64,000 bases of DNA, from positions 4,479,699 through 4,543,698 of the forward strand of contig JABAKD010000026.1 of assembly GCA_012845835.1 (NCBI GenBank), in the 5' to 3' direction. The notes below the pieces were generated by a model. The model did no database searches, was not told the DNA's origin, and saw only the letters and a program-made list of their open reading frames with translations. Position 1 is the first letter of the stretch; the number at the start of each line of letters is the position of its first letter. The translations under genes and the position numbers were made by a program. This DNA comes from Undaria pinnatifida (Eukaryota; Sar; Phaeophyceae; Laminariales; Alariaceae). Positions 1 to 64,000 of this stretch are shown one piece after another.

Positions 1-794
1 GACCGTGCAGCCACACGAGGACTACGGTATGGCCATGCTGCAAGCTGCGCGCCTGAGCTGCATGCATGCATGTCTTACGCTTCCTCGCATTGCAGGTCGG
101 ACGCATTCTCTACCCCAGCGCGTCGTGTGCTCAATGCTGTAGATAATTTCACGCTTTCGATGTTCCCTGCTCAAGTCGAAAAGATTTATAGAAACAATAA
201 AAAAATGTGCGGCCTTGTTAAGCGCCTTAGTAACCGGCCAGAGTGAACGGTGAGCAGCACAAGAACATGGATAGGCATGGGTAGGTAGATATATCGCCGC
301 GCGCATTCGTAGAAATGATGGACTGTTGTAATTGCTGAACGTAAAATCTAACAAAACCCTGAGCCAGCAAGCAAAACCCCCCTCCGCCCCTTGACTCCCC
401 TTGTTTCTTGAGGTCGACCCGACCCGGCAATCGCCAATTTATTTCGTGCACATATTTGTTTTCGTGATGGCCACACCACGCCGTCTCAAGGCCCGAAGGG
501 GTGAATAGGAGAGCAGGCGGCGGTGAGCGCGATCGTATCAAATGTCTGAGGAGCGCGTGAAGCAACGCGAGTTCATCACCATTCAACATGCTGCGTGCAT
601 GTCGTGTCGTATATTGGCACAGCACAGCCCCTTACTTGGGCTACAGCACTACCACTACTACTACTACTACTACTGCTGCTACTACTACTACTACTACTAC
701 GACAGCTCGCCCCGGTGGTGTATTATAGTGGTTACCCTCTCTAATTAATGCTAGTATTAATAGTATTAATAGTATTAATCCAAGTACAATTGGT
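1..794. other. Non-coding flank, no gene seen
   Basis: No exon-like frame or recognised protein. Contains a (TAC)n run at 649-700 and ATTAATAGT words at 756-780. Confidence 0.55.
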
Positions 795-1065
795 CCTGAA
801 GTATAAATCCCACGTGGGTCGGGCTGCCGCTGAATTTGTTTGCGAAGATAAAATAATCACAAAAACCAAAAACCACAAACCATCAACCAACTGCTGAGAG
901 CGCCTAGCAGCGTAGTTAGGCGCAATTCGATGCAAGCCGACGAGGGAAGAAAGGACTGAAGTCTCCTCGCGATGACGATGAAGGCGCGTATCATACCATG
1001 GTGGGGAGACGAACAAGTTCGTTGAACAGCAGTACCTGGTAAAACATCGTGCTTCAGACAAGGCT
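795..1065 (+). repeat. SINE-like family C fragment
   Basis: AAATCCCACGTGGGTCG, then CTGCTGAGAGCGCC, GCAATTCGATGC, GACGAGGGAAGAAAG and AAGGCGCGTATC, in the same order as in the copies at 13010-13435 (minus) and 55470-55730. The A-box head is missing. Confidence 0.7.
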
Positions 1066-2150
1066 TCATGGAAAAACGATTCTTGATATCGTTTTTTTTT
1101 TCCAGATCTTGTTTTTCCTGCCTATTTCAAGCCGGTTTTCCTCGCGGAGAGCAGCACACAACAGCCTATTCTCTTAGCTACCAGGTGTAACTGTTGGAGC
1201 TTTCCTCCAGGGCTTTCCGGCAAGCCTACCCTGGGTACGGTTCGTCCTAGACGTCGAAAATACCGTTGTTGTCCACATACCGGTATCTGACCAAGATCGA
1301 GAAAACGAGTGTTTTTTTGCAGATGGTAATTCTCCTTTTTGGAAAACAATTCAAACCTAACTTGACACCTGTGTAGCAACGGGCAGCTTCGCTGAAAAGC
1401 CCTGGGTGAGAGCTCAAACACGTGGTTTCAAGAAAATGGCCGGTTTTGAGCTATAGGTCCCCGCGACGGAGATTGAGTTGAATAAGTACCAAGTAGGAAA
1501 AGGAACAAGATCGAGATTCCTTTTTTTTTTCAATAGTGGTCTTACCGTCCCGTCGCGTTGAGATTTTTTACGCCTGCGGTCCCTTCCCGTCCCGCCCCGC
1601 CGTTAAATTATTTCCTCATATTTACCGTCAAGCTACATCCCGTCTCGATTTCCTTCTATCATACTACGTACACACGTACACGGTACACATCCCAACAGAC
1701 CAGACCTAGACCGACGGGGTTCTATGGCGTTAGTTGGTCTAGTCTTTTGTTACCTGACAATGATGTGCGACTTCGATCACGCACAACCATCACCATTGCC
1801 AGAAATTGTTAGAAAAGGCCAAAATTCCAAGAGAAACCCACGGGAAAGGAAACCTGCTGCTGTATGCACGAATTTGACCCTCTTTCTGTACCTCTAGTTC
1901 CGTCTTACAGCACTAGTATCGATCTGCTGAGTGTAGTGACTGTGCAAGACAGGGCATGCTTATGGAAAAATCAATACAACACCCGCAGTATGCTGTCTCC
2001 TGCCTCCTCGCTTCTTCGTTTCACCACGCAGCAGTATCTATTATCTGTATCATATTCCTACTCTGTACCTGGTATCATATCATAGCTTCCATTGCCAAAT
2101 AATTTGCCCACCGTTTGGTTTATGATACACCGCCTCTGAATTTTCTGAAT
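1066..2150. other. Non-coding stretch, nothing recognised
   Basis: Poly-T tracts and scattered short frames only; no splice-bounded coding segment or family motif seen. Confidence 0.5.
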
Positions 2151-2156
2151 ACAAAT

Positions 2157-2450
2157 AGCCGGTCGCCCTGGTGGCGTATCAGGTTATCCTCGAGCCTGGT
2201 ATAGGTCAGCTTCGTGAGTTCGAGTCTCGCCGAGTGCATGCTCGTGTAAATTCGTACGTAGTATACTCGTGTACATTCGTAGGGACTTTTTTTCTTGTGC
2301 GCTATTTGACTCGTGGAAGGCGCGAGAGCGTGAGTTCGCAACACTCGATGAAAAATCGAGAAGCAGTGGGATTGCTGAACCCTGTGCGGGATAAAAATTG
2401 AAGGCAAGAACCGGGGGGAAGAAGGCACGACACCTGTGACCACGGCTTGT
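2157..2450 (+). repeat. tRNA-derived SINE-like element, family B, copy 1
   Basis: Starts CCGGTCGCCCTGGTGGCGTA, with GAGTTCGAGTCTCGCC as a B-box, and ends ACCACGGCTTGTCC...AGCTGGAAAGTAGAAGTGTGAA. Full-length relatives lie at 55157-55455 (plus) and 22155-22455 (minus). Confidence 0.85.
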
Positions 2451-3310
2451 CCAAAAGCTGGAAAGTAGAAGTGTGAATTTGAGACCGGGGGGGGGGGGGG
2501 ATTGACGGCGAAAATTGGAAACTTATCGTTTACGACATCGGTAACTGGTGGTTGGCGATGGTGATGATAACATTAACATTGATACCCAAACGACATCAAT
2601 TTGATGCCCGAACGACAACAATGCAGAGGTTAACAGACTCGTGCGGGACGGGCGCAGGCGGCGTACTCCTACTCATGGTCCTACTCGTACACTCGTAGTG
2701 CTGCGCGCTCGCGCTACTATTGACACGCGCTTGAAAATATCGCGATCGCAATCGTCGTTTTCGTCATCTCTATACTGTTACTGTTTCTGCTGTTACTGCT
2801 GTTACTGTTACTGTTTTTCTTGATAGGGTCGCGTAGGGGGTTAATGTGTTCCTGTAGTATCATCCTGGCCTCATTCGAAACCCCACGATCAAATATACCA
2901 GAATACCAAAATACAAGAAAGCTGGATACCACGTTCCAATGTACCAAAGGACAAATCTACCCTTCCTATTTTTCTTGACAACAATTCCGGCGTGATATTA
3001 TACTATATTATACTGGTATATTATACTGGTATCCTTCATACACGTGTGTCGCATCTGGAAAATCCAGCGTTAGTTTTGAACGCTTGGATTACACGTATTA
3101 TTGTTCTGTTACTAATACTATTACAAGTAGTAGTAGTAACTGCTGTTTGTAAAGTGTTGATATTGTTGATATAGATAACTATTCGCATAAACAGAAGTAA
3201 AAAGTATTGTTTGTTCGTGCCCTGTAAAAACCAAGTGATGGCGACCAAAAAAAAAACACCAGCAGTTTGTTGCTGTTTTTTTTTGCTCGTGTGTATGTGC
3301 GTCTTTTTTT
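2451..3310. other. Non-coding stretch with microsatellites
   Basis: G run at 2487-2500, CTGTTACTG words near 2780-2815 and TATTATACTGG words near 2995-3035. No gene seen. Confidence 0.5.
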
Positions 3311-3420
3311 TTTTTTTTTTTAACATCCGGCGGATGGGGGAAAATAAAGCTTAAGCTCGCCACACATTCAGCTATTTTTTTATACGTTTGTGTGTCAACT
3401 GAAGTCAATTGTAGTCGCAA
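3311..3420 (+). repeat. Dispersed repeat D copy (CCGGCGGATGGGG)
   Basis: Poly-T, then ATCCGGCGGATGGGGGAAAA, TAAAGCTTAAGCTCGCCACA and TGTGTGTCAACT. The same order occurs at 5175-5285, and reversed at about 47290-47395 and 61885-61935. Confidence 0.8.
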
Positions 3421-3839
3421 ACCATACGAGGGGGCGAGCTGTCCGTACCGGCGGTCACCGTTACTCGAGGTGCCGCTATAGACTAAACGGGTGCGTGAGT
3501 ATCATGCGTCGACCCGACCCGTATATAGCATATAGCATATAGCATAGCGGCTTCATCCATGGGGATGAGGTGCGGTGGATATAGCCATCCGCATAGTCAT
3601 CCCTCCGGGTATTGTGTGAGTTGCGTAAGCTCGCCCACTAACAAAGACCCCGGCCATGAAAAATGAGGCTTACAGCCTTCAACGCGCTGGACTTGCTCCA
3701 GTTGCGGTCCACCCTACCCATTCCAGTATTGGTCCTCACTTCGACCTCCCAGCTCAGCTCGTACGAGGTACTTGCACCTTATTGTACCAGGTGATAAGTA
3801 CTTCGTGTAATGTATACGTCGCAGTATTGCCGATCTATT

Positions 3840-4090
3840 AATACGAAGATTATCTAGATTATCTACAGTACATCCCATGTATGTGGTCATGGTATATCAC
3901 GTTGTGCAGGATCTGTGTAGTACAGATCCAACCCAGGAAATATGTGCTAGGTTATAACAGACCATACAACTCCCGCCAAGTAACATGATCTATAGGCCAT
4001 CCAGATTATACCAGGTATAGATATAGAAGAAGGATCTATCTTGTTGGAAGGCAAATACCGTTAATAGGGATCTGATCTGTGGGATGTGTA
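3840..4090 (+). repeat. Dispersed repeat E copy (GATCTA-rich)
   Basis: Shares ATCCAACCCAGGAAA, TGATCTATRGGCC and GGATCTAT in order with 56460-56705. AGATCTA/TCTAGAT words also recur near 9110-9215 and 30340-30545. Confidence 0.65.
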
Positions 4091-4834
4091 TAATGTACAA
4101 TGTACAATGTATAATGTATAGACTAAATATGATGATTATTACCACAGGTATTATATATCACAACGGGTCACTCACTACTGGATCGCTACTTGTAGTAATA
4201 GATTATTATACCAGGTATATCATGCTGCCTGCGCATGTATCGTACGACTGTTGGCATTGGTATTGGAGTTACGACAATACGGCTGTAAAACATCGTCCGC
4301 TAATGCACCAGCCAGCCCGTGTTTGCTCCCGTGTTTGCTCCGCTCGTCAGTCTTATCGGTCAATTATCATTATTCGCTCTTTAGGCCCAAAAGGTATTGC
4401 ACCTTGTAATGTTGCGCTTTCTTGTCATTTCTATGCCCTTCTCTTGTTGTCGCTGTCGAAGAAAGTTATTACGAGTGGTTGTCGATTGGGCGTTGATGAA
4501 CCTCTCGTCGCACGAATACGTAAGATATAGCATACGAGCAACGCTGTATACGCAGGCTCTCGGATGCACGCGGTAAGTATTATTTGCGTTGGTGTGTCCA
4601 GCAAGACCTAGAGGAAGTTCGGCCGTAGTGCCGTTATCTACCTGGCACCAGTAGTAGCAAGTATGAGCCAGGTATTTATGAAATTTGATAGCGCCCGAAT
4701 TGGCAGTGCAGTTCGTAGCAAGCCGCCTGTGTTACGCTCTGAAAAAAACAGAAATGCCGTTAGACGTGCATCCAAAGTAGTAATGCAAACACTCTACCCC
4801 TGCGCGTTGCAGTGTAAGATATTTCATTTTTTGA

Positions 4835-5029
4835 GTACAGTGAGTAGTCCGATTTAAGAGCGCCCCGTGACAAGCCGAAACAAGCGCTCTTGACGACGTA
4901 CACATTGCTCTTGTCTCAAGTGGGAAATAAATAGCTTTTAGTATATAGTCTGGACATGCCCGATTTGACCGCTCTCAAGTCACGAGTGCTCTTATCCTGA
5001 CCGCTCTTAAATCGGGTTACTCACTGTAC
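4835..5029. mobile_element. MITE-like element with about 28-bp terminal inverted repeats
   Basis: The left end GTACAGTGAGTAGTCCGATT (4835-4854), continuing TAAGAGCG, is mirrored by CGCTCTTAAATC...TTACTCACTGTAC at 5002-5029. Element length is about 195 bp. Internal AAGAGCG and CGCTCTT words recur. A related sequence (CGATTTAAGAGCAG...GCGCTC...TTGCTCTTATCTG) lies near 33235-33380. Confidence 0.8.
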
Positions 5030-5174
5030 ACCTCCACGCTCACCCCGTGTTTCATACAGTACATTTCAGAGTAGTAGTACTTAGTACCCATTGCTGGCTC
5101 CGGAAGCGGCCACAGCAGAAAACAAATTATTGATATCGTCGTGAATTCGAAGCTGTCATCGGCATGACAGTTTT

Positions 5175-5285
5175 TTTTTTTTTTTTTTTTGTCCTCCGGC
5201 GGATGGGGAAAAATAAAGCTTTAGCTCACCACACCTCCACGTATTTTCATTGTCGTCGTGTGTCGATTTAACTCAGTTGCTTTCG
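5175..5285 (+). repeat. Dispersed repeat D copy
   Basis: Poly-T, CCGGCGGATGGGGAAAAATA, AAAGCTTTAGCTCACCACAC and GTGTGTCGATTTAACT; same element as 3311-3420. Confidence 0.8.
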
Positions 5286-6500
5286 CAGCCCAACGCTAGC
5301 TGGCGCACCCTTCGGGTCCCTTTGTAGGTAGGCAAGATCGAAAAATATCCACGAGGTGCCGAAGTCCCCCTCGACAAGCAGTGATGTCGAGTTGCGGGTG
5401 GAACATTTGATAGTTAATGGAACTCGTACGGCAAGATCGAAAAACATTGTTGCTTACGAGTAATCATGGCGAGAACAGGGGACGCTGGAGAGATGTGTCC
5501 GGCTAAGGATCGAAACACGCTTCAAACCTTCCACCTTCCTTCTGTAGAACCCTACTTATTCATTGATTTAACGAGTTATCTGAATGTATGGCCTATTATC
5601 TAGCTTCGAACTGCACCTGCCGTATTCCTGTCAGCATGACACGACACCACCAACGGAGTCCGCCCTGCTGGCGGTCATTACAATCATGGACGGCGAGAAG
5701 TGGTACTATACATGTCCACAGAGAACCTACAGGAGACGTCGTTGCTGGCAGGTGTTTGCAGCTGTACCTATTACAATTGTGCCGCCCACGAAAAAGGTTG
5801 CTGGCGAAGCTCATCCTGAAAATGAAAAGACCTGGCTCATGAGACGTGCGTGTCACGCATCCGAGTGCTGAGCGTCGTCTGGGACCTCTTGTCGGCCGTG
5901 GTTTTCCCTTGCGATATTGCCCCGTCTTATTATCAGTGGACAGGGGGTGTACCGTAATATCGCATGCGAAGTATTTATCTACTTGCCGCCAAAACGGCCC
6001 TCGCCGTAACGACTTCATTAAGTATTCCGACATCGCTGCTCACATGCAATGAAGATACCCTTCAAGCGCGCGATGTCTGCCTGACCGGTGCAAACCCAAC
6101 GTGCTCCGTCCCAGCATTGTAGACATGCGAAAGGGTCTATGGTCATACGATTACGGCTATGCATGAAATAAGTACGCCCCCCCCCCCCCCGCGCGCCCCC
6201 CCCCCCCCCCTCCCCCCCGCGCCGCCCCCCTGTGCGAACAGCAGTATTAGTGGTGTTGAGTTAATAGAGTTTATTTTTGTTTGTATACGACCACTTGCCT
6301 GTACGTAGAGTTTATCATGCCGACGGCTCTTCGAAGGCTTGACTCTTGCTCTTATCTCCAACTTGATTCGGACTTAATTCGGACAAGACTGCTTTGTCCC
6401 CAAAACGGGGTATAGTTTACCGACCGGTTTTAACGGGCTTCTCGTACCGACGGCGTGTCCAAAAGTTAACTATCGACTGTCACTACAGCAAACAGTATCC
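5286..6500. other. Upstream of the GT2 gene; N-terminal exon not recognised
   Basis: Open frames occur at 5584-5871, but none resembles a GT2 N-terminus. A C/G run (CCCCCC with GCGC) lies at 6176-6230. The missing 5' exons of the GT2 gene may be here or further left. Confidence 0.4.
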
Positions 6501-6502
6501 AA

Positions 6503-6560
6503 CTTTGGCCATACTACTACCGACAGCGCGAGAAAACCTGAGGTCGTCTTCAAGTAACCC
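6503..6560 (+). pseudogene. Decayed copy of GT2 exon 1 start
   Basis: About 50 bases closely match 6708-6765 (start of the first recognised GT2 exon): the words for AILLPTA and the following GAGAAAACCT...GGTCGTCTTCAAG are shared. The frame then runs into TAA. The offset is about 206 bp, so this is a local tandem duplicate, not an exon in use. Confidence 0.8.
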
Positions 6561-6706
6561 TGCTACTATTAATAGTTCCAACTACGTATCGTATTTCGAT
6601 CGTTTACGGCGGGTAACATCTAAGTAGTCAAGTGTGCCTGCTAGCATGTCGAAAACCTTGACATTGTGTTGACTATATTGACCATGTATCAAAACGTTAA
6701 CGACAG

Positions 6707-9700
6707 GGTGGCCATCCTGCTACCGACAGCGGGAGAAAACCTTGAGGTCGTCTTCAAGGCCCTCGTGGGCTCTCTCTCGCAAAGGCTCTGGGACTCGGGG
6801 CTGCCCGGGAACCAGACCCTCCGCGTCGTGGTTTTGGACGAGAAACGCAGGGTAGAGGTTTACAGGGTTGCCGCGGGGGTAAACAGGATTGGGGAACTCC
6901 TGGCTGGGCGACGAGTGCAGCAGATTCTCATGGTAAGCTATTGGCCAAGCGGTGGATAACTATGTTTTGGTATGTGTTGTTGTTGCTGTTTTTTTTTCTC
7001 GTGTAGAGTAGTACGATCGTACCAGGTATTCGTTTTGACGTTTTTCTTGTGTGTAGTATGTTGTGTTTTTTTGGTATTTTTTTGTATGTATTTTATTTGC
7101 CAGTCCTTCTGGAAAGTATTTGTTTGTTTGGCCGTGTTTTGCCTGACTGCGGTGAGGCGGGGAGAGAGATAGACAAAATGATCAAGGTTGTGAAATAACA
7201 CGGCGAGGAGACCAACAAATGATGGCCACCAGTTTAATTGTTGTTTTCACAAGACGAAATCATCATTGTGATCGTGACTGTGAATGTGGTTGCTCTCCAC
7301 TTTTTGTCAACCGTTTGCAGGCGGAGGGCGTGACGGAGCTCACACCCAAGGGCTTCATCGACTGGTGTCGCAACGGGAGTGGCTACGAGCGGAAGCATTT
7401 GTACGACGACAAGAAGCTCAATGAGGCCGTACAGGTAATGGCAGCGCACGTTTTGATGATGACGACGGTGATGATGTTTATGTCAATCATCATGACCACG
7501 TCGATGATGCTGATGATGACGATGGTGATGGTGATCACATGGTGGTGCTTGTGATGATACTGATTTTGATGATGGTATCGATGACGGTGCATTTTATGAG
7601 GGTCGTCACACGTTTGGCGGCGGTACGCGGCTCTCAATATCCCCACAAAAAACGCCTCACCTTTTCCAGATTCCTCTTTTTATAAAAAGAAACATCCCAA
7701 ACATCCCAACACACAAGTGAAGGTAATATACCATTCTAGCAAGCTAGCCTAAAAACCCAACCTTCCATCTTAACTTGCGAGCAATGGCTTAAATGACAGG
7801 TTCCTCGTCTCCTAGACGCGATGTGCCTCGCCAAAGGCCTCACCAAAGCCTTCGCGCTGGAGTCGCGGCCATGATCTCTCACCTATTTACAACCAGCCTC
7901 ATTTTAATCCTTCTACTCGAATCCAACCCATCCCAACATCCATAACTAATCGTAATGGCTACTTTTACGAGTAGGCGCTGCGTCTCTTAGAGGCGATCTG
8001 TCTCGCCAATGGCCTCACCGACGCCTTCGCGCTATAGACCCGGCCGTCATCAGCCACCTACAATCCCATCACTAACCTTCTTGCCCTTTCCCGACCCACC
8101 CCAACCCAACCCAACCCAACCCAACCCAACCCAACCCAACCCAACCCAACCCAACCCAACCCAACCCAACCCAACCGAGTCGTTCAATCTTGCTGAGTTA
8201 TAACTTAGGCCAACCTTCCGTTGATGGCATAGTGGCTTGACGACTTCTGCCGTTTTATTTTATCTGTTGTCAGGTGTTGCGTCTCCTAGACGCGATGTGT
8301 CTTGCCAACGGCCTCACCGACGCCTTCGCGCTGGAGGCCCGGCCGTCATCAGCCACCTACAACCCCATCACGGCCGCCGCTTGGAACGCCGCAAACCAAG
8401 CGAAGAACGCCAACGAGCCGATCACGGTGGAGAACATGTCGGAGATGGGAGAGTCGGCCAGATCAGAGGCCGAGGCCAAGATGTTGGGGGCTCCCGCGCT
8501 GACCATACCGCCAGGTGAGGGAAGAAGAAACGAATAATAGTTTAATAAAACCAGAGGCCTTCTCACGAATCGAAATCAGACCAGCGGGTGGGGTCAGGAA
8601 TTTTTTGAGTTCATGCAGGTAGAGTCGGGTCGGGTCGGGTCACGAGGATTGTGGCTGTCGCGTGTCGGGTCGGGCCACCCTGACCAGGCCCGACCCCGCG
8701 AGAAATGACCTGAATCGTGAAGAATCCCATGCTAATTCCAAGTAATTGGGCCCATGAAACGGGTTTCGAGCTATAAAGAGGTTCAAAGTTAAAAGAGACA
8801 CGGCGCGTTTAGGTTTTTAATCTTTTTTTCTTTGATCTGACGATACGCTAACGTTAGTGTATAGCCCGCGCTGAGCGTGTGCCGCCAGTTGGGGGAAGTA
8901 GTGAAGCGGATCAGGAGTTATCATACTAGAAATGGCGCGGTTTGGCCTTTGTTTGGTTGAGATGGATGGACGCGCATTGAATTGAACCCGAGCACAAGAT
9001 TACACGACTTGCGCACATTTGCAGCAGCAGCAGCATCTGTGGGTGGACGCTTGGATGCTCGACACAACCCCGAAGACAACATTGCATGCATCCGACAAAT
9101 AACTATCTACTGTAGATCGTCTAGATGCAATATTGGCACTTGGAGAAATTGGGCGAGAGCTGTGTGATACAGACCCCACCCGGTGAAAGTGATCTAGATC
9201 GTGTAGATTGTGTAAATAAGGTATCCGTCTGCCCAGCAAGATATAGGTGAAGAACTAGGACTGTAGGGACCTGATGTGTCCTATGTGAGCAACGTTGTTG
9301 AAATTGATGATTTATTCGACTCTTTCGTTCCCCCGGTTTTGTTTGCGCGTGCCAGGGTTCTCCGAGGTGTTCGGCGAACATTCTAATCCCGAAAACATGG
9401 AAGCGGGGAAAGCGCTGCAGAAGGGACTGCCAACCCTCGTTTACTACTCCCGGCGGGAAGCGGGAACGCCCAAAATCTCCCCGAAGGCCGGCAACATGTG
9501 AGGATTTTCGAAGATGAATGTTATGGTAGATCGATCCCCAAATTTCGTTTGGCTCCCCATATCACCTTGCCTTGCGTGAGGAGCCGTCCGCCTCCCCCGT
9601 TCGCTGACGTTCGGAGCAGGTCAAGAAGGTCAAAAGGCAACCCGGTCAATGAACGATGGCCTAGGTATCGAACGTAAATCGCAAAAAAAAGCATTGGAAC

Positions 9701-12700
9701 GGTGTTGGATAGTGTGGTCGGTAGTTGACGAGACAGGTCAAGTCACAATTGTTTTCCCTGCCATGCGTGATATTAAATACTGGTCACATCGTAGCACGCG
9801 TCGAATTTGTTTTTGAAGTTGACGTGTTTTTGCTTTTGGAAGTTGCTTAGAGGTAGCTTTACCGCTGTAGGAAAGGACGTGCTTGGGAACTGCTATTAAT
9901 ATTTATGTTGCTTAGAAGTTGGTTTCACTAAGAATTGCTTAGGAGGTGCTCAGAAGTTGTGTATTGCTTCCCTTTCGATGTTGTACATGGTACTGTATAT
10001 GTTGTGTGTTGCTACCAGGTACCTGGTATGTTATTGGTAGGAATGCCGCCTTTGGACAAACACGGCTGTATTGTTGGTGCTCGTTGAGTCTAGGCTGTTT
10101 GTCCAGGAAGTCTAGTCTGTCTGGCGTACACGTTTTTTCAATTGTTTCCTTATTTTAACGCGATTTGTTGTCGTTGCGCCTTTTAGGAATGCCGCCATCT
10201 TCCCCGTGGACGACCCGTCGGCGGCCCCCCTTGTCGGAGACGCCACCATCGTGGTCGTCAACGACGCGCGTCACCAGCTCGAGGCTAACTTCCTGCAGCG
10301 GACCGTTCCTTACTTCTTCGAGCTCACCGGGGGTCACCCCACCGTGGCTGCTGGAGGCCGGTATCGGTGGGCGAAGGTCAGTACAACTCGCTACAACCCG
10401 TACAATCGTTGTCCCTCGATAATGCGGTGCCTCTGCCAGATGATGATACCGCACTAAAGCGGAACCCCGCACTATCCTGATATACTGCACTACAACACTA
10501 CTCTATAGAACGAGCAAGCTCGTGACAAGCGATTCATTCTCACCGCACTATACAAGAGTGCCGCTGGAATGGGTAGAGCACAAACGCGGAAGGGGCCACA
10601 ACCGTGCTTGCTTGTTTATTGCCGTGTTTTGATGAACCCCTACTTGTTGTTTGCTTTTTTTTTCTTTGGTTGTCGGGTTTGTCTTTTCAGCTCAACTCCC
10701 ACAAACACGACTAGTTTTGTTTATTTTTTTTGGTGGCTTTTGTCCAGAACTTCCTCCCTGGAGCTCTCTTCATTATGGTGTTTTTTTATGGGATGCCTGT
10801 TGTTTCCTGCTCAACCCGCAGGAGGTTCTACAATCAACGTCTTCCTGGACAAGCCGTGGTCACAAATGTCTCCCTTGCGTTTCCTCTCCGCTTAGGTTAC
10901 TCATTTGCGTTTTGTACAACCATATACCTACACGAAAACTCGCAGGAGCTTTTTGCGCTCAAGTAACCTTCTGGATAAGCCGCCACGACGGGTGTTTTTC
11001 TTTCTCTCTGCTCTCAGCTTAGTCTACTCCTTTTCCTTCTTTTATTCGGACCAAATACCGGGTTCGAAGCGTCTCATCTGAAGTCATTTTTACTTTGTTT
11101 CTACCCAAGGAAAAGTTGTCCTCTCCGCCTTAACGCTGTTTTTTCCCAGTCAAACACCCAACGCTAACCCCCCCCCCTCCCGTTTTTCGTTGCCGTGCAG
11201 GTTGCATTCGTACAGACGCCGCAGCGTTTCAGAATGGAGCTCACCAATGACCCTCTGGGCAACCACGCTATCTCCCAGTACGACGTCATCAACCACGGCA
11301 AAGACGGCATCGGAGCTGTTTCCTCCAGTGGACAGGGCAGCTTGTGGCGCGTCGAGGCACTCAAGGGCCAGCGTCCTGACGGGGTGATTGTGGATGACCC
11401 GAAGGACCTTAGCTTGGTCGGAAAGAAGCTCGGCTTCCGGTCAGAGATGCTTATCGAAGACACGCACACGTCCATCGAGCTCTTCCGGCAGGTGAGAAGT
11501 AGGACGCGAAATTGTGACGATCGTGATTGGAAAGAAAAAAACGTCACGGTGATGATAACGGTGCTTAGAATGTTTTTTTTTTTTTTCACGATCGTGATAC
11601 CAAAATAGGTTACGGCGATGATAACAATGTTGAGGATGGTGGTCGAAAGCAGATAATGCTCATCGAGGGCACGCACACGTCAATCCAGCTCTTCCCCCAG
11701 TTTTTGTAGTTTTTCCGGCATTTTCTATCGCTCAACATGTTTTTTATCTCTATGGCGTTTTATGTCACTTGTTATGGCGTTGTGTATCACTTAACACGAC
11801 GTTTTTATCATTGTTGTGACGTTTTATTACTACTGCGGCGTTTTTTTCAAGGGGTGGCGCAGCGTGTACGTTAACGAGCCAGGAGAGGTGTTGGCGTGGT
11901 GCACGCATCAGCCGTCCAGCCTCACGTGGCGTATCAAGCAGGTTCTTAGGTGGCATCAGGGCGCCGTGCAGCTGCTCCTGTTCAAGGGCATCCGCTACAC
12001 GAGTTTTGGCGGCCACTTCCCTACGTTGTGGCATCGTCTTTACGCGTTCGATCAGGCCACCTACTACCTCCAGGTGACTTTTGTTACGGTCGTTTTAAAG
12101 CACGTCACTGTCAGTTGTAGTGGTTGTAACGGTCGGTTGATGTGGCGGTTGTAACGATCGGTGTTTGTAGCAGCAGCCATAACGGTCAGTTGTTACAATG
12201 TCGCACCGGTCGGTCGTTGTAATGGTCAAAGCGGTCGGTCTTTGCAGCGATCGTAACGGTCAAAGTTGTAACGTTCATAATATCGCCCGGTCGTTGTAAT
12301 GATCGTACCGATCGAAGCTGCAATGGTGACAATAACAGTCTCTTGTTCTAGCGGTCCGAACGCTCGGTCGTCGTGATGCTCGTCACGGTCTGTTGTTGTA
12401 GCGATCGTAGCTGTCGGTGGTTGTAACGGTCGTATCGGTCGGCTGTTATATTGCGGTCGTAACTGTTGGTTGTAGAGGTCGTACCGGTCGATTGTTGCAA
12501 GGTTCGTAACGGTGGGTTGTCGTAGCGGTCGTAACGATCGGTGGTATTCACGCTTATAACTGTGGGTTGTTGTACTTGTCGTACCGGCGCGTAATTTTGT
12601 ACCCCTGTTTGTGTTGTCATGGTGCTGATCATGCCCAGGCTATCCCGGGGTACGTGCTGCTGATCATGCCCATCGTATACGGAATCACGGGAACGCCCCC

Positions 12701-15700
12701 GTTCGTAACCAGGTACGTTTTGTGGTTATTGTAATGTATACTATACACTATTATACTATACACTATTATACTATACACTATTATACTAGTATATTATATA
12801 ATATTATACTGCCGGGTATTATATTACATTCTATTATATTCTATTCTAATATACTACCAGGTATATAATATTCTATTATGCAAGCGAAGCGAAATTATAG
12901 TTGCCGACGGCGCCCAAATACAGGCGCTCGTTTCCAGCCTGGCGTGCGCGATTTTTGGTGTGAATGTCCCACACCCAACGACACTAACCCACTTTAACCC
13001 ACTTTTTATTTTGATGTTCAGTTTTTACTCGTCCCATCTATTCTCTCGACACACTTTTTTATTGTCTCCTTCTCCCTCTCCTTCTCCCTCTCAGATTCGG
13101 GGTGACTAAGCACAGTTAAGCAGGCACAGGCACTCCCCCCCCTCCCCACTACTGTTGTCGCCTTCGTTTTTTGTCGCGCAAGACTCGAGCTATTTCTTCC
13201 CTCGTCCACTCGCATCGAATTGTGCCTCGCCAAGCTGCTAGGCGCTCTCAGCTGTTGATTTCTTTGATACCAGTATGTATATTTTTGCGAATAAGCTTAA
13301 AACTCCGATCCACGTGGGATTCGAACCCTATTCATAGAATACTCACTAGTATATCAGTATTAGTACTAGTATTTATACTACCTGGTAGTATTTTAGGGTA
13401 AACACTACTACTAGACCACCGGGGCGACCGACCGACCGACAGACTGTAAGGCCTGATGATAACGTCAATTGACATCAATTGACATCCATTGACGGGAAAG
13501 CAATTATTGGTGGGGTTGGGTTGGGTTGGGTCGGGACTTTCCTACTTTCCACCAAGGTACACACACAACACGCGGTTACAAATATCCACCAGCGCGAGTT
13601 CCTATTTTTGCGAGAGCTTTACTGGTAGTGTCTTTATGTCGCGTGTTGATTTGCCTTCGTGCGGAAAGTAGATTTGTTTGTGGCGTATCGGCATATGGTG
13701 GTGCTGGTGCTTGTTTTTGTCAAACATCTCAGGAGACGGCGGATCAAGAGAAATGTCTAGCGGTCAAGGGTGTCGAACCGGTCGTTCCACACTAAAACCG
13801 TAGTTTGGGGTATAATGCTGGCCCTCTCCCAGGCTTCCATGTGGCTGCTGGCCCGCACGCTCTGGCCTTTACATATCTGTGTGCGTTGACATTTACGGCG
13901 GTGCGTACCCATTGTAACGCCATTGTAACACCATTGTAACACCATTGTAACACCATTGTAACGCCATTGTAACGCCATTGTAACACCTTATAGGACCATC
14001 CGGTGCCCCTGGCACCTGGTAACACATTTTTGGTGGTGGGACCGGGTAAATCGACCTGTCACGAATACTAAACTACCTGGTACTTGGAATGAGCATTGGG
14101 TCATTTTTTCAATAGTAAAATACCGTGTTGAAGACAAGGGCATGACAGAAATTAGACCACGCTTCATTCGCGTTGTCACGGGGTGGTATGAACCCCTTTA
14201 AAAGAGCCCCACACCGCTTCCCTGTAGTAATTCCAAGCAATTTCAGATCAAAAGGGTTTCCAATTGTAAAGGCATTAACGTGGGTACACCACTACTACTG
14301 CACGTATTTTCCATGGCTGATGTTCCACGCGAAGTATACTGCTGACCACATGCATCCCTCTTTCGACGTTGCCACCTCTGTCGACGCCACGCCACACGGC
14401 CCACACGGCACTTCACACCACACACCACATCACTCCAGCTTGAAGGACTACTTCCAGTACTTCACGCCTTTCATCGTGACGGCGCTGCTGCCGACCGCCA
14501 TCTCCAGCCAGTGGCGCAAGATCGACTCGCACCGCCTCACTCGCGACGAGCAGACGTGGCTTTCCACAACCTACGTGCAGATTTACGCGTTCCTACAGGT
14601 GAGAAGCATTCCGGGGGGAAAATTTTGCCAAGACGAAAGAAGGCGACCAAATCGAAACCTAATGGAAGAATCGGTCGGGTTCTCGTGTGTGTCACTCTAT
14701 GTTGGTGTGAGGCTCTGCTGTATCTATAGCGTGTAGTGTGTAGAGCAGGCTTCATCTGAAGAATGAAAAGCTATTCCGGGTAAACATGGTAATTTCTAAT
14801 ACACTCATGGTTGCTAATGGGAAAAGTAGAGAAGTGTTCGAACGTATAAGTTTGCTGTTTATAGGAGTTATATTAATGGTGGCTTATGTTTAAGTTTACT
14901 ACCGGAATACAAAACAAACGCGGGTGTGCCCCCCCCCCCCGTGTTGTTTATGTAGTTGATTCTGCTAACGATGGATGTCGGTAGTATTAACAGCGCAATT
15001 CATCTGCCCCACTCGCCGACCTCCTGTACAATGGTACCAGGTACCTGCTAATATTGATGGTTATTTTAACTGTTGTTGCGGATAGTATGGCTATGCTCAC
15101 GATAAGTTAGCGTTTGTTTGATACTTGTTGTGATATAGCGTTGTGCGTGTGGTGGCACTGCATTTTTTGGGAGATTTTTGCTATTTTTGTGATGGAAGTT
15201 TGTTGTGAAATTTTGTTGTGAAAGTTGCCTTTTTTTTTATTGTGCTTCCCCCTCCCGGACCTTTCCCATCCCCTTGCCCTTCTCCTTCCTTCTTTCCTTC
15301 CTTTTTTCTTTCCTTCTTTTTTTCTTCACCTCTCTCTCTTTCTTTCCCTTCTGCTCGCGTTCTCTTTCCTTCCCGTTCTTCCTTCCTTTTCTTCCCTTTG
15401 TCCTCCCTTTCCCTGTCCCGTTCCTCGTCCTATCCCCTTCTGTTGTGCTGTATGTGCTGTATGTGCTATATTTTTTGTCTGTTGTCAGGTGGTATGGACG
15501 GGTCTGACGCGCAAGAGCCCTGAAAACGCGTGGGTGGCGAAGGTGCCGACATGGCCGCTGACGTTCGTGTTCCTGGGCCAAGTCGGTGCCGTAGCAGGGG
15601 GTGTGTACTGGGTCGTCAAGAACGGTGAGAGCAAGCACACTATTAATACTGTAGTGCTCCCTCTATAGTGCGGATTGAGCAGGGCCGGTTACCCGCTGCA

Positions 15701-17655
15701 GTGCCTGTGAAACGAGAAAAATGCTTAACACAGACTACCGTAGTGGTCCCTCTATAGTGCCGGTTGCCCGCTGTAGTGCCTGTGAAATCGCTTGGCACAT
15801 ATGGGAAATACCAGTATTGGCAGCATGCGGAGTAGTACCGGTATTTCTGGCTGGCGCACACCGGTGGTATTATTACTTGTACTGTAGAGGAGCCACTACT
15901 GTGGTGGTAGTATTGAGTACACTCAAATGGTGTTGTGATGATTGACTTGTGTGTTGTGATTTGCGAGGTGCCTGGCGGAACTTTTGTGAGATGTATTAAT
16001 TGCGATAGTCTGGCCTTAACGTGTATTGGTGTGCGAATTTCGTGGATGCAATGTGCGTGTGCTATATCGTGTAATATATTATTACCATACCATGGGTGTG
16101 CCGTCAATGTGTTATGGTGGTCTATTAATTGGAGGTTTGGACGCAGTAATTTGTAGTGTACATTATTCGAGTGTTTTTGGTGGGGGAGAGATATTAATAC
16201 TAAGCATCACAAGGGAATTGTTGTGTTCGGGGAGGACAAATGGCAAGGTGGTACAATACCCTTCAAACATGTATATACATACGAACAATATGCCTTTTTT
16301 TTTCAGAACGTGTTTTTCTTTCATCTTTTTTTTACTTTCCAGCTCATTTTTTTTATTTTTTTTTGTACTTTTCAGCTCAATTCGTATCATACTTGGAAGT
16401 TTAGTAAGAGGCGTTTATCCTCAGGGACCTTGTGGACAAGCCGCGGTCACAGTTGTCTTCCTCCCCCCCCCCCCCCCTCCCCGCACTCTTATGCAAATTA
16501 TGGAACGAAAACACTTGCGGTAGTTTTGTTTTTTGTCGACCGGGTAGGGTTCGTACTTATTTTAGTATCTGTGCATGCAATGCCTATGTTCGTATTCAGG
16601 AGTATTGGATGGTACTGAATAGTGCTGGATAATGTAACGACACTGTTTTGTCTTTTGTCGACCCGTCAGGTTTTGTGCTTTGGTACGCGAACTTCTTTAG
16701 TATCATCGTCGTCGCGGGGTTGGCTATGCACGCGCTGTGGCCCATGGTGTCGCTCAGCCTGGGGTGGACGATCCCGTCCTTCTACTACATCAAGGTATGT
16801 CCTTGGTCCTTCTATCATGTGTCATACTCTCACCCCACGCGTGCCTCGATACGGGTATTATTAGCACCTTTTCTGTGTGTCTTTGCTCCTCGGCTGACAC
16901 ACTGCCTGATATCCGGTATCGCTGGATTTCAAAAATGTTGTTCGATAGATATCTAGGCGGTGGGATTTTGAGCATGAGATGGCGCTTACAAGCTTTCTCG
17001 TTTGCCGGGTTTACCCTCTTTATAGCCCTTCTTGTACCAATTCCAAATAGTTTGGCCCCAAACACCCAAACAAGAGGGTGAAGCTGAGCAGTGGAAGAAG
17101 CAGGGTAAGCAACAGGGAGTTGTTTGTCCCACAACCATAGAGTGTGTCGTCTTCAATTTCTTGCTGACGGTTTCTTTGACTACGGCAACAAATGACCCAC
17201 CTCTATTTTCACGTATACCTGGTGGTAGTTTTTCGGCATTAATTTCCTATTAATCATTTTTTTCGACTATGGCAAAAGTGACCCAGCTCTATTTTCACGT
17301 GTATCTGGTATTAATAGTATTAATAGTAGTAATAGTAGTAATAGTTGTTTTGTTCCCCCAGACGCAAGCGAAATCCTGTAAGAGGTCAAGATGACGTTTT
17401 TATTTCGTAGGCGATGGCTCAGAGTTTCCCGGACTGGTTGCAAAATTTTACCGCTAGCTATGCTATGCGATTCTCCTGCTCTACGCCGTTACCTTACCCT
17501 CCTCCCTCCCTCCTTTCCTCACTCCCTGCCTCCCTCCGTGCCTGCATGACTTTCGTCTGTGGTATTATGTTGTATGTTCTATTCCTTTCCAGCTGTTCCT
17601 GTGGATTTTCCTGGGTTTCAGTGCTGTTGTTCTCGCCAACGTGTTCCAAGAGTGA
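6707..17655 (+). CDS. Cellulose-synthase-like GT2 glycosyltransferase (BcsA-type core), 12 exons, 5' end missing
   Basis: Processive family-2 glycosyltransferase of the plasma membrane, expected to polymerise a beta-glucan from a UDP-sugar. Exons: 6707-6932, 7321-7434, 8274-8514, 9356-9497, 10187-10376, 11201-11491, 11852-12073, 12639-12712, 14247-14598, 15489-15624, 16670-16794, 17593-17655 (TGA). All junctions are GT-AG and keep frame, giving about 724 residues. Signatures in order: VAILLPTAGE (start of the GT-A fold), VVVLDEKRR (DDG site), LVYYSRREAG then KAGNMNAA, VVVNDARH (DxD site), FVQTPQRF, SGQGSLWRVEAL, IEDTHTS (TED site), GWRSVYVNEP and QVLRW (QxxRW). After these come several hydrophobic segments, then a short tail ending VFQE with no PilZ domain. 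About 175 residues separate LDEKRR from LVYYSRR, longer than in bacterial BcsA. Odd: DxD reads DAR and DDG reads DEK, so it may be a divergent synthase-like member rather than a true CESA. The first exon starts mid-codon, so upstream exons (N-terminal helices) must exist; none was recognisable in 1-6700. Confidence 0.9.
7806..7905 (+). pseudogene. Decayed copy 1 of GT2 exon 3 (5' part and acceptor flank)
   Basis: Matches 8280-8375 of the functional exon: CGTCTCCTAGACGCGATGTG, GGCCTCACC and TTCGCGCTGGAG are recognisable. A deletion after GCGGCC breaks the frame. It sits in intron 2 and is followed 174 bp later by a second copy. Confidence 0.85.
7980..8075 (+). pseudogene. Decayed copy 2 of GT2 exon 3
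   Basis: Matches 8280-8375 over about 95 bases, including CGCCTTCGCGCT and GGCCGTCATCAGCCACCTAC. An in-frame TAG has replaced the GAG codon after GCGCT. It lies 300 bp upstream of the functional exon, making three graded copies in tandem. Confidence 0.88.
8101..8176 (+). repeat. (CCAAC)n pentanucleotide array
   Basis: About 15 nearly perfect units, in GT2 intron 2, between exon-3 copy 2 and the functional exon 3 acceptor at 8273. Confidence 0.97.
8590..8705. repeat. GGGTC-rich dispersed repeat
   Basis: Blocks of GGGTCGGGTC followed by CCACCCTGACC, with CCCGACC on the far side. A related copy lies at 36150-36355 (GGATCGGGTC units, then CACCCTGAC, then CCTGACCCGAC), and weaker traces occur at 30740-30825. 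It is in GT2 intron 3. Confidence 0.6.
11650..11700 (+). pseudogene. Decayed copy of GT2 exon 6 3' end
   Basis: Matches 11444-11491 (ATGCT...ATCGA, GGCACGCACACGTC, CAGCTCTTCC). The acidic catalytic codon GAC is changed to GGC and the donor site is lost. The intervening intron words (CGATCGTGAT, GATGATAAC) are duplicated too, so about 205 bp was copied in tandem. Confidence 0.83.
12085..12610. repeat. Degenerate GTAACGGTCG minisatellite in GT2 intron 7
   Basis: Long run of irregular units built from GTCGTAACGGTCG and GGTCGGTTGTTGTAACG. It ends just before the exon 8 acceptor at 12638. No coding signal inside. Confidence 0.8.
12735..12880. repeat. AT-rich TATACACTAT tandem words
   Basis: Repeats of ACTATACACTATTAT followed by TATTATAT runs and TACCAGGTAT. 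In GT2 intron 8. Confidence 0.7.
13010..13435 (-). repeat. tRNA-derived SINE-like element, family C, minus strand
   Basis: Read on the minus strand it starts with GCCCCGGTGGTCTAGTAGTA (A-box-like). It continues with GGGTTCGAATCCCACGTGG (B-box), CTGAGAGCGCC, CAATTCGATGCGAG and GACGAGGGAAGAAA. The same order occurs on the plus strand at 795-1065 and 55470-55730. Boundaries are approximate. Located in GT2 intron 8. Confidence 0.75.
13909..13988 (+). repeat. 11-bp tandem repeat (CATTGTAACRC)n
   Basis: About seven near-perfect units of CATTGTAACAC/CATTGTAACGC in GT2 intron 8. Confidence 0.95.
15230..15470 (+). other. Long pyrimidine tract upstream of the GT2 exon 10 acceptor
   Basis: About 220 bases almost purely C and T, with CCTTCCTT-type words. 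It lies immediately upstream of the acceptor at 15488 and may act as an extended polypyrimidine tract. Confidence 0.7.
15635..15790 (+). repeat. Tandem pair of about 80-bp units (CCTCTATAGTGC)
   Basis: Two copies share CTCCCTCTATAGTGC/GTCCCTCTATAGTGC, CGGTTRCCCGCTG and AGTGCCTGTGAAA. GTGCGGG words related to these recur near 10440-10540 and 30055-30190. In GT2 intron 10. Confidence 0.75.
16523..16590 (+). pseudogene. Decayed copy of GT2 exon 11 5' edge
   Basis: GTTTTTTGTCGACC...GGTTCGTACT...TTTAGTATC parallels 16648-16705 (GTCTTTTGTCGACCCGTCAG, then the exon start through TTTAGTATC), offset about 125 bp. The acceptor CAG is mutated. Confidence 0.7.
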
Positions 17656-17900
17656 GCTGTACCTGTTTGCTTCCTTTCCTCATTGAGGGGGTAAACAGGA
17701 AAGAAGTGAAAAGGGACTGCCGCTTAGTGAAGAACTGGGGATGGCCGTTGCCCTGTGTTTTACCCTGTGTTGGTCGACTGTCCTGCTTGGCTGCTTCGAG
17801 GATGCCGAGGCTTGCTTTGGCGTTGGCTTGCTTTGGCGTTGGCTTGCTTTTGGCGTTGGCTTTACTTGGCAATGGCCTGGCGTTGTCTTGGCTTGGCGTT

Positions 17901-17945
17901 GGCTTGGCTTGGCTTGGCTTGGCTTGGCTTGGCTTGGCTTGGCTT
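17901..17945 (+). repeat. (GGCTT)n pentanucleotide array
   Basis: About nine units, preceded by degenerate TTGGCGTTGGC words from 17818. It lies 245 bp after the GT2 stop codon. Confidence 0.92.
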
Positions 17946-18257
17946 GACGGTGATGAGCAGACCGTTTGTCAGGCAGGCAGGCGTTCGAATAATACTTGTT
18001 GCGCTCTTCGCGCGTCGTCTGATATTGTGGTATTTCTTCCGCTTTGTTTGGCGGTGTAGCCTATGCAGGTACTATATGGACGGCGAGCAACGCCTGGTAC
18101 TTGGGAGTAGCATGGAGTGGCATGGCTTAGCGTGCCACTTGAGAGAGAGAAGAGAGAGAGAGAGGAGAGGGAGGAGAGAGATTAATCGACTCCACGATCG
18201 TGTCAAAGTCGAAGGTCTCGAGATGTTTTTGTTTTTTCACTGTGATATAGCCGTGGA

Positions 18258-18318
18258 TTATTGTATCATGCTAGTATCATGCTAGTATCACGCTAGTATC
18301 AGGCTAGTATCATGGTAG
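18258..18318 (+). repeat. 11-bp tandem repeat (ATCATGCTAGT)n
   Basis: About five units with single-base variants (CATGC, CACGC, CAGGC). It has the same unit length as the arrays at 13909 and 39055 but an unrelated sequence. Confidence 0.85.
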
Positions 18319-19247
18319 CGCGATTTGGGGGGCGGAAGGGGTCAGGGAGGATAAACTGCCGAAACAGCGGTTGTGGATGGTGACGAGTGACTATTTTACT
18401 GGGTAACATCCGGGCTAAAAGAAAGCTTCGGAAGAAACTGCACGGGGCTGGGGGGGGGGGGCTTCGTGCGGCCTTGCTTTGGGGCAGGGTGACCGGCCTG
18501 TGTTTGCCTCGGCTAGCTTAGTCGCACCGCACTGTGGGTGTGCGATGCCGCGGCTCATGGTTTGCCCGCCCCTCAAGTCGATGTGAATGGCACCGACGGC
18601 AGCAATCTAAGTTATTTTGGATGCCGGCAATAGTAGTGCCTGGGGCTGCTGTGGCCCAGACGGAGGAAGCCTTGTGCTAGGTTTGGGTTTGCTACATTCG
18701 TCTTTGGTCGAATGTTGATTGTGTGGCTGGCGAGCGATAGTGTCTCTTGGGGCGATCGGGGGGGGGGGGGGAGGGGGGTAAGGGGGGGGATGGGGAGGGG
18801 GGGGGGGGGGCATTTGGCCTCACCCTTCTATGTAGGTGCTTCCGATTCGTGTTGAGCCTTGGCAGCTCTGTCTTGGTAGCTTGGCGCGTAGATGATGCGT
18901 TTGTTGCAAGTTGTGTATTGTCCTCTTCTGATTGTCTTTGTTGGTTTTTTTGTTAACCCGCCGAACGAGAGGGGAAGGGGGACCCCGGAGATGTCTGTCT
19001 CCCTTCGTTCATCGTTGTCCCTGCTTGGCAAGCGTTGCAAAGTACATAGCTTTACTATCACCATAGTACACTAGGAAATTCAGGGAGATATTTAAAAGGG
19101 TGACGCGGACCGTTTTTGGCTTGAGGAGACTTTTGGATGTTTTTGTGCGCCTCCCTCCCCCCCCCCCAACCCCAACCCCCTTGAAAGATGAATTGCGTAC
19201 TATAATTACTACTGTATTTGCTCCACGCTTGTATTAAGTGCATCGCA

Positions 19248-19300
19248 CCGTGCCGTGCCGTGCCGTGCCGTGCCGTGCCATGCCGTGCCATGCCATGCCC
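19248..19300 (+). repeat. (CGTGC/CATGC)n pentanucleotide array
   Basis: Ten units of CGTGC with CATGC variants toward the right. Confidence 0.92.
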
Positions 19301-22154
19301 GACTGTTGTTGTAAGGTAACGATTCGATTCGGTGCGTTTTTATAGCAAAATGCGCCATCATTCGCCATGATTGATTTTTTGTACGGGTATATAGATGAGT
19401 GCTGGGTTGTACTACCGCTTTTGCCGAGGACTATTAATACTGTTGCTTCGGGATTTCGATTGCCTGGTTGGTGCTTGGCTCGAGGGGGGCGGGTGGGTGG
19501 GGTGGGATGAGCTGGGGTAGGATGCGAAGCTAAGCGAAGAATGAGCCGTCTTGTGGTGGTGTAACAATGGCGTGGTAATACTCCATTATCCATTGTTTTG
19601 TTTTGGTGCCTTTTGGTGCGCCTCTCCTTTGTCTGCGAGGTGAGTGTAGGCGAAGAAGCATACAACACGTGATAGCTAGAGCTGCTGTCTTTTTGGTGGG
19701 TGCTTTTTTCTTTTCCCCAAGTGTCGGCCGTTTAGTAATCTTGTTTTTGTTTCCTTCTTGTTTTCGGTTTGGTCTGTTTCTTGCTTGTTTTTCACTTTTG
19801 GGTACGTAGTGTGTCGGGAAACATGGATGTGCGCGTGCTTACGTGCGTACGTGCGTCAATGGTATTTTTTCACGGTTGGTGTAAAATATGCACTTTTTTT
19901 TTCCCTTGTTATCCGGCGGGCGAGATCGCACCGCCAAGATGATGCTGAGATCTCCGGTGGTGTTCGCGGTTGTTGTTTGCGGTGGCAGTAGCACTGTTGA
20001 TGTAGCTGCTGCTGTCTCTCTTGCCGCTGCTCCTGCTTCTGGCGCATGTGCTACTGGTGGTCTCTTACATAGCGTCATTGATCAATGGCCACCTTGTTTT
20101 TGTTGCCGTATATTTTCACATTTATTTATTTTTTGTGTTTGATTTTCGGAGGTCGAGGAGTAGTCAGCCAGCCGGTTACCTAATCTCTGAGTTCAAGCCC
20201 TCGGACCTGCCCGACTACATGTTATACGTACAGCATGTTATGCTCCTGACTGTTTTCCCTTTGTGTGTCATGTGCCGTGTTATGTGTCCTCTCGACGCCT
20301 CATTATTGTCTGCGTACGTACATGGTGTTCGGGGGTGGAGGCGGAGAGTTCTGTGTGGAAAAATACTACCTTGCTGTCTTGAGGGAGTTGCAGTTGAAAA
20401 GCTTCTCGGTTGACGGCATCAACCACGCGAAATGCCTACATATAATACAGTAAGTAGTATTAATAGTAGGGCAAAGTATCGTATCGATATCGACCGACAT
20501 TCGCGTACCATGATAATACAAAGATATTTTTTCTTCAGATTTTTTCCCTACCGTACGTACTGCATACACTGGTAGGACTAGATGCTGCCTGTTTGCTAGT
20601 TGCTGCTGCTCCTTTTCGTTTGACTTGAGCCAAGCGGGTACAAAGTAACCAACAGCCATGTCCCAAGACAAGGTGGAAGGGAGCATCCATTTTTTGGCGA
20701 TACTACTACTACTACTGTCTGCTGTACGATATGGCTTGCCCGAGTACTCACAAGTGCAAGTTCCTTATCAGTGTATGAATAGTACTATTAGTAACAACTA
20801 CTCCGTGTTAATACCTGTTACAATAGTCTAATAATGCAGATGCAAAAATACTATTAATGTCAAAGGCAATGAATGCTACACTACTGCCTGTTGTGCGAAT
20901 ACCTTGACTCAATAGGGCTCTAAACAGCAGGGGGTGCGTGTTGCGCGTACGCTCGCGTTCGCAGACACTACTACTATTAATACTGTCGCTCGTGCGTTCG
21001 CAGAATTTTTGCCGCTCGCGGATAAGAAATATGTATACCTGGTACTTACACTGACTGGTTGGTCCAAGTTAAAATCCCCAATTATATTTCCCGGCAAATA
21101 TCCACGCCGTTTTTTCGATTTCACAGACCGTGAAATTTTGCGCACATCTTCTATGTGCCGTTGCGAAGACCTCGCCTGTCGTTTTCCTTTTCTTTTCTTT
21201 TTTGCCTGAATTTTCGTCAGTTGATGAGATGTTTTGAAAAATGTGGACCCCCTTAGACAAAAAAAAAACAAATCGGCACACAAAAAAAAAAAAAAAACGA
21301 ATGTCAGGCCTCGCGATGGGCATGTAGAACGCATGAGCAAAATTTCAGGGTCTGAAAAGCGGCGTGGACATTTATTTTTTGGACTCTTGTGCATAAAAAT
21401 GATGAAAGGTATGCTGTATTCCTCTAAATGACTTGGTTTTAGTCTAGTTTCGGATCCAGTTTTTGGCTAGAATCTGCTTCTTAATGTTCAACATAGATAG
21501 CGATAGGCAGGTCACATGATCAATTTTTTGCACGAAAAAATCTGCAGACATGCCTTGCTTGGAGTACTGTACCTCCAACCGGATCGTGCAAAAGGCGGCG
21601 CACTTGTTTTGTTCGCCCCCGCTTGGAAAAGCTTGAACATTATTATTGAAAAATCTGAAGGCCTGTCATTTTTGGTCGATACGAGTTTCTCTCCTAGAGA
21701 CAGCCCGAGGCCGTTAAAAAAAAAAAACTGCCCATCCCCTCCTTCCACTGTGGTCACATGGGGGCAAGCATGATACCAAAAATGTTCACCATTTATTTCC
21801 TTGACCAGATATTGCGAGCGGCATTCGTGGGGGAGATAATTTCCGGTTTTTAACTTGAACTAGCCTGCAACTACAACAACAGTTACTTACTACTGGTGGT
21901 GGCAAGGAGCTCCATATATACCGATCCGGGAGCCCCCCTCCGTTCGTTTGCAATATTTCCCCGGAAGGGGATGGATGATGACAGTGCTCAATCCCTCGTA
22001 TTAACGCCTTTCCATATTTATTTGCGGTTGGTTGTCGTCTGCGCTTTTTGCCAATTTTCAAGTTCCTATATACTACTATCTATGGATACCAGCCCCTATT
22101 CCCTAGATTGTACCGCCTCCTTATCACTTTTTTTTTTTTTTTTCCCGCACCTTT

Positions 22155-22455
22155 TACTTTCCAGCTTCTGGACAAGCCGTGGTCACAGGTAGGTGTCGTC
22201 CCCTCTCCCCCCCGGTTCTTGCCTTCAATTTTTATCGCGCATTGGGTTCAGCAATCCCACTGCTCGTCGATTTTTCATCGAGTGAGTGTTGCTAACTCAC
22301 GCTCTCGCGCTTTCCGCAAGTCAATTTGTCCACAAGAAAAAGTCCCAACGAATTTGCACGGGTATGCACTCGGCGGGGCTCGAACTCACGAAACTGACCT
22401 ATACCAGGCTCGAGGATAACCTGATACGCCACCACACCCGAGGCGACCGGCTTCA
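22155..22455 (-). repeat. tRNA-derived SINE-like element, family B, copy 2
   Basis: Minus-strand copy: begins (plus strand) TTTCCAGCTTCTGGACAAGC, contains TTTTTCATCGAGTG and GGCTCGAACTCACGAA (B-box reversed), ends GATACGCCACC...GGCGACCGGC. Collinear with 2157-2450 and 55157-55455. Confidence 0.85.
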
Positions 22456-23132
22456 CTATAATCCTTCAAGATCATCCTTGCACCTCGAGGCAGACTCTGA
22501 GGTAGGTGTCAAGAACTAATATTTTAGAGGCCGTCAACAACTCTCCAGACCAATACAGAGATATCATCTATTATTATTGCTTTACGGGTCTCATCAGCCC
22601 GTGCCGAAGAACATACATAATAATAATATTATTATTATACCCAGATGACGTACCAATTAATTGTGTTACGCTTTATTATGGAGGTTTTAGGTTTGTTTCT
22701 TATTGTGATTTTTTTGGGCGTGTTTTTTTTACAGATCACATAGAAGCCTAGACCCAACCCAACCCCGATAGGGTCGACCCTAACACAGGCTTATAAACCT
22801 ACGACTCTTGCGCGGCTTCGCCGCGCAATTTGGATGGCGATCTGAAAAAAAGAGCGAGCCGATGTGAGACGGAAGAAGTCCCTTCGCAAGTTGATCTCTT
22901 TGTTATAAGATGTATGTATGTCGTGGGGACACACCGATGTGAATTATGTGCGTGACCGCACTCACTCTCGAGGGTCAACGATGAGGGAACACCACAGAGT
23001 GCCCTCGAGGAGCCATGATGGTCTTGAAGCATTATTCGTAGTGATAACGAGGCGGTACGATCTAGGGAATAGTGCCTGGTATCCACACCGACCACCTCAG
23101 AAAAATATTTTTTTAGGTAGTTTATCTGGTAT

Positions 23133-23420
<288 letters not shown>

Positions 23421-23457
23421 TCCGATATGAAAGTCGTGAGAACGCGAGGAGGTTGTT

Positions 23458-24650
23458 AAGGAATTAGTGAGGTGTTAAGGTATTATTAGTGGGGTATTTG
23501 TCCGTTTGACCACTTGCAAAACGTTAACCGATAGCTTACCCAAATTAAGCCTTATAACACTCCGCCCCTGAAACGGCGGGATAGCAGGTCTGCCGGATGT
23601 ACGGGCGGACCTGTCAATTATCCAAGCCGTTTCATTTCCTGGGTATACCGGGGAGAGTATTTTTCAAGTTCGACATGGGGAAAGTCTGAAAAAGTTTATT
23701 ACATGGTGGATGGTGGGGATCGAACCCACGACCCAAAAAACCCATGGTCTGTCGACGACGCCATTTGTTAAGGTTACTGCTGGTGGGGTATTAGTCCGTT
23801 TGACCACTTGCAAAAGGTTAACCAGTAGCTTCCCCAAACTAAGCCTTATAACAAGGTGGAGATGACAACATCAAATGTTCGATAAAGGTATAACGGTACA
23901 ATAGACCACGATAGAGGTGTGTACACACTACAATGTTAAGGTATTAGTGGGGGGGGTATTAGTGGGGTATTAGTCCGTTTGACCACTGACAAAAGGTTGA
24001 CCTATAGCTTACCCAGACCAAGCCTTATAACACAGTTCCCCCCTGAAACGGCGGGATAGCAGGTCGGCCGGATATACGGGCGGACCTGTCAATTGTTCAA
24101 GCCGTTTCATTTCCCTTGAGTATGCCGGGGAGAGTATTTTTCAAGTTCGACATGGGGAACATCTGAAAAAGTTTATTGTGGTGGTGGATGTGGGATTTGA
24201 ACCCACGACCCATAAAATCCATGGTCTGTCGACGACGCCATTTGTTAAGGTATTAGTGGGGCATTAGTCCGTTTGACCACTTGCAAAAGGTTAACCAATA
24301 GCTTACCCAAACTAAGCCTTATAACACTCTTCCCCCCTGAAACGGCGGGATAGCAGGTCGGCCGGATAAACGGGCGGACCTGCCAATTATCAAACCGTTT
24401 TATTTCCTGTGTATACCGCGGAGAGTATTTTTCAAGTTCGACATGTGGAAAGTCTGAAAAAAATGATTATGGTGGATGTGGGATTTGAACCCACGACCCA
24501 AAAAACCCATGGTCTGTCGACGACGCCATTTGCTAAGGAATTAGTGGGGTATTAGTCCGTTTGACCACTTGCAAAAGGTTAACCAATAGCTTACCCAAAC
24601 TAAGACTTATAACATTAACCTATAGCTTACCCAGACCAAGCCTTATAACA
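23458..24650 (-). repeat. Tandem array of tRNA-derived SINE-like family A
   Basis: Units of about 300 bp start near 23458, 23770 (truncated), 23935, 24246 and 24536 (truncated). Each full unit carries GTCCGTTTGACCACTTGC, CCTGAAACGGCGGGATAGCA, AAGTTCGACATG and a reversed tRNA-like 3' segment (TGGATG...GATYYGAACCCACGACC; B-box complement), ending CTGTCGACGACGCCATTTG. An inverted single copy lies at 26430-26790. Confidence 0.85.
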
Positions 24651-24654
24651 GAGG

Positions 24655-24930
24655 TACAAGGGTATATCAAGTACCACTTTTCGTCTAGAACTACGCTGTA
24701 GGTTATTTCTTTTCTCGTGATTTTCGTTGTATACCTAGACCATGGAATTTTTCATCCGGTAGCAATTTTATTCTTCTCCAGAACAGTTTTTTGGTTAAGA
24801 AGAGTCTTGAGAACGGTCTCAAGAACGGTCTTAAGAACGGTCTTAACCTCCTCACGACTCAAGTGCGGAACTCCTTATTATAGGAAAAACGTGGTGCACC
24901 TCCATCATAGCACGCGTCAACAAATATAAT
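24655..24930. repeat. Dispersed repeat F copy
   Basis: Shares TATACCTAGACCATGG, TTTTTCATCCGG and GTGGTGCACCTCC-ATCATAGCAC in order with 59560-59840. Confidence 0.7.
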
Positions 24931-26429
24931 TTGTATTTACAGGTCCCACGCTCTCCCGACCAATGTTCGAAAAGAAGATAGAGAGGCCTCCGGCCGAAAA
25001 AGGACGCTCCAGACCAGTATTCGAGCTATATTCCTTTAGGGGGCATAGGCCCTCCAGACCAAAAATATCCGAAAAAATATATATCGACGCCTTCTTGGGC
25101 CGTAAAAGGACTGTCCAGACCAATGTTCGAAGAAAGGATAACTCTTTTTTTATACAGTACATACATACAATGAGAATGAGAGCATTTTTTTTTCATTCGA
25201 AAAAATTATCCGAACACCTAGCTCTGTTTTATACGTACCCACGTCGTGTCTTCGCGTGTTTTTGATCCAAAGTTCGATCAAACCGAGCTTTGTTGCAAGG
25301 CTTAGTTTGGGTAGGCGATTGACCTCCTCCGAGAGGCCTAACGGGAAACAGCCTTGAAAAAGTGGAATATTTTGTTGCCACCTGCCCGTGTCCCGATCCT
25401 AAAGACGCCCACAGGGTCTACGGGCCCTGCTTCGTCTTGTAGCACGCTAACCCACGTGCATCAGGCTACGTCTGCCCCAGTGGCACGGCACTGCGCGACA
25501 GGTCCGTGGTGACGCCACGGCCTCCAGCCCGATCAGCTGAAGGCTATTCCTCCCAATTTCACGGAATAATCGCGCCTCTCGTCAAGCAGACACAGCTCAT
25601 AGCCCTCTGCCCCTTCGGGAGCAATTAGAGCAGTTTCTTGTGATTTTACGCCAGAAGCGAAGAGGCCACGACGCGAGAAACCGTGGGTTCAGACTCGCGT
25701 CGTGCTCCCTAGGCCCGGTGTTCCCAGCGGTGGACACTACAGACCTAAAGCGCCGAGGACTGGTGTTCCCAAAAGGGGACATTGCAGACCCAAATGCCCA
25801 ACGAGGCTACCGACGGGCTGGCACCGTCGGTTTTTGATTATTTTTCGGCGTAGCTGGGCACCCAAAAATGTTCGCCTTTGTTCCGAGAAAGCTCAACGCC
25901 GTTCCGCACCAATGAATGCGCACTCGGCGGTTAGAGCGGTTGGTTTGCCGGTGTCGGTCCGGGGTGCCGGCCCAATGACGTAAAGTAAGTGTGGTTTCGA
26001 GAGGGTTGGAGGTCCATTTCACGATCCCAGGATGATTCAGAGAGTCCCATTCAATGCGTCTTATATAGCACCGCGATTTGACGCCACCTCGGGTTGTACG
26101 GACAAGCAACAAGATGTCGTCGTCGGTTGTATGTAGGCGACCTTTACTTGCCAGCTAGCTCCTGGGTGTCCGAAAAGGAAAGACGCTTGTGCGAGGGGTA
26201 GCACGACAACAAGTCGGGTGGCAGGGTTACGGTTAGACCGGCCGATAGTGATGCAGTGCACCGCGACATGGCATCTCGGCTCAACCTAGAGTTTTCGCTC
26301 CCAGTCGGCATGTGCGAAAATCGCTCGACGGAATCAGCGAACTGCAGTTTGTTCGTCAACGTCTTCTGTATACGAGCGGACATGGCAATCCCGCCGGGGG
26401 GGAGGGGGTGGTGTTACAACGCTTTTAGT
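24931..26429. other. Intergenic; short tandem CCAGACCA units, no gene recognised
   Basis: About 65-bp irregular units with CTCCAGACCA...TTCGA recur three times at 24950-25140. The remainder to 26429 shows short GTTCCCAGCGG/GTTCCCAAAAGG repeats near 25715-25775 and no family motif. Confidence 0.45.
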
Positions 26430-26790
26430 GTGGGTATGAAATTGGTTGATATTTTGCAAGTGGCCAAACGGACCAATGATAATACCCTCTACTTCCTTAA
26501 CAAATGGCGTCGTCGACAGACCATGGGTTTTGGGGTCGTGGGTTCGAATCCCGCCATCCACCAATGATAAACTTTGACGATTTTTCCATGTCGAACTAGA
26601 AAAATGTTCTCTCCGCCATACCCAGGAAATGAAACCGCTTGGATGTTAACCCGTCCGCCGGTATATCTGGCCGGCCTGCTATCCCGCCGTTTAGGGGGTG
26701 AGAGTGTGATGAGTAGTTGTAAGGCTCACTTTGGGTTGCCAAATAATTTGTTAACCTTTTTTTGCAAGTGATCCAACGGGCTGATACCCC
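26430..26790 (+). repeat. SINE-like family A, single inverted copy
   Basis: Plus-strand orientation: CAAATGGCGTCGTCGACAGA, then GGTCGTGGGTTCGAATCCCG (B-box), CATCCACCA, CATGTCGAACTAG, CTATCCCGCCGTTTAG and GCAAGTGATCCAACGG. It is the reverse of each unit in 23458-24650. Confidence 0.82.
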
Positions 26791-28009
26791 GTAATTCCTA
26801 AATTGCTCTTGCTCTTCTCAACGTGCTTGCGGCCTTTTCTTTGGTCTAAGGCAATTAGATCCGTTCTGTTTTCTCCAAGGGAGGGCAGAGTTCGAAGTTC
26901 TTACTACGGCGCTGTCCTTCTCGGACAAAAACATCGGAATACCATTGTCGGCCTTCACCCGTAAACTAAATAGACAAACCGTCACCTGTTTTTCGGGTAA
27001 ATTGCGTGTCCGAAAATAATTTAGAGGACCCTGCAGTATATCGACATTTGCTCATCTATTCAAACTCGCTATCCTGAAGATACGGCGAACGTCGTTGGAT
27101 GCGTCCCGCACAAAGGCTAGGACTTCGGAATCCAGGAAAAGCGAGCTTGGTTCCCCCGTTCCCAGGGTTGACACGCCTGTGAAAGCGTTGAAACCTCCTT
27201 TTTCCGGATTTCAAAATCAGTTTCTCAATACAAGAGTTGGCCTTAACGGCGTACGCCGAAACAATACTCTTTAAACCAGTTTGTACGAGTCTGTGTTCGA
27301 AATCTTCCTTTATTAAAATAGAGGCCTGATGAGGCCGAAAAAAGTATCTCCAAGTCAATATATTTGGAAGTTCGTTCGTTCGTTCGTGTCCACTTAGTCT
27401 AATATTGTGTTACACCCCCGATCGATGTCTTGCGACAAGATGGGGTGTGCGAGTGGTTATCATTTTTTTTTCAAAAGGAACAATAACGCCTCCACAAAAA
27501 AAAGTGCAGGGATCTACCGGGATACGACTACACTATTAATACTATTAATAGCCAACCCTGGAGGGTCGTCTACATGTCTTTCGGATTTATTTCTTCTGAT
27601 AGGAACGGGCGAGTGGTTCCTCTTTTCAATGGAACCATAACGCCTCCAAATCAAAATACTATTGACAGGTGGAGGGACATGGGGATACCATAACAACATG
27701 GCCCAATTTAGTACCACTTGTAGTACAAATAATGCCCAGTTGTACAGAAACAGAGTGCTAACTCTAAAATGTAAGCGATGGCTTTGCAAACTTATATCAC
27801 ACACGAATTCCAAAACATGCACGCAGTTCTAAAGGGGTTATGGGGACAAAGCACTTTGAATTATTAGCAGAGTACGATAGTTTTGCAGTGTTGATTAAAC
27901 GAAAGCTGTCGAGGTTTGAATGTGGATAATGAACGAGATGGTGTGCACACAAATGAGCGCTACATGTTACATGTTACACGAAGGCTACGGTGTATGGGGA
28001 GGGGACTTT

Positions 28010-28240
28010 TGGGGCATTTGTTTTCAGTGGCTCGGCTTTACTTCGGCGAGTGACCCTCCGTCTTCCTGTGCGGTTTTAGGGCTTCGTGCAGCTTTAATGC
28101 TGCGATATGATTCCGCAATGGAATGGTTAGGTACGCCGTCCCAAGCAGATAGCCGAAAATATATGCGTCAGCGAGGTACAGTCACTCGCACGAGTGAGAC
28201 AGACACTCGTAGGACTCACTGGTACGAGTGACTCAAATCC
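28010..28240 (+). repeat. Dispersed repeat G copy
   Basis: Shares TTTTCAGTGGCTCGG/TTTTGCAGCGGCTCGG, TTTAATGCTGCGATATGA-like words, AATGGAATGGT and CACTCGTGTGAGT/CACTCGCACGAGT with 38850-39050. Confidence 0.65.
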
Positions 28241-29374
28241 AACAATGGCGAACTATTAATAGTGGAAACCCCCCCCTTCCGAGGCCTTCGAATGTGGCGG
28301 ACTACAAAAATGTCGATGGAAGACCTTCCAGCGCTATATCCACGTTTTGAAGGGCGAGACCTGACTGTCGACGCGCCAACGCGGTAACGCGCAACACAAG
28401 GAATAAATTCGGCGTAGCCTGTTTAGGACGACTGCAAACAATGTCCCACACTAAAACCAAGTATATATGAGTAGACCGTACCCAAAAGCATTGATGGTGC
28501 GGTTTTTAAGGGATCACTTAACGCAGACTTGCGCGGCCTCGGCGTACTGAAGCGGGCTTCGGGGGTTGCTGTTCCTCGCAAAAACAAGATCGAAAAATCG
28601 AAAAATCGAACAGCCGAAAAATCGAACAAAAAATCCCGAGTGAAGAAACAAAGCCCTCGTCTCACCTTAGTCTTAGACCTATAGTCTATATATTGCATTT
28701 AACAACAGAAGCGGCATCACCAAAGAAGCCCTCGTCTCATGGCAGGCGGCCGTAATCGTAGCGTAGCATCTGGTGCGCAACAATTATTAATAGGATACTC
28801 AGTGCACCCAAAGGATGAATCCGAAATGTCAACCAAAAATAAACCTTCTCCCCGTTAACCTCTTTTATTGCTGCTACATACACGATCCCGCTGTGTTTTC
28901 AATTCGTTTTGCTCATACAATATATGTCCTTGTCATTTCTACAAAAATGGTTCAACTCCAATTCCAAGTTGTTTTCCCCGGAACGTCCTTGTTCTTGCTT
29001 CAAAAAAATAGCCCCAACTCGATTTCAAGTTGTTTTTTTTACCCAGAGCCTGGATGATGCATTTGCAAAAGGGGTTTATATCACCAGAGACCACCAAAGG
29101 CAAAACTTTTCATCTCTTGCCGGCCAACCAAGCATATATATACGACACACAACAAACAAAGGCAACAGGAAGCAGGAAACGCAACACGTGGGCCACTCAG
29201 GCTCGAAGAAACGAAAAAGAAAAGGCTAACCCAATCACACAACGCTTAGCCCCTTCCTTTACACTCGCACCGACCTTTTCGTGGGCAAACTCCTCTGACT
29301 TATCAAGGAAAAAAACTGCAGTAGTCACTGCTTTTAGTGTTCCGGCTCAGCTCGTAAGAGGTTTTGCCCTCAGC

Positions 29375-29412
29375 GACCTTCTGGACAAGCCGTGGTCACA
29401 GGTGTCTTCCCG
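29375..29412 (-). repeat. Fragment of SINE family B 3' end
   Basis: CTTCTGGACAAGCCGTGGTC followed by ACAGGTGTC. Similar orphan ends lie at about 10840-10870, 16430-16460 and 47965-47990. Confidence 0.7.
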
Positions 29413-30916
29413 ACTCCCTCCTGCTACGCTGAACCCTCCTGCTACACAGGGTTCAGCGTTTCCACTTTTCAGCTTGTCATGCTCGTCGATTCGACGGGGG
29501 TACGCAACACAATACTGGCGGCGCGAAAGGAAAGATCCCGTCGCCATTAGTCCACAGACGCATCGATCGGCGTTTGCACTGTCCCCGTTATCGAATGAAT
29601 CGGCTTCTTCGAATCGATTGAGAGGGTGTGTGTGTTCTTGCGTAGCGTACGGCGAGATGATAGAACGTCTTGCTGACTGCAGACACCTGCACGCGGGCAC
29701 CGTCCCCCAAGGCTCCACCGCGCGCGACAAAATATCGACCTTAATCCAGTACTACCGCACATCTCTCCACAACAGCGCGTTACAGGACGATTGGCATAAA
29801 ATACAAATAACGATTGGCATAAAATACAAATAATAAAATCAAGCAATCATCTCGCGCGTTCAGACAAAACGGGCTAGACTTCTTCCGTGGACAAGGCGAA
29901 CGTACAATCCGTGCAAATGCTCCCGATGGCGCGTGAAATACCCCACCCCCACCCCCCATACCCCTGTTCGAAACCCGGCCTCCACCACCATTAAGCAATC
30001 CGCGCTAAACCCTCGACCGAGCACCGGACAGAGTTATCATATACAGTCGCGGCCCCGTGTTAGTGCGGCATCCTATAGTGCGGGGTCCTTGATAAGTGCG
30101 ATGAAATCGCTAGTCGCGACCTTGTCCTTACAGAGTACTGCAATGCTAACAGTGCGGGGTCCCACTTTCAAGAGTGCTGGTAGTGTCGTCTAACAAGGCA
30201 CCACACTAATGAGGTACTACGAGTGTACACAAGGCGCAACGAAACGAAAGACAACCAAACGCTGCAGCCGACCCGACTCCAGTTTAACGCGATCAAAATC
30301 ACACTCCTGCACACGTGGGCCTCGATGATCCTGTAGATCTTTCAAGAAAGATCTGTATGGTCTGGCTCCCGTTCGCGGGTGGGAGCTGTACGATCTGCAT
30401 AATTTAGCAAACGTTCTCAGGTTTGGACCAGTACTCTCTAGGTACAGATCTTGCACAACATCCCTTAACGGCAGATACAGGTTCTACGGTAAAATGATCT
30501 AGATTATCTAGATGATCTAGATGATCTGCATGATCTATATGATCTGTTCGAGGTGTGCAATCTTTGTGACTGTCCTACAAAGTACCGCACTATACTGTCC
30601 CGGGATACGTCGGGGTCCCACCTGAGTGCAGGCATTGGCATCTAGCACGGCACCGCACGACTGAAGGGCCACGACCGTAAGACACAGCACAAATTTGGAA
30701 CCACGACTACAAGGCATTCGAAAAATAATAATAATAGTACAGCCGAGCCGACCCGACCCGACCCGATTCACGCACCACACCACGCAACACAAGCCGAAAA
30801 CGTTGTAGATAACCCGACCCGACCCCACGTACTAAAAAACAAAAACGTCACGCTATCATACGCTACGCTAGCCACTACAAAACCCAAAAGCACGGCGTCC
30901 GTCACGCCGTGAAGTT

Positions 30917-33900
30917 TTAAAATTGAATTGGTGAGCCAGAACCGGCCGTCAAACGGGCCAGGAGGCCGGGCGGGGGGTGGTCATGTGTTCCCATCATGCG
31001 CGCCATGAGGTTGGCAACGAATCCTTGGTCGAAAGGATTGTAGTAGTCCCCACTGTGGTTCGGCGCGAGCAGGTAATCTACGCGCGATAAGGCGCGGTGC
31101 TCGCTCGTCGTCAAGTTCTTGTGGATGAGTTGCCTGCAAGAGAAGCAGGTAAGGCAAGGCAAGGCAAGGCAAAGCAAGGCAAGGCAAGGCAAGGCAAGGC
31201 AAGGCAAGGGAAGGGAAGGCAAGGCAAGGCAAGGCAAGGCAAGGCAAGGCAAGGCAAGGCAAGGCAAGGCAAGGCAAGGCAAGGCAAGGCAAGGCAAGGC
31301 AAGGCAAGGCAAGGCAAGGCAAGGCAAGGCAAGGCAAGGCAGGGCAAGGGAAAGCAAGGCAAGGCAAAGCAACTTAAGGTACAGTATAGCAGTTATCCAG
31401 GCGAGTGCACACCGAACGGTCGACAAGTCTTACTGCTTTCAAAACACGAAACAATTACAGCCTTTCACACACACAAAAAAAAGTGCTCTCAACCCCCTTG
31501 GACAATACCATTTCCTATCGTACATACCACAAGGTTATGTTCTGTAGGGTTTGTGGATTACGGGTAAGGGTATGGGAGCCTTACAGAACTTCCAGAAGCT
31601 CCGGGCACGGGTCGTATGGAAGTGTTACAGAAGTCAGAAGTTCCGGGTATTGTGGCACGGACGGGCGTACATAACTCAACAGAAGTTCTGAACGGGTACA
31701 AAACATGCTGTATCCGTACCCCGGGTATTGTGGCTTGGGTCGCAAATAACTCGCAGAAGTTCCGGGTACGGGTATGAAAGTCTCACAGAACTTCCACAAG
31801 GTCCGGGTATTGTGACACGGGCGTACAGAACTTACAGAAGTTCCGGGTATTGTGGCACAGGCGTACAGAACTTACAGAAGTTTCGGGCAGGTATGAAAAT
31901 GCGGTACCCGTACCCCGGGTAGTTGTGGAACTGGCGTACATAACTTACTGAAGTTCCGGGTGCGGATGAAACCCAGGTAAATACACGGCCTCGGGGAAGG
32001 AGTTCGATTTGAAGTGGAGGACCCCATTGAGCTTGCATGGCACGATATCACTGGGCCAACGTCCCCGAGGCAATCCATCGTACCTTTGAGAGCTATCGAC
32101 AACCACCACCGCGGCGATAAATCGTGAACCTCAATGAGTGCCGACCGGGGCAGCAGCCGCGCTCACGTCCACTACTGTTCTGTAAGAGACCAATCATACC
32201 ATAGCGTACATCGGGTGTGGCGCCTCAAAACAAATAATGCCGGTCGCAAGCCCAATTTTGCCACCAGCTCGATAAGCCAAGGGCCACGACAAAGAAGCGA
32301 CCGAAAACACAGAGGATAGTTCAATACTTCGATGATAGCGAGATCGGCATCATTCCGATTGGAAAAACACATTGACAATACGTATCACACGCAATACGCA
32401 ATACGTGGTTTCCCGTTAGGAGGAAAACTCGTACCAGGTACGATTGTATGTTTCCACCAAATCGAATCGAATTCACTTCGATTCATTAAAAAAGAACATG
32501 TTCGATTCAAAAGTGTCCTTCGTTGATACGTGCCCTTAGCAACGAAACAAGCGTCAACAGGTGCTATTATTGTCTGATACGTACTGCTGTCGTTCGGCGT
32601 ACGGTTTGCGTGACTGACACAACATGACATCATAATGCAAAATACACCCTTCGGATTAAACCTGAATAAATCCAGAGCACCCCGGGTATTGTAACAAAGG
32701 TATACCCGTACCCCGGGTATTGCGCCACAGTCTTACAGGAGTCACAGAAGTTCCGGATACGGATACGAGAGTCTTACAGAACTCCCAGAAGTCCCGGGTA
32801 TTATGGCACAGGCGAACAAAACTCACAGAAGTTCCGAGCGGGTACAAAAGATGCTGTACCCGTTCGCCGGTATTGTAGCCACGGGCGTACAGAACTTCCG
32901 AAGTTCTGGGTACGGGTATAAAGGTGGTACAGAGCTTACAGAAGTTCCGGGTACGGGTATGAATGCCCTACAGAACTTACAGAAGTTGTTTGGAGGGTAA
33001 TACCCGGGGTAAATACCATACCCCGGGTATGGTTTGTACGTACCCTGCAGAACACAACATTATTATATATATATCATGTCATACGTACACAACCAATCAC
33101 ATCGCAAAAAAACATAAGGATCTCAGCCATCTTGGGCAATTCCGCCATTAAATTCGAGATCCCTAGATGGTTGAGCATAACGTATCACCTTACGGCCAAA
33201 ATTGCTCCATTGCTCCATTGCTCCATTGGACGCCTCGATTTAAGAGCAGTCCGAGACAAACAGAAACAGGCGCTCACAACTGCGCATTGCTCTTATCTGT
33301 AACGGGCAATAGACGACTTTTGGTATGGCTGACACACCGATTTGATAGCTCTGAAGTCCCGGATGCTATTGTATTGGACCTCCTAATCGGGGTACAACCC
33401 TATCGTAGCATGTTTCGCTGGGCAGTGCATCGCATCGCACTACGTACCCCAGCCCCGCCCTGCCCCGCCCCGCCTCACACCGTACTCACGCGTGGTAGGA
33501 TAAGAGGAAACACCCGAAGAAGCCGAAGAATATCGAGTACGCGCCGGTAAACAGCACCACAAAGCTCACCGACACGTTACATAACCACAGAAAGCACATC
33601 ATCACGTAAAAGATCACGCTGCCGATCGTTGGAGTCGAAAACGAGTGCGTGGCAGCACAACGAGGCGGAACGCGGGGGGCGGGGGCGGGGGGGGCGTTGG
33701 AGTTGCGAACTAACGCGCGAGAGAACACGGACACAATGAGGCGGGGTGTGTGTGTGGGAGGGGTCGTTAGAGTTGCAAATGAGGACGTGACACACCAACA
33801 ACGAAATAACGAGGCGGGACGTGTGTGGAGGAGGGGAGGGGGGGGTTGAGACGGCATGAAAACCATGGCATGAGAGTGAACAGGCGCATGCGTGCACGCG

Positions 33901-36900
33901 TTTGCGCTGACACACGCTATCATACAGCGGATGTGACTTGTTTGTTGTTTGTTGTTGTTAGTCTTCGCAACCGGAAAAGGTAGGCGAGTCCGCCCAACAA
34001 ATGGTCAAGCAAACGCTCAAAACACAGAACCAATTTTGGACACTCTCTCCGCATACGGAGAGTGTAGGCAAGCACCTCCATAAAATGGAAGCATGCTTCC
34101 AAAACACGGAACCACACGTCGAACGCCAGGAAACAAAGGTCGAAAATACAGAAGAAGAAAAAAAAAAAAAAAAAAAACCAGAGCAAAAGATGAACATGTA
34201 TGCAACGAGGGCGGCTTTTTCTTTCCTCTTTTCCCGAGTTTGCGCATATAAAAAAATGAAGTGTAGACGGTATGAAAATTAACAGCTCGCTTCGATCGAA
34301 ATGACATTTTCAAAGCTTTTCTCAACCATGCATTCCCCCCCCCGCGATTTCCCCGCACCTCAAGATGAGGAACACGATGTATAACAAGAACCAGCGATAG
34401 TTCCCGGCCCCAATGCAATTGCCGACGAACGGGCAGTGGTGGTCGAAAGCCCGGACGCAGCGGCGGCAATTCCTGCAGTGGCGCGACCTGAGCGGCCGCT
34501 CGATCGAACAGGTGTAGCATGCTGAGCTAGCCACCGACCCAGATCCGCTTTCCAGAGACATTAGCAACTCTGCTGGGTCTTCCACGTCAACGTCCATGCC
34601 GATGCGGGTGTTGGTGTGGTTTGACTGCGCGGTGGTGGTGGCGGTTCTTGATCCTCGCCTTCCCTTGAGGATGCTAACTCGACGGTGGAAGGCTGCGGAG
34701 ACTTTAGAGTCCGTCGGGTCTACGAATCTGGGAAATGGAAAAAGAGATGGATGTAAAAAGAGATCAGACAAGATAAGGTAAGGTAAGGTAAGGTAAGGTA
34801 AGGTAAGGCAAGGTAAGGTACGGTAAGGTAAGGTAAGGTAAGGTAAGGTACGGTAAGGTGAGGTAAGGTAAGGTAAGGTAAGGTAAGGTAAGGTAAGGTA
34901 AGGTAAGGTACGGTAAGGTAAGGTAAGGTAAGGTGAGGTAAGGTAAGGTAAGGTGAGGTAAGGTAAGGTACGGTAAGGTAAGGTAAGGTAAGGTAAGGTA
35001 AGGTAAGGTGAGGTAAGGTAAGGTAAGGTAAGGTGAGGTAAGGTAAGGTAAGGTAAGGAAGGTAAGGTAAGGTACGGTAAGGTAAGGTGAGGTAAGGTAA
35101 GGTAAGGTAAGGTAAGGTAAGGTAAGGTAAGGTAAGGTAAGGTAAGGAAAGGTAAGGTGAGGTAAGGTCAGGTAAGGTAAGGCGAGGTAAGGTAAGGTAA
35201 GGTAAGGTAAGGTAAGGTAAGGTAAGGCAAGGCAAGGCAAGGCAAGGCAAGGCAAGGCAAGGCAAGGCAAGGTAAGGTAAGGTAAGGTAAGGTAAGGTAA
35301 GGTAAGGTAAGGTAAGGTAAGGTAAGGTAAGGTAAGGTAAGGTAAGGTAAGGTAAGGTAAGGTAAGGTAAGGTAAGGTAAGGTAAGGTAAGGTAAGGTAA
35401 GGTGAAGTAAATAAAAAAAACATGACAAGGTAAAACACAATCAGAAACGTTTGAGTATTAACCTGCTCGGGATCTATAGCTAGCGATCACAAAACAATGG
35501 GGAATCTTTAACCTTCCCAACTGTGTACGTAGTGGTAATATGCGAGCATGCACAAGTGCAAAGACGATTCGAGCGGCGGCAACACCCAAGTCCTTACTGC
35601 AAAGGAGAATAGCCGTACGACAACCACGCAGCATGGTCACACACATCCCGTACACCAAGGCAGATAGCACCCCTCCTTGAATGACATTAAATGACCTTGA
35701 ATGATACAATTCATACAATGATACTTTATCGACGAGCGATGCGTCTACGGAAACGGTCTGTACCAGTGCTACATATTCCCAAAAACACCGTTTTCGTCGT
35801 AGAGTAGGTGTGTTCCTCTTGTGGGCACAAATCGTCTCTGAGACTCGTGCTAGCAATAGTTTAATACTATATAGGGTGGGCATGTTATCTTGCGGACTAG
35901 CTGCTCTACCTGTTGGAAGGTACTGAAGAGCCGCATGCTCTTCCCATTAACAGTCGCTTGGCAATAATGCAGGTTTTTTGGTTGCTACATACGCGTTCGT
36001 CCCATCAGCATTCATACAGACTAAACTATAAACAATTAATTGGTTTTAGCTATGAATAGTGCATGAATAGTCTGTGTTACTTTTCCGGCTACTTGTGCAG
36101 TGCCAAGCGGCTAATTATTTTTGTTACAAGATTTACAACGGTCATGATCTGGCCCGGGGTTCGGATCACGAGGAGGTGCTCCAAACCTAGCGGGTCGAGC
36201 CGGGTTGGGCCAGGGGGTCTCGGAAATTTTACGGGTGAGATCGGGTCGGATCGGGTCGGATCGGGTCGGATCAGGAGGTGGATCGGGGCCGGGTCGGGTC
36301 ACCCTGACACGATCCGATCCGGCCTGTGGGATTTCAAAACCTCCTGACCCGACATGTGAAAAGGCCCTACGATATACCTGGTATTAGTTTTCAAGGATGG
36401 CCTGCGTGCGTTATACCAGGTACCTGGTAAATAATACCTTGCTCAAAGGAACGCCAGTCTTCCCCCTTTGTCGCTTGAGACACCCCCACACTCCTTACTC
36501 CTTACCAGGTAATAGTTAGTTTCAACACAATCACTCCTCTACACTACCTCTAGACTACCTTTGGACTACCTTTGGACTACCTCAAGATTACCTGTAGACT
36601 ACCTCAAGACTACCTGTAGACTACGTCGTACGTGAACGCCCAAACGGTCCTTACATCTCCAGAGCCTGCGACCACATAAGTTGGTACCAGACATCTCTCC
36701 AGGACCAAGAATCTGGGCGGACTATTAATAGTGGGTGTATTGGTATCGAACACTGATATCGTACGCTGACATCGAACGCCGACATGGACGGGTACAGGAA
36801 CGGTTCTAACGGGTAAAGACAACGAACACACGGTAGGATATACACTGGTACATGTACGATATCCTATCATGCCATATCCTATCATGCCATATCCTATCAT

Positions 36901-38356
36901 GCCATATCCTATCATGCCATATCATATCCTATCATGCCATATCATGTATAGTACACTAACTCTCACCCTGGATCGGAGAAGCACGTCATCAAAAACGACG
37001 CCCACATGAGCAGCTGCATCACAGTCGCGGCCGTCAACAAAACGCTGTACCCCAGGGACACGAACAATTCTCCGTAGAACAACTGTACGGTCACAATCAA
37101 TACTGATCCCTGAGGCAAGGCAGAGGGCGGAGGCGGTACAAAAGAGGCGGTAGGGGTGGGGGGGTCACGTATAGTAGTCACATGCAATATCAATCCCTCG
37201 AGAAACACGGAAATGGACGGCCGGGAGGCCAGGGGGTAGGGGGGGGGGGAGGGCGCTTATCATCATGCATGGCCGTGGTCTTTCGATCATAGTGGTATGA
37301 CCATAGCTATTAGTAGTGGTATGACCATATGGTATGGCCCTCGGATCCCCACAAAGCAGGAACGGGTGTTCGTGTGTGTGGGCGTGTGTGTGTGTGGGGG
37401 GGGGGGGGCGTATTCATTTGTTGCTTGCCTTAGTCATTTGTCCTATCCCCGTCCTGTTTCGCTGTCTGTGGCCACCATCTATCATATTCCGGAGTATTAC
37501 CTAGAAACTGTTTGCTCATCCTACCCCCTTCCTGTTTCGCCTTCTGCGGCCACCATCTATCTCCTAGGATGGCGATCGTTTTCTCGCTACTCTCTAGTCT
37601 ACCGAACTCTTCCATGTCACATTTGTCTAATTTCCTCATCTCTTCTAACACATCCCGTTCCTCCTTGTATATGTTACATTCTCCTACTATGTGAGTCCTA
37701 CTCTCTATTGCTGTACCACACGGGCACATATGTGCATCCATGTCCTCCCGACTACTGGCATATCTCTTTTTTCCGTACGTCCAGGTCCCCTACACAAAAT
37801 CGCAGTTTCAGCTTTTCGCGTAGTCCATTGGGCCGTGCAAATACGTTTTCATTCCAAAATCTTCCCTCAGCTCCCCGTATATCTCTAGAGTGTTTCTCCT
37901 CTTTCACCTCATTTCTTAGCGCTAACCTTTCCCTTTCTTGTATTATTCATTTTGCTTCTGCCTTGTACCCGCCAAACTCTATAGACGGTTAGTATCTCTT
38001 CTTGGTCTCCTTCAAACTCCTTCCATATTTTCTCGACTACGTTATCCCATCTTATTCCAGCTCGCCCTTTTGTTATTTTGTCCCATGCAGCCCTGTCAGC
38101 TTTGGCTGGCAACCTCTTTTCTGGCTTATCCCTTACTTAATATTGCCATTTCAACTTTCTCGCGTTTCTATTTGTTTGAAATGGGTACCGTCCTAGTTCT
38201 GCTCTTAATACTGTACCACTCGTCGTGCTTAAGCATTCAAGTATATTTTTAGCTGCTGTCATCTGCACTTTTTCCAGTTGTTTTACGAACTTCGCGTTCC
38301 CTTTCCATACTCCTCCTGCACACTGCACACTGCACACTGCACACTGCACACTGCAC

Positions 38357-38395
<39 letters not shown>

Positions 38396-41300
38396 TAGCT
38401 TTGGTGCTTGCGTGTGCTAGGGTAAAACGTTCTGGGGGTATCAAGGAGAGCGCTCTACAGCCGGAAACCACAGGCAAGGAGGCAGTACGCTACAAAAAAC
38501 GCGTGCTGCGGTAAACGGTTACCCAAAATGCTGCAAGGCATCTCAGGTACGAAGCTCCCTACAAAACGATACCCCAGAATATCACACAAAACCCCACAAA
38601 ACTGACTGCCTTTCAGTAAAAATGATACAAGTGCAAAACTCGATGAACAAGCTCATGGCGTAGGTGTGACGAATAACAATATAACAACACCACCAACAAC
38701 AATCACAACATCAATAACACTAAATGTAAAAGGCATGACGGTATTCCAACGTTGTTCTGGATACACTTCGTTCAACCCAGGCTAGGCTAGGCTAGGCTAT
38801 GCTATGCTAGGGTGGGCTAGGGTAGTAAGTAAGGGTTATATTGTTGTTGGGGCTTGTTTTTGCAGCGGCTCGGGGCCGTTTGCGCGAATCCCTATAATAG
38901 CGGTTTAAAGCTTTCGTGCTGTTTTAATTGTGCGATATGAATATGAAATGGAATGGTAAGCTACACTGCGCAAAAAAAACGCCCAAACTATTTTGTCCGT
39001 AAAGTACAGAGGCACTCGTGTGAGTGGTGAAAACCCGATAGTGAGCGTGTGGGTATATCATAACGTCATGATAACATCATGATAACATCATGATAACATC
39101 ATGATAACATCATGATAACCCATAGCATCATCATAACATCATCATAACATCATCATAGAATCATCACAGCATCATAACATCACCATAACATCATCATAGC
39201 ATCATTATAACATCATCATAACATCATTATAACATCATCATAACATCATTATAACATCATCATAACATCATGATACGAAGACCATGATACTAAGACAATT
39301 ATCACAACATCCCCCTACCAATAGCGTACCGTAGCTTTACTCTACCACATAGTCAGGAATTTTTTCGCCAAAAAGAGGTACTGTTTGTCTAACGATGTTC
39401 CGGATATATTTCCTCAATCGAGTTTTACGACACAGTCAACATTTTGGCAAAAAAAAGGTACTGTACAGCTATGGTGTCAAGCGTCTGCCCTCGCGGCATC
39501 AAAAACACGCCGAGAGGCTCACCACCAACGCTACCCTAACCCCTCTAGCGCAGCACTCCCGACAAACGACAAAGCACTTGGGAGTGGACTAGGAACAAAA
39601 CCATCTGTTAGTTGGACAATTTTTTGAAGGGCGTATTAAAGGACTTACCATCAAAGTCACGTTGAGGACCAGCGGCCACCGAGAACCCTGAAACCCTTGT
39701 CCCGTCTCGCACGCCGCCTTCCACACGTTACGAGTGCGCGCCAACTTCAGGCACACCCTCGGGCTCATCCACGACTGCCCCGCCCCACTTGTGCGCAAGA
39801 ACAACTCCATAGGGCCCTGAGGAAGCATCGTCGCGATTGGGTTTTTTGGGTTTGTAGCAGATATGAAAAATGGAGGAGGGACACGACAGGCATGGGTCAA
39901 GGCCACCATTTGGCACCCTACTGGAAGCAATTGCCGATTGCCTGTGGACGTTCTAATAAACACGGGAGCAGGGGGAGGGAATTATGCGTCGGAGTCTTTC
40001 GTTCGATGGGTCAAGGCCACCATTTGGCACCCTACTAGAAGCAGTTGCCGATTGCCTGTGGACGTTCTAATAGACACAGGAGCAGGGGGAGGGAATTATG
40101 CGTCGGAGTCTTTCTTTCGTTCTGAACGAAAGAAAGACTCCGACGCATAATTCCCTCCCCCTGCTCCTGTGTCTATTAGAACGTCCACAGGCAATCGGCA
40201 ACTGCTTCTAGTAGGGTGCCAAATGGTGGCCTTGACCTAGGGGAGGAGGGGCGGGGTGGGGATGGGGGTGAGGGAATGAAGGTCAGAGGGGTGGGGGGGG
40301 GTGGGGGGGGCTGAGAGCGGTGAGGAGGGGGGGGGGGGTTGAGAGCGGTGGGGGGGGTGGGGGGGGTCGAAACGCGGCGAAGCACTAGCAGAAGCACTAG
40401 CAGAAGAGCGGTCGCAAGCGTTTAGCCATGATCACAACCACAGCAACGACCGATCACTACCCTTACGATCGCGTGCGGCCCCAACCATGGCTGTGCTCTC
40501 CGAGGAGTACAGCCGGCGCGTCTAAGTGGAGCAATCAATCACCAATCATCAATCAATCACCCATAACACAAACTAATCTAAACAAGCGACAAAGACAGTG
40601 GCGACGGAATCCCCACCCACCCTCCCTTCTCCCCCAACACCCGCTGTTCGTTAATAACCGCATTGGAGCTCCAGAAGGAGAAAAAAAATGTCGGAACCAA
40701 ATGTTGAGTACAGCATCGGCGTCAGGAAACAAGCCTTTTCTCATGAGGTAGAGGACCTATCCGAACCAGAACTGTAGTGTAAGAAGCCGTAAGGCACAAC
40801 GCACCGAACGGCAACACCGCCATCCTATAGGCTTGAACAGATCCATCGCACGCGCCGCTTCTTCGGTCGGTACACGTACATTGGTCGGTATACATTGGTC
40901 GGTGTACATAGGTCGGTGTACACTGGTCGGTGTAAATGGATTCCAAAAGAGTCAACCATTTGTGTTGGTGACTGAACCCCCCCCCCTCCGTCCATCCCCC
41001 TCCAACCCTCCCAACCCTCTTGTTGCAAAAGAGTTACGTGTTTACGTTCGGGACGGACGCCGCCCCCCCCCCCCCCGCCCGTCCCTCCGTCCCCTCTCCG
41101 ACAAACCCGCCCTCTCGTTTCCTGGCTGCGAACCTCCACGCATTTCTTGCCTGTTTCTTCCTGATGGCCAGATCCAGCGGCGTCTCCCTCTTTTTGTCGC
41201 GGACGTTCAAGTTGACCTTCGCCTGATAACACCAAGCGGGAGGGCGTGGGGGGGGGGGGGGGGGGGGGGGGGAGGCGTGATCGCTGGGACTATCATATCA

Positions 41301-44300
41301 CTACGCCCAGTTTTTATATTGTGCCAACTCATGCCGACCGAACCAATCGATTTTACTGTACCCTGCATTCTACCCTACCTCAATCAGCAATCAACCAACC
41401 AACTAATCCATCAATCAAACAGCCAACCAACCAACCAACGCTACTCTAATCAACAAACAAGCAGCCACCGCTCGACTCACTCACTTACTCAACCACCTAA
41501 TCGGCGAATCTCTTCCACGGCCCTCACGGCATTACAACAATAACAAAGAGAAGAATTACCTCAATAACGAGGTATTCGATCAATCAAGCAATCAAGCAGT
41601 CAATCAATCAATCAATCAATCAATCAATCCTTCAATCATCAACCAACCAATCAAGCAAGCAAGTAAGCAAGCAAGCAAGTAAGCAAGCAAGCAAGTAAGC
41701 AAGCAAGCAAGCAACCTCTTACGCCGCTTACAGTACAAGGCCAACATATTTCTTACCTCAACGACGAGGTACTCTGCCACATTGACGTCGCCCCTAAGGG
41801 AATCAAATCAACCCAACAACCAATGAACCAACCAACCAATGAACCAACCAATGAACCAACCAATGAACCAATCAATCAATCAATCAAACCAGTCAATCAA
41901 AACAATCAATCAATCAATAAAATCAACCATCCAACCAATCATTCAACACTCGAGCAATCATCATCCAAACGATCAAACGATGCAGGTTTCTTACCTCCAC
42001 GATGAGGTACTCTGCGACATCGACGTTGCCCCTAAGGGACGCGAGGTGGAGCGGGGTCTGGCCGTAAACGTCCTCTACCTCTGGGTCCTGTCCTTCCTTT
42101 ACAAGCATCGACAGCACTTGGACATGGCCTGGGGACGGGGGGAGGGGGCACCAATGGCGTGTCATTTCTGTGTGTCATGCCATATCATGTGTCATGTCAT
42201 GTTATGGCAGTGCATACAATGAAGTCATGGCATGGCATGTCAAGTCAAGTCACATCATGCCGTGTCATGTCGGATCCTGTCCATCCTTGACTACTATGGC
42301 CTGCGGGCATAAGGGGGGGGGGGGGGGGGGGGGGTGATGTTGCGCGGGAGGACGAGAGAGCAGTTAGGGCGTGGTGCTGATTGGTTCTCTCAGGAGCAAA
42401 CAAGCAAGCTCGGCCGGAGGAGTGCTTGCTCGCCCGGCCGAAGCACTGTTGACTGCACCAGCCGTCTTTGGGACATGCTCGTGGACAGGGAGGACTATAT
42501 TTATACGATGGATAGAGGCAGAAGAACAATGAAGCACCTAGACACTGAATAGGGTGTTTGCGGGTTGCGGAATACAAAAGTAGGTTGGGCGGGAATACAT
42601 GTAGTAATAGCATTGGAACCGACCAACACCATCACCCAAGGCCAAGCCAATCCATCAACAATTAGGTTAGAAGTGTTGTTTTTGGCCCAGTTAGGCTATA
42701 TTTTGGTGGGTGGACTTGGCCCTGGCCTATGACGGCCAGTAGCCGTCACGAGACGTCTGGGTTTTATCTAGGATAAAGAACGGAAATCGGGGAACAAGTT
42801 GTTGTCGTATGAGTTTTATTGTGGTCGACCAACTTTTCAACAACAAAACAAATTATCTGAATTTTTCCGGACTACGTTGAATGGGTAGGGTCGGGGTCAG
42901 GATTAGGGTTAGGGACTTTCAGGTCTGAGGTAGTTTTTCGGGCAGATTTTTTGTTTTTTTTCCTTCTCACAACAATACTGGAAGCACACGTGGGCCAAAC
43001 CAACTTGCCCGATTTCCATACTATATCCTAGATAATAACCCAGAATCGCGGGAAAGGCGGCTCATGACGTTCGTCTGTTGCAATACTAATGTTGCATCAT
43101 ATATTTTCCTACCCACTCAAACCTAGTATCCCGCAAACACTACTGTACTTGTGACGACCTCTTGGCAGTTACACGCAGTCGTTACACGTGGTCGTTACAC
43201 GTGGTCGTTACGCGTGGTCGTTGCACGCGGTCAATACACATGGTCGTTACACGTGGTCATCTTACATGTAGCCGTTGCACGCAGCCGTTACATATAGCCG
43301 TTACACATATACTTACAGCCGTTACACATATACTTACAGCCGTTACACATAGCCGTTATATAGTAAGTCATCTGTCGCCGTGACACGTAGCCGTAGCCGT
43401 TACACATGCCTGTTACATGCAGCCCTCAAGAATAGCCGTCACACGTATTTATTACATGTATGCGATACACGAAGTCCTCATATGCAGCCGTTACACGTAG
43501 CCGTTACACGTGGCCGTTGCACGTGGCCGTTACATATAAGACGTTACACGTAAGACCTTACACGTAAAGTAACGAGTAGCCGTTACGCATTGGATTTACA
43601 CGTGGCCGTTACACGTACAAGTAGCCGTTACACATAAGACGTTACGCGTAGCCGTGACGAGTAGCCGTTACGCATTGAGGTTACACGTAGCCGTTGCAGA
43701 TGGCCGTTACACGTATCCGTTACACATAAGACGCTACGCGTAACCGTGACGAGTAGCCGTTACGCATTGAGGTACGCATAGCCGTTAGGTCGCTATTGCA
43801 CGTGAACGGGAGCGGTTACACGTCGCCGTTACATGTTGCGTTGCAACATAGCCGTTACACGTCGCATATCGCCGGTACACGTCGCCGTTACACGCAGTCG
43901 TTACCCGCAAGGTACGCATTGCCGTTGCACGTGGCCGTTACAGGTGGCCGTTATGTCTAGCCATTACATGTAGCCATTACGCGTAGCCGTTACACGTAGC
44001 CGTTACACACAAGATGCTACACGTAGCCGTGACGAGCAGCCGCTACGCATGGAACTTACACGTAGCCGTTGCAGATGGCCGTTGCATTGAAGCCGTTGCA
44101 GATGGCCGTTACACGTAACCCGTTACAAATGGCCGTTACACATAAGCCGTTACATGTAGCCGCTACACGTACGCCGTTACACGTAGCCGTTGCACATAAA
44201 ATGTTGCACGTAGCCGTGACGAGTGACGAGTAGCCGTTACGCATTGAAGTTAAACGTAGCCGTAACACGTAGTCGTTACACGTAGTCGTTACACGCAGCC

Positions 44301-46569
44301 GTTACACGTGGCCGTTACACGTGGCCGTTACACATGAGACGTTACACGTAGCCGTGACGAGTAGCCATTACGCATTGAAGTTACACGTAGCCGTTACAGG
44401 TGGCCGTTACACGTAGCCATTACATGTAGCCGTTTCACGTGGCCGTCATGCGCAAGCGGAGCCGTTACAGGTAGGTGATACACGCAGCTGTTATACATAA
44501 GGGTGCGGGATACCAACTTCGGTTGGGTAGGAAAATATACAATATTACTAGTACTACAGTACTGAAACCGACTAATGAAATAACGCAAGGCCAACCCAAC
44601 CGGCAACTGGGTGATGGATAGGTTAGAAAAGTGAAAAAAAAAAAACTATACATACACACCCTACATACATCCTGTTTTTTCGTGGGTTGAGTTGGCCTTC
44701 GGTCGCGATGTTCGTGGGTTTCAATACCATTAATAGCAAAACATAGATAATACACGTAGCCGTTATACGCAAGGATGCGGGATACCAACTTCGGTTGGGT
44801 AGGAAAATATACATTATTAATAGAACTATTGAAACCGACTATTAATAATGAAATAACGCAAGGCCAACCGAACCGGCAACCGGGTGATGGTTAGGTTAGA
44901 AATGTGAAAATAAATCTCTATAAAAACTTGGCCGGCCAAGAAACCGACAATAATTCAGAAAACTCTCCCGCCACCGCTTTTCCGAATTAGGACTTCAAAA
45001 TAGGAAGCGCTACCCCTGACACCACACTGCACATGCAAAAAAAAAGTATATTAAAAATTCCAAGACCTTATTTTTTCCGACTCGATCTCGTCGAGATATC
45101 CGCGAAAACTCAAAAGCACCAACTTTTCCAACCTAAAAAATATATAAATCCATACTCGTAGAGAAATAAAAAAATCTGATCAAGGTGAAATTAGGTGGAC
45201 ACTATGCTGAAGACTCTACAAGAACATCGATACAACTTTAATTGCCCAATTCGCCACCCATCAAGAGATATTACCAAACTCGATTCCATATATAAGTCAG
45301 GTGTGTTCGACGAAAAGTGAGAAAAGTAAAAATATCGCTGTGCCCCGCTCATTCTTTGCAATTAGGATCTGAAATTTTGACACGTGATTTAGAGCAAGCT
45401 TTCTTAAACAAATACTAATTGGAAATCGCAAAAATATATTTATATAATCTTGCCCATATACGGGCGGCCAAACGAAATCCATGATCATAAAACGGACGAA
45501 AAGTCGACGAAATTCCTTTTTTTTTTTGTGCGATTTCCAAGTACCTGGTAGTGTTTTGATGAGTGTGCTCTAAATCACGTGTCAAAATTTCAGGTCCGAT
45601 CTCCAAAAACTGAGTGGGGTACAGCGATATTCGTTAATTCACGGCGTCTTAGCCGGCCCAGCTTGTATATACGAGTAGATACAACCTGTTTTTTCGTGGG
45701 CTGAGTTGGCCTGGGGTTGCGATGTTCGTCGGTTTCAATACTATTGATATTATAACATGTTTTCCTACCCACCCACATTTTGGATATCGCAAACACCCTA
45801 TAGCCGCTACTAGAAGCCGTTACGAGTAGCCGTTACACGTAGCCGTTGCACGTAGCTGTGACAAGCAGCCGTTACACATAGCCACTACGAGCAGCCGTTA
45901 CACATAGTCGTGACAAGCGGCCGAAACCAGCAGACGTTACACGTAACCTTTGCTACGTAGCCGTCACACATGTACGTATAGCCGGTATGCGTAGCCATTA
46001 TGCATTCCAGGCATAGCTCTAACACATAGCCCTTAGAAAAACGCTTACACTGGTAGCCGATGCGAGTAGCCGTTCAATGTAGCCGTTACACGTAGCCGTT
46101 ACATGTAGCCGCCACACGCAGGCGTTACATATAACCATTAGGAGTAGGCACTACACGTAGGCGTTACACGTAACCGCGAGATGTGGTCGTTACACGTAGG
46201 CGTTACACGTAGGTATTATACGTAAGCGTTACACGTTGGCGTTACGCGTCGGCGTTACACGTTGGCGTTACACGTGGTCGTCGCACATGCTCGGTACAGG
46301 TAGCCGTTAAGCCCACCTTTGTAGGCGGCCCAGTGCAAAGCGGAGTCTCCCACGCTGTCCACTGACGCCGGATCGCAGCCTTTGCTCATCAAAAATATCA
46401 CGAGCTCCACGAACCCGTACTGGGCGGCGATGACGAGCGCCGTGCATCCCTGGCGTTTTCGAAAAAAAGGAAAGGGAAAGGGAAAGGAAAGGGAATCAAA
46501 AGGGAGAGGGGAAGCGAGGGAAAAGAACAATAATAAGGAAAGGGAGGAGAGAGCGGAGGAAAGGCCAGG

Positions 46570-46629
<60 letters not shown>

Positions 46630-46645
46630 CAACAACAGCAACAGC

Positions 46646-46688
<43 letters not shown>

Positions 46689-49600
46689 GCAACAGCAATA
46701 ACAACAGCAGCAACAGCAACAACAACAAGGTTAATCCCACCATCCCACCTGCTTGTCGCGTCCTTCTGGATCCGCGCCCCCCGGTCCAAGAAGCCACGCC
46801 GACGCCCTCAACCTCCCCTCCGTGGCTGCCCAATGCAAAGGAGCCATACCGACAGCATCAGTGCTGAACTCGGCCGTGGGGCATCCGGCGCCTGTTCGAA
46901 TGCGAGACAACCGTCCACGTTGCCGTGGTGCACGTCATGACACAATACATTGGGCAACATTCAATACATCATGATCACGTGATGATACGTCATGATGCAA
47001 TACTTGCAAAATGCGTCGGACTCCAGTCAGCATGTCTTCATGGCAGTTTTGATACTACCTATCTTGTGGCGATGTACGCATCGTTACATTCGTACAGCAT
47101 TATTGGTGTTGATAAAGATTTGTTGTCGTGAATGTCAATGTGAAAATATGAATGAAACCAAATCTAGTACCGTATATTGTTATGATAATTGATAATAATA
47201 GTTACAAAAGTATTAGACTATAGTATTAATAGTATATTATCGCCCGTCACCACAGGAATGACAAATCAGAAGGTACGCCAGCTAGCGTTGGATTGCGACA
47301 GGATTGAGCTAAATAGGCACAAGTGTGAAAATACCTGGAAGTGTGGTGAGCTTGAGCTTCATTTTTTGTTTTTCCCCATCTGCCGGAGAATTAAGAAAGT
47401 TTTTGTATTATAAGAACATACGTACAACCTTGGGGTGTTGGTAATAATAATACTGATAATACTACTAATTATTCTTGAAATAAATTGTTGCCGCATGTAT
47501 TTAGTTTAGACTAGGGTTATTATGAATAGTAGTCGTGCAGTACTATTCATAGAGTAATAACTTGACACTCTCAATACCGGTTGGATGGTAGTTTCATTGA
47601 ACGAAATACCAGGTGGAAATGTAATAGTTTCAGCTTTTGTCCTTCTCCGTTCGGGCTACATAGTGTCAGTGCGCAGAATGCTTATGGACCCAGATCGCCC
47701 GCCCTTGGTAACATTGTCCTGTTGATCCTGGCGGCGTCCACGGGGGTCACACATGTTGAAAGAGTAATGCATCAGTACAAAAGCGCGACCGGAGTATTAC
47801 GCAGCTTGCAAAGATAAGTATCGACCCTTAAATTGATCGAAGGTCACAGCTGACGGATTCGACACAAATGCGCATTTTGATATTTTTACATTTTGATATT
47901 TGTATATTGTCGTCAATTTTACTTTCCATTTCAACTCGCAGGAGCCGTCGAACTCAACGACACGGCTTCTGGACAAGTCGTGGTCGACGCCACAGCACAT
48001 AGAGCATGCCAACCACCTGCTAAGAGAAAGCCATGGCATAATAGCAGTACGTATAGCATACCCAACAAACTGCTGAGAGCAAGCCGTGGTAACTGTACAC
48101 ATATAGCATACCAAAGACCATACCATACCAAACACCTGCTAAGAGTTGCAGCAGTTCCACCTCCCCCGACTTTGCCGCCCAGTGCATGAGCGTATGCCCC
48201 TGCCCATCCCGCCGCTTTAAGGCGCACGTCAGCCGCTCCGATCGTACTGAACACAAGCGCCTCACGGCGTTCATGTTCCTAGCGCGGACAGCGACGAGGA
48301 GCTGACTCGCGATCGTTGCCTCCTGGAAAAGATACGAACAAAACCGGGGATATATCAGATTCAACCCCGCGTCAAATACACGGCTGAAGCTATTGTAATC
48401 GGGAGGCTGCGATTAATAGGAGGATTGACAAATAAAAAAAAAGTAACCTTATCGACAGCCACAAGGAGTTGGTTTGCGATGGTCGCCTCCTGCGCATAGA
48501 TGAAGAACACAATAGGGGACACGTCAGATCCAACCCCGCATCAAGCATGCTGCCGAAACTATTGCAATCGGGAGGCTGGGAGGATTGACAACGTTCGAGC
48601 AACCTCATCGTGAGCCACGAGAAGCTGGCTTGCGATGGTCCCTCCTGTGAAAATATAAGAAAAAAAGGCGAGGGTAGATCAGATCCAACCGCGCGTCAAA
48701 CATGCAACCGAAGATTGTGCTCCTCCTGCGCAGAGATATAAAGCCGGGTTATGTCACACCTGGTATTATTTGTATCCCCGTGCCAAAACATGCGGCCGAA
48801 ACGCCAACAACAACAAACATCAACAGGACGATTGACAACGTAACAAGCAAAAGGGTAACTTCGTCCTATTCGTCATCGATACTGCTGACCAAGCTGAGCG
48901 GGACCTTCTCCATGCACTCAGAGATGCTCATGGTCCGGCGTTCTGTCGGCTGTACCAATATCCCACCAATTAACTCTCTCGTAGTCTATAAACCCCACCG
49001 ATTAGTTGTCTCGTTTTCATTTTGTCCACAACAACGTAATGTGCCTATGATAGGATGAAAAAAAGAGCGCCGCCAGTGGATGTGCTGGGTGGTCGTTGAG
49101 AACAACAATAACGTTACAACGTGAACACATCACACACAAGACGCCCACACCAACACAACACCGCTATCTCCCCACTACACGTGCACACACCAGCAACAGG
49201 CCAACTCGCGCTAAGCTTTTGCAACAAGCAGTGCAATCAAGTGATTCACAGCACCGCGCAGATCAACTCACGCTGAGCCTTCCGACGTCAGTGTTTTCCT
49301 CCCCAGGCACGTCCGTCACAACCGCACCCCCCAACCCACGCCGCATCTCACCCCCCACCCCAACCCCTAGCCCGCTCCCTATCGTAGGCGGGATCAGCGA
49401 CATTCTCGCTGCCGCTGCCAAGACATCATCAGGCGCCCCCCTCAAGCTCTCTTCGAGGTCACTCGGCAGCAGGCCACCCAGACCCTTCGCCTCGCCCCCA
49501 TCCAGCCCGGGCATGCCCCCCGCTCCCATCGGCAGCATCTCCATCCCTGGCTGCACCAACCTAGGCCCTCTTCCCAAGGCACCCCCGGCAGGCTGTTGGT

Positions 49601-49715
49601 GGGGAGGGGGGTGTCCTTGGTTGTTGTTGCATTGCTGTCCTCCCGGGCCGTTAGATTGGCAGCCGTGGGAAGAGCATCCGGTTCGCGACCCCCGCCTATT
49701 GCCGAGGAAGCTCAT
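30917..49715 (-). CDS. Ankyrin-repeat DHHC palmitoyltransferase (Akr1/ZDHHC17/TIP1 type), about 12 exons
   Basis: Membrane S-acyltransferase that palmitoylates protein cysteines, typically at Golgi or endosomes. Exons in transcript order: 49715-49272 (Gly/Pro-rich N-terminus from [10 protein letters not shown]), 48322-48136, 46891-46749, 46449-46317, 42128-41995, 41222-41151, 39816-39649, 37109-36967, 34727-34359, 33618-33490, 31133-30917 (TAA). All joins keep frame, giving about 712 residues. A further in-frame small exon at 48949-48890 is possible. Exons 2-6 encode successive ankyrin repeats ([80 protein letters not shown]). Two membrane segments follow, then SDPG, then a canonical cysteine-rich domain ([18 protein letters not shown], then C five residues later). 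Two more membrane segments, TTSEH (TTxE motif) and YNPFDQG (PaCCT-like) complete the family layout. All zinc ligands and the catalytic DHHC are intact. The intron after 41151 appears to use a GC donor. The first exon is the least certain part. Confidence 0.92.
31151..31372 (+). repeat. (AAGGC)n pentanucleotide array
   Basis: About 44 units with few variants. In gene 2 orientation it reads (GCCTT)n and ends 17 nt before the acceptor of the last exon (31133). Confidence 0.98.
31560..31990. repeat. Minisatellite block 1 (ACAGAAGTTCCGGGTA)
   Basis: About 60-bp irregular units of CGTACAGAACTTACAGAAGT, then TCCGGGTATTGTGGCAC, with TACCCCGGGTA palindromes. It is related to 32670-33035. In gene 2 intron 11. 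Confidence 0.88.
32670..33035. repeat. Minisatellite block 2 (ACAGAAGTTCCGGGTA)
   Basis: Same units as 31560-31990, separated from it by about 680 bp of unique-looking sequence. The edge carries CCCGGGTATTG and TACCCCGGGTATGG. Confidence 0.88.
34774..35403 (+). repeat. (AAGGT)n pentanucleotide array with AAGGC island, about 630 bp
   Basis: Over 120 units with scattered CGGTA and GAGGT variants. A nine-unit AAGGC block lies at 35226-35271. In gene 2 orientation it is pyrimidine-rich and ends 46 nt before the acceptor of the DHHC exon (34727). Confidence 0.98.
36150..36355. repeat. GGGTCGGATC-rich dispersed repeat
   Basis: GGGTCGGATC units, CACCCTGACACGATCC, then TCCTGACCCGAC. Related to 8590-8705. 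In gene 2 intron 9. Confidence 0.65.
36868..36950 (+). repeat. 15-bp tandem repeat (ATATCCTATCATGCC)n
   Basis: Four to five units in gene 2 intron 9, just after the 36967 donor. Confidence 0.9.
37430..38330 (-). pseudogene. Non-LTR retrotransposon (LINE) reverse transcriptase C-terminal remnant
   Basis: Minus-strand fragments in three shifted frames read [20 protein letters not shown] and [19 protein letters not shown] (LINE RT thumb/C-terminal pattern). They are followed by [13 protein letters not shown] and finally [18 protein letters not shown], a Cys/His motif typical of LINE C-termini. Frameshifts between the blocks and loss of the RT core show it is dead. The last part holds a short internal duplication ([10 protein letters not shown] and [10 protein letters not shown]). 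It lies in gene 2 intron 8. Confidence 0.82.
38318..38398 (+). repeat. 7-bp tandem repeat (ACTGCAC/ACTGCAT)n
   Basis: About six ACTGCAC units followed by five ACTGCAT units, at the 5' edge of the LINE remnant. Confidence 0.95.
39055..39280 (+). repeat. 11-bp tandem repeat (ATAACATCATG/C)n
   Basis: About 18 units; the left half ends in TG and the right half in TC or TT. In gene 2 intron 8. Confidence 0.93.
39894..40007 (+). repeat. Direct copy of the palindrome arm
   Basis: About 114 bases nearly identical to 40009-40122 (GGTCAAGGCCACCATTTGGC through GCGTCGGAGTCTTTC), with a few substitutions. Confidence 0.93.
40009..40237. repeat. Perfect inverted repeat, 114-bp arms, 1-nt centre
   Basis: 40009-40122 is the exact reverse complement of 40124-40237 as read by eye, with a single T between. 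The arm starts GGTCAAGGCCACC and ends TTTCTTTCGTTC. It lies in gene 2 intron 7, about 190 bp before the exon acceptor at 39817. Confidence 0.95.
41249..41272 (+). repeat. Poly-G run
   Basis: About 24 consecutive G upstream (in gene orientation, poly-C) of the ankyrin exon ending at 41151. A similar run lies at 42309-42334. Confidence 0.9.
41555..41805 (-). pseudogene. Two decayed copies of the ankyrin exon 42128-41995 3' edge with donor
   Basis: On the minus strand 41801-41754 encodes [15 protein letters not shown] followed by GTAAGA, against [15 protein letters not shown] plus GTAAGA in the real exon. A shorter copy at about 41580-41555 encodes EYLVIE plus GTAATT. CAATCAAT-type repeats separate them. 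Confidence 0.88.
42552..43141. mobile_element. TIR element (MITE-like), about 590 bp
   Basis: Left end TAGGGTGTTTGCGGG...GTAGGTTGGGCGGGAA; right end TTTTCCTACCCA...TATCCCGCAAACACTA, an imperfect inverted repeat. TA at both edges suggests a TA target duplication. Same family as 44494-45802. In gene 2 intron 5. Confidence 0.7.
43160..44490 (+). repeat. 13-bp minisatellite (AGCCGTTACACGT)n, block 1
   Basis: About 100 degenerate units with GTAGCCGTTACAC as the consensus, plus longer units containing GACGTTACACGTAGCCGTGA. In gene 2 intron 4. Confidence 0.95.
44494..45802. mobile_element. TIR element insertion splitting the minisatellite
   Basis: Left end GGGTGCGGGATACC...GGTTGGGTAGGAAAATATA; right end ATGTTTTCCTACCCACCCAC...GATATCGCAAACACCCTA. 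The left end is duplicated at 44775-44920 with minisatellite units between the copies, indicating a later tandem duplication. No transposase frame is recognisable inside. Confidence 0.65.
45803..46310 (+). repeat. 13-bp minisatellite (AGCCGTTACACGT)n, block 2
   Basis: Same units as 43160-44490, with GGCGTTACACGT variants toward 46200-46290. It ends just before the ankyrin exon donor at 46316. Confidence 0.95.
46577..46728 (+). repeat. (CAG/CAA)n microsatellite
   Basis: GCA and ACA triplets. It lies inside the intron between ankyrin exons 46891-46749 and 46449-46317, so the poly-Leu, Ala or Val frames across it are not coding. Confidence 0.97.
47290..47395 (-). repeat. Dispersed repeat D copy, minus strand
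   Basis: GTGTGGTGAGCTTGAGCTTC, then poly-T, then TTTTTCCCCATCTGCCGGAG; reverse of 3311-3420. Confidence 0.7.
48292..48760 (-). repeat. Tandem 150-175-bp units, each with a copy of the first ankyrin exon acceptor edge
   Basis: The functional edge (48322, [12 protein letters not shown]) is followed upstream by copies at about 48500-48455 ([12 protein letters not shown], with the preceding CAG) and 48650-48605 ([12 protein letters not shown]). A fourth, weaker unit around 48735 keeps CTCCTGCGCAGAGATA. The intervening intron words (CAGATYCAACCCCGCRTCAA, ATCGGGAGGCTG) repeat in step. Confidence 0.85.
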
Positions 49716-50226
49716 AGCTATTCCTGGGCAGGGTTGCCAATAGGAGGAGGCGGAGGAAAGGGGAGGTTATGCCCGCAGCTGCTTGCTGGGGAAGGGGTTC
49801 TCGAAATGTAACGGGTGTACCTGGTATGCCCGGAGCGGTTTGCCGGGGACGGGGCCCCGCAATCTCACCACCTGGTTCTATTTAAATACTGGGTATCAAT
49901 ACAGTCGTACCTGGGCGTGAAAAAAAGGGACTCTTGCAAGGGTGTGAATATAAGGGATATTTCAAGACGGGCCGAAGCGGGGCGATACAGGTGAATTTGA
50001 AGCATTAAACATGTTTTCGTATGAATTTGGGGGGGGGGACTGCCAAAAAAAAATCCGGGGGTGGCCAGGGGATGCCTGGATACCATCCCCGGGGTACTAA
50101 CTTTTCCAACATTTTATTTTCCATGAGGTGTATTTTTCGTTTTCGTTAAGCTAGCGTCACCAGCTGCACGCGCCACCACAACGTGCGCCAACGACAGGGT
50201 CACCAGCTGCAGGTAGCGTTTCCACA

Positions 50227-50437
50227 CGCCCGAGACTTGCTTTCGGGAGCACGAAAAACGGCGGCAGCTTCGTTCAGTGCGCCTTGGTCAAGTTTGACCT
50301 TGGTACAGTACTGCCGCCGAGAAATTAGCCGCCCGAGACTTGCTTTCGGGAGCACGAAAAACGGCGGCAGCTTCGTTCAGTGCGCCTTGGTCAAGTTTGA
50401 CCTTGGTACAGTACTACTGCAAAAAAAAATTAGCCGA
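50227..50437 (+). repeat. Tandem duplication, about 105 bp x2
   Basis: CCCGAGACTTGCTTTCGGGA through CCTTGGTACAGTACT occurs twice almost unchanged; each copy contains CTTGGTCAAGTTTGACCTTG. Confidence 0.96.
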
Positions 50438-53417
50438 TAACTCGCCCCCTCTGATTTTCGTTCAGATTGTTGCGGGATTTTCTCGCGGGCACTCCTAGAA
50501 ACTGGCATCTCAAATACAAAACGGAAATGTCTATGTCTTCAACCGGCAATTCTTGCGCGGGAGCTCTGTTTGCTGGATGGTAGGGTGCCGCGAGGGAGGG
50601 TGTGTTTTTGCATTTTCGGAAAAAAAACGGATGTAGGAGGTCAGTGAGATTCACACAAGAATCCGATGTAAAAGCGGGGTTGAAAAAACAGTCCGTCCAA
50701 CACAAGTTACACCGCCAACAAACATCCAAAAGCCCCGGATAATCACGCGCCCAAACTACCTGCTAGTCCGTATATCCCGCTAGGTTTCGCGGTGCGGAGC
50801 GGCGTAGACAAGAGATGTATCATATGCCAGAGGAAGGGTTAGGGTTAGGATCGCGTGTATCATATATACCAAAGCTTACGGGGAAGAGCCATGTGTCACG
50901 TATGCGACAGACATCAGCAGCAGTTGCAGCAGCTGTAGCAGTTGCAGCAGTTGACCCGGCATGGCTAGGGTTGAGGTTCCGGCTCCGGTTGATAGCCGTC
51001 ATGTGCCGAAGCCGTAAAGGATGAAAATAAAAATCCTTACATCCATCAGGAAAAACATCCCAGTCTCTTGACAAAACCGTACCTCACAGAAAGCGCATCA
51101 ATTCATGCGGGCACCAAACACAGAATCGTGCCTGCGCCGAAAACGAATCCTCGGCTGGCAGGGATCTCCCCCCTCCAAGCCCTTTCCCAGCAGAGGGTTG
51201 CCTTAGGCGCTCGTACATGCCTTACGTGACTTGCTTGGGGTGTCTTTAAAAAACCCTACCACGTTATTTTGAGTTGGTCCCACCAGCACCCTTCCATCGC
51301 ACTCCCACCAACACACACCTCCCGCTAACTGATTTCAAGCGGTAGCGAGCCACCAAGTTTCGGCCCACCAGGACCTTGCCAACGCACGACCACCAGCACA
51401 CACCCGTTAACAGAATTGCAGCGGTAGCGAGCAATCAAGTTTAGGTCCACCAGCACTCTGGTGTTGTGCTATCCAACATGCTATTTTCCTATTGCTGTGC
51501 GGTGTATTTGGTGTGCTTTGAAGTCTCGATATGTGCTGGCTGCTCTTTGCTGCTCTCGTGTGAGTGTTTTGTATTGCTGTGTGCTCTGTGCGCGGTGTGG
51601 TGTGTGCTCTGTAGTCTCGACATATGCTGCGTGTTTCTTGCTGCACTCGCTGTGCAGGGCACCTGTGTTGCTCTACCCACAAAACGAAAAATGATATACA
51701 ACCTATAACGCCAAATGTTCTTGAAACCGGGGTTGTCTAAAACAGCCCCGCACTGGGCCATTGAGCGTTATGTGCTCCTTCTGTGCTCTTTCACAGGCGC
51801 CGAGCTTCCCACTGAAGCCTTCCAATGACACACCATGCCCGTAGGTACCCCACCAAGTCATGGTATACTCTGATCTCTCGTTGGTATGGCCTTTGTCTAT
51901 GTCAGAAGTGAAGAAGTCCAGTGCGCCGCGACCATGTACCGTGTATCGCTTGCGCAGTTGCTACGCATGTTCCCAGCAGTCGCGCCGCCAGTTTAGGCAT
52001 TTTTCACGGTCATTGTCGCGGTGGTAAATGTTGATGAAATCGCCTAAGATTCGCCGTGTGCTCGTGTATATAGGCATATCATATAGGGAAGGTATTCCGG
52101 GGTGGTGTATTTCTGATTCATGCCACCGAAGCCGCAACCGCTGGAGACGTGCGCCTCAAAAAACAACCAAATGTGGACAAAAAACACTGCGTTGTCGGGT
52201 AGTAGCGCTAGATCACAGTTTCCCCCCCAATAAAAATTACACGTACTGCGTAAGGGAACTGATCATCGCCACAAGCAGTAAAAATATACCTTGGCCACAG
52301 TATGAGAAAGAGAAAACCCAACGACCTGGAACCACATTTTCAAACTTCAGCGACACTGTCGCGGTGCTTACACGTCACCAACTGCTGCCGCTTTGCCACG
52401 CTGTAGTACTGTAGTGAGAGCACCTAAGATCCCATCGTAGGGTGGTGCGATTTCCGATTAGCTGTTACGCCGGAGTTATGGTAGAACGGCAGAATATCAT
52501 GCACAAATATTACAGTGGTAGAGGTAGTTCCAGATTTGTACTTCGGCATAGTTTGGCCCCATTTTTTTTGGGGGGGGGCAGAGCAACACAGGCGAGGGTG
52601 TGTTCTGTATGCGGTGTGCTTCGCGGTCTGTCGTCCCGATTGTTCATTGCCTCCATATTACCTTGAAACGTATATTTGGACATGGAGCAAAGAAAACTCT
52701 ACTATTCCTTTAAAAAAGTGGTTAATGTATTTCACCCTAACCCCTCCCCCGTCTATTCCCCCTCGTTAAGCCTTTAAGCGCCGCACTCCCAATATGGGGA
52801 CAAAACACTCAAAATTAGAATAGGGTAATTTTAGAACTTGGGAAAGGTTAATAGATTTACAATTTACAATGGAAACCCCGTTTCTCATGAAAATTGAAAA
52901 TCAGCCATCTTTTCTTAGCTTTGGTCCAACGGGTGTCCCCTCAAGTACCTGCGATACTACTCCCTCCTCCTCGTATTGTTTCTTCTCGACAGCGTCTGTA
53001 TCGAGCCCTCTACATCGACCATCGCCATGTTTCTCGTCCACTGCACGCAAATTCAAGACGACACACGCTATCATATAGGAAATACCACACCCTCGGCTCG
53101 GAACCACATGCATACTGCTAACTTGCAAGTTGCCCGTTCAATGTGGTCACAAACTACGAGCCAGAGATACATAAACCTTGCAAACACAGCAAACGTTACT
53201 TGGCCATGCGACGCCAACCGCGAAGGACACGAGGGCAAAACAAAACATACGCAAAAAAAGCCAGCACACCAGACTATTCAAGAAAATAAGAGAAAAAAAC
53301 AAGAAGAACAACCAGAAGGGCGAAAAAAAAACATTGGAAAAGAAGATGGAAACAGGACGGCACGAGAATAGTGAAAACAAAGCAAAACAGCCAGCCAGCA
53401 CCCTTTTAGGGTCCATG

Positions 53418-53447
53418 TTTAACCCTAACCCTAACCCTAACCCTAGC
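53418..53447 (-). repeat. Interstitial telomere-type repeat (CCCTAA)n
   Basis: Four consecutive CCCTAA units within AACCCTAACC. Other TTAGGG pairs lie at 50836, 62760 and 63430. Confidence 0.93.
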
Positions 53448-54229
53448 AAAAAAAACGAGGAGTGTGCTCTTCATGGGTGCGTATAGCGTGCGATAGATAG
53501 TCCATGCTACACGCACGCTTGTCAGGCAACTCCTCGGATTGATTGTACAGTACATCGGAACGTCAACTAAACCCCTCCTAAGCCAGCAGCCAGCAGCCCA
53601 GTAGCCCGCGTTGCTTCGAACGGTCGATGCTGTAGTAATCATCACATTATATAAAATAATTATAAACACGTCGGCTGTGAGCTCGATAAGTTTAGGGTCG
53701 ATCGATACTCATCTTTGCAAGCTGCGTGATACACCTGCCGCTCGTCCTGCGGATCTTGATAGGGTGGACATGAACACACACAAATTTGCTTTTATTCGTC
53801 CATTTTTTCGTCTCAAGTCCCAAAAGGGCACCATTTTCGCCGTTACTTCTTGTACTGCACTTGTACACCAGGTATAAGGGGTATGCCGGATAAATACTGC
53901 ATACTATTACTTCCAAGCTGTGCATACGATGTGGCCTGTGGTATGCATACAGCCCCGTATCACGCGTACATCATACAAGGTACTCCCTCAAAGTGCCTGT
54001 TCTCTTGGGCATAAGGCAGCTACCAAAACGCCGCCACTTATATGCTCCATACTTCACACGTAGCCCCAACAAACTGCTTCTTCGCCAAAGAGAGCCACCG
54101 CAACGCCGTGGTTCAGCTCCTAATCGTAACCCAACATATCGTATACCACGGTGATCTTACGTATCCCCGGTGATACTTACCATGCACGGTGGCCCGTGGT
54201 GTGCTCAGTGTGTGCATGGCCATAGTCGA

Positions 54230-54360
54230 ATGTCCGTAGACCCTCGCATCCCTACTATGCCGGAACGGAGCACGTTGGGCTTTCACCAACCAGGCAGACA
54301 TTGCTTGCACCAGCGCGAAGCACCGTGAGGTATTCGGCGAGTCGCATGAAGGGTGAACTA
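54230..54360. repeat. Dispersed repeat H copy
   Basis: CTATGCCGGAACGGAGCACG, TTTCACCAACCA...CAGACATTG, GCGCGAAGCAC and GTGAGGT match 59880-59965 in order. Confidence 0.75.
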
Positions 54361-55156
54361 CATCCTTCCAAAAACCGCTCGTAAGACGGACTTCGGCACC
54401 TTGTGCCTACTTTCTTGCTCATGGATGACAGCGCCAATAAGTTATACTCTGTTTTCTGGTGTAACCACTCCAAAGACAGCAATGGGTATTACTATGTAAC
54501 TGCCTTGTGGGTGCCTTACCATATTCACAAGTACGTGATGCGACCATTCCCCTTGTGCTGAGTTGGGATTCTCCACCCCGCACAATATGATCTACTCGAT
54601 AAGCATCATGGTGACCGCCCAAAAAACAAAAACGGTACCATGGTTGTCTAGCTCACGCAGTGAATGGCATGTTTTACGGCATCGTTGCCAACCAACGCCG
54701 ACCCCAATATACACACAATGTTTTACAGCGCCGATGCCAACCGAGGCTAACTATTATACCAAGGTGTATATATTTTACGGGGGAAATCTAGGGGTGCGGG
54801 GGTTCTTCCGAGTTGTACGGTACGTCTCCCGAAAATTGCCTTCTCGCCAAAGGGAAGCCACCAAAACACTGTGCTTTAGCTCCCACCAACAAACGCCAAA
54901 CTACCGTATCTCCAAAGGGAGCCACCAATAGCTCCCATCAACACACGGCTCCCGATAACTGCCTTGTCGCCTAAGCTCCCCACCAACACACGACATGACC
55001 CAACAAAGAGTGCACTATGAGACGCGCGTGGGGCCTTCGACGCGCTCTGATAGACGCGGACCACGAGAAACAGGAGTCGTTGTAGCCGCCCTTTGTGTTG
55101 CTATTGCACACATATCGTAGTTACTCGTAAAATAGAAGACGCGCTACCATACAACC

Positions 55157-55455
55157 GGTCGCCCCGGGTGTGGTGGCGTATCAGGTCATCCTCGAGCCTG
55201 GTATAGGTCAGATTCGTGAGTTTGAGCCCCGCCGAGTACATACTCGTATAAATTCGTTGGGACTTTTTCTTGTGCACAAATTGGCTTGCGGAAAGCGCGA
55301 GAGCATGAGTTCGCAACACTCGATGAAAAATCGACGAGCAGTGGGAGTGCTGAACCCTATGCGAAATACAAATTGAAGGCAAGAACAGGGGGGGAGAAGA
55401 GACGACACCTGTGACCACGGCTTGTCCAGAAGCTGAAGAGTGGAAGTGTGAAAAA
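55157..55455 (+). repeat. tRNA-derived SINE-like element, family B, copy 3
   Basis: CCGGTCGCCCCGGGTGTGGT, GAGTTTGAGCCCCGCCGAG (B-box-like), GTTCGCAACACTCGATGAAA and ACCACGGCTTGTCCAGAAGC, then a poly-A tail (AAAAAAAAAA at 55452). Confidence 0.87.
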
Positions 55456-55469
55456 AAAAAGGGTAGCCG

Positions 55470-55730
55470 GGCGCCCCGGTGGTCTAGTGGTTAACCTCGA
55501 ACACTAAGGTTGGAGTCAGTGGTTCAAATCTCGGTTTTCTAGAGACATCAACTGCCGAGAGCGCTTTATTGCGTGGGTAAAAGCACAATTCGACGCGAGT
55601 TGACGAGGAAAGAACGTGCTGAATTCTTCTCGCGGTAAAAATTAAGGCGCGTATTGTAGTGGGGAGGGAGGGGGAGAGCCTGCTTAACGACCCCGGGTCT
55701 GGGTTACGTCTAGAGAGGGAGAAGGAGAAA
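55470..55730 (+). repeat. tRNA-derived SINE-like element, family C, best copy
   Basis: Head GCCCCGGTGGTCTAGTGGTT (A-box TGGTCTAGTGG), GTGGTTCAAATCTCGG (B-box), then CTGCCGAGAGCGC, CAATTCGACGCGAG and AAGGCGCGTATTG. It directly follows the poly-A end of the family B copy. Confidence 0.82.
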
Positions 55731-58600
55731 CATCAAGTGCGAAAATAATAGATGGGATCAGCAACAAAAAATGAAATGTTCATCTTCCTATCCTTATCTT
55801 GGGTATAACCATAAAAGTATAAACTACCACACCACGTTGTGCCATTTTCTTGATTTTCGTCGTGCCGTCCTGTTTCCCCTCTTTGTTTCCGATCGTTTTT
55901 CCTCCTCGTTTCTTCTCTTTCTCATATTGTTTTCTTTTTTTCTTTCTTCCTTTTCTTTGCGTAGTCTGATGTGCTAGCTTACATCATTTTTTTGCCCGCG
56001 TGTTTATTGCGGTTCATTGCATGGCCAAATCACCTCGCTGTGTTTGCAATATATCTCTCGGTCTCGTAGTTTGTGACGACAGCATGACAGACCTCGTCTC
56101 TCTAGGAGGCATCGGCACGGACACCTGACAATAGTGCTGGATGTAGATGACGGCAAATATCAGTTTAATGTGGAGAACACACACTGGTAGTGTGTGACCA
56201 CAGAGCTCGTCTCTCCCTGCTTCATGATAGGAGGCATCGGCACGGACACTGCTAGTGCTGTGTGTTGAAACTCCATACTCGTCGTTTTCGTTGGGTCAGT
56301 ACTGGGCGTCGCACCACCAGAAAAAATAGGTAACGCCGTAACTATTCATGCGTATCCCATGATCCTTCTCGAGAAATGCACACGATAGGAAACGCACGAC
56401 CGACGTATCACGCACCTTCATGCAAAGTTAAAAGTTAAACTTCCACATATCGGACAGATCTGGACCATAGATCATCTAGATAAACTATTGATAGATCATC
56501 TAGACGTTATGATATGTGATAAATACGGGATTTGTGTATTAATAGGACATATCCAACCCAGGAAACATGAGCTAGATCATTCAGATCTTCCGGCTCTGCC
56601 CCGGCAGCGTGATCTATGGGCCGTGCAGATCATACAGACCAGGGGTCTGTTTTCCCTGAAAGACACAGATCCTCAACAGGGATCTATATCATGTGGCCGC
56701 TGGGTGCCAAGTTTAATGTCTGGCACCTGGTACCTGGTACCCTGGTATACGTACCTGGTATGTGATAACTACTAACTACTGTGCTGTGCCGATCGATCGG
56801 GAGAGCTCACAGCTGAAGTTTATTTCGTTGATGTGTGAGGGAATGGGTAGAACAGCAGCACGTACTTATTATGTACAATAGTACAGCAGCAGTCTAGTCA
56901 GAAAAACTCGACAACGGGCTAGTCTCGTAGGAGCAGCTGAACAACGGGCTAAAGAAGAGGTCTAAATGACTGACGGCAACCGCAACGGCATAAACGCATA
57001 AACGGGGTAAACGGGCCATCCATCCTTGCCCGCCAGAGAGGTACCTATCGTGCACAAGGCCGTTGCAACTGCTGTAGGGTACCGATGCAGGTTATTCATA
57101 CGCATGTATTGTCAGACGTGTAAACGGAATATGAGTGCGCGTCATAGAGAGAGGTGGGCGAATCCCGATTATCGCATGGTGGACAAGGTGGTACAACAAC
57201 ACCTACCTATGGGCCAAACAGACAGGAGGGCACCCTCTTGGCAAGGGCGGAATGCTTCCCTGCAGGGTGGTGAGAACTGCGAGTTGAAATAGTGTTCCAA
57301 AAGCGAATCGGCGATCAATCCTAGATATTCTAGAGACGATATGCGCTAGAAGTCTCTGTGCAACGCCAACAGCTACACGGGACCAGCAAAGAGCCTGCTT
57401 TCGGATACCTTCGGCACTCACCTTTTCAATTAGGCGTTGTGGAAAGTGTGGGCCTGTCCGGCCGATAATGAAATGCCATCTCACAGACAAGGGTTTCCAC
57501 AACGTTATACGTTGCCATTCAATGTAGGGGTTCGGGGATTTTACGTTGACAAGCGAGAGGGCATATAAGCTAGAAACAGCAGCAACTACGGCCATAGTGG
57601 CGTGGATGATACACCTCAAAGAGCTGTTAGGGCTTCCAAGCTTGTGGAGCGGAATTTTCAAAGTGTTGCGGAAAAGCGGTGGTCTCGAAAAACTTTTTTG
57701 AAATCTGCAAAAACTGCAAACTCTCACGACAACAAGCTCTCACGTCTTGCCCCACAAGCGCCATCCATCATTCGAAGCTTGAGGTCAGAGATTGGAGCTT
57801 TGCTGGCAGTACCGACAACCTTGCGGCACGGAAACGGTAAGATCTTTGTAACCTCCGAGTGTAATGTGCTGTTGTTAGTCAGGGTGGTGCACAGAGTAGC
57901 GCCAACACCATGTCTCGAGTCTGTTAGCTTTGGATACCTCAGCGGATTTTACAACTAAAAGTGTCATGAAGAAAATCAAGGCGCTTTTCTGTCTGACTTT
58001 CTTTCGCTGGAGTTGCGAGCATGAGTATCGTACGATGGGTGGTATCATTTGCTACGTGCCTGCGGTACGCTCCGACGTACCATACAGACAACAGTGCCCG
58101 GAAGCTTTACGCTTCACACAGTAGTATATAGAAACATAGAAGCGCAGCAGCTAGGCAGTATGTCTAATTATCAGTATTTCCGACAGCTGAAGTTTTACCT
58201 TTTTCATACCGTAGGCGTCTGGTGAGCACGAACTCTGCTTCTATAATACACAAGTCAGTCAAGTGCTGCTGTATTCCTGCCTTGCTACCCCCCTGCCTTG
58301 GATGATCTCAGATGATGCCTCATGGTATCGTCACATCGTCACATCGTCGCACACTTACAATTGACGTATTATATAATACAGGTGTGGCCTCCATGCACAT
58401 GCTGTGTTGAGGAGCTCGTCTGCTACTCGGACAATGCTAAAAACACTATAGTATCGTCCGGTACGTGTCAAACACGCGAGACCTGCAGCAGCAACGGCAG
58501 CAACCTTCTGCCCCCGTCCTTTTAATTAGAGTACGAATAGAAGCCTCATAGATTACGTAGAGCGAAGCGAACGTCACAACATCGCAACATCGTCCGCGCC
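55731..58600. other. Upstream intergenic of the INTS6-like gene; no gene recognised
   Basis: Contains a dispersed GATCTA-rich repeat at 56460-56705 and ACCTGGTACCTGG words near 56725. The pair of opposing open frames at 57026-57960 has no recognisable domain and is left uncalled. Confidence 0.45.
56460..56705 (+). repeat. Dispersed repeat E copy
   Basis: GATCATCTAGA, TCCAACCCAGGAAAC, TGATCTATGGGCC and GGGATCTATATCATG, collinear with 3840-4090. Confidence 0.65.
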
Positions 58601-58799
58601 GTGTTTTCTATCGCGCTCGCAGCCTCACGAAGCACCGCACGTATCCATCAATCTCAATCTATCATTCGAAGCACAACACTTATCCATCAATCTCATTCGA
58701 GCATTCGCAGTAACCGGCGAGGACACCTCTGCAACAGCACCCCGAGGACTACCGCGGTACTACATTCGCGAGTACAGCACTGCCGCCGTACCGTCATTG

Positions 58800-59211
58800 C
58801 CTGCGGAGAAAACGGCGGCGGGAGCGGCGGCAGCAGCGGGAGCGGCGGCAGCAGCGGGAGCGGCGGCGGCAGCAGGAGTGGCAGAAGCAGCAGCAGCAGC
58901 AGCAGCTCAGCAACAGCAAGCAAGCTTTACAAAGCGGACGGAGCTTTCCCGCAACAGCAAGAAACGCTAAACGGCAGCAACACGACAGGCGGCAGCAGCA
59001 GCAGCAGCTCAGCAGCCGCAGACAAGCTTTACACAGCGGGCGGGCCTTTACCGTATCAGCAAGAAACGCTAAACGGCACTAACAGCAGGACTGGCAGCAG
59101 AAGTAGCAGCATCAGCAAGAATAGCAAGAGCACGAGCTGCAGCTCAGAAGCAGCAAACGATATTTCTGTACCGTACGGACCTAATTTCCATAACAGCAAG
59201 CAACGCCAAAC
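58800..59211 (+). repeat. AGC-rich tandem leader before the INTS6-like start
   Basis: GCGGCAGCAGCGGGA units, then about 102-bp units sharing CAAGCTTTACA, CAGCAAGAAACGCTAAACGG (58951 and 59054). A third partial unit, CAGCAAGCAACGCCAAACAT, runs into the ATG at 59212. Probably 5' leader. The long Ser/Gly-rich frame through it is out of frame with the gene. Confidence 0.7.
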
Positions 59212-62200
59212 ATGTCACAGCAACACCAACACCAAGCCAACATGGTCGTGGCGTTCGTGATCGATACGAGCGAGTCCATGGAAACCAAAACGTCGGATGG
59301 CCGCTCTTTGCTGGACCACGCCAAGGACATCATAGGGCAGATGACGGTCAAGACCAGGCAAACCCCCGCCCACCACGTGCTCGTGACGAACTGCCTCCTC
59401 CTCACGACGGAGGATTGGCCTGGCAACGTTAAGACGTCGTGGGCGGACTGGGGGGACAAGCCGGACAAGAGAATGGCCAGGTAAGCAGAGGGAGGTGGAG
59501 GGGGCAGGGGAGGGAGGTGTTGTCGTTGTCATTCATGGTGTCATGCATGGACGCGTGCTACGATACTACGGTAGAGGTAGCACTTCTCGTCTGGAATGTT
59601 TTCTGAATGACGTGAATGACGAGGCTGCTTGACCCAAAATCGTCGCAATACTATAGGTCATTTCGTTTGCGTTATTCTCGTTTTATACCTAGGCCATGGG
59701 ATTTTTCATCCGGGAAGAGGTTTTAGTTTCCTCCAAATTAGTGTTTGGGAGACGTCATGAGCCCCCAAATTGATGGAACCTCAGAAAAAATAACAATGGT
59801 TGGTGCACCTCCCATCGTAGCACTTGTCCATGGTCTGTCACCTGTCACCTGTCAGACCACAGACCCCCACACCCCTACAATGCTGTGCCGGAGCACGTCG
59901 GGTTTTCACCGACCAATCAGACATTGCGTGCGCTAAGCGCGAAGCACAGCAGTGAGGTGTCCAGCGAGTCGTACTTCGAAATATGAGAGTTCAGGGAAGG
60001 GGGGGATACTCCTTTGTTGCCTGCCTTCTCATTTCACCATTGGCTATGCATATTTTTCGAAACGGAGCACCGTTGCTACGTGTATTAGAGACACCTGCGG
60101 GTCGCTTCGATAGCGCAAGAAGAAAGATAGGGCGGTGTTCAAACTGGAACCTGTTTTTTCGACCTCCCAGATGCGAAGGGGCAGGGTTGGCACAGCGCGC
60201 CGGACCGCCAGCCTGGAATTTGATTTTGTATGTTTAATTTGAATATTTGAATTTATGAATTTTTGGCTGTTTTTTTCGCTTATTTTGTTCACGTCCACGC
60301 GTCCTTATGATTCCACGGACGCCCTCGAAAGGAAAACACATGTTTTTGCCGTACGTTATTGTTGTACAGGTTTCACGAGCAGCTGAAGAAGCTGAAGCCC
60401 AGCGGACAGAACCCCGCAGCCCCGGCTATTGGAAAAGCGTTTCACATGCTCGGGCAGCACCGCCTAAGGACAGGGGTGGACACCTGGTGAGACCAGGGTG
60501 ACGCTATTTAATGAGAAACGGCACTTTCTTTCAAATTATTTTTGTTGCGCTATGTATCGTACCACAGCTATGCTCCCATCTTCATAAGTGATCACTGACA
60601 TCGCCGCCAATGGTAATGGTAATGCTAATGGTAGTGGTAACAGCAGACGCAATTGTTATGGCATTGCCCTGGGGCCTAACAAGGCATAGTGTACAGTAGG
60701 ATGCGGATACGGTATAACAAGGGTTTCATATTCCTTTAAAGGCAGTTGCGTAGGAAAAAGGGGAGGATGCAATTGCTTCACGGACTTGCAGCGCGATTAG
60801 CACTAAGGTATATCCGTGGCTAGAGGGATGAAGATAAGGGCTTCTCCAAGACGAGTGAGTGACCATCGTGGAACCTGCCTATTATTTAATAGTACTAATC
60901 CCATTAATAGTACAGAGACCTGCAACAGGGTAGCCTGTTCTGTTATCGCGGCCCTACCTTCAAATAGTCAGGCATCTTACTAAACAGTCCTAAAGAGACT
61001 TCCTTGTTTTTTCAAAGGGCTGTTCTCCACCTTCAATCGCAACCGCGCCCCTTACCGTGTATGCCCTTTCATCTCCACCCTCCCCCCCTTTCCCCACACG
61101 CCCCAGGGGCAAGGGCCGTAGCCCCTGGTGCACCGAACCGGGGATGGTCATCCTAATTACTGACGGGAAAAACGCCACAGCAGGCGTTAGCAACACCGGC
61201 GTACCGATTGGCATTGACATGAACGCGCTCGCCGAAGGGGCTAAGGGGGCTATCGGTGCAGAGCTATGCGGCAAGCCGTTCCGGTGGGACCAGCGGCTTT
61301 TCGCGCTCATCCTTGGAAGAGGGGCGGGGGGGGACGGGGGTGGGAGCGGGATCGGCTACGCGATGTCGCCGATGCAGACTATGCTGAAGGTGGGAGGCGA
61401 ATGCAGACGCGTGTTTCCTTCCGTGGCGGCATTTGCGATGGCATGGTGGTGTTGGGGGGTTGGTGTTGATGGTAGTGGTGGTGGGTTTCGACAGGCAACC
61501 CCTACCCCTGGTGATGGCTATCGTTCTAGAGTAATGCGTGCGGTAGTGGCGTGCTTTTGTGTTTGTGTGTCGCCGTTTTTCGGTTTCATTTTAAGCTTGC
61601 GTCCCAAAATACTTCCAAGTAGTTTGCCTCCCAAACGGTGGCTGCAGAGTTCCTTTCACTACAACTTGTACACCAAACACATTACGCAAGTGTGCTTTTT
61701 GACAACAGGAGTGCGGGTGGGTATAAAAAGGGTTAGACCCACTCTCCATACCTTTGCGGCTTCATAGGCGCCAATCTCATTACGCGAAGGAATCAGGAAG
61801 CAATAGTGGTATCAAACACTTCCCTTTTCCAGGCAACTCCCAACCAGGGCTGGAGTTAAATGAATACACGACGTGTAAGAAAATACGTGGAATTGTGGTG
61901 CACTCAAGCTTTATGTTTCCCCATCCGCCGAAGGATAAAACAATATATAAGTAATCGTTGAATTCTCCGACGCCCCCGCCGTCCTCCAATCTCAGAACGA
62001 TCAAGCGCCCTTAAAATTGTGGGGAAAACGTGTCCGTGAAACGATCGCGTGCAACGAACATCCTGTCTTTTTGGGGGGGGGTGTTGTACGTAAACGATCG
62101 CTGCACGACTAAATTTCTGGAGGAAATGTTGAGTGTTTCGTGTTGTTTTTTCTCTTCAGAACACTTGCGAGGAAACGGGCGGATGCGTGATGAGCTGGGA

Positions 62201-62279
62201 TGGGGAAGAGGAAGATCTCATCAAGCGCAAGACTCTCGCCTGGCATGTCGACGTCATCATGGTTAACATTCAGAAGAAG
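59212..62279 (+). CDS. INTS6: Integrator complex subunit 6-like protein, VWA domain, 5' exons; continues off the right edge
   Basis: Subunit of the Integrator complex, which cleaves snRNA and other nascent transcripts at RNA polymerase II. Exons: 59212-59480, 60370-60486, 61107-61389, 62160-62279. All are GT-AG and in frame, and the last donor (GTAATA) shows that the gene continues. The protein begins with VVAFVIDTSESM, a VWA MIDAS (DxSxS) matching the family's N-terminal IDTSASM. It continues with FHEQLKKLKPSGQNP, HRLRTGVDTW, GKGRSPW, MVILITDGKN (second MIDAS Asp), KPFRWDQRLFALIL (an INTS6 hallmark) and MSPM...CEETGG, collinear with animal INTS6. The start could be ATG 59212 or the in-frame ATG 59242; the second gives the length closest to animal homologues. 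The residue where INTS6 usually has the MIDAS threonine lies in QNPAAPAIGKAF and has no Thr. Downstream exons were not found before 64000. The last intron contains a TTAGGG-rich satellite. Confidence 0.87.
59560..59840. repeat. Dispersed repeat F copy
   Basis: TTATACCTAGGCCATGGGAT, TTTTTCATCCGGGA and GGTGCACCTCCCATCGTAGC match 24655-24930. In intron 1 of the INTS6-like gene. Confidence 0.7.
59860..59990. repeat. Dispersed repeat H copy
   Basis: GCTGTGCCGGAGCACGTCGG, TTTCACCGACCAATCAGACA, AAGCGCGAAGCAC and CCAGCGAGTCG match 54230-54360. Confidence 0.75.
61885..61935 (-). repeat. Dispersed repeat D copy, minus strand
   Basis: GTGGTGCACTCAAGCTTTAT, then TTCCCCATCCGCCGAAGGAT; reverse of 3311-3420. 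Confidence 0.65.
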
Positions 62280-62554
62280 GTAATACACATCGTATGTGGC
62301 TTGCAGATCGTGGCTGGGGTCAGTACGGTTGCGGGCGCCCTGAAGCGCCGATATGTGCCAGCCCTTTATACCGGCATTAAAGGCTACTATTGAATAGAAA
62401 GTTCCAGTCGTGCCAAGTGATTTCACGGGCACTATAGAGAGCAGTGGCACTATTCAACCGGCACTTACGGGAGCCCCCCCACTGCTGTGGTGTTTACCTC
62501 CTGGCCCGGGTTTCGGCAAAATGGTTGATGACCCACTTTTACTTTTCCTAAACG

Positions 62555-63460
62555 TTTTCAGTTTCCGAGGCGGTCGGGGCTAGAGTCAGGGTTAGGGTGA
62601 GTGTGCCTGGGTTGGGCTGGAGCTGCGGTGAGGGGTGTATAGTACTGTTTGTGCTTGGCCCAGGTTCGACAAAAGGGTTGATGGCCCAGGTGCCATCTCT
62701 TATATCTTCAACACATCTCCATTCCGAGGTATTTTCCTTGGCGGTGTTGTCGGCGGGGCTAGGGTTAGGGTTAGAGTTTTGGCTATGTTGTGTGCTGGGG
62801 TTGGGATGGAGCTGCCGCGAGGGGAGTGCAGCAGTATTGTTTATGGCTTGGCCCAGCTTGGGCCAAACGGTTGACGGTCCACGCTATTAATGTACAGTAT
62901 CCTCAATACATCTTCGTTCCGAGAATGTGTCGAGGCGATAGAGGTTACGGCTAGTGTGCCGGTGTTGGGGTGGAGCTGTCGCGAGGAGGATGCAATCCGG
63001 TTTACGACTCGGCCTAGCCTCGATGAAACGGTTGATGGTTCGTATTCTCTCTTCGATGCACCTTCATTCGGAGATTTTTCCCATGCGGTAGGGGTTAGAA
63101 ATGGGACTAGGGTTAGTGTGTCGGGGTTGAGGTGGAGCTGACACGAGGGGGATGCAATAGTACTTACGACTCGGCCCAGCCTCGACCAAATGGTTGATGG
63201 TCCGCACTAACTCTTTGACGCATAATTTCCACGAATTGTCACGGGCGGTAGAGGTTACGGTTAGTGTGTCAGTTTTGGGGTGGAGCTGTCGCGAGAGGGG
63301 TGCGGTACGGTTTACGCCTTGGTCCAGCCTCGAAAAAATGGTTAATGGTCCGCTCTAACTGTTATTAACTGTTACTAACTGTTAGTGACAGTTACAAGAC
63401 ATATTCATTCGGGGAAATTTCCCAGGCGGGGAGGGGTTAGGGTTAGGGTCAGTGATTAGA
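62555..63460 (+). repeat. About 160-bp satellite, 5-6 copies, with TTAGGG words
   Basis: Units contain TTCCGAGG/TTCGGAGA, GGGGYTAGGGTTAGGGT, GTTGGGGTGGAGCTG, GCGAGGGG, CTCGGCCCAGCCTCGAC and GGTTGATGGTCCGCAC. Unit starts near 62563, 62720, 62915, 63065, 63230 and 63405. In the last seen intron of the INTS6-like gene. Confidence 0.9.
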
Positions 63461-64000
63461 GTCAAATACCGGATATGTTTTCTCCATTTGTCGAGACTGG
63501 GCCAAGCCGTATACACCCCTCCGGGCATGAATGACATGAATGGTGGTCGGCCATGGTGGCGGAAAGATCCATGGTTTACAGAGTTGTGGACCTGGTACGT
63601 AGCCTTTGTATTTCCTGCAGTGGATTTTTTCACGCCTAACCGCTTGGCGACTTCATCTTTTGATTTCCCCGTATTTGGTGTATCTTCAAGCCTCTTTCCT
63701 GAATCTAGCTTTCCATATTTTTCCATGTCCGTGTATCATGGCTTACTGTTATGTGTGCACGGTAGGACCCCGTAGTAACGTTTCGGCCAGAGACCCCTCA
63801 GCACGGGGGGGTGTAGGTACGTATTTCTCCATGTATGATTCTCTCTGCATCTCCCTGTCTCCCTCTCACCTGGATCTACATGCCCCTTTTCTTTTGCTGT
63901 CCGCGTATCATACCTCCATATCTGGTGTGCTGGTGTGGTGTGCTGGTGTGGTGTGCTGGTGTGGTGTGCTGGTGTGTGTGCTGGTGTGTGTGCTGGTGTG
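63461..64000. other. Right-edge intron or intergenic sequence with GTGTGCTGGT repeat
   Basis: No INTS6 exon recognised. Positions 63925-64000 are GTGTGCTGGTGTG units running off the edge. Confidence 0.6.

Follow-up and report, generated by a model that had tools for sequence, protein, structure and literature searches.

Small local direct duplications and decayed exon copies in a 64-kb stretch of the Undaria pinnatifida genome

Introduction

When several exons of one gene have decayed copies of their edges in the neighbouring introns, the question arises whether exon edges are singled out for copying or whether short segments are copied wherever they lie. This question is raised by a gene on the plus strand of a 64,000-nucleotide stretch of Undaria pinnatifida DNA (contig JABAKD010000026.1, positions 4,479,699 to 4,543,698), which is the window of the present analysis. 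An initial annotation of this DNA had noted such copies in four exons of a glycosyltransferase (GT2) gene and in a second gene (gene 2), and had suggested as their source a genome-wide process that duplicates short segments in tandem, enlarges introns and leaves decoy splice sites and exon fragments behind.

Results

Gene models

To begin with, eleven exons of the GT2 gene were placed on the plus strand. Exons 1-8 (6707..6932, 7321..7434, 8274..8514, 9356..9497, 10187..10376, 11201..11491, 11852..12073 and 12639..12712, respectively) are separated by GT-AG introns throughout and together encode 499 residues in an uninterrupted frame. For exon 1, the position of the junction is uncertain, as an ATG near 6685 could place the junction within a longer first exon. 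Exon 9 (14340..14598) was delimited by an open frame and a donor, its start being assumed, while exon 10 (15490..15624), also with an assumed start, was read by eye and is absent from the scripted exon search. Exon 11 lies at 16670..16794. Twelve exons had been claimed for this gene, but a twelfth was not found. When compared with the PDB, the 499-residue frame matched 13 distinct sequences, all of them cellulose synthases or like them, with a best E-value of 6.8e-10 over residues 377-492. Moreover, single-exon matches to the Pfam family Cellulose_synt (PF03552) were obtained for exons 6 and 7, scoring 22.1 and 23.9 bits, respectively, just below the curated cut-off of 24.7. Exon 7 also encodes QVLRW, which we take to be a QxxRW-type motif. 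By its match to family sequences, the plus-strand gene is a cellulose synthase-like GT2 gene. A pattern of exon 7 was also matched in six stretches of viral contigs, none of which was confirmed.

On the minus strand, open reading frames matching the ankyrin and DHHC families of Pfam were found, which probably belong to a single gene, gene 2. The ankyrin exon of this gene (48136..48322, minus strand) lies in an open reading frame that matched Ank_2 with 24.8 bits (cut-off 27.3). No Rfam match was found in the DNA at the gathering thresholds.

Copies of exon edges in the two genes

The local copies that had been described for exons 1, 3, 6 and 11 of the GT2 gene were all present, in direct orientation, with spacings of 122-474 bp and identities of 81-92%. 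In particular, the head of exon 1 (6709-6758) recurs at 6506..6554 (92%, spacing 203 bp), and the head of exon 3 recurs twice, as copy 1 at 7798..7897 (best part 7806-7885 against 8280-8359, 85%, spacing 474 bp) and as copy 2 at 7973..8072 (against 8272-8371, 89%, spacing 299 bp), both of which start at least about 360 bp into the intron. The tail of exon 6 (11447-11491) recurs downstream at 11656..11700 (84% ungapped, spacing 209 bp), while the tail of intron 10 together with the head of exon 11 (16645-16680) recurs at 16523..16558 (81%, spacing 122 bp), all on the plus strand.

Both edges of the 11 exons were compared with both 600-bp flanks, resulting in 44 comparisons, each with a null of 245-252 chunks located >3 kb away. 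Seven comparisons exceeded every null chunk, namely those of exons 1, 3, 6, 11, 8 and 2, plus the 3′ edge of exon 3. The scores for exons 1, 3, 6 and 11 were 76, 145, 55 and 37, with largest null scores of 24, 33, 24 and 29, respectively, so that chance, which had been named as what would refute the copies, was outscored in all the far-chunk controls. Exon 8 was an added case (31, null maximum 24); two 35-bp tandem units lie there at 12620..12689 on the plus strand (best match 12620-12637 with 12655-12672), the first of which straddles and carries the present acceptor. The 3′ edge of exon 3 is a further candidate, with a score of 31 against 24 over 37 columns at 78% identity, 372 bp downstream. 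The match of exon 2 (35, null maximum 23) was dropped, as it corresponded to a GATGAT-type simple repeat within the intron. For exon 5, an exact 13-mer at the acceptor edge (10184-10196) recurs upstream in intron 4 (10038-10050), a weak match with a P-value of 0.036.

That the exon copies are assembly artefacts or chance matches is scarcely credible, given that their scores lie above all nulls and that their divergence from the exons, ranging from 8% (exon 1) to 19% (exon 11), exceeds ordinary sequencing or haplotype error; the palindrome at 40011-40235, described below, might be an artefact, and nothing of the kind was found for the exon copies. A dispersed repeat as their source was also discarded, since the five copies checked had no second same-strand site in the window at a score of at least 30.

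Further products of local copying were found within the introns, including an intronic local pair at 15647..15787 (plus strand, spacing 89 bp, 73%). Altogether, tandem arrays or local copies accounted for 1,505 of the 8,069 intron bases of the GT2 gene (18.7%), a figure based on hand-picked repeat rows and on the assumed starts of exons 9 and 10. The contribution of local copying to introns that had been proposed is therefore visible within this gene.

For gene 2, an array of units of about 167 bp was found directly upstream of the ankyrin exon (48323..48712, minus strand), each comprising an intron tail, an AG and an exon head of about 42 nt (length by eye). The 5′ edge of this exon scored 54 against its own flank, with a null maximum of 22. 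For the donor of this exon, a weak repeat was found (22 bp, 91%, E=0.99), which in the masked test (score 18, P-value of 0.26) did not exceed the far-chunk controls. Four other exons of gene 2 were tested, with the masked 5′ flank at 34727 left out of the comparison. Among these, the edge of 46317-46449 gave a P-value of 0.004 (24 vs. 22) and that of the exon ending at 46749 gave values of 0.017-0.029, neither of which was counted. At least two exons with such copies had been claimed for this gene; one of them stands (48136-48322), while a second was not confirmed among the four others.

Local duplications across the window

The masked window was divided into 100-bp tiles, and a tile was taken to have a local copy when a match with a score of at least 30 was found within 600 bp. 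A total of 88 out of 570 tiles had such a copy, compared with 0.16% of 11,400 far comparisons. Applied to 50 kb of E. coli K-12, the same test gave 3 out of 500 tiles, and applied to a 1-kb-block dinucleotide shuffle it gave 3 out of 640; neither control provides a eukaryotic norm, as the shuffle removes all repeats and E. coli is not a eukaryote. By class, local copies were found in 6 of 28 exon-touching tiles, 7 of 62 intron-only tiles and 75 of 480 tiles in the rest of the window, gene 2 included. The exon-touching tiles did not differ significantly from all others (82 out of 542; Fisher P-value of 0.42) or from the intron-only tiles (P-value of 0.21), although a two-fold enrichment could be missed with this small number of tiles. 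Thus, the special recurrence at exon edges that had been proposed was not borne out, and exon targeting as a candidate explanation gains no support from the tile counts.

A total of 44 local pairs in 24 clusters were found, whereas the density of far pairs predicts 0.53 pairs. At spacings of 20-100, 100-200 and 200-300 bp there were 8, 14 and 10 direct pairs, and 0, 2 and 3 inverted ones, respectively, which makes 32 direct and 5 inverted pairs altogether, with 10 self-palindromes at distance 0 left out of the inverted count. Per 100 bp of spacing, direct pairs numbered 10-14 in the range of 20-300 bp and 0.03-0.07 in the range beyond 4 kb; at 2-4 kb inverted pairs were commoner (11 vs. 2 direct). 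Within the window, the general local-copying process that had been suggested is therefore upheld by the excess of pairs and by the peak of direct ones at short spacing. In direct orientation and short spacing, these pairs are small local direct duplications, and they are found irrespective of gene structure, a modest enrichment at exons being possible.

Among the duplications of the window, a 114-bp segment outside the placed exons is repeated head to tail at 39892..40119 (96%, no spacer), and at 50227..50415 a duplication with a spacing of 103 bp has 86 identical bp. The first of these, a young case, is head to tail without a spacer and those at 50227 and 51279 nearly so, unlike the copies of exons 1, 3 and 6. 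Moreover, a local pair at 44472-44898 (84%), outside the placed exons as well, has a gap of 118 bp, which suggests that spacing itself is not specific to exons.

Other repeats were also observed in the window. A 225-bp near-perfect palindrome (40011-40235, 99.6% self-complementary) follows the 114-bp tandem, the whole extending over 39892-40235, and might be a young fold-back or an assembly artefact. Long pentanucleotide arrays appear at 8090-8176 (CCCAA), 17809-17946 (GGCTT), 19248-19299 (CCGTG), 31147-31372 (AGGCA) and 34770-35403 (AAGGT), and a related 13-bp unit, AGCCGTTACACGT-like, forms two arrays at 43168-44446 and 45801-46275. Several copies of units of about 290 bp (87-90%) are located at 23454-24653, adjoining a (TTA)93 array (23137-23411). 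Finally, a dispersed repeat, possibly a mobile element, appears at 2159-2477 and 55155-55452 (80% over 325 columns).

Ends of the copies at the splice junctions

The copies had been described as spanning an exon-intron boundary. This is clear only for the copy of exon 11, which comprises 25 nt of intron and 11 nt of exon, and for the gene 2 exon. For exons 1, 3 and 6, the recognisable part of the match lies within the exon, and its distance from the placed junction is 0-6 nt, varying with the alignment settings. When homology between the intron flanks was sought with cheap long gaps, the copies of exon 1 and exon 6 and copy 2 of exon 3 gave none (shuffle P-values of 0.12, 0.53 and 0.44, respectively). 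Marginal homology was found between exon 3 copy 1 and the flank of the exon itself (0.018 against shuffles, 0.21 against other flanks), between the flanks of the two exon 3 copies (0.084 and 0.024, respectively) and for the flank of exon 11 (0.018 and 0.09, respectively). In an earlier flank test with other gap costs, 2 out of 11 comparisons had P-values below 0.05 (0.027 and 0.020). Furthermore, simulations were run with the observed divergence, assumed indel rates, flanks of 150 bp and random letters for the exon; of the 400 runs in each setting, no more than 0.7% failed to detect a duplicated flank that had decayed at the measured rate. Together with the absence of clear flank homology, this implies that the copies of exons 1, 3 and 6 are not simple whole-unit duplications unless their intron part was later lost or replaced. 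Whole-unit duplication followed by neutral decay is an incomplete account for these three exons.

Two additions to this account were considered. The preferred one is that the intron part was lost or replaced at a later time, and templated copying bounded by the exon is the bolder one. According to the former, the duplications crossed the junction, and the intron part with its splice signals was subsequently deleted or scrambled, perhaps with the help of selection against a harmful competing splice site. The missing donor GT in the exon 6 copy and the missing AG in the exon 1 copy agree with such a loss, as does exon 3 copy 1, whose marginal alignment to the intron tail requires a gap of about 26 nt in the region of the pyrimidine tract. 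However, the AG is kept in the copies of exon 3, exon 11 and gene 2, and flank homology is marginal or absent. Later loss is rather doubtful, while still being the more plausible of the two. According to the latter, exon fragments ending at junctions would reach nearby introns either as templated insertions made while a break is repaired or by way of RNA. Simulated simple duplications almost never gave matches ending at a junction, as those of exons 1, 3 (two copies) and 6 do at 0-6 nt and in the absence of clear intron homology; nevertheless, the exon 11 copy and the gene 2 array cross the junction, only three exons are involved, the junction of one of them (exon 1) is uncertain, and the spaced pair at 44472-44898 shows that gaps (118 bp, at 84% identity) also occur outside the placed exons. 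In addition, the exon 6 copy is followed by T-rich sequence and not by exon 7 (by eye, unscored), on which ground an origin from spliced RNA was rejected. On balance, copying bounded by the exon is improbable.

Decay and splice signals of the copies

Codon-aligned blocks of 32, 27, 15 and 11 codons were available for exon 3 copy 2, exon 3 copy 1, exon 6 and exon 1, respectively, with exon 11 and the part of exon 1 beyond a deletion left out of the count. Within these blocks, 19 nonsynonymous and 19 synonymous changes separated the copies from the exons. The synonymous share expected for a neutral copy and an exon changing only synonymously is 0.42 (P-value of 0.32), and 0.26 if the change is in the copy alone; as both exon 3 copies have one exon partner in common, the counts are not independent. 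The exon copies thus decay about neutrally.

With regard to the splice signals, each exon 3 copy has an in-frame stop, and both keep the AG. In the exon 1 copy the AG of the junction is missing and a 1-nt deletion causes a frameshift, while in the exon 6 copy the donor GT is not kept and the Asp of EDT is replaced by Gly, with no stop. The AG is also kept in the exon 11 copy, as are pyrimidine-rich tracts and the AG in the copies of the gene 2 array. Consequently, of the decoy splice sites that had been claimed, candidates are present in the exon 3, exon 11 and gene 2 copies, where the AG might be recognized, but not in the exon 1 copy, without the AG, or the exon 6 copy, without the GT.

These observations also bear on the idea that the copies serve a function, as alternative exons or as mutually exclusive ones. 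Tandem exon duplication has been linked to mutually exclusive splicing (PMC9013439), and the exon 6 copy is free of stops. However, the copies of exons 1, 3 and 6 span only 45-100 nt of exons that are 226-291 nt long, no GT was seen by eye immediately where the exon 3 matches stop, and splice sites were lost elsewhere; together with the stops in both exon 3 copies, the frameshift in the exon 1 copy and the 19:19 changes, this led to the rejection of functional alternative exons, which are very improbable.

Discussion

Most probably, ordinary small local direct duplications have arisen throughout the window and then decayed neutrally, with exon edges not being targeted. Many such duplications, with spacings of about 70-300 bp, have accumulated, both in the introns and between the genes as well as across exon edges. 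Where part of an exon is duplicated, the partner included in the mRNA would be held by selection, while the intronic partner decays about neutrally. Since selection holds one partner, exon pairs should be recognisable for longer than non-coding pairs. The duplications probably originate from staggered breaks whose error-prone repair involves fill-in and end joining, and the short-period arrays from slippage. The process may act genome-wide. A more elaborate reading, in which this genome copies 50-300-bp segments locally with an unusually high frequency, exon copies are made or trimmed at the splice junctions, and introns fill with disarmed exon fragments available for re-use as exons or splice sites, is unlikely.

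If the whole genome has this density of duplications, a measurable part of intron length would come from small local duplication, and intronic exon relics, with selection holding one partner of each pair, would provide internal clocks. It would also be a warning to annotators that such relics are not to be called exons. Otherwise, the duplications would represent ordinary genome turnover. For context, a median autosomal intron of 524 bp and a tandem repeat content of 3.35% of the genome are given for Ectocarpus (PMC12477816). In the titles and abstract openings covered by a literature search, no report of such a density in such a genome was found, which does not prove its absence.

Several known systems resemble the present case in part. 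The duplications here are short and direct, and some are head to tail, like the small tandem duplications described from the repair of breaks with protruding ends (PMC8355091, PMC5730883), although PMC8355091 refers to insertions of <100 bp, while several of the present copies exceed that length or have a spacer. In the Exonize catalogue (PMC12343006), exon copies that stay within the gene and are partial, inter-boundary or intronic, like those found here, are reported in more genes than full-exon duplications; the full-exon events, in approximately 4-7% of vertebrate genes, are a different class. Exon duplication within genes is also described for the brown algal ROCO genes, which undergo LRR exon shuffling (PMC11378527), but there whole functional exons of 72 bp are involved, whereas the copies here are decayed fragments. 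Finally, intron gain by tandem duplication has been reviewed (PMC3443670), and a close published precedent is provided by a potato RdRp gene, in which a tandem duplication across an intron-exon boundary copied the putative branch site, the pyrimidine tract and the AG, thereby creating a new intron, and in which a further 83-bp duplication lies within an intron (PMC4974935). The gene 2 array likewise repeats an intron tail and an exon head with a pyrimidine tract and an AG. The potato copy is spliced, with RNA-seq support, while the copies described here, as read from DNA, look like intronic relics. Judged by what is reported for the potato gene, the present case is another example of a known phenomenon.
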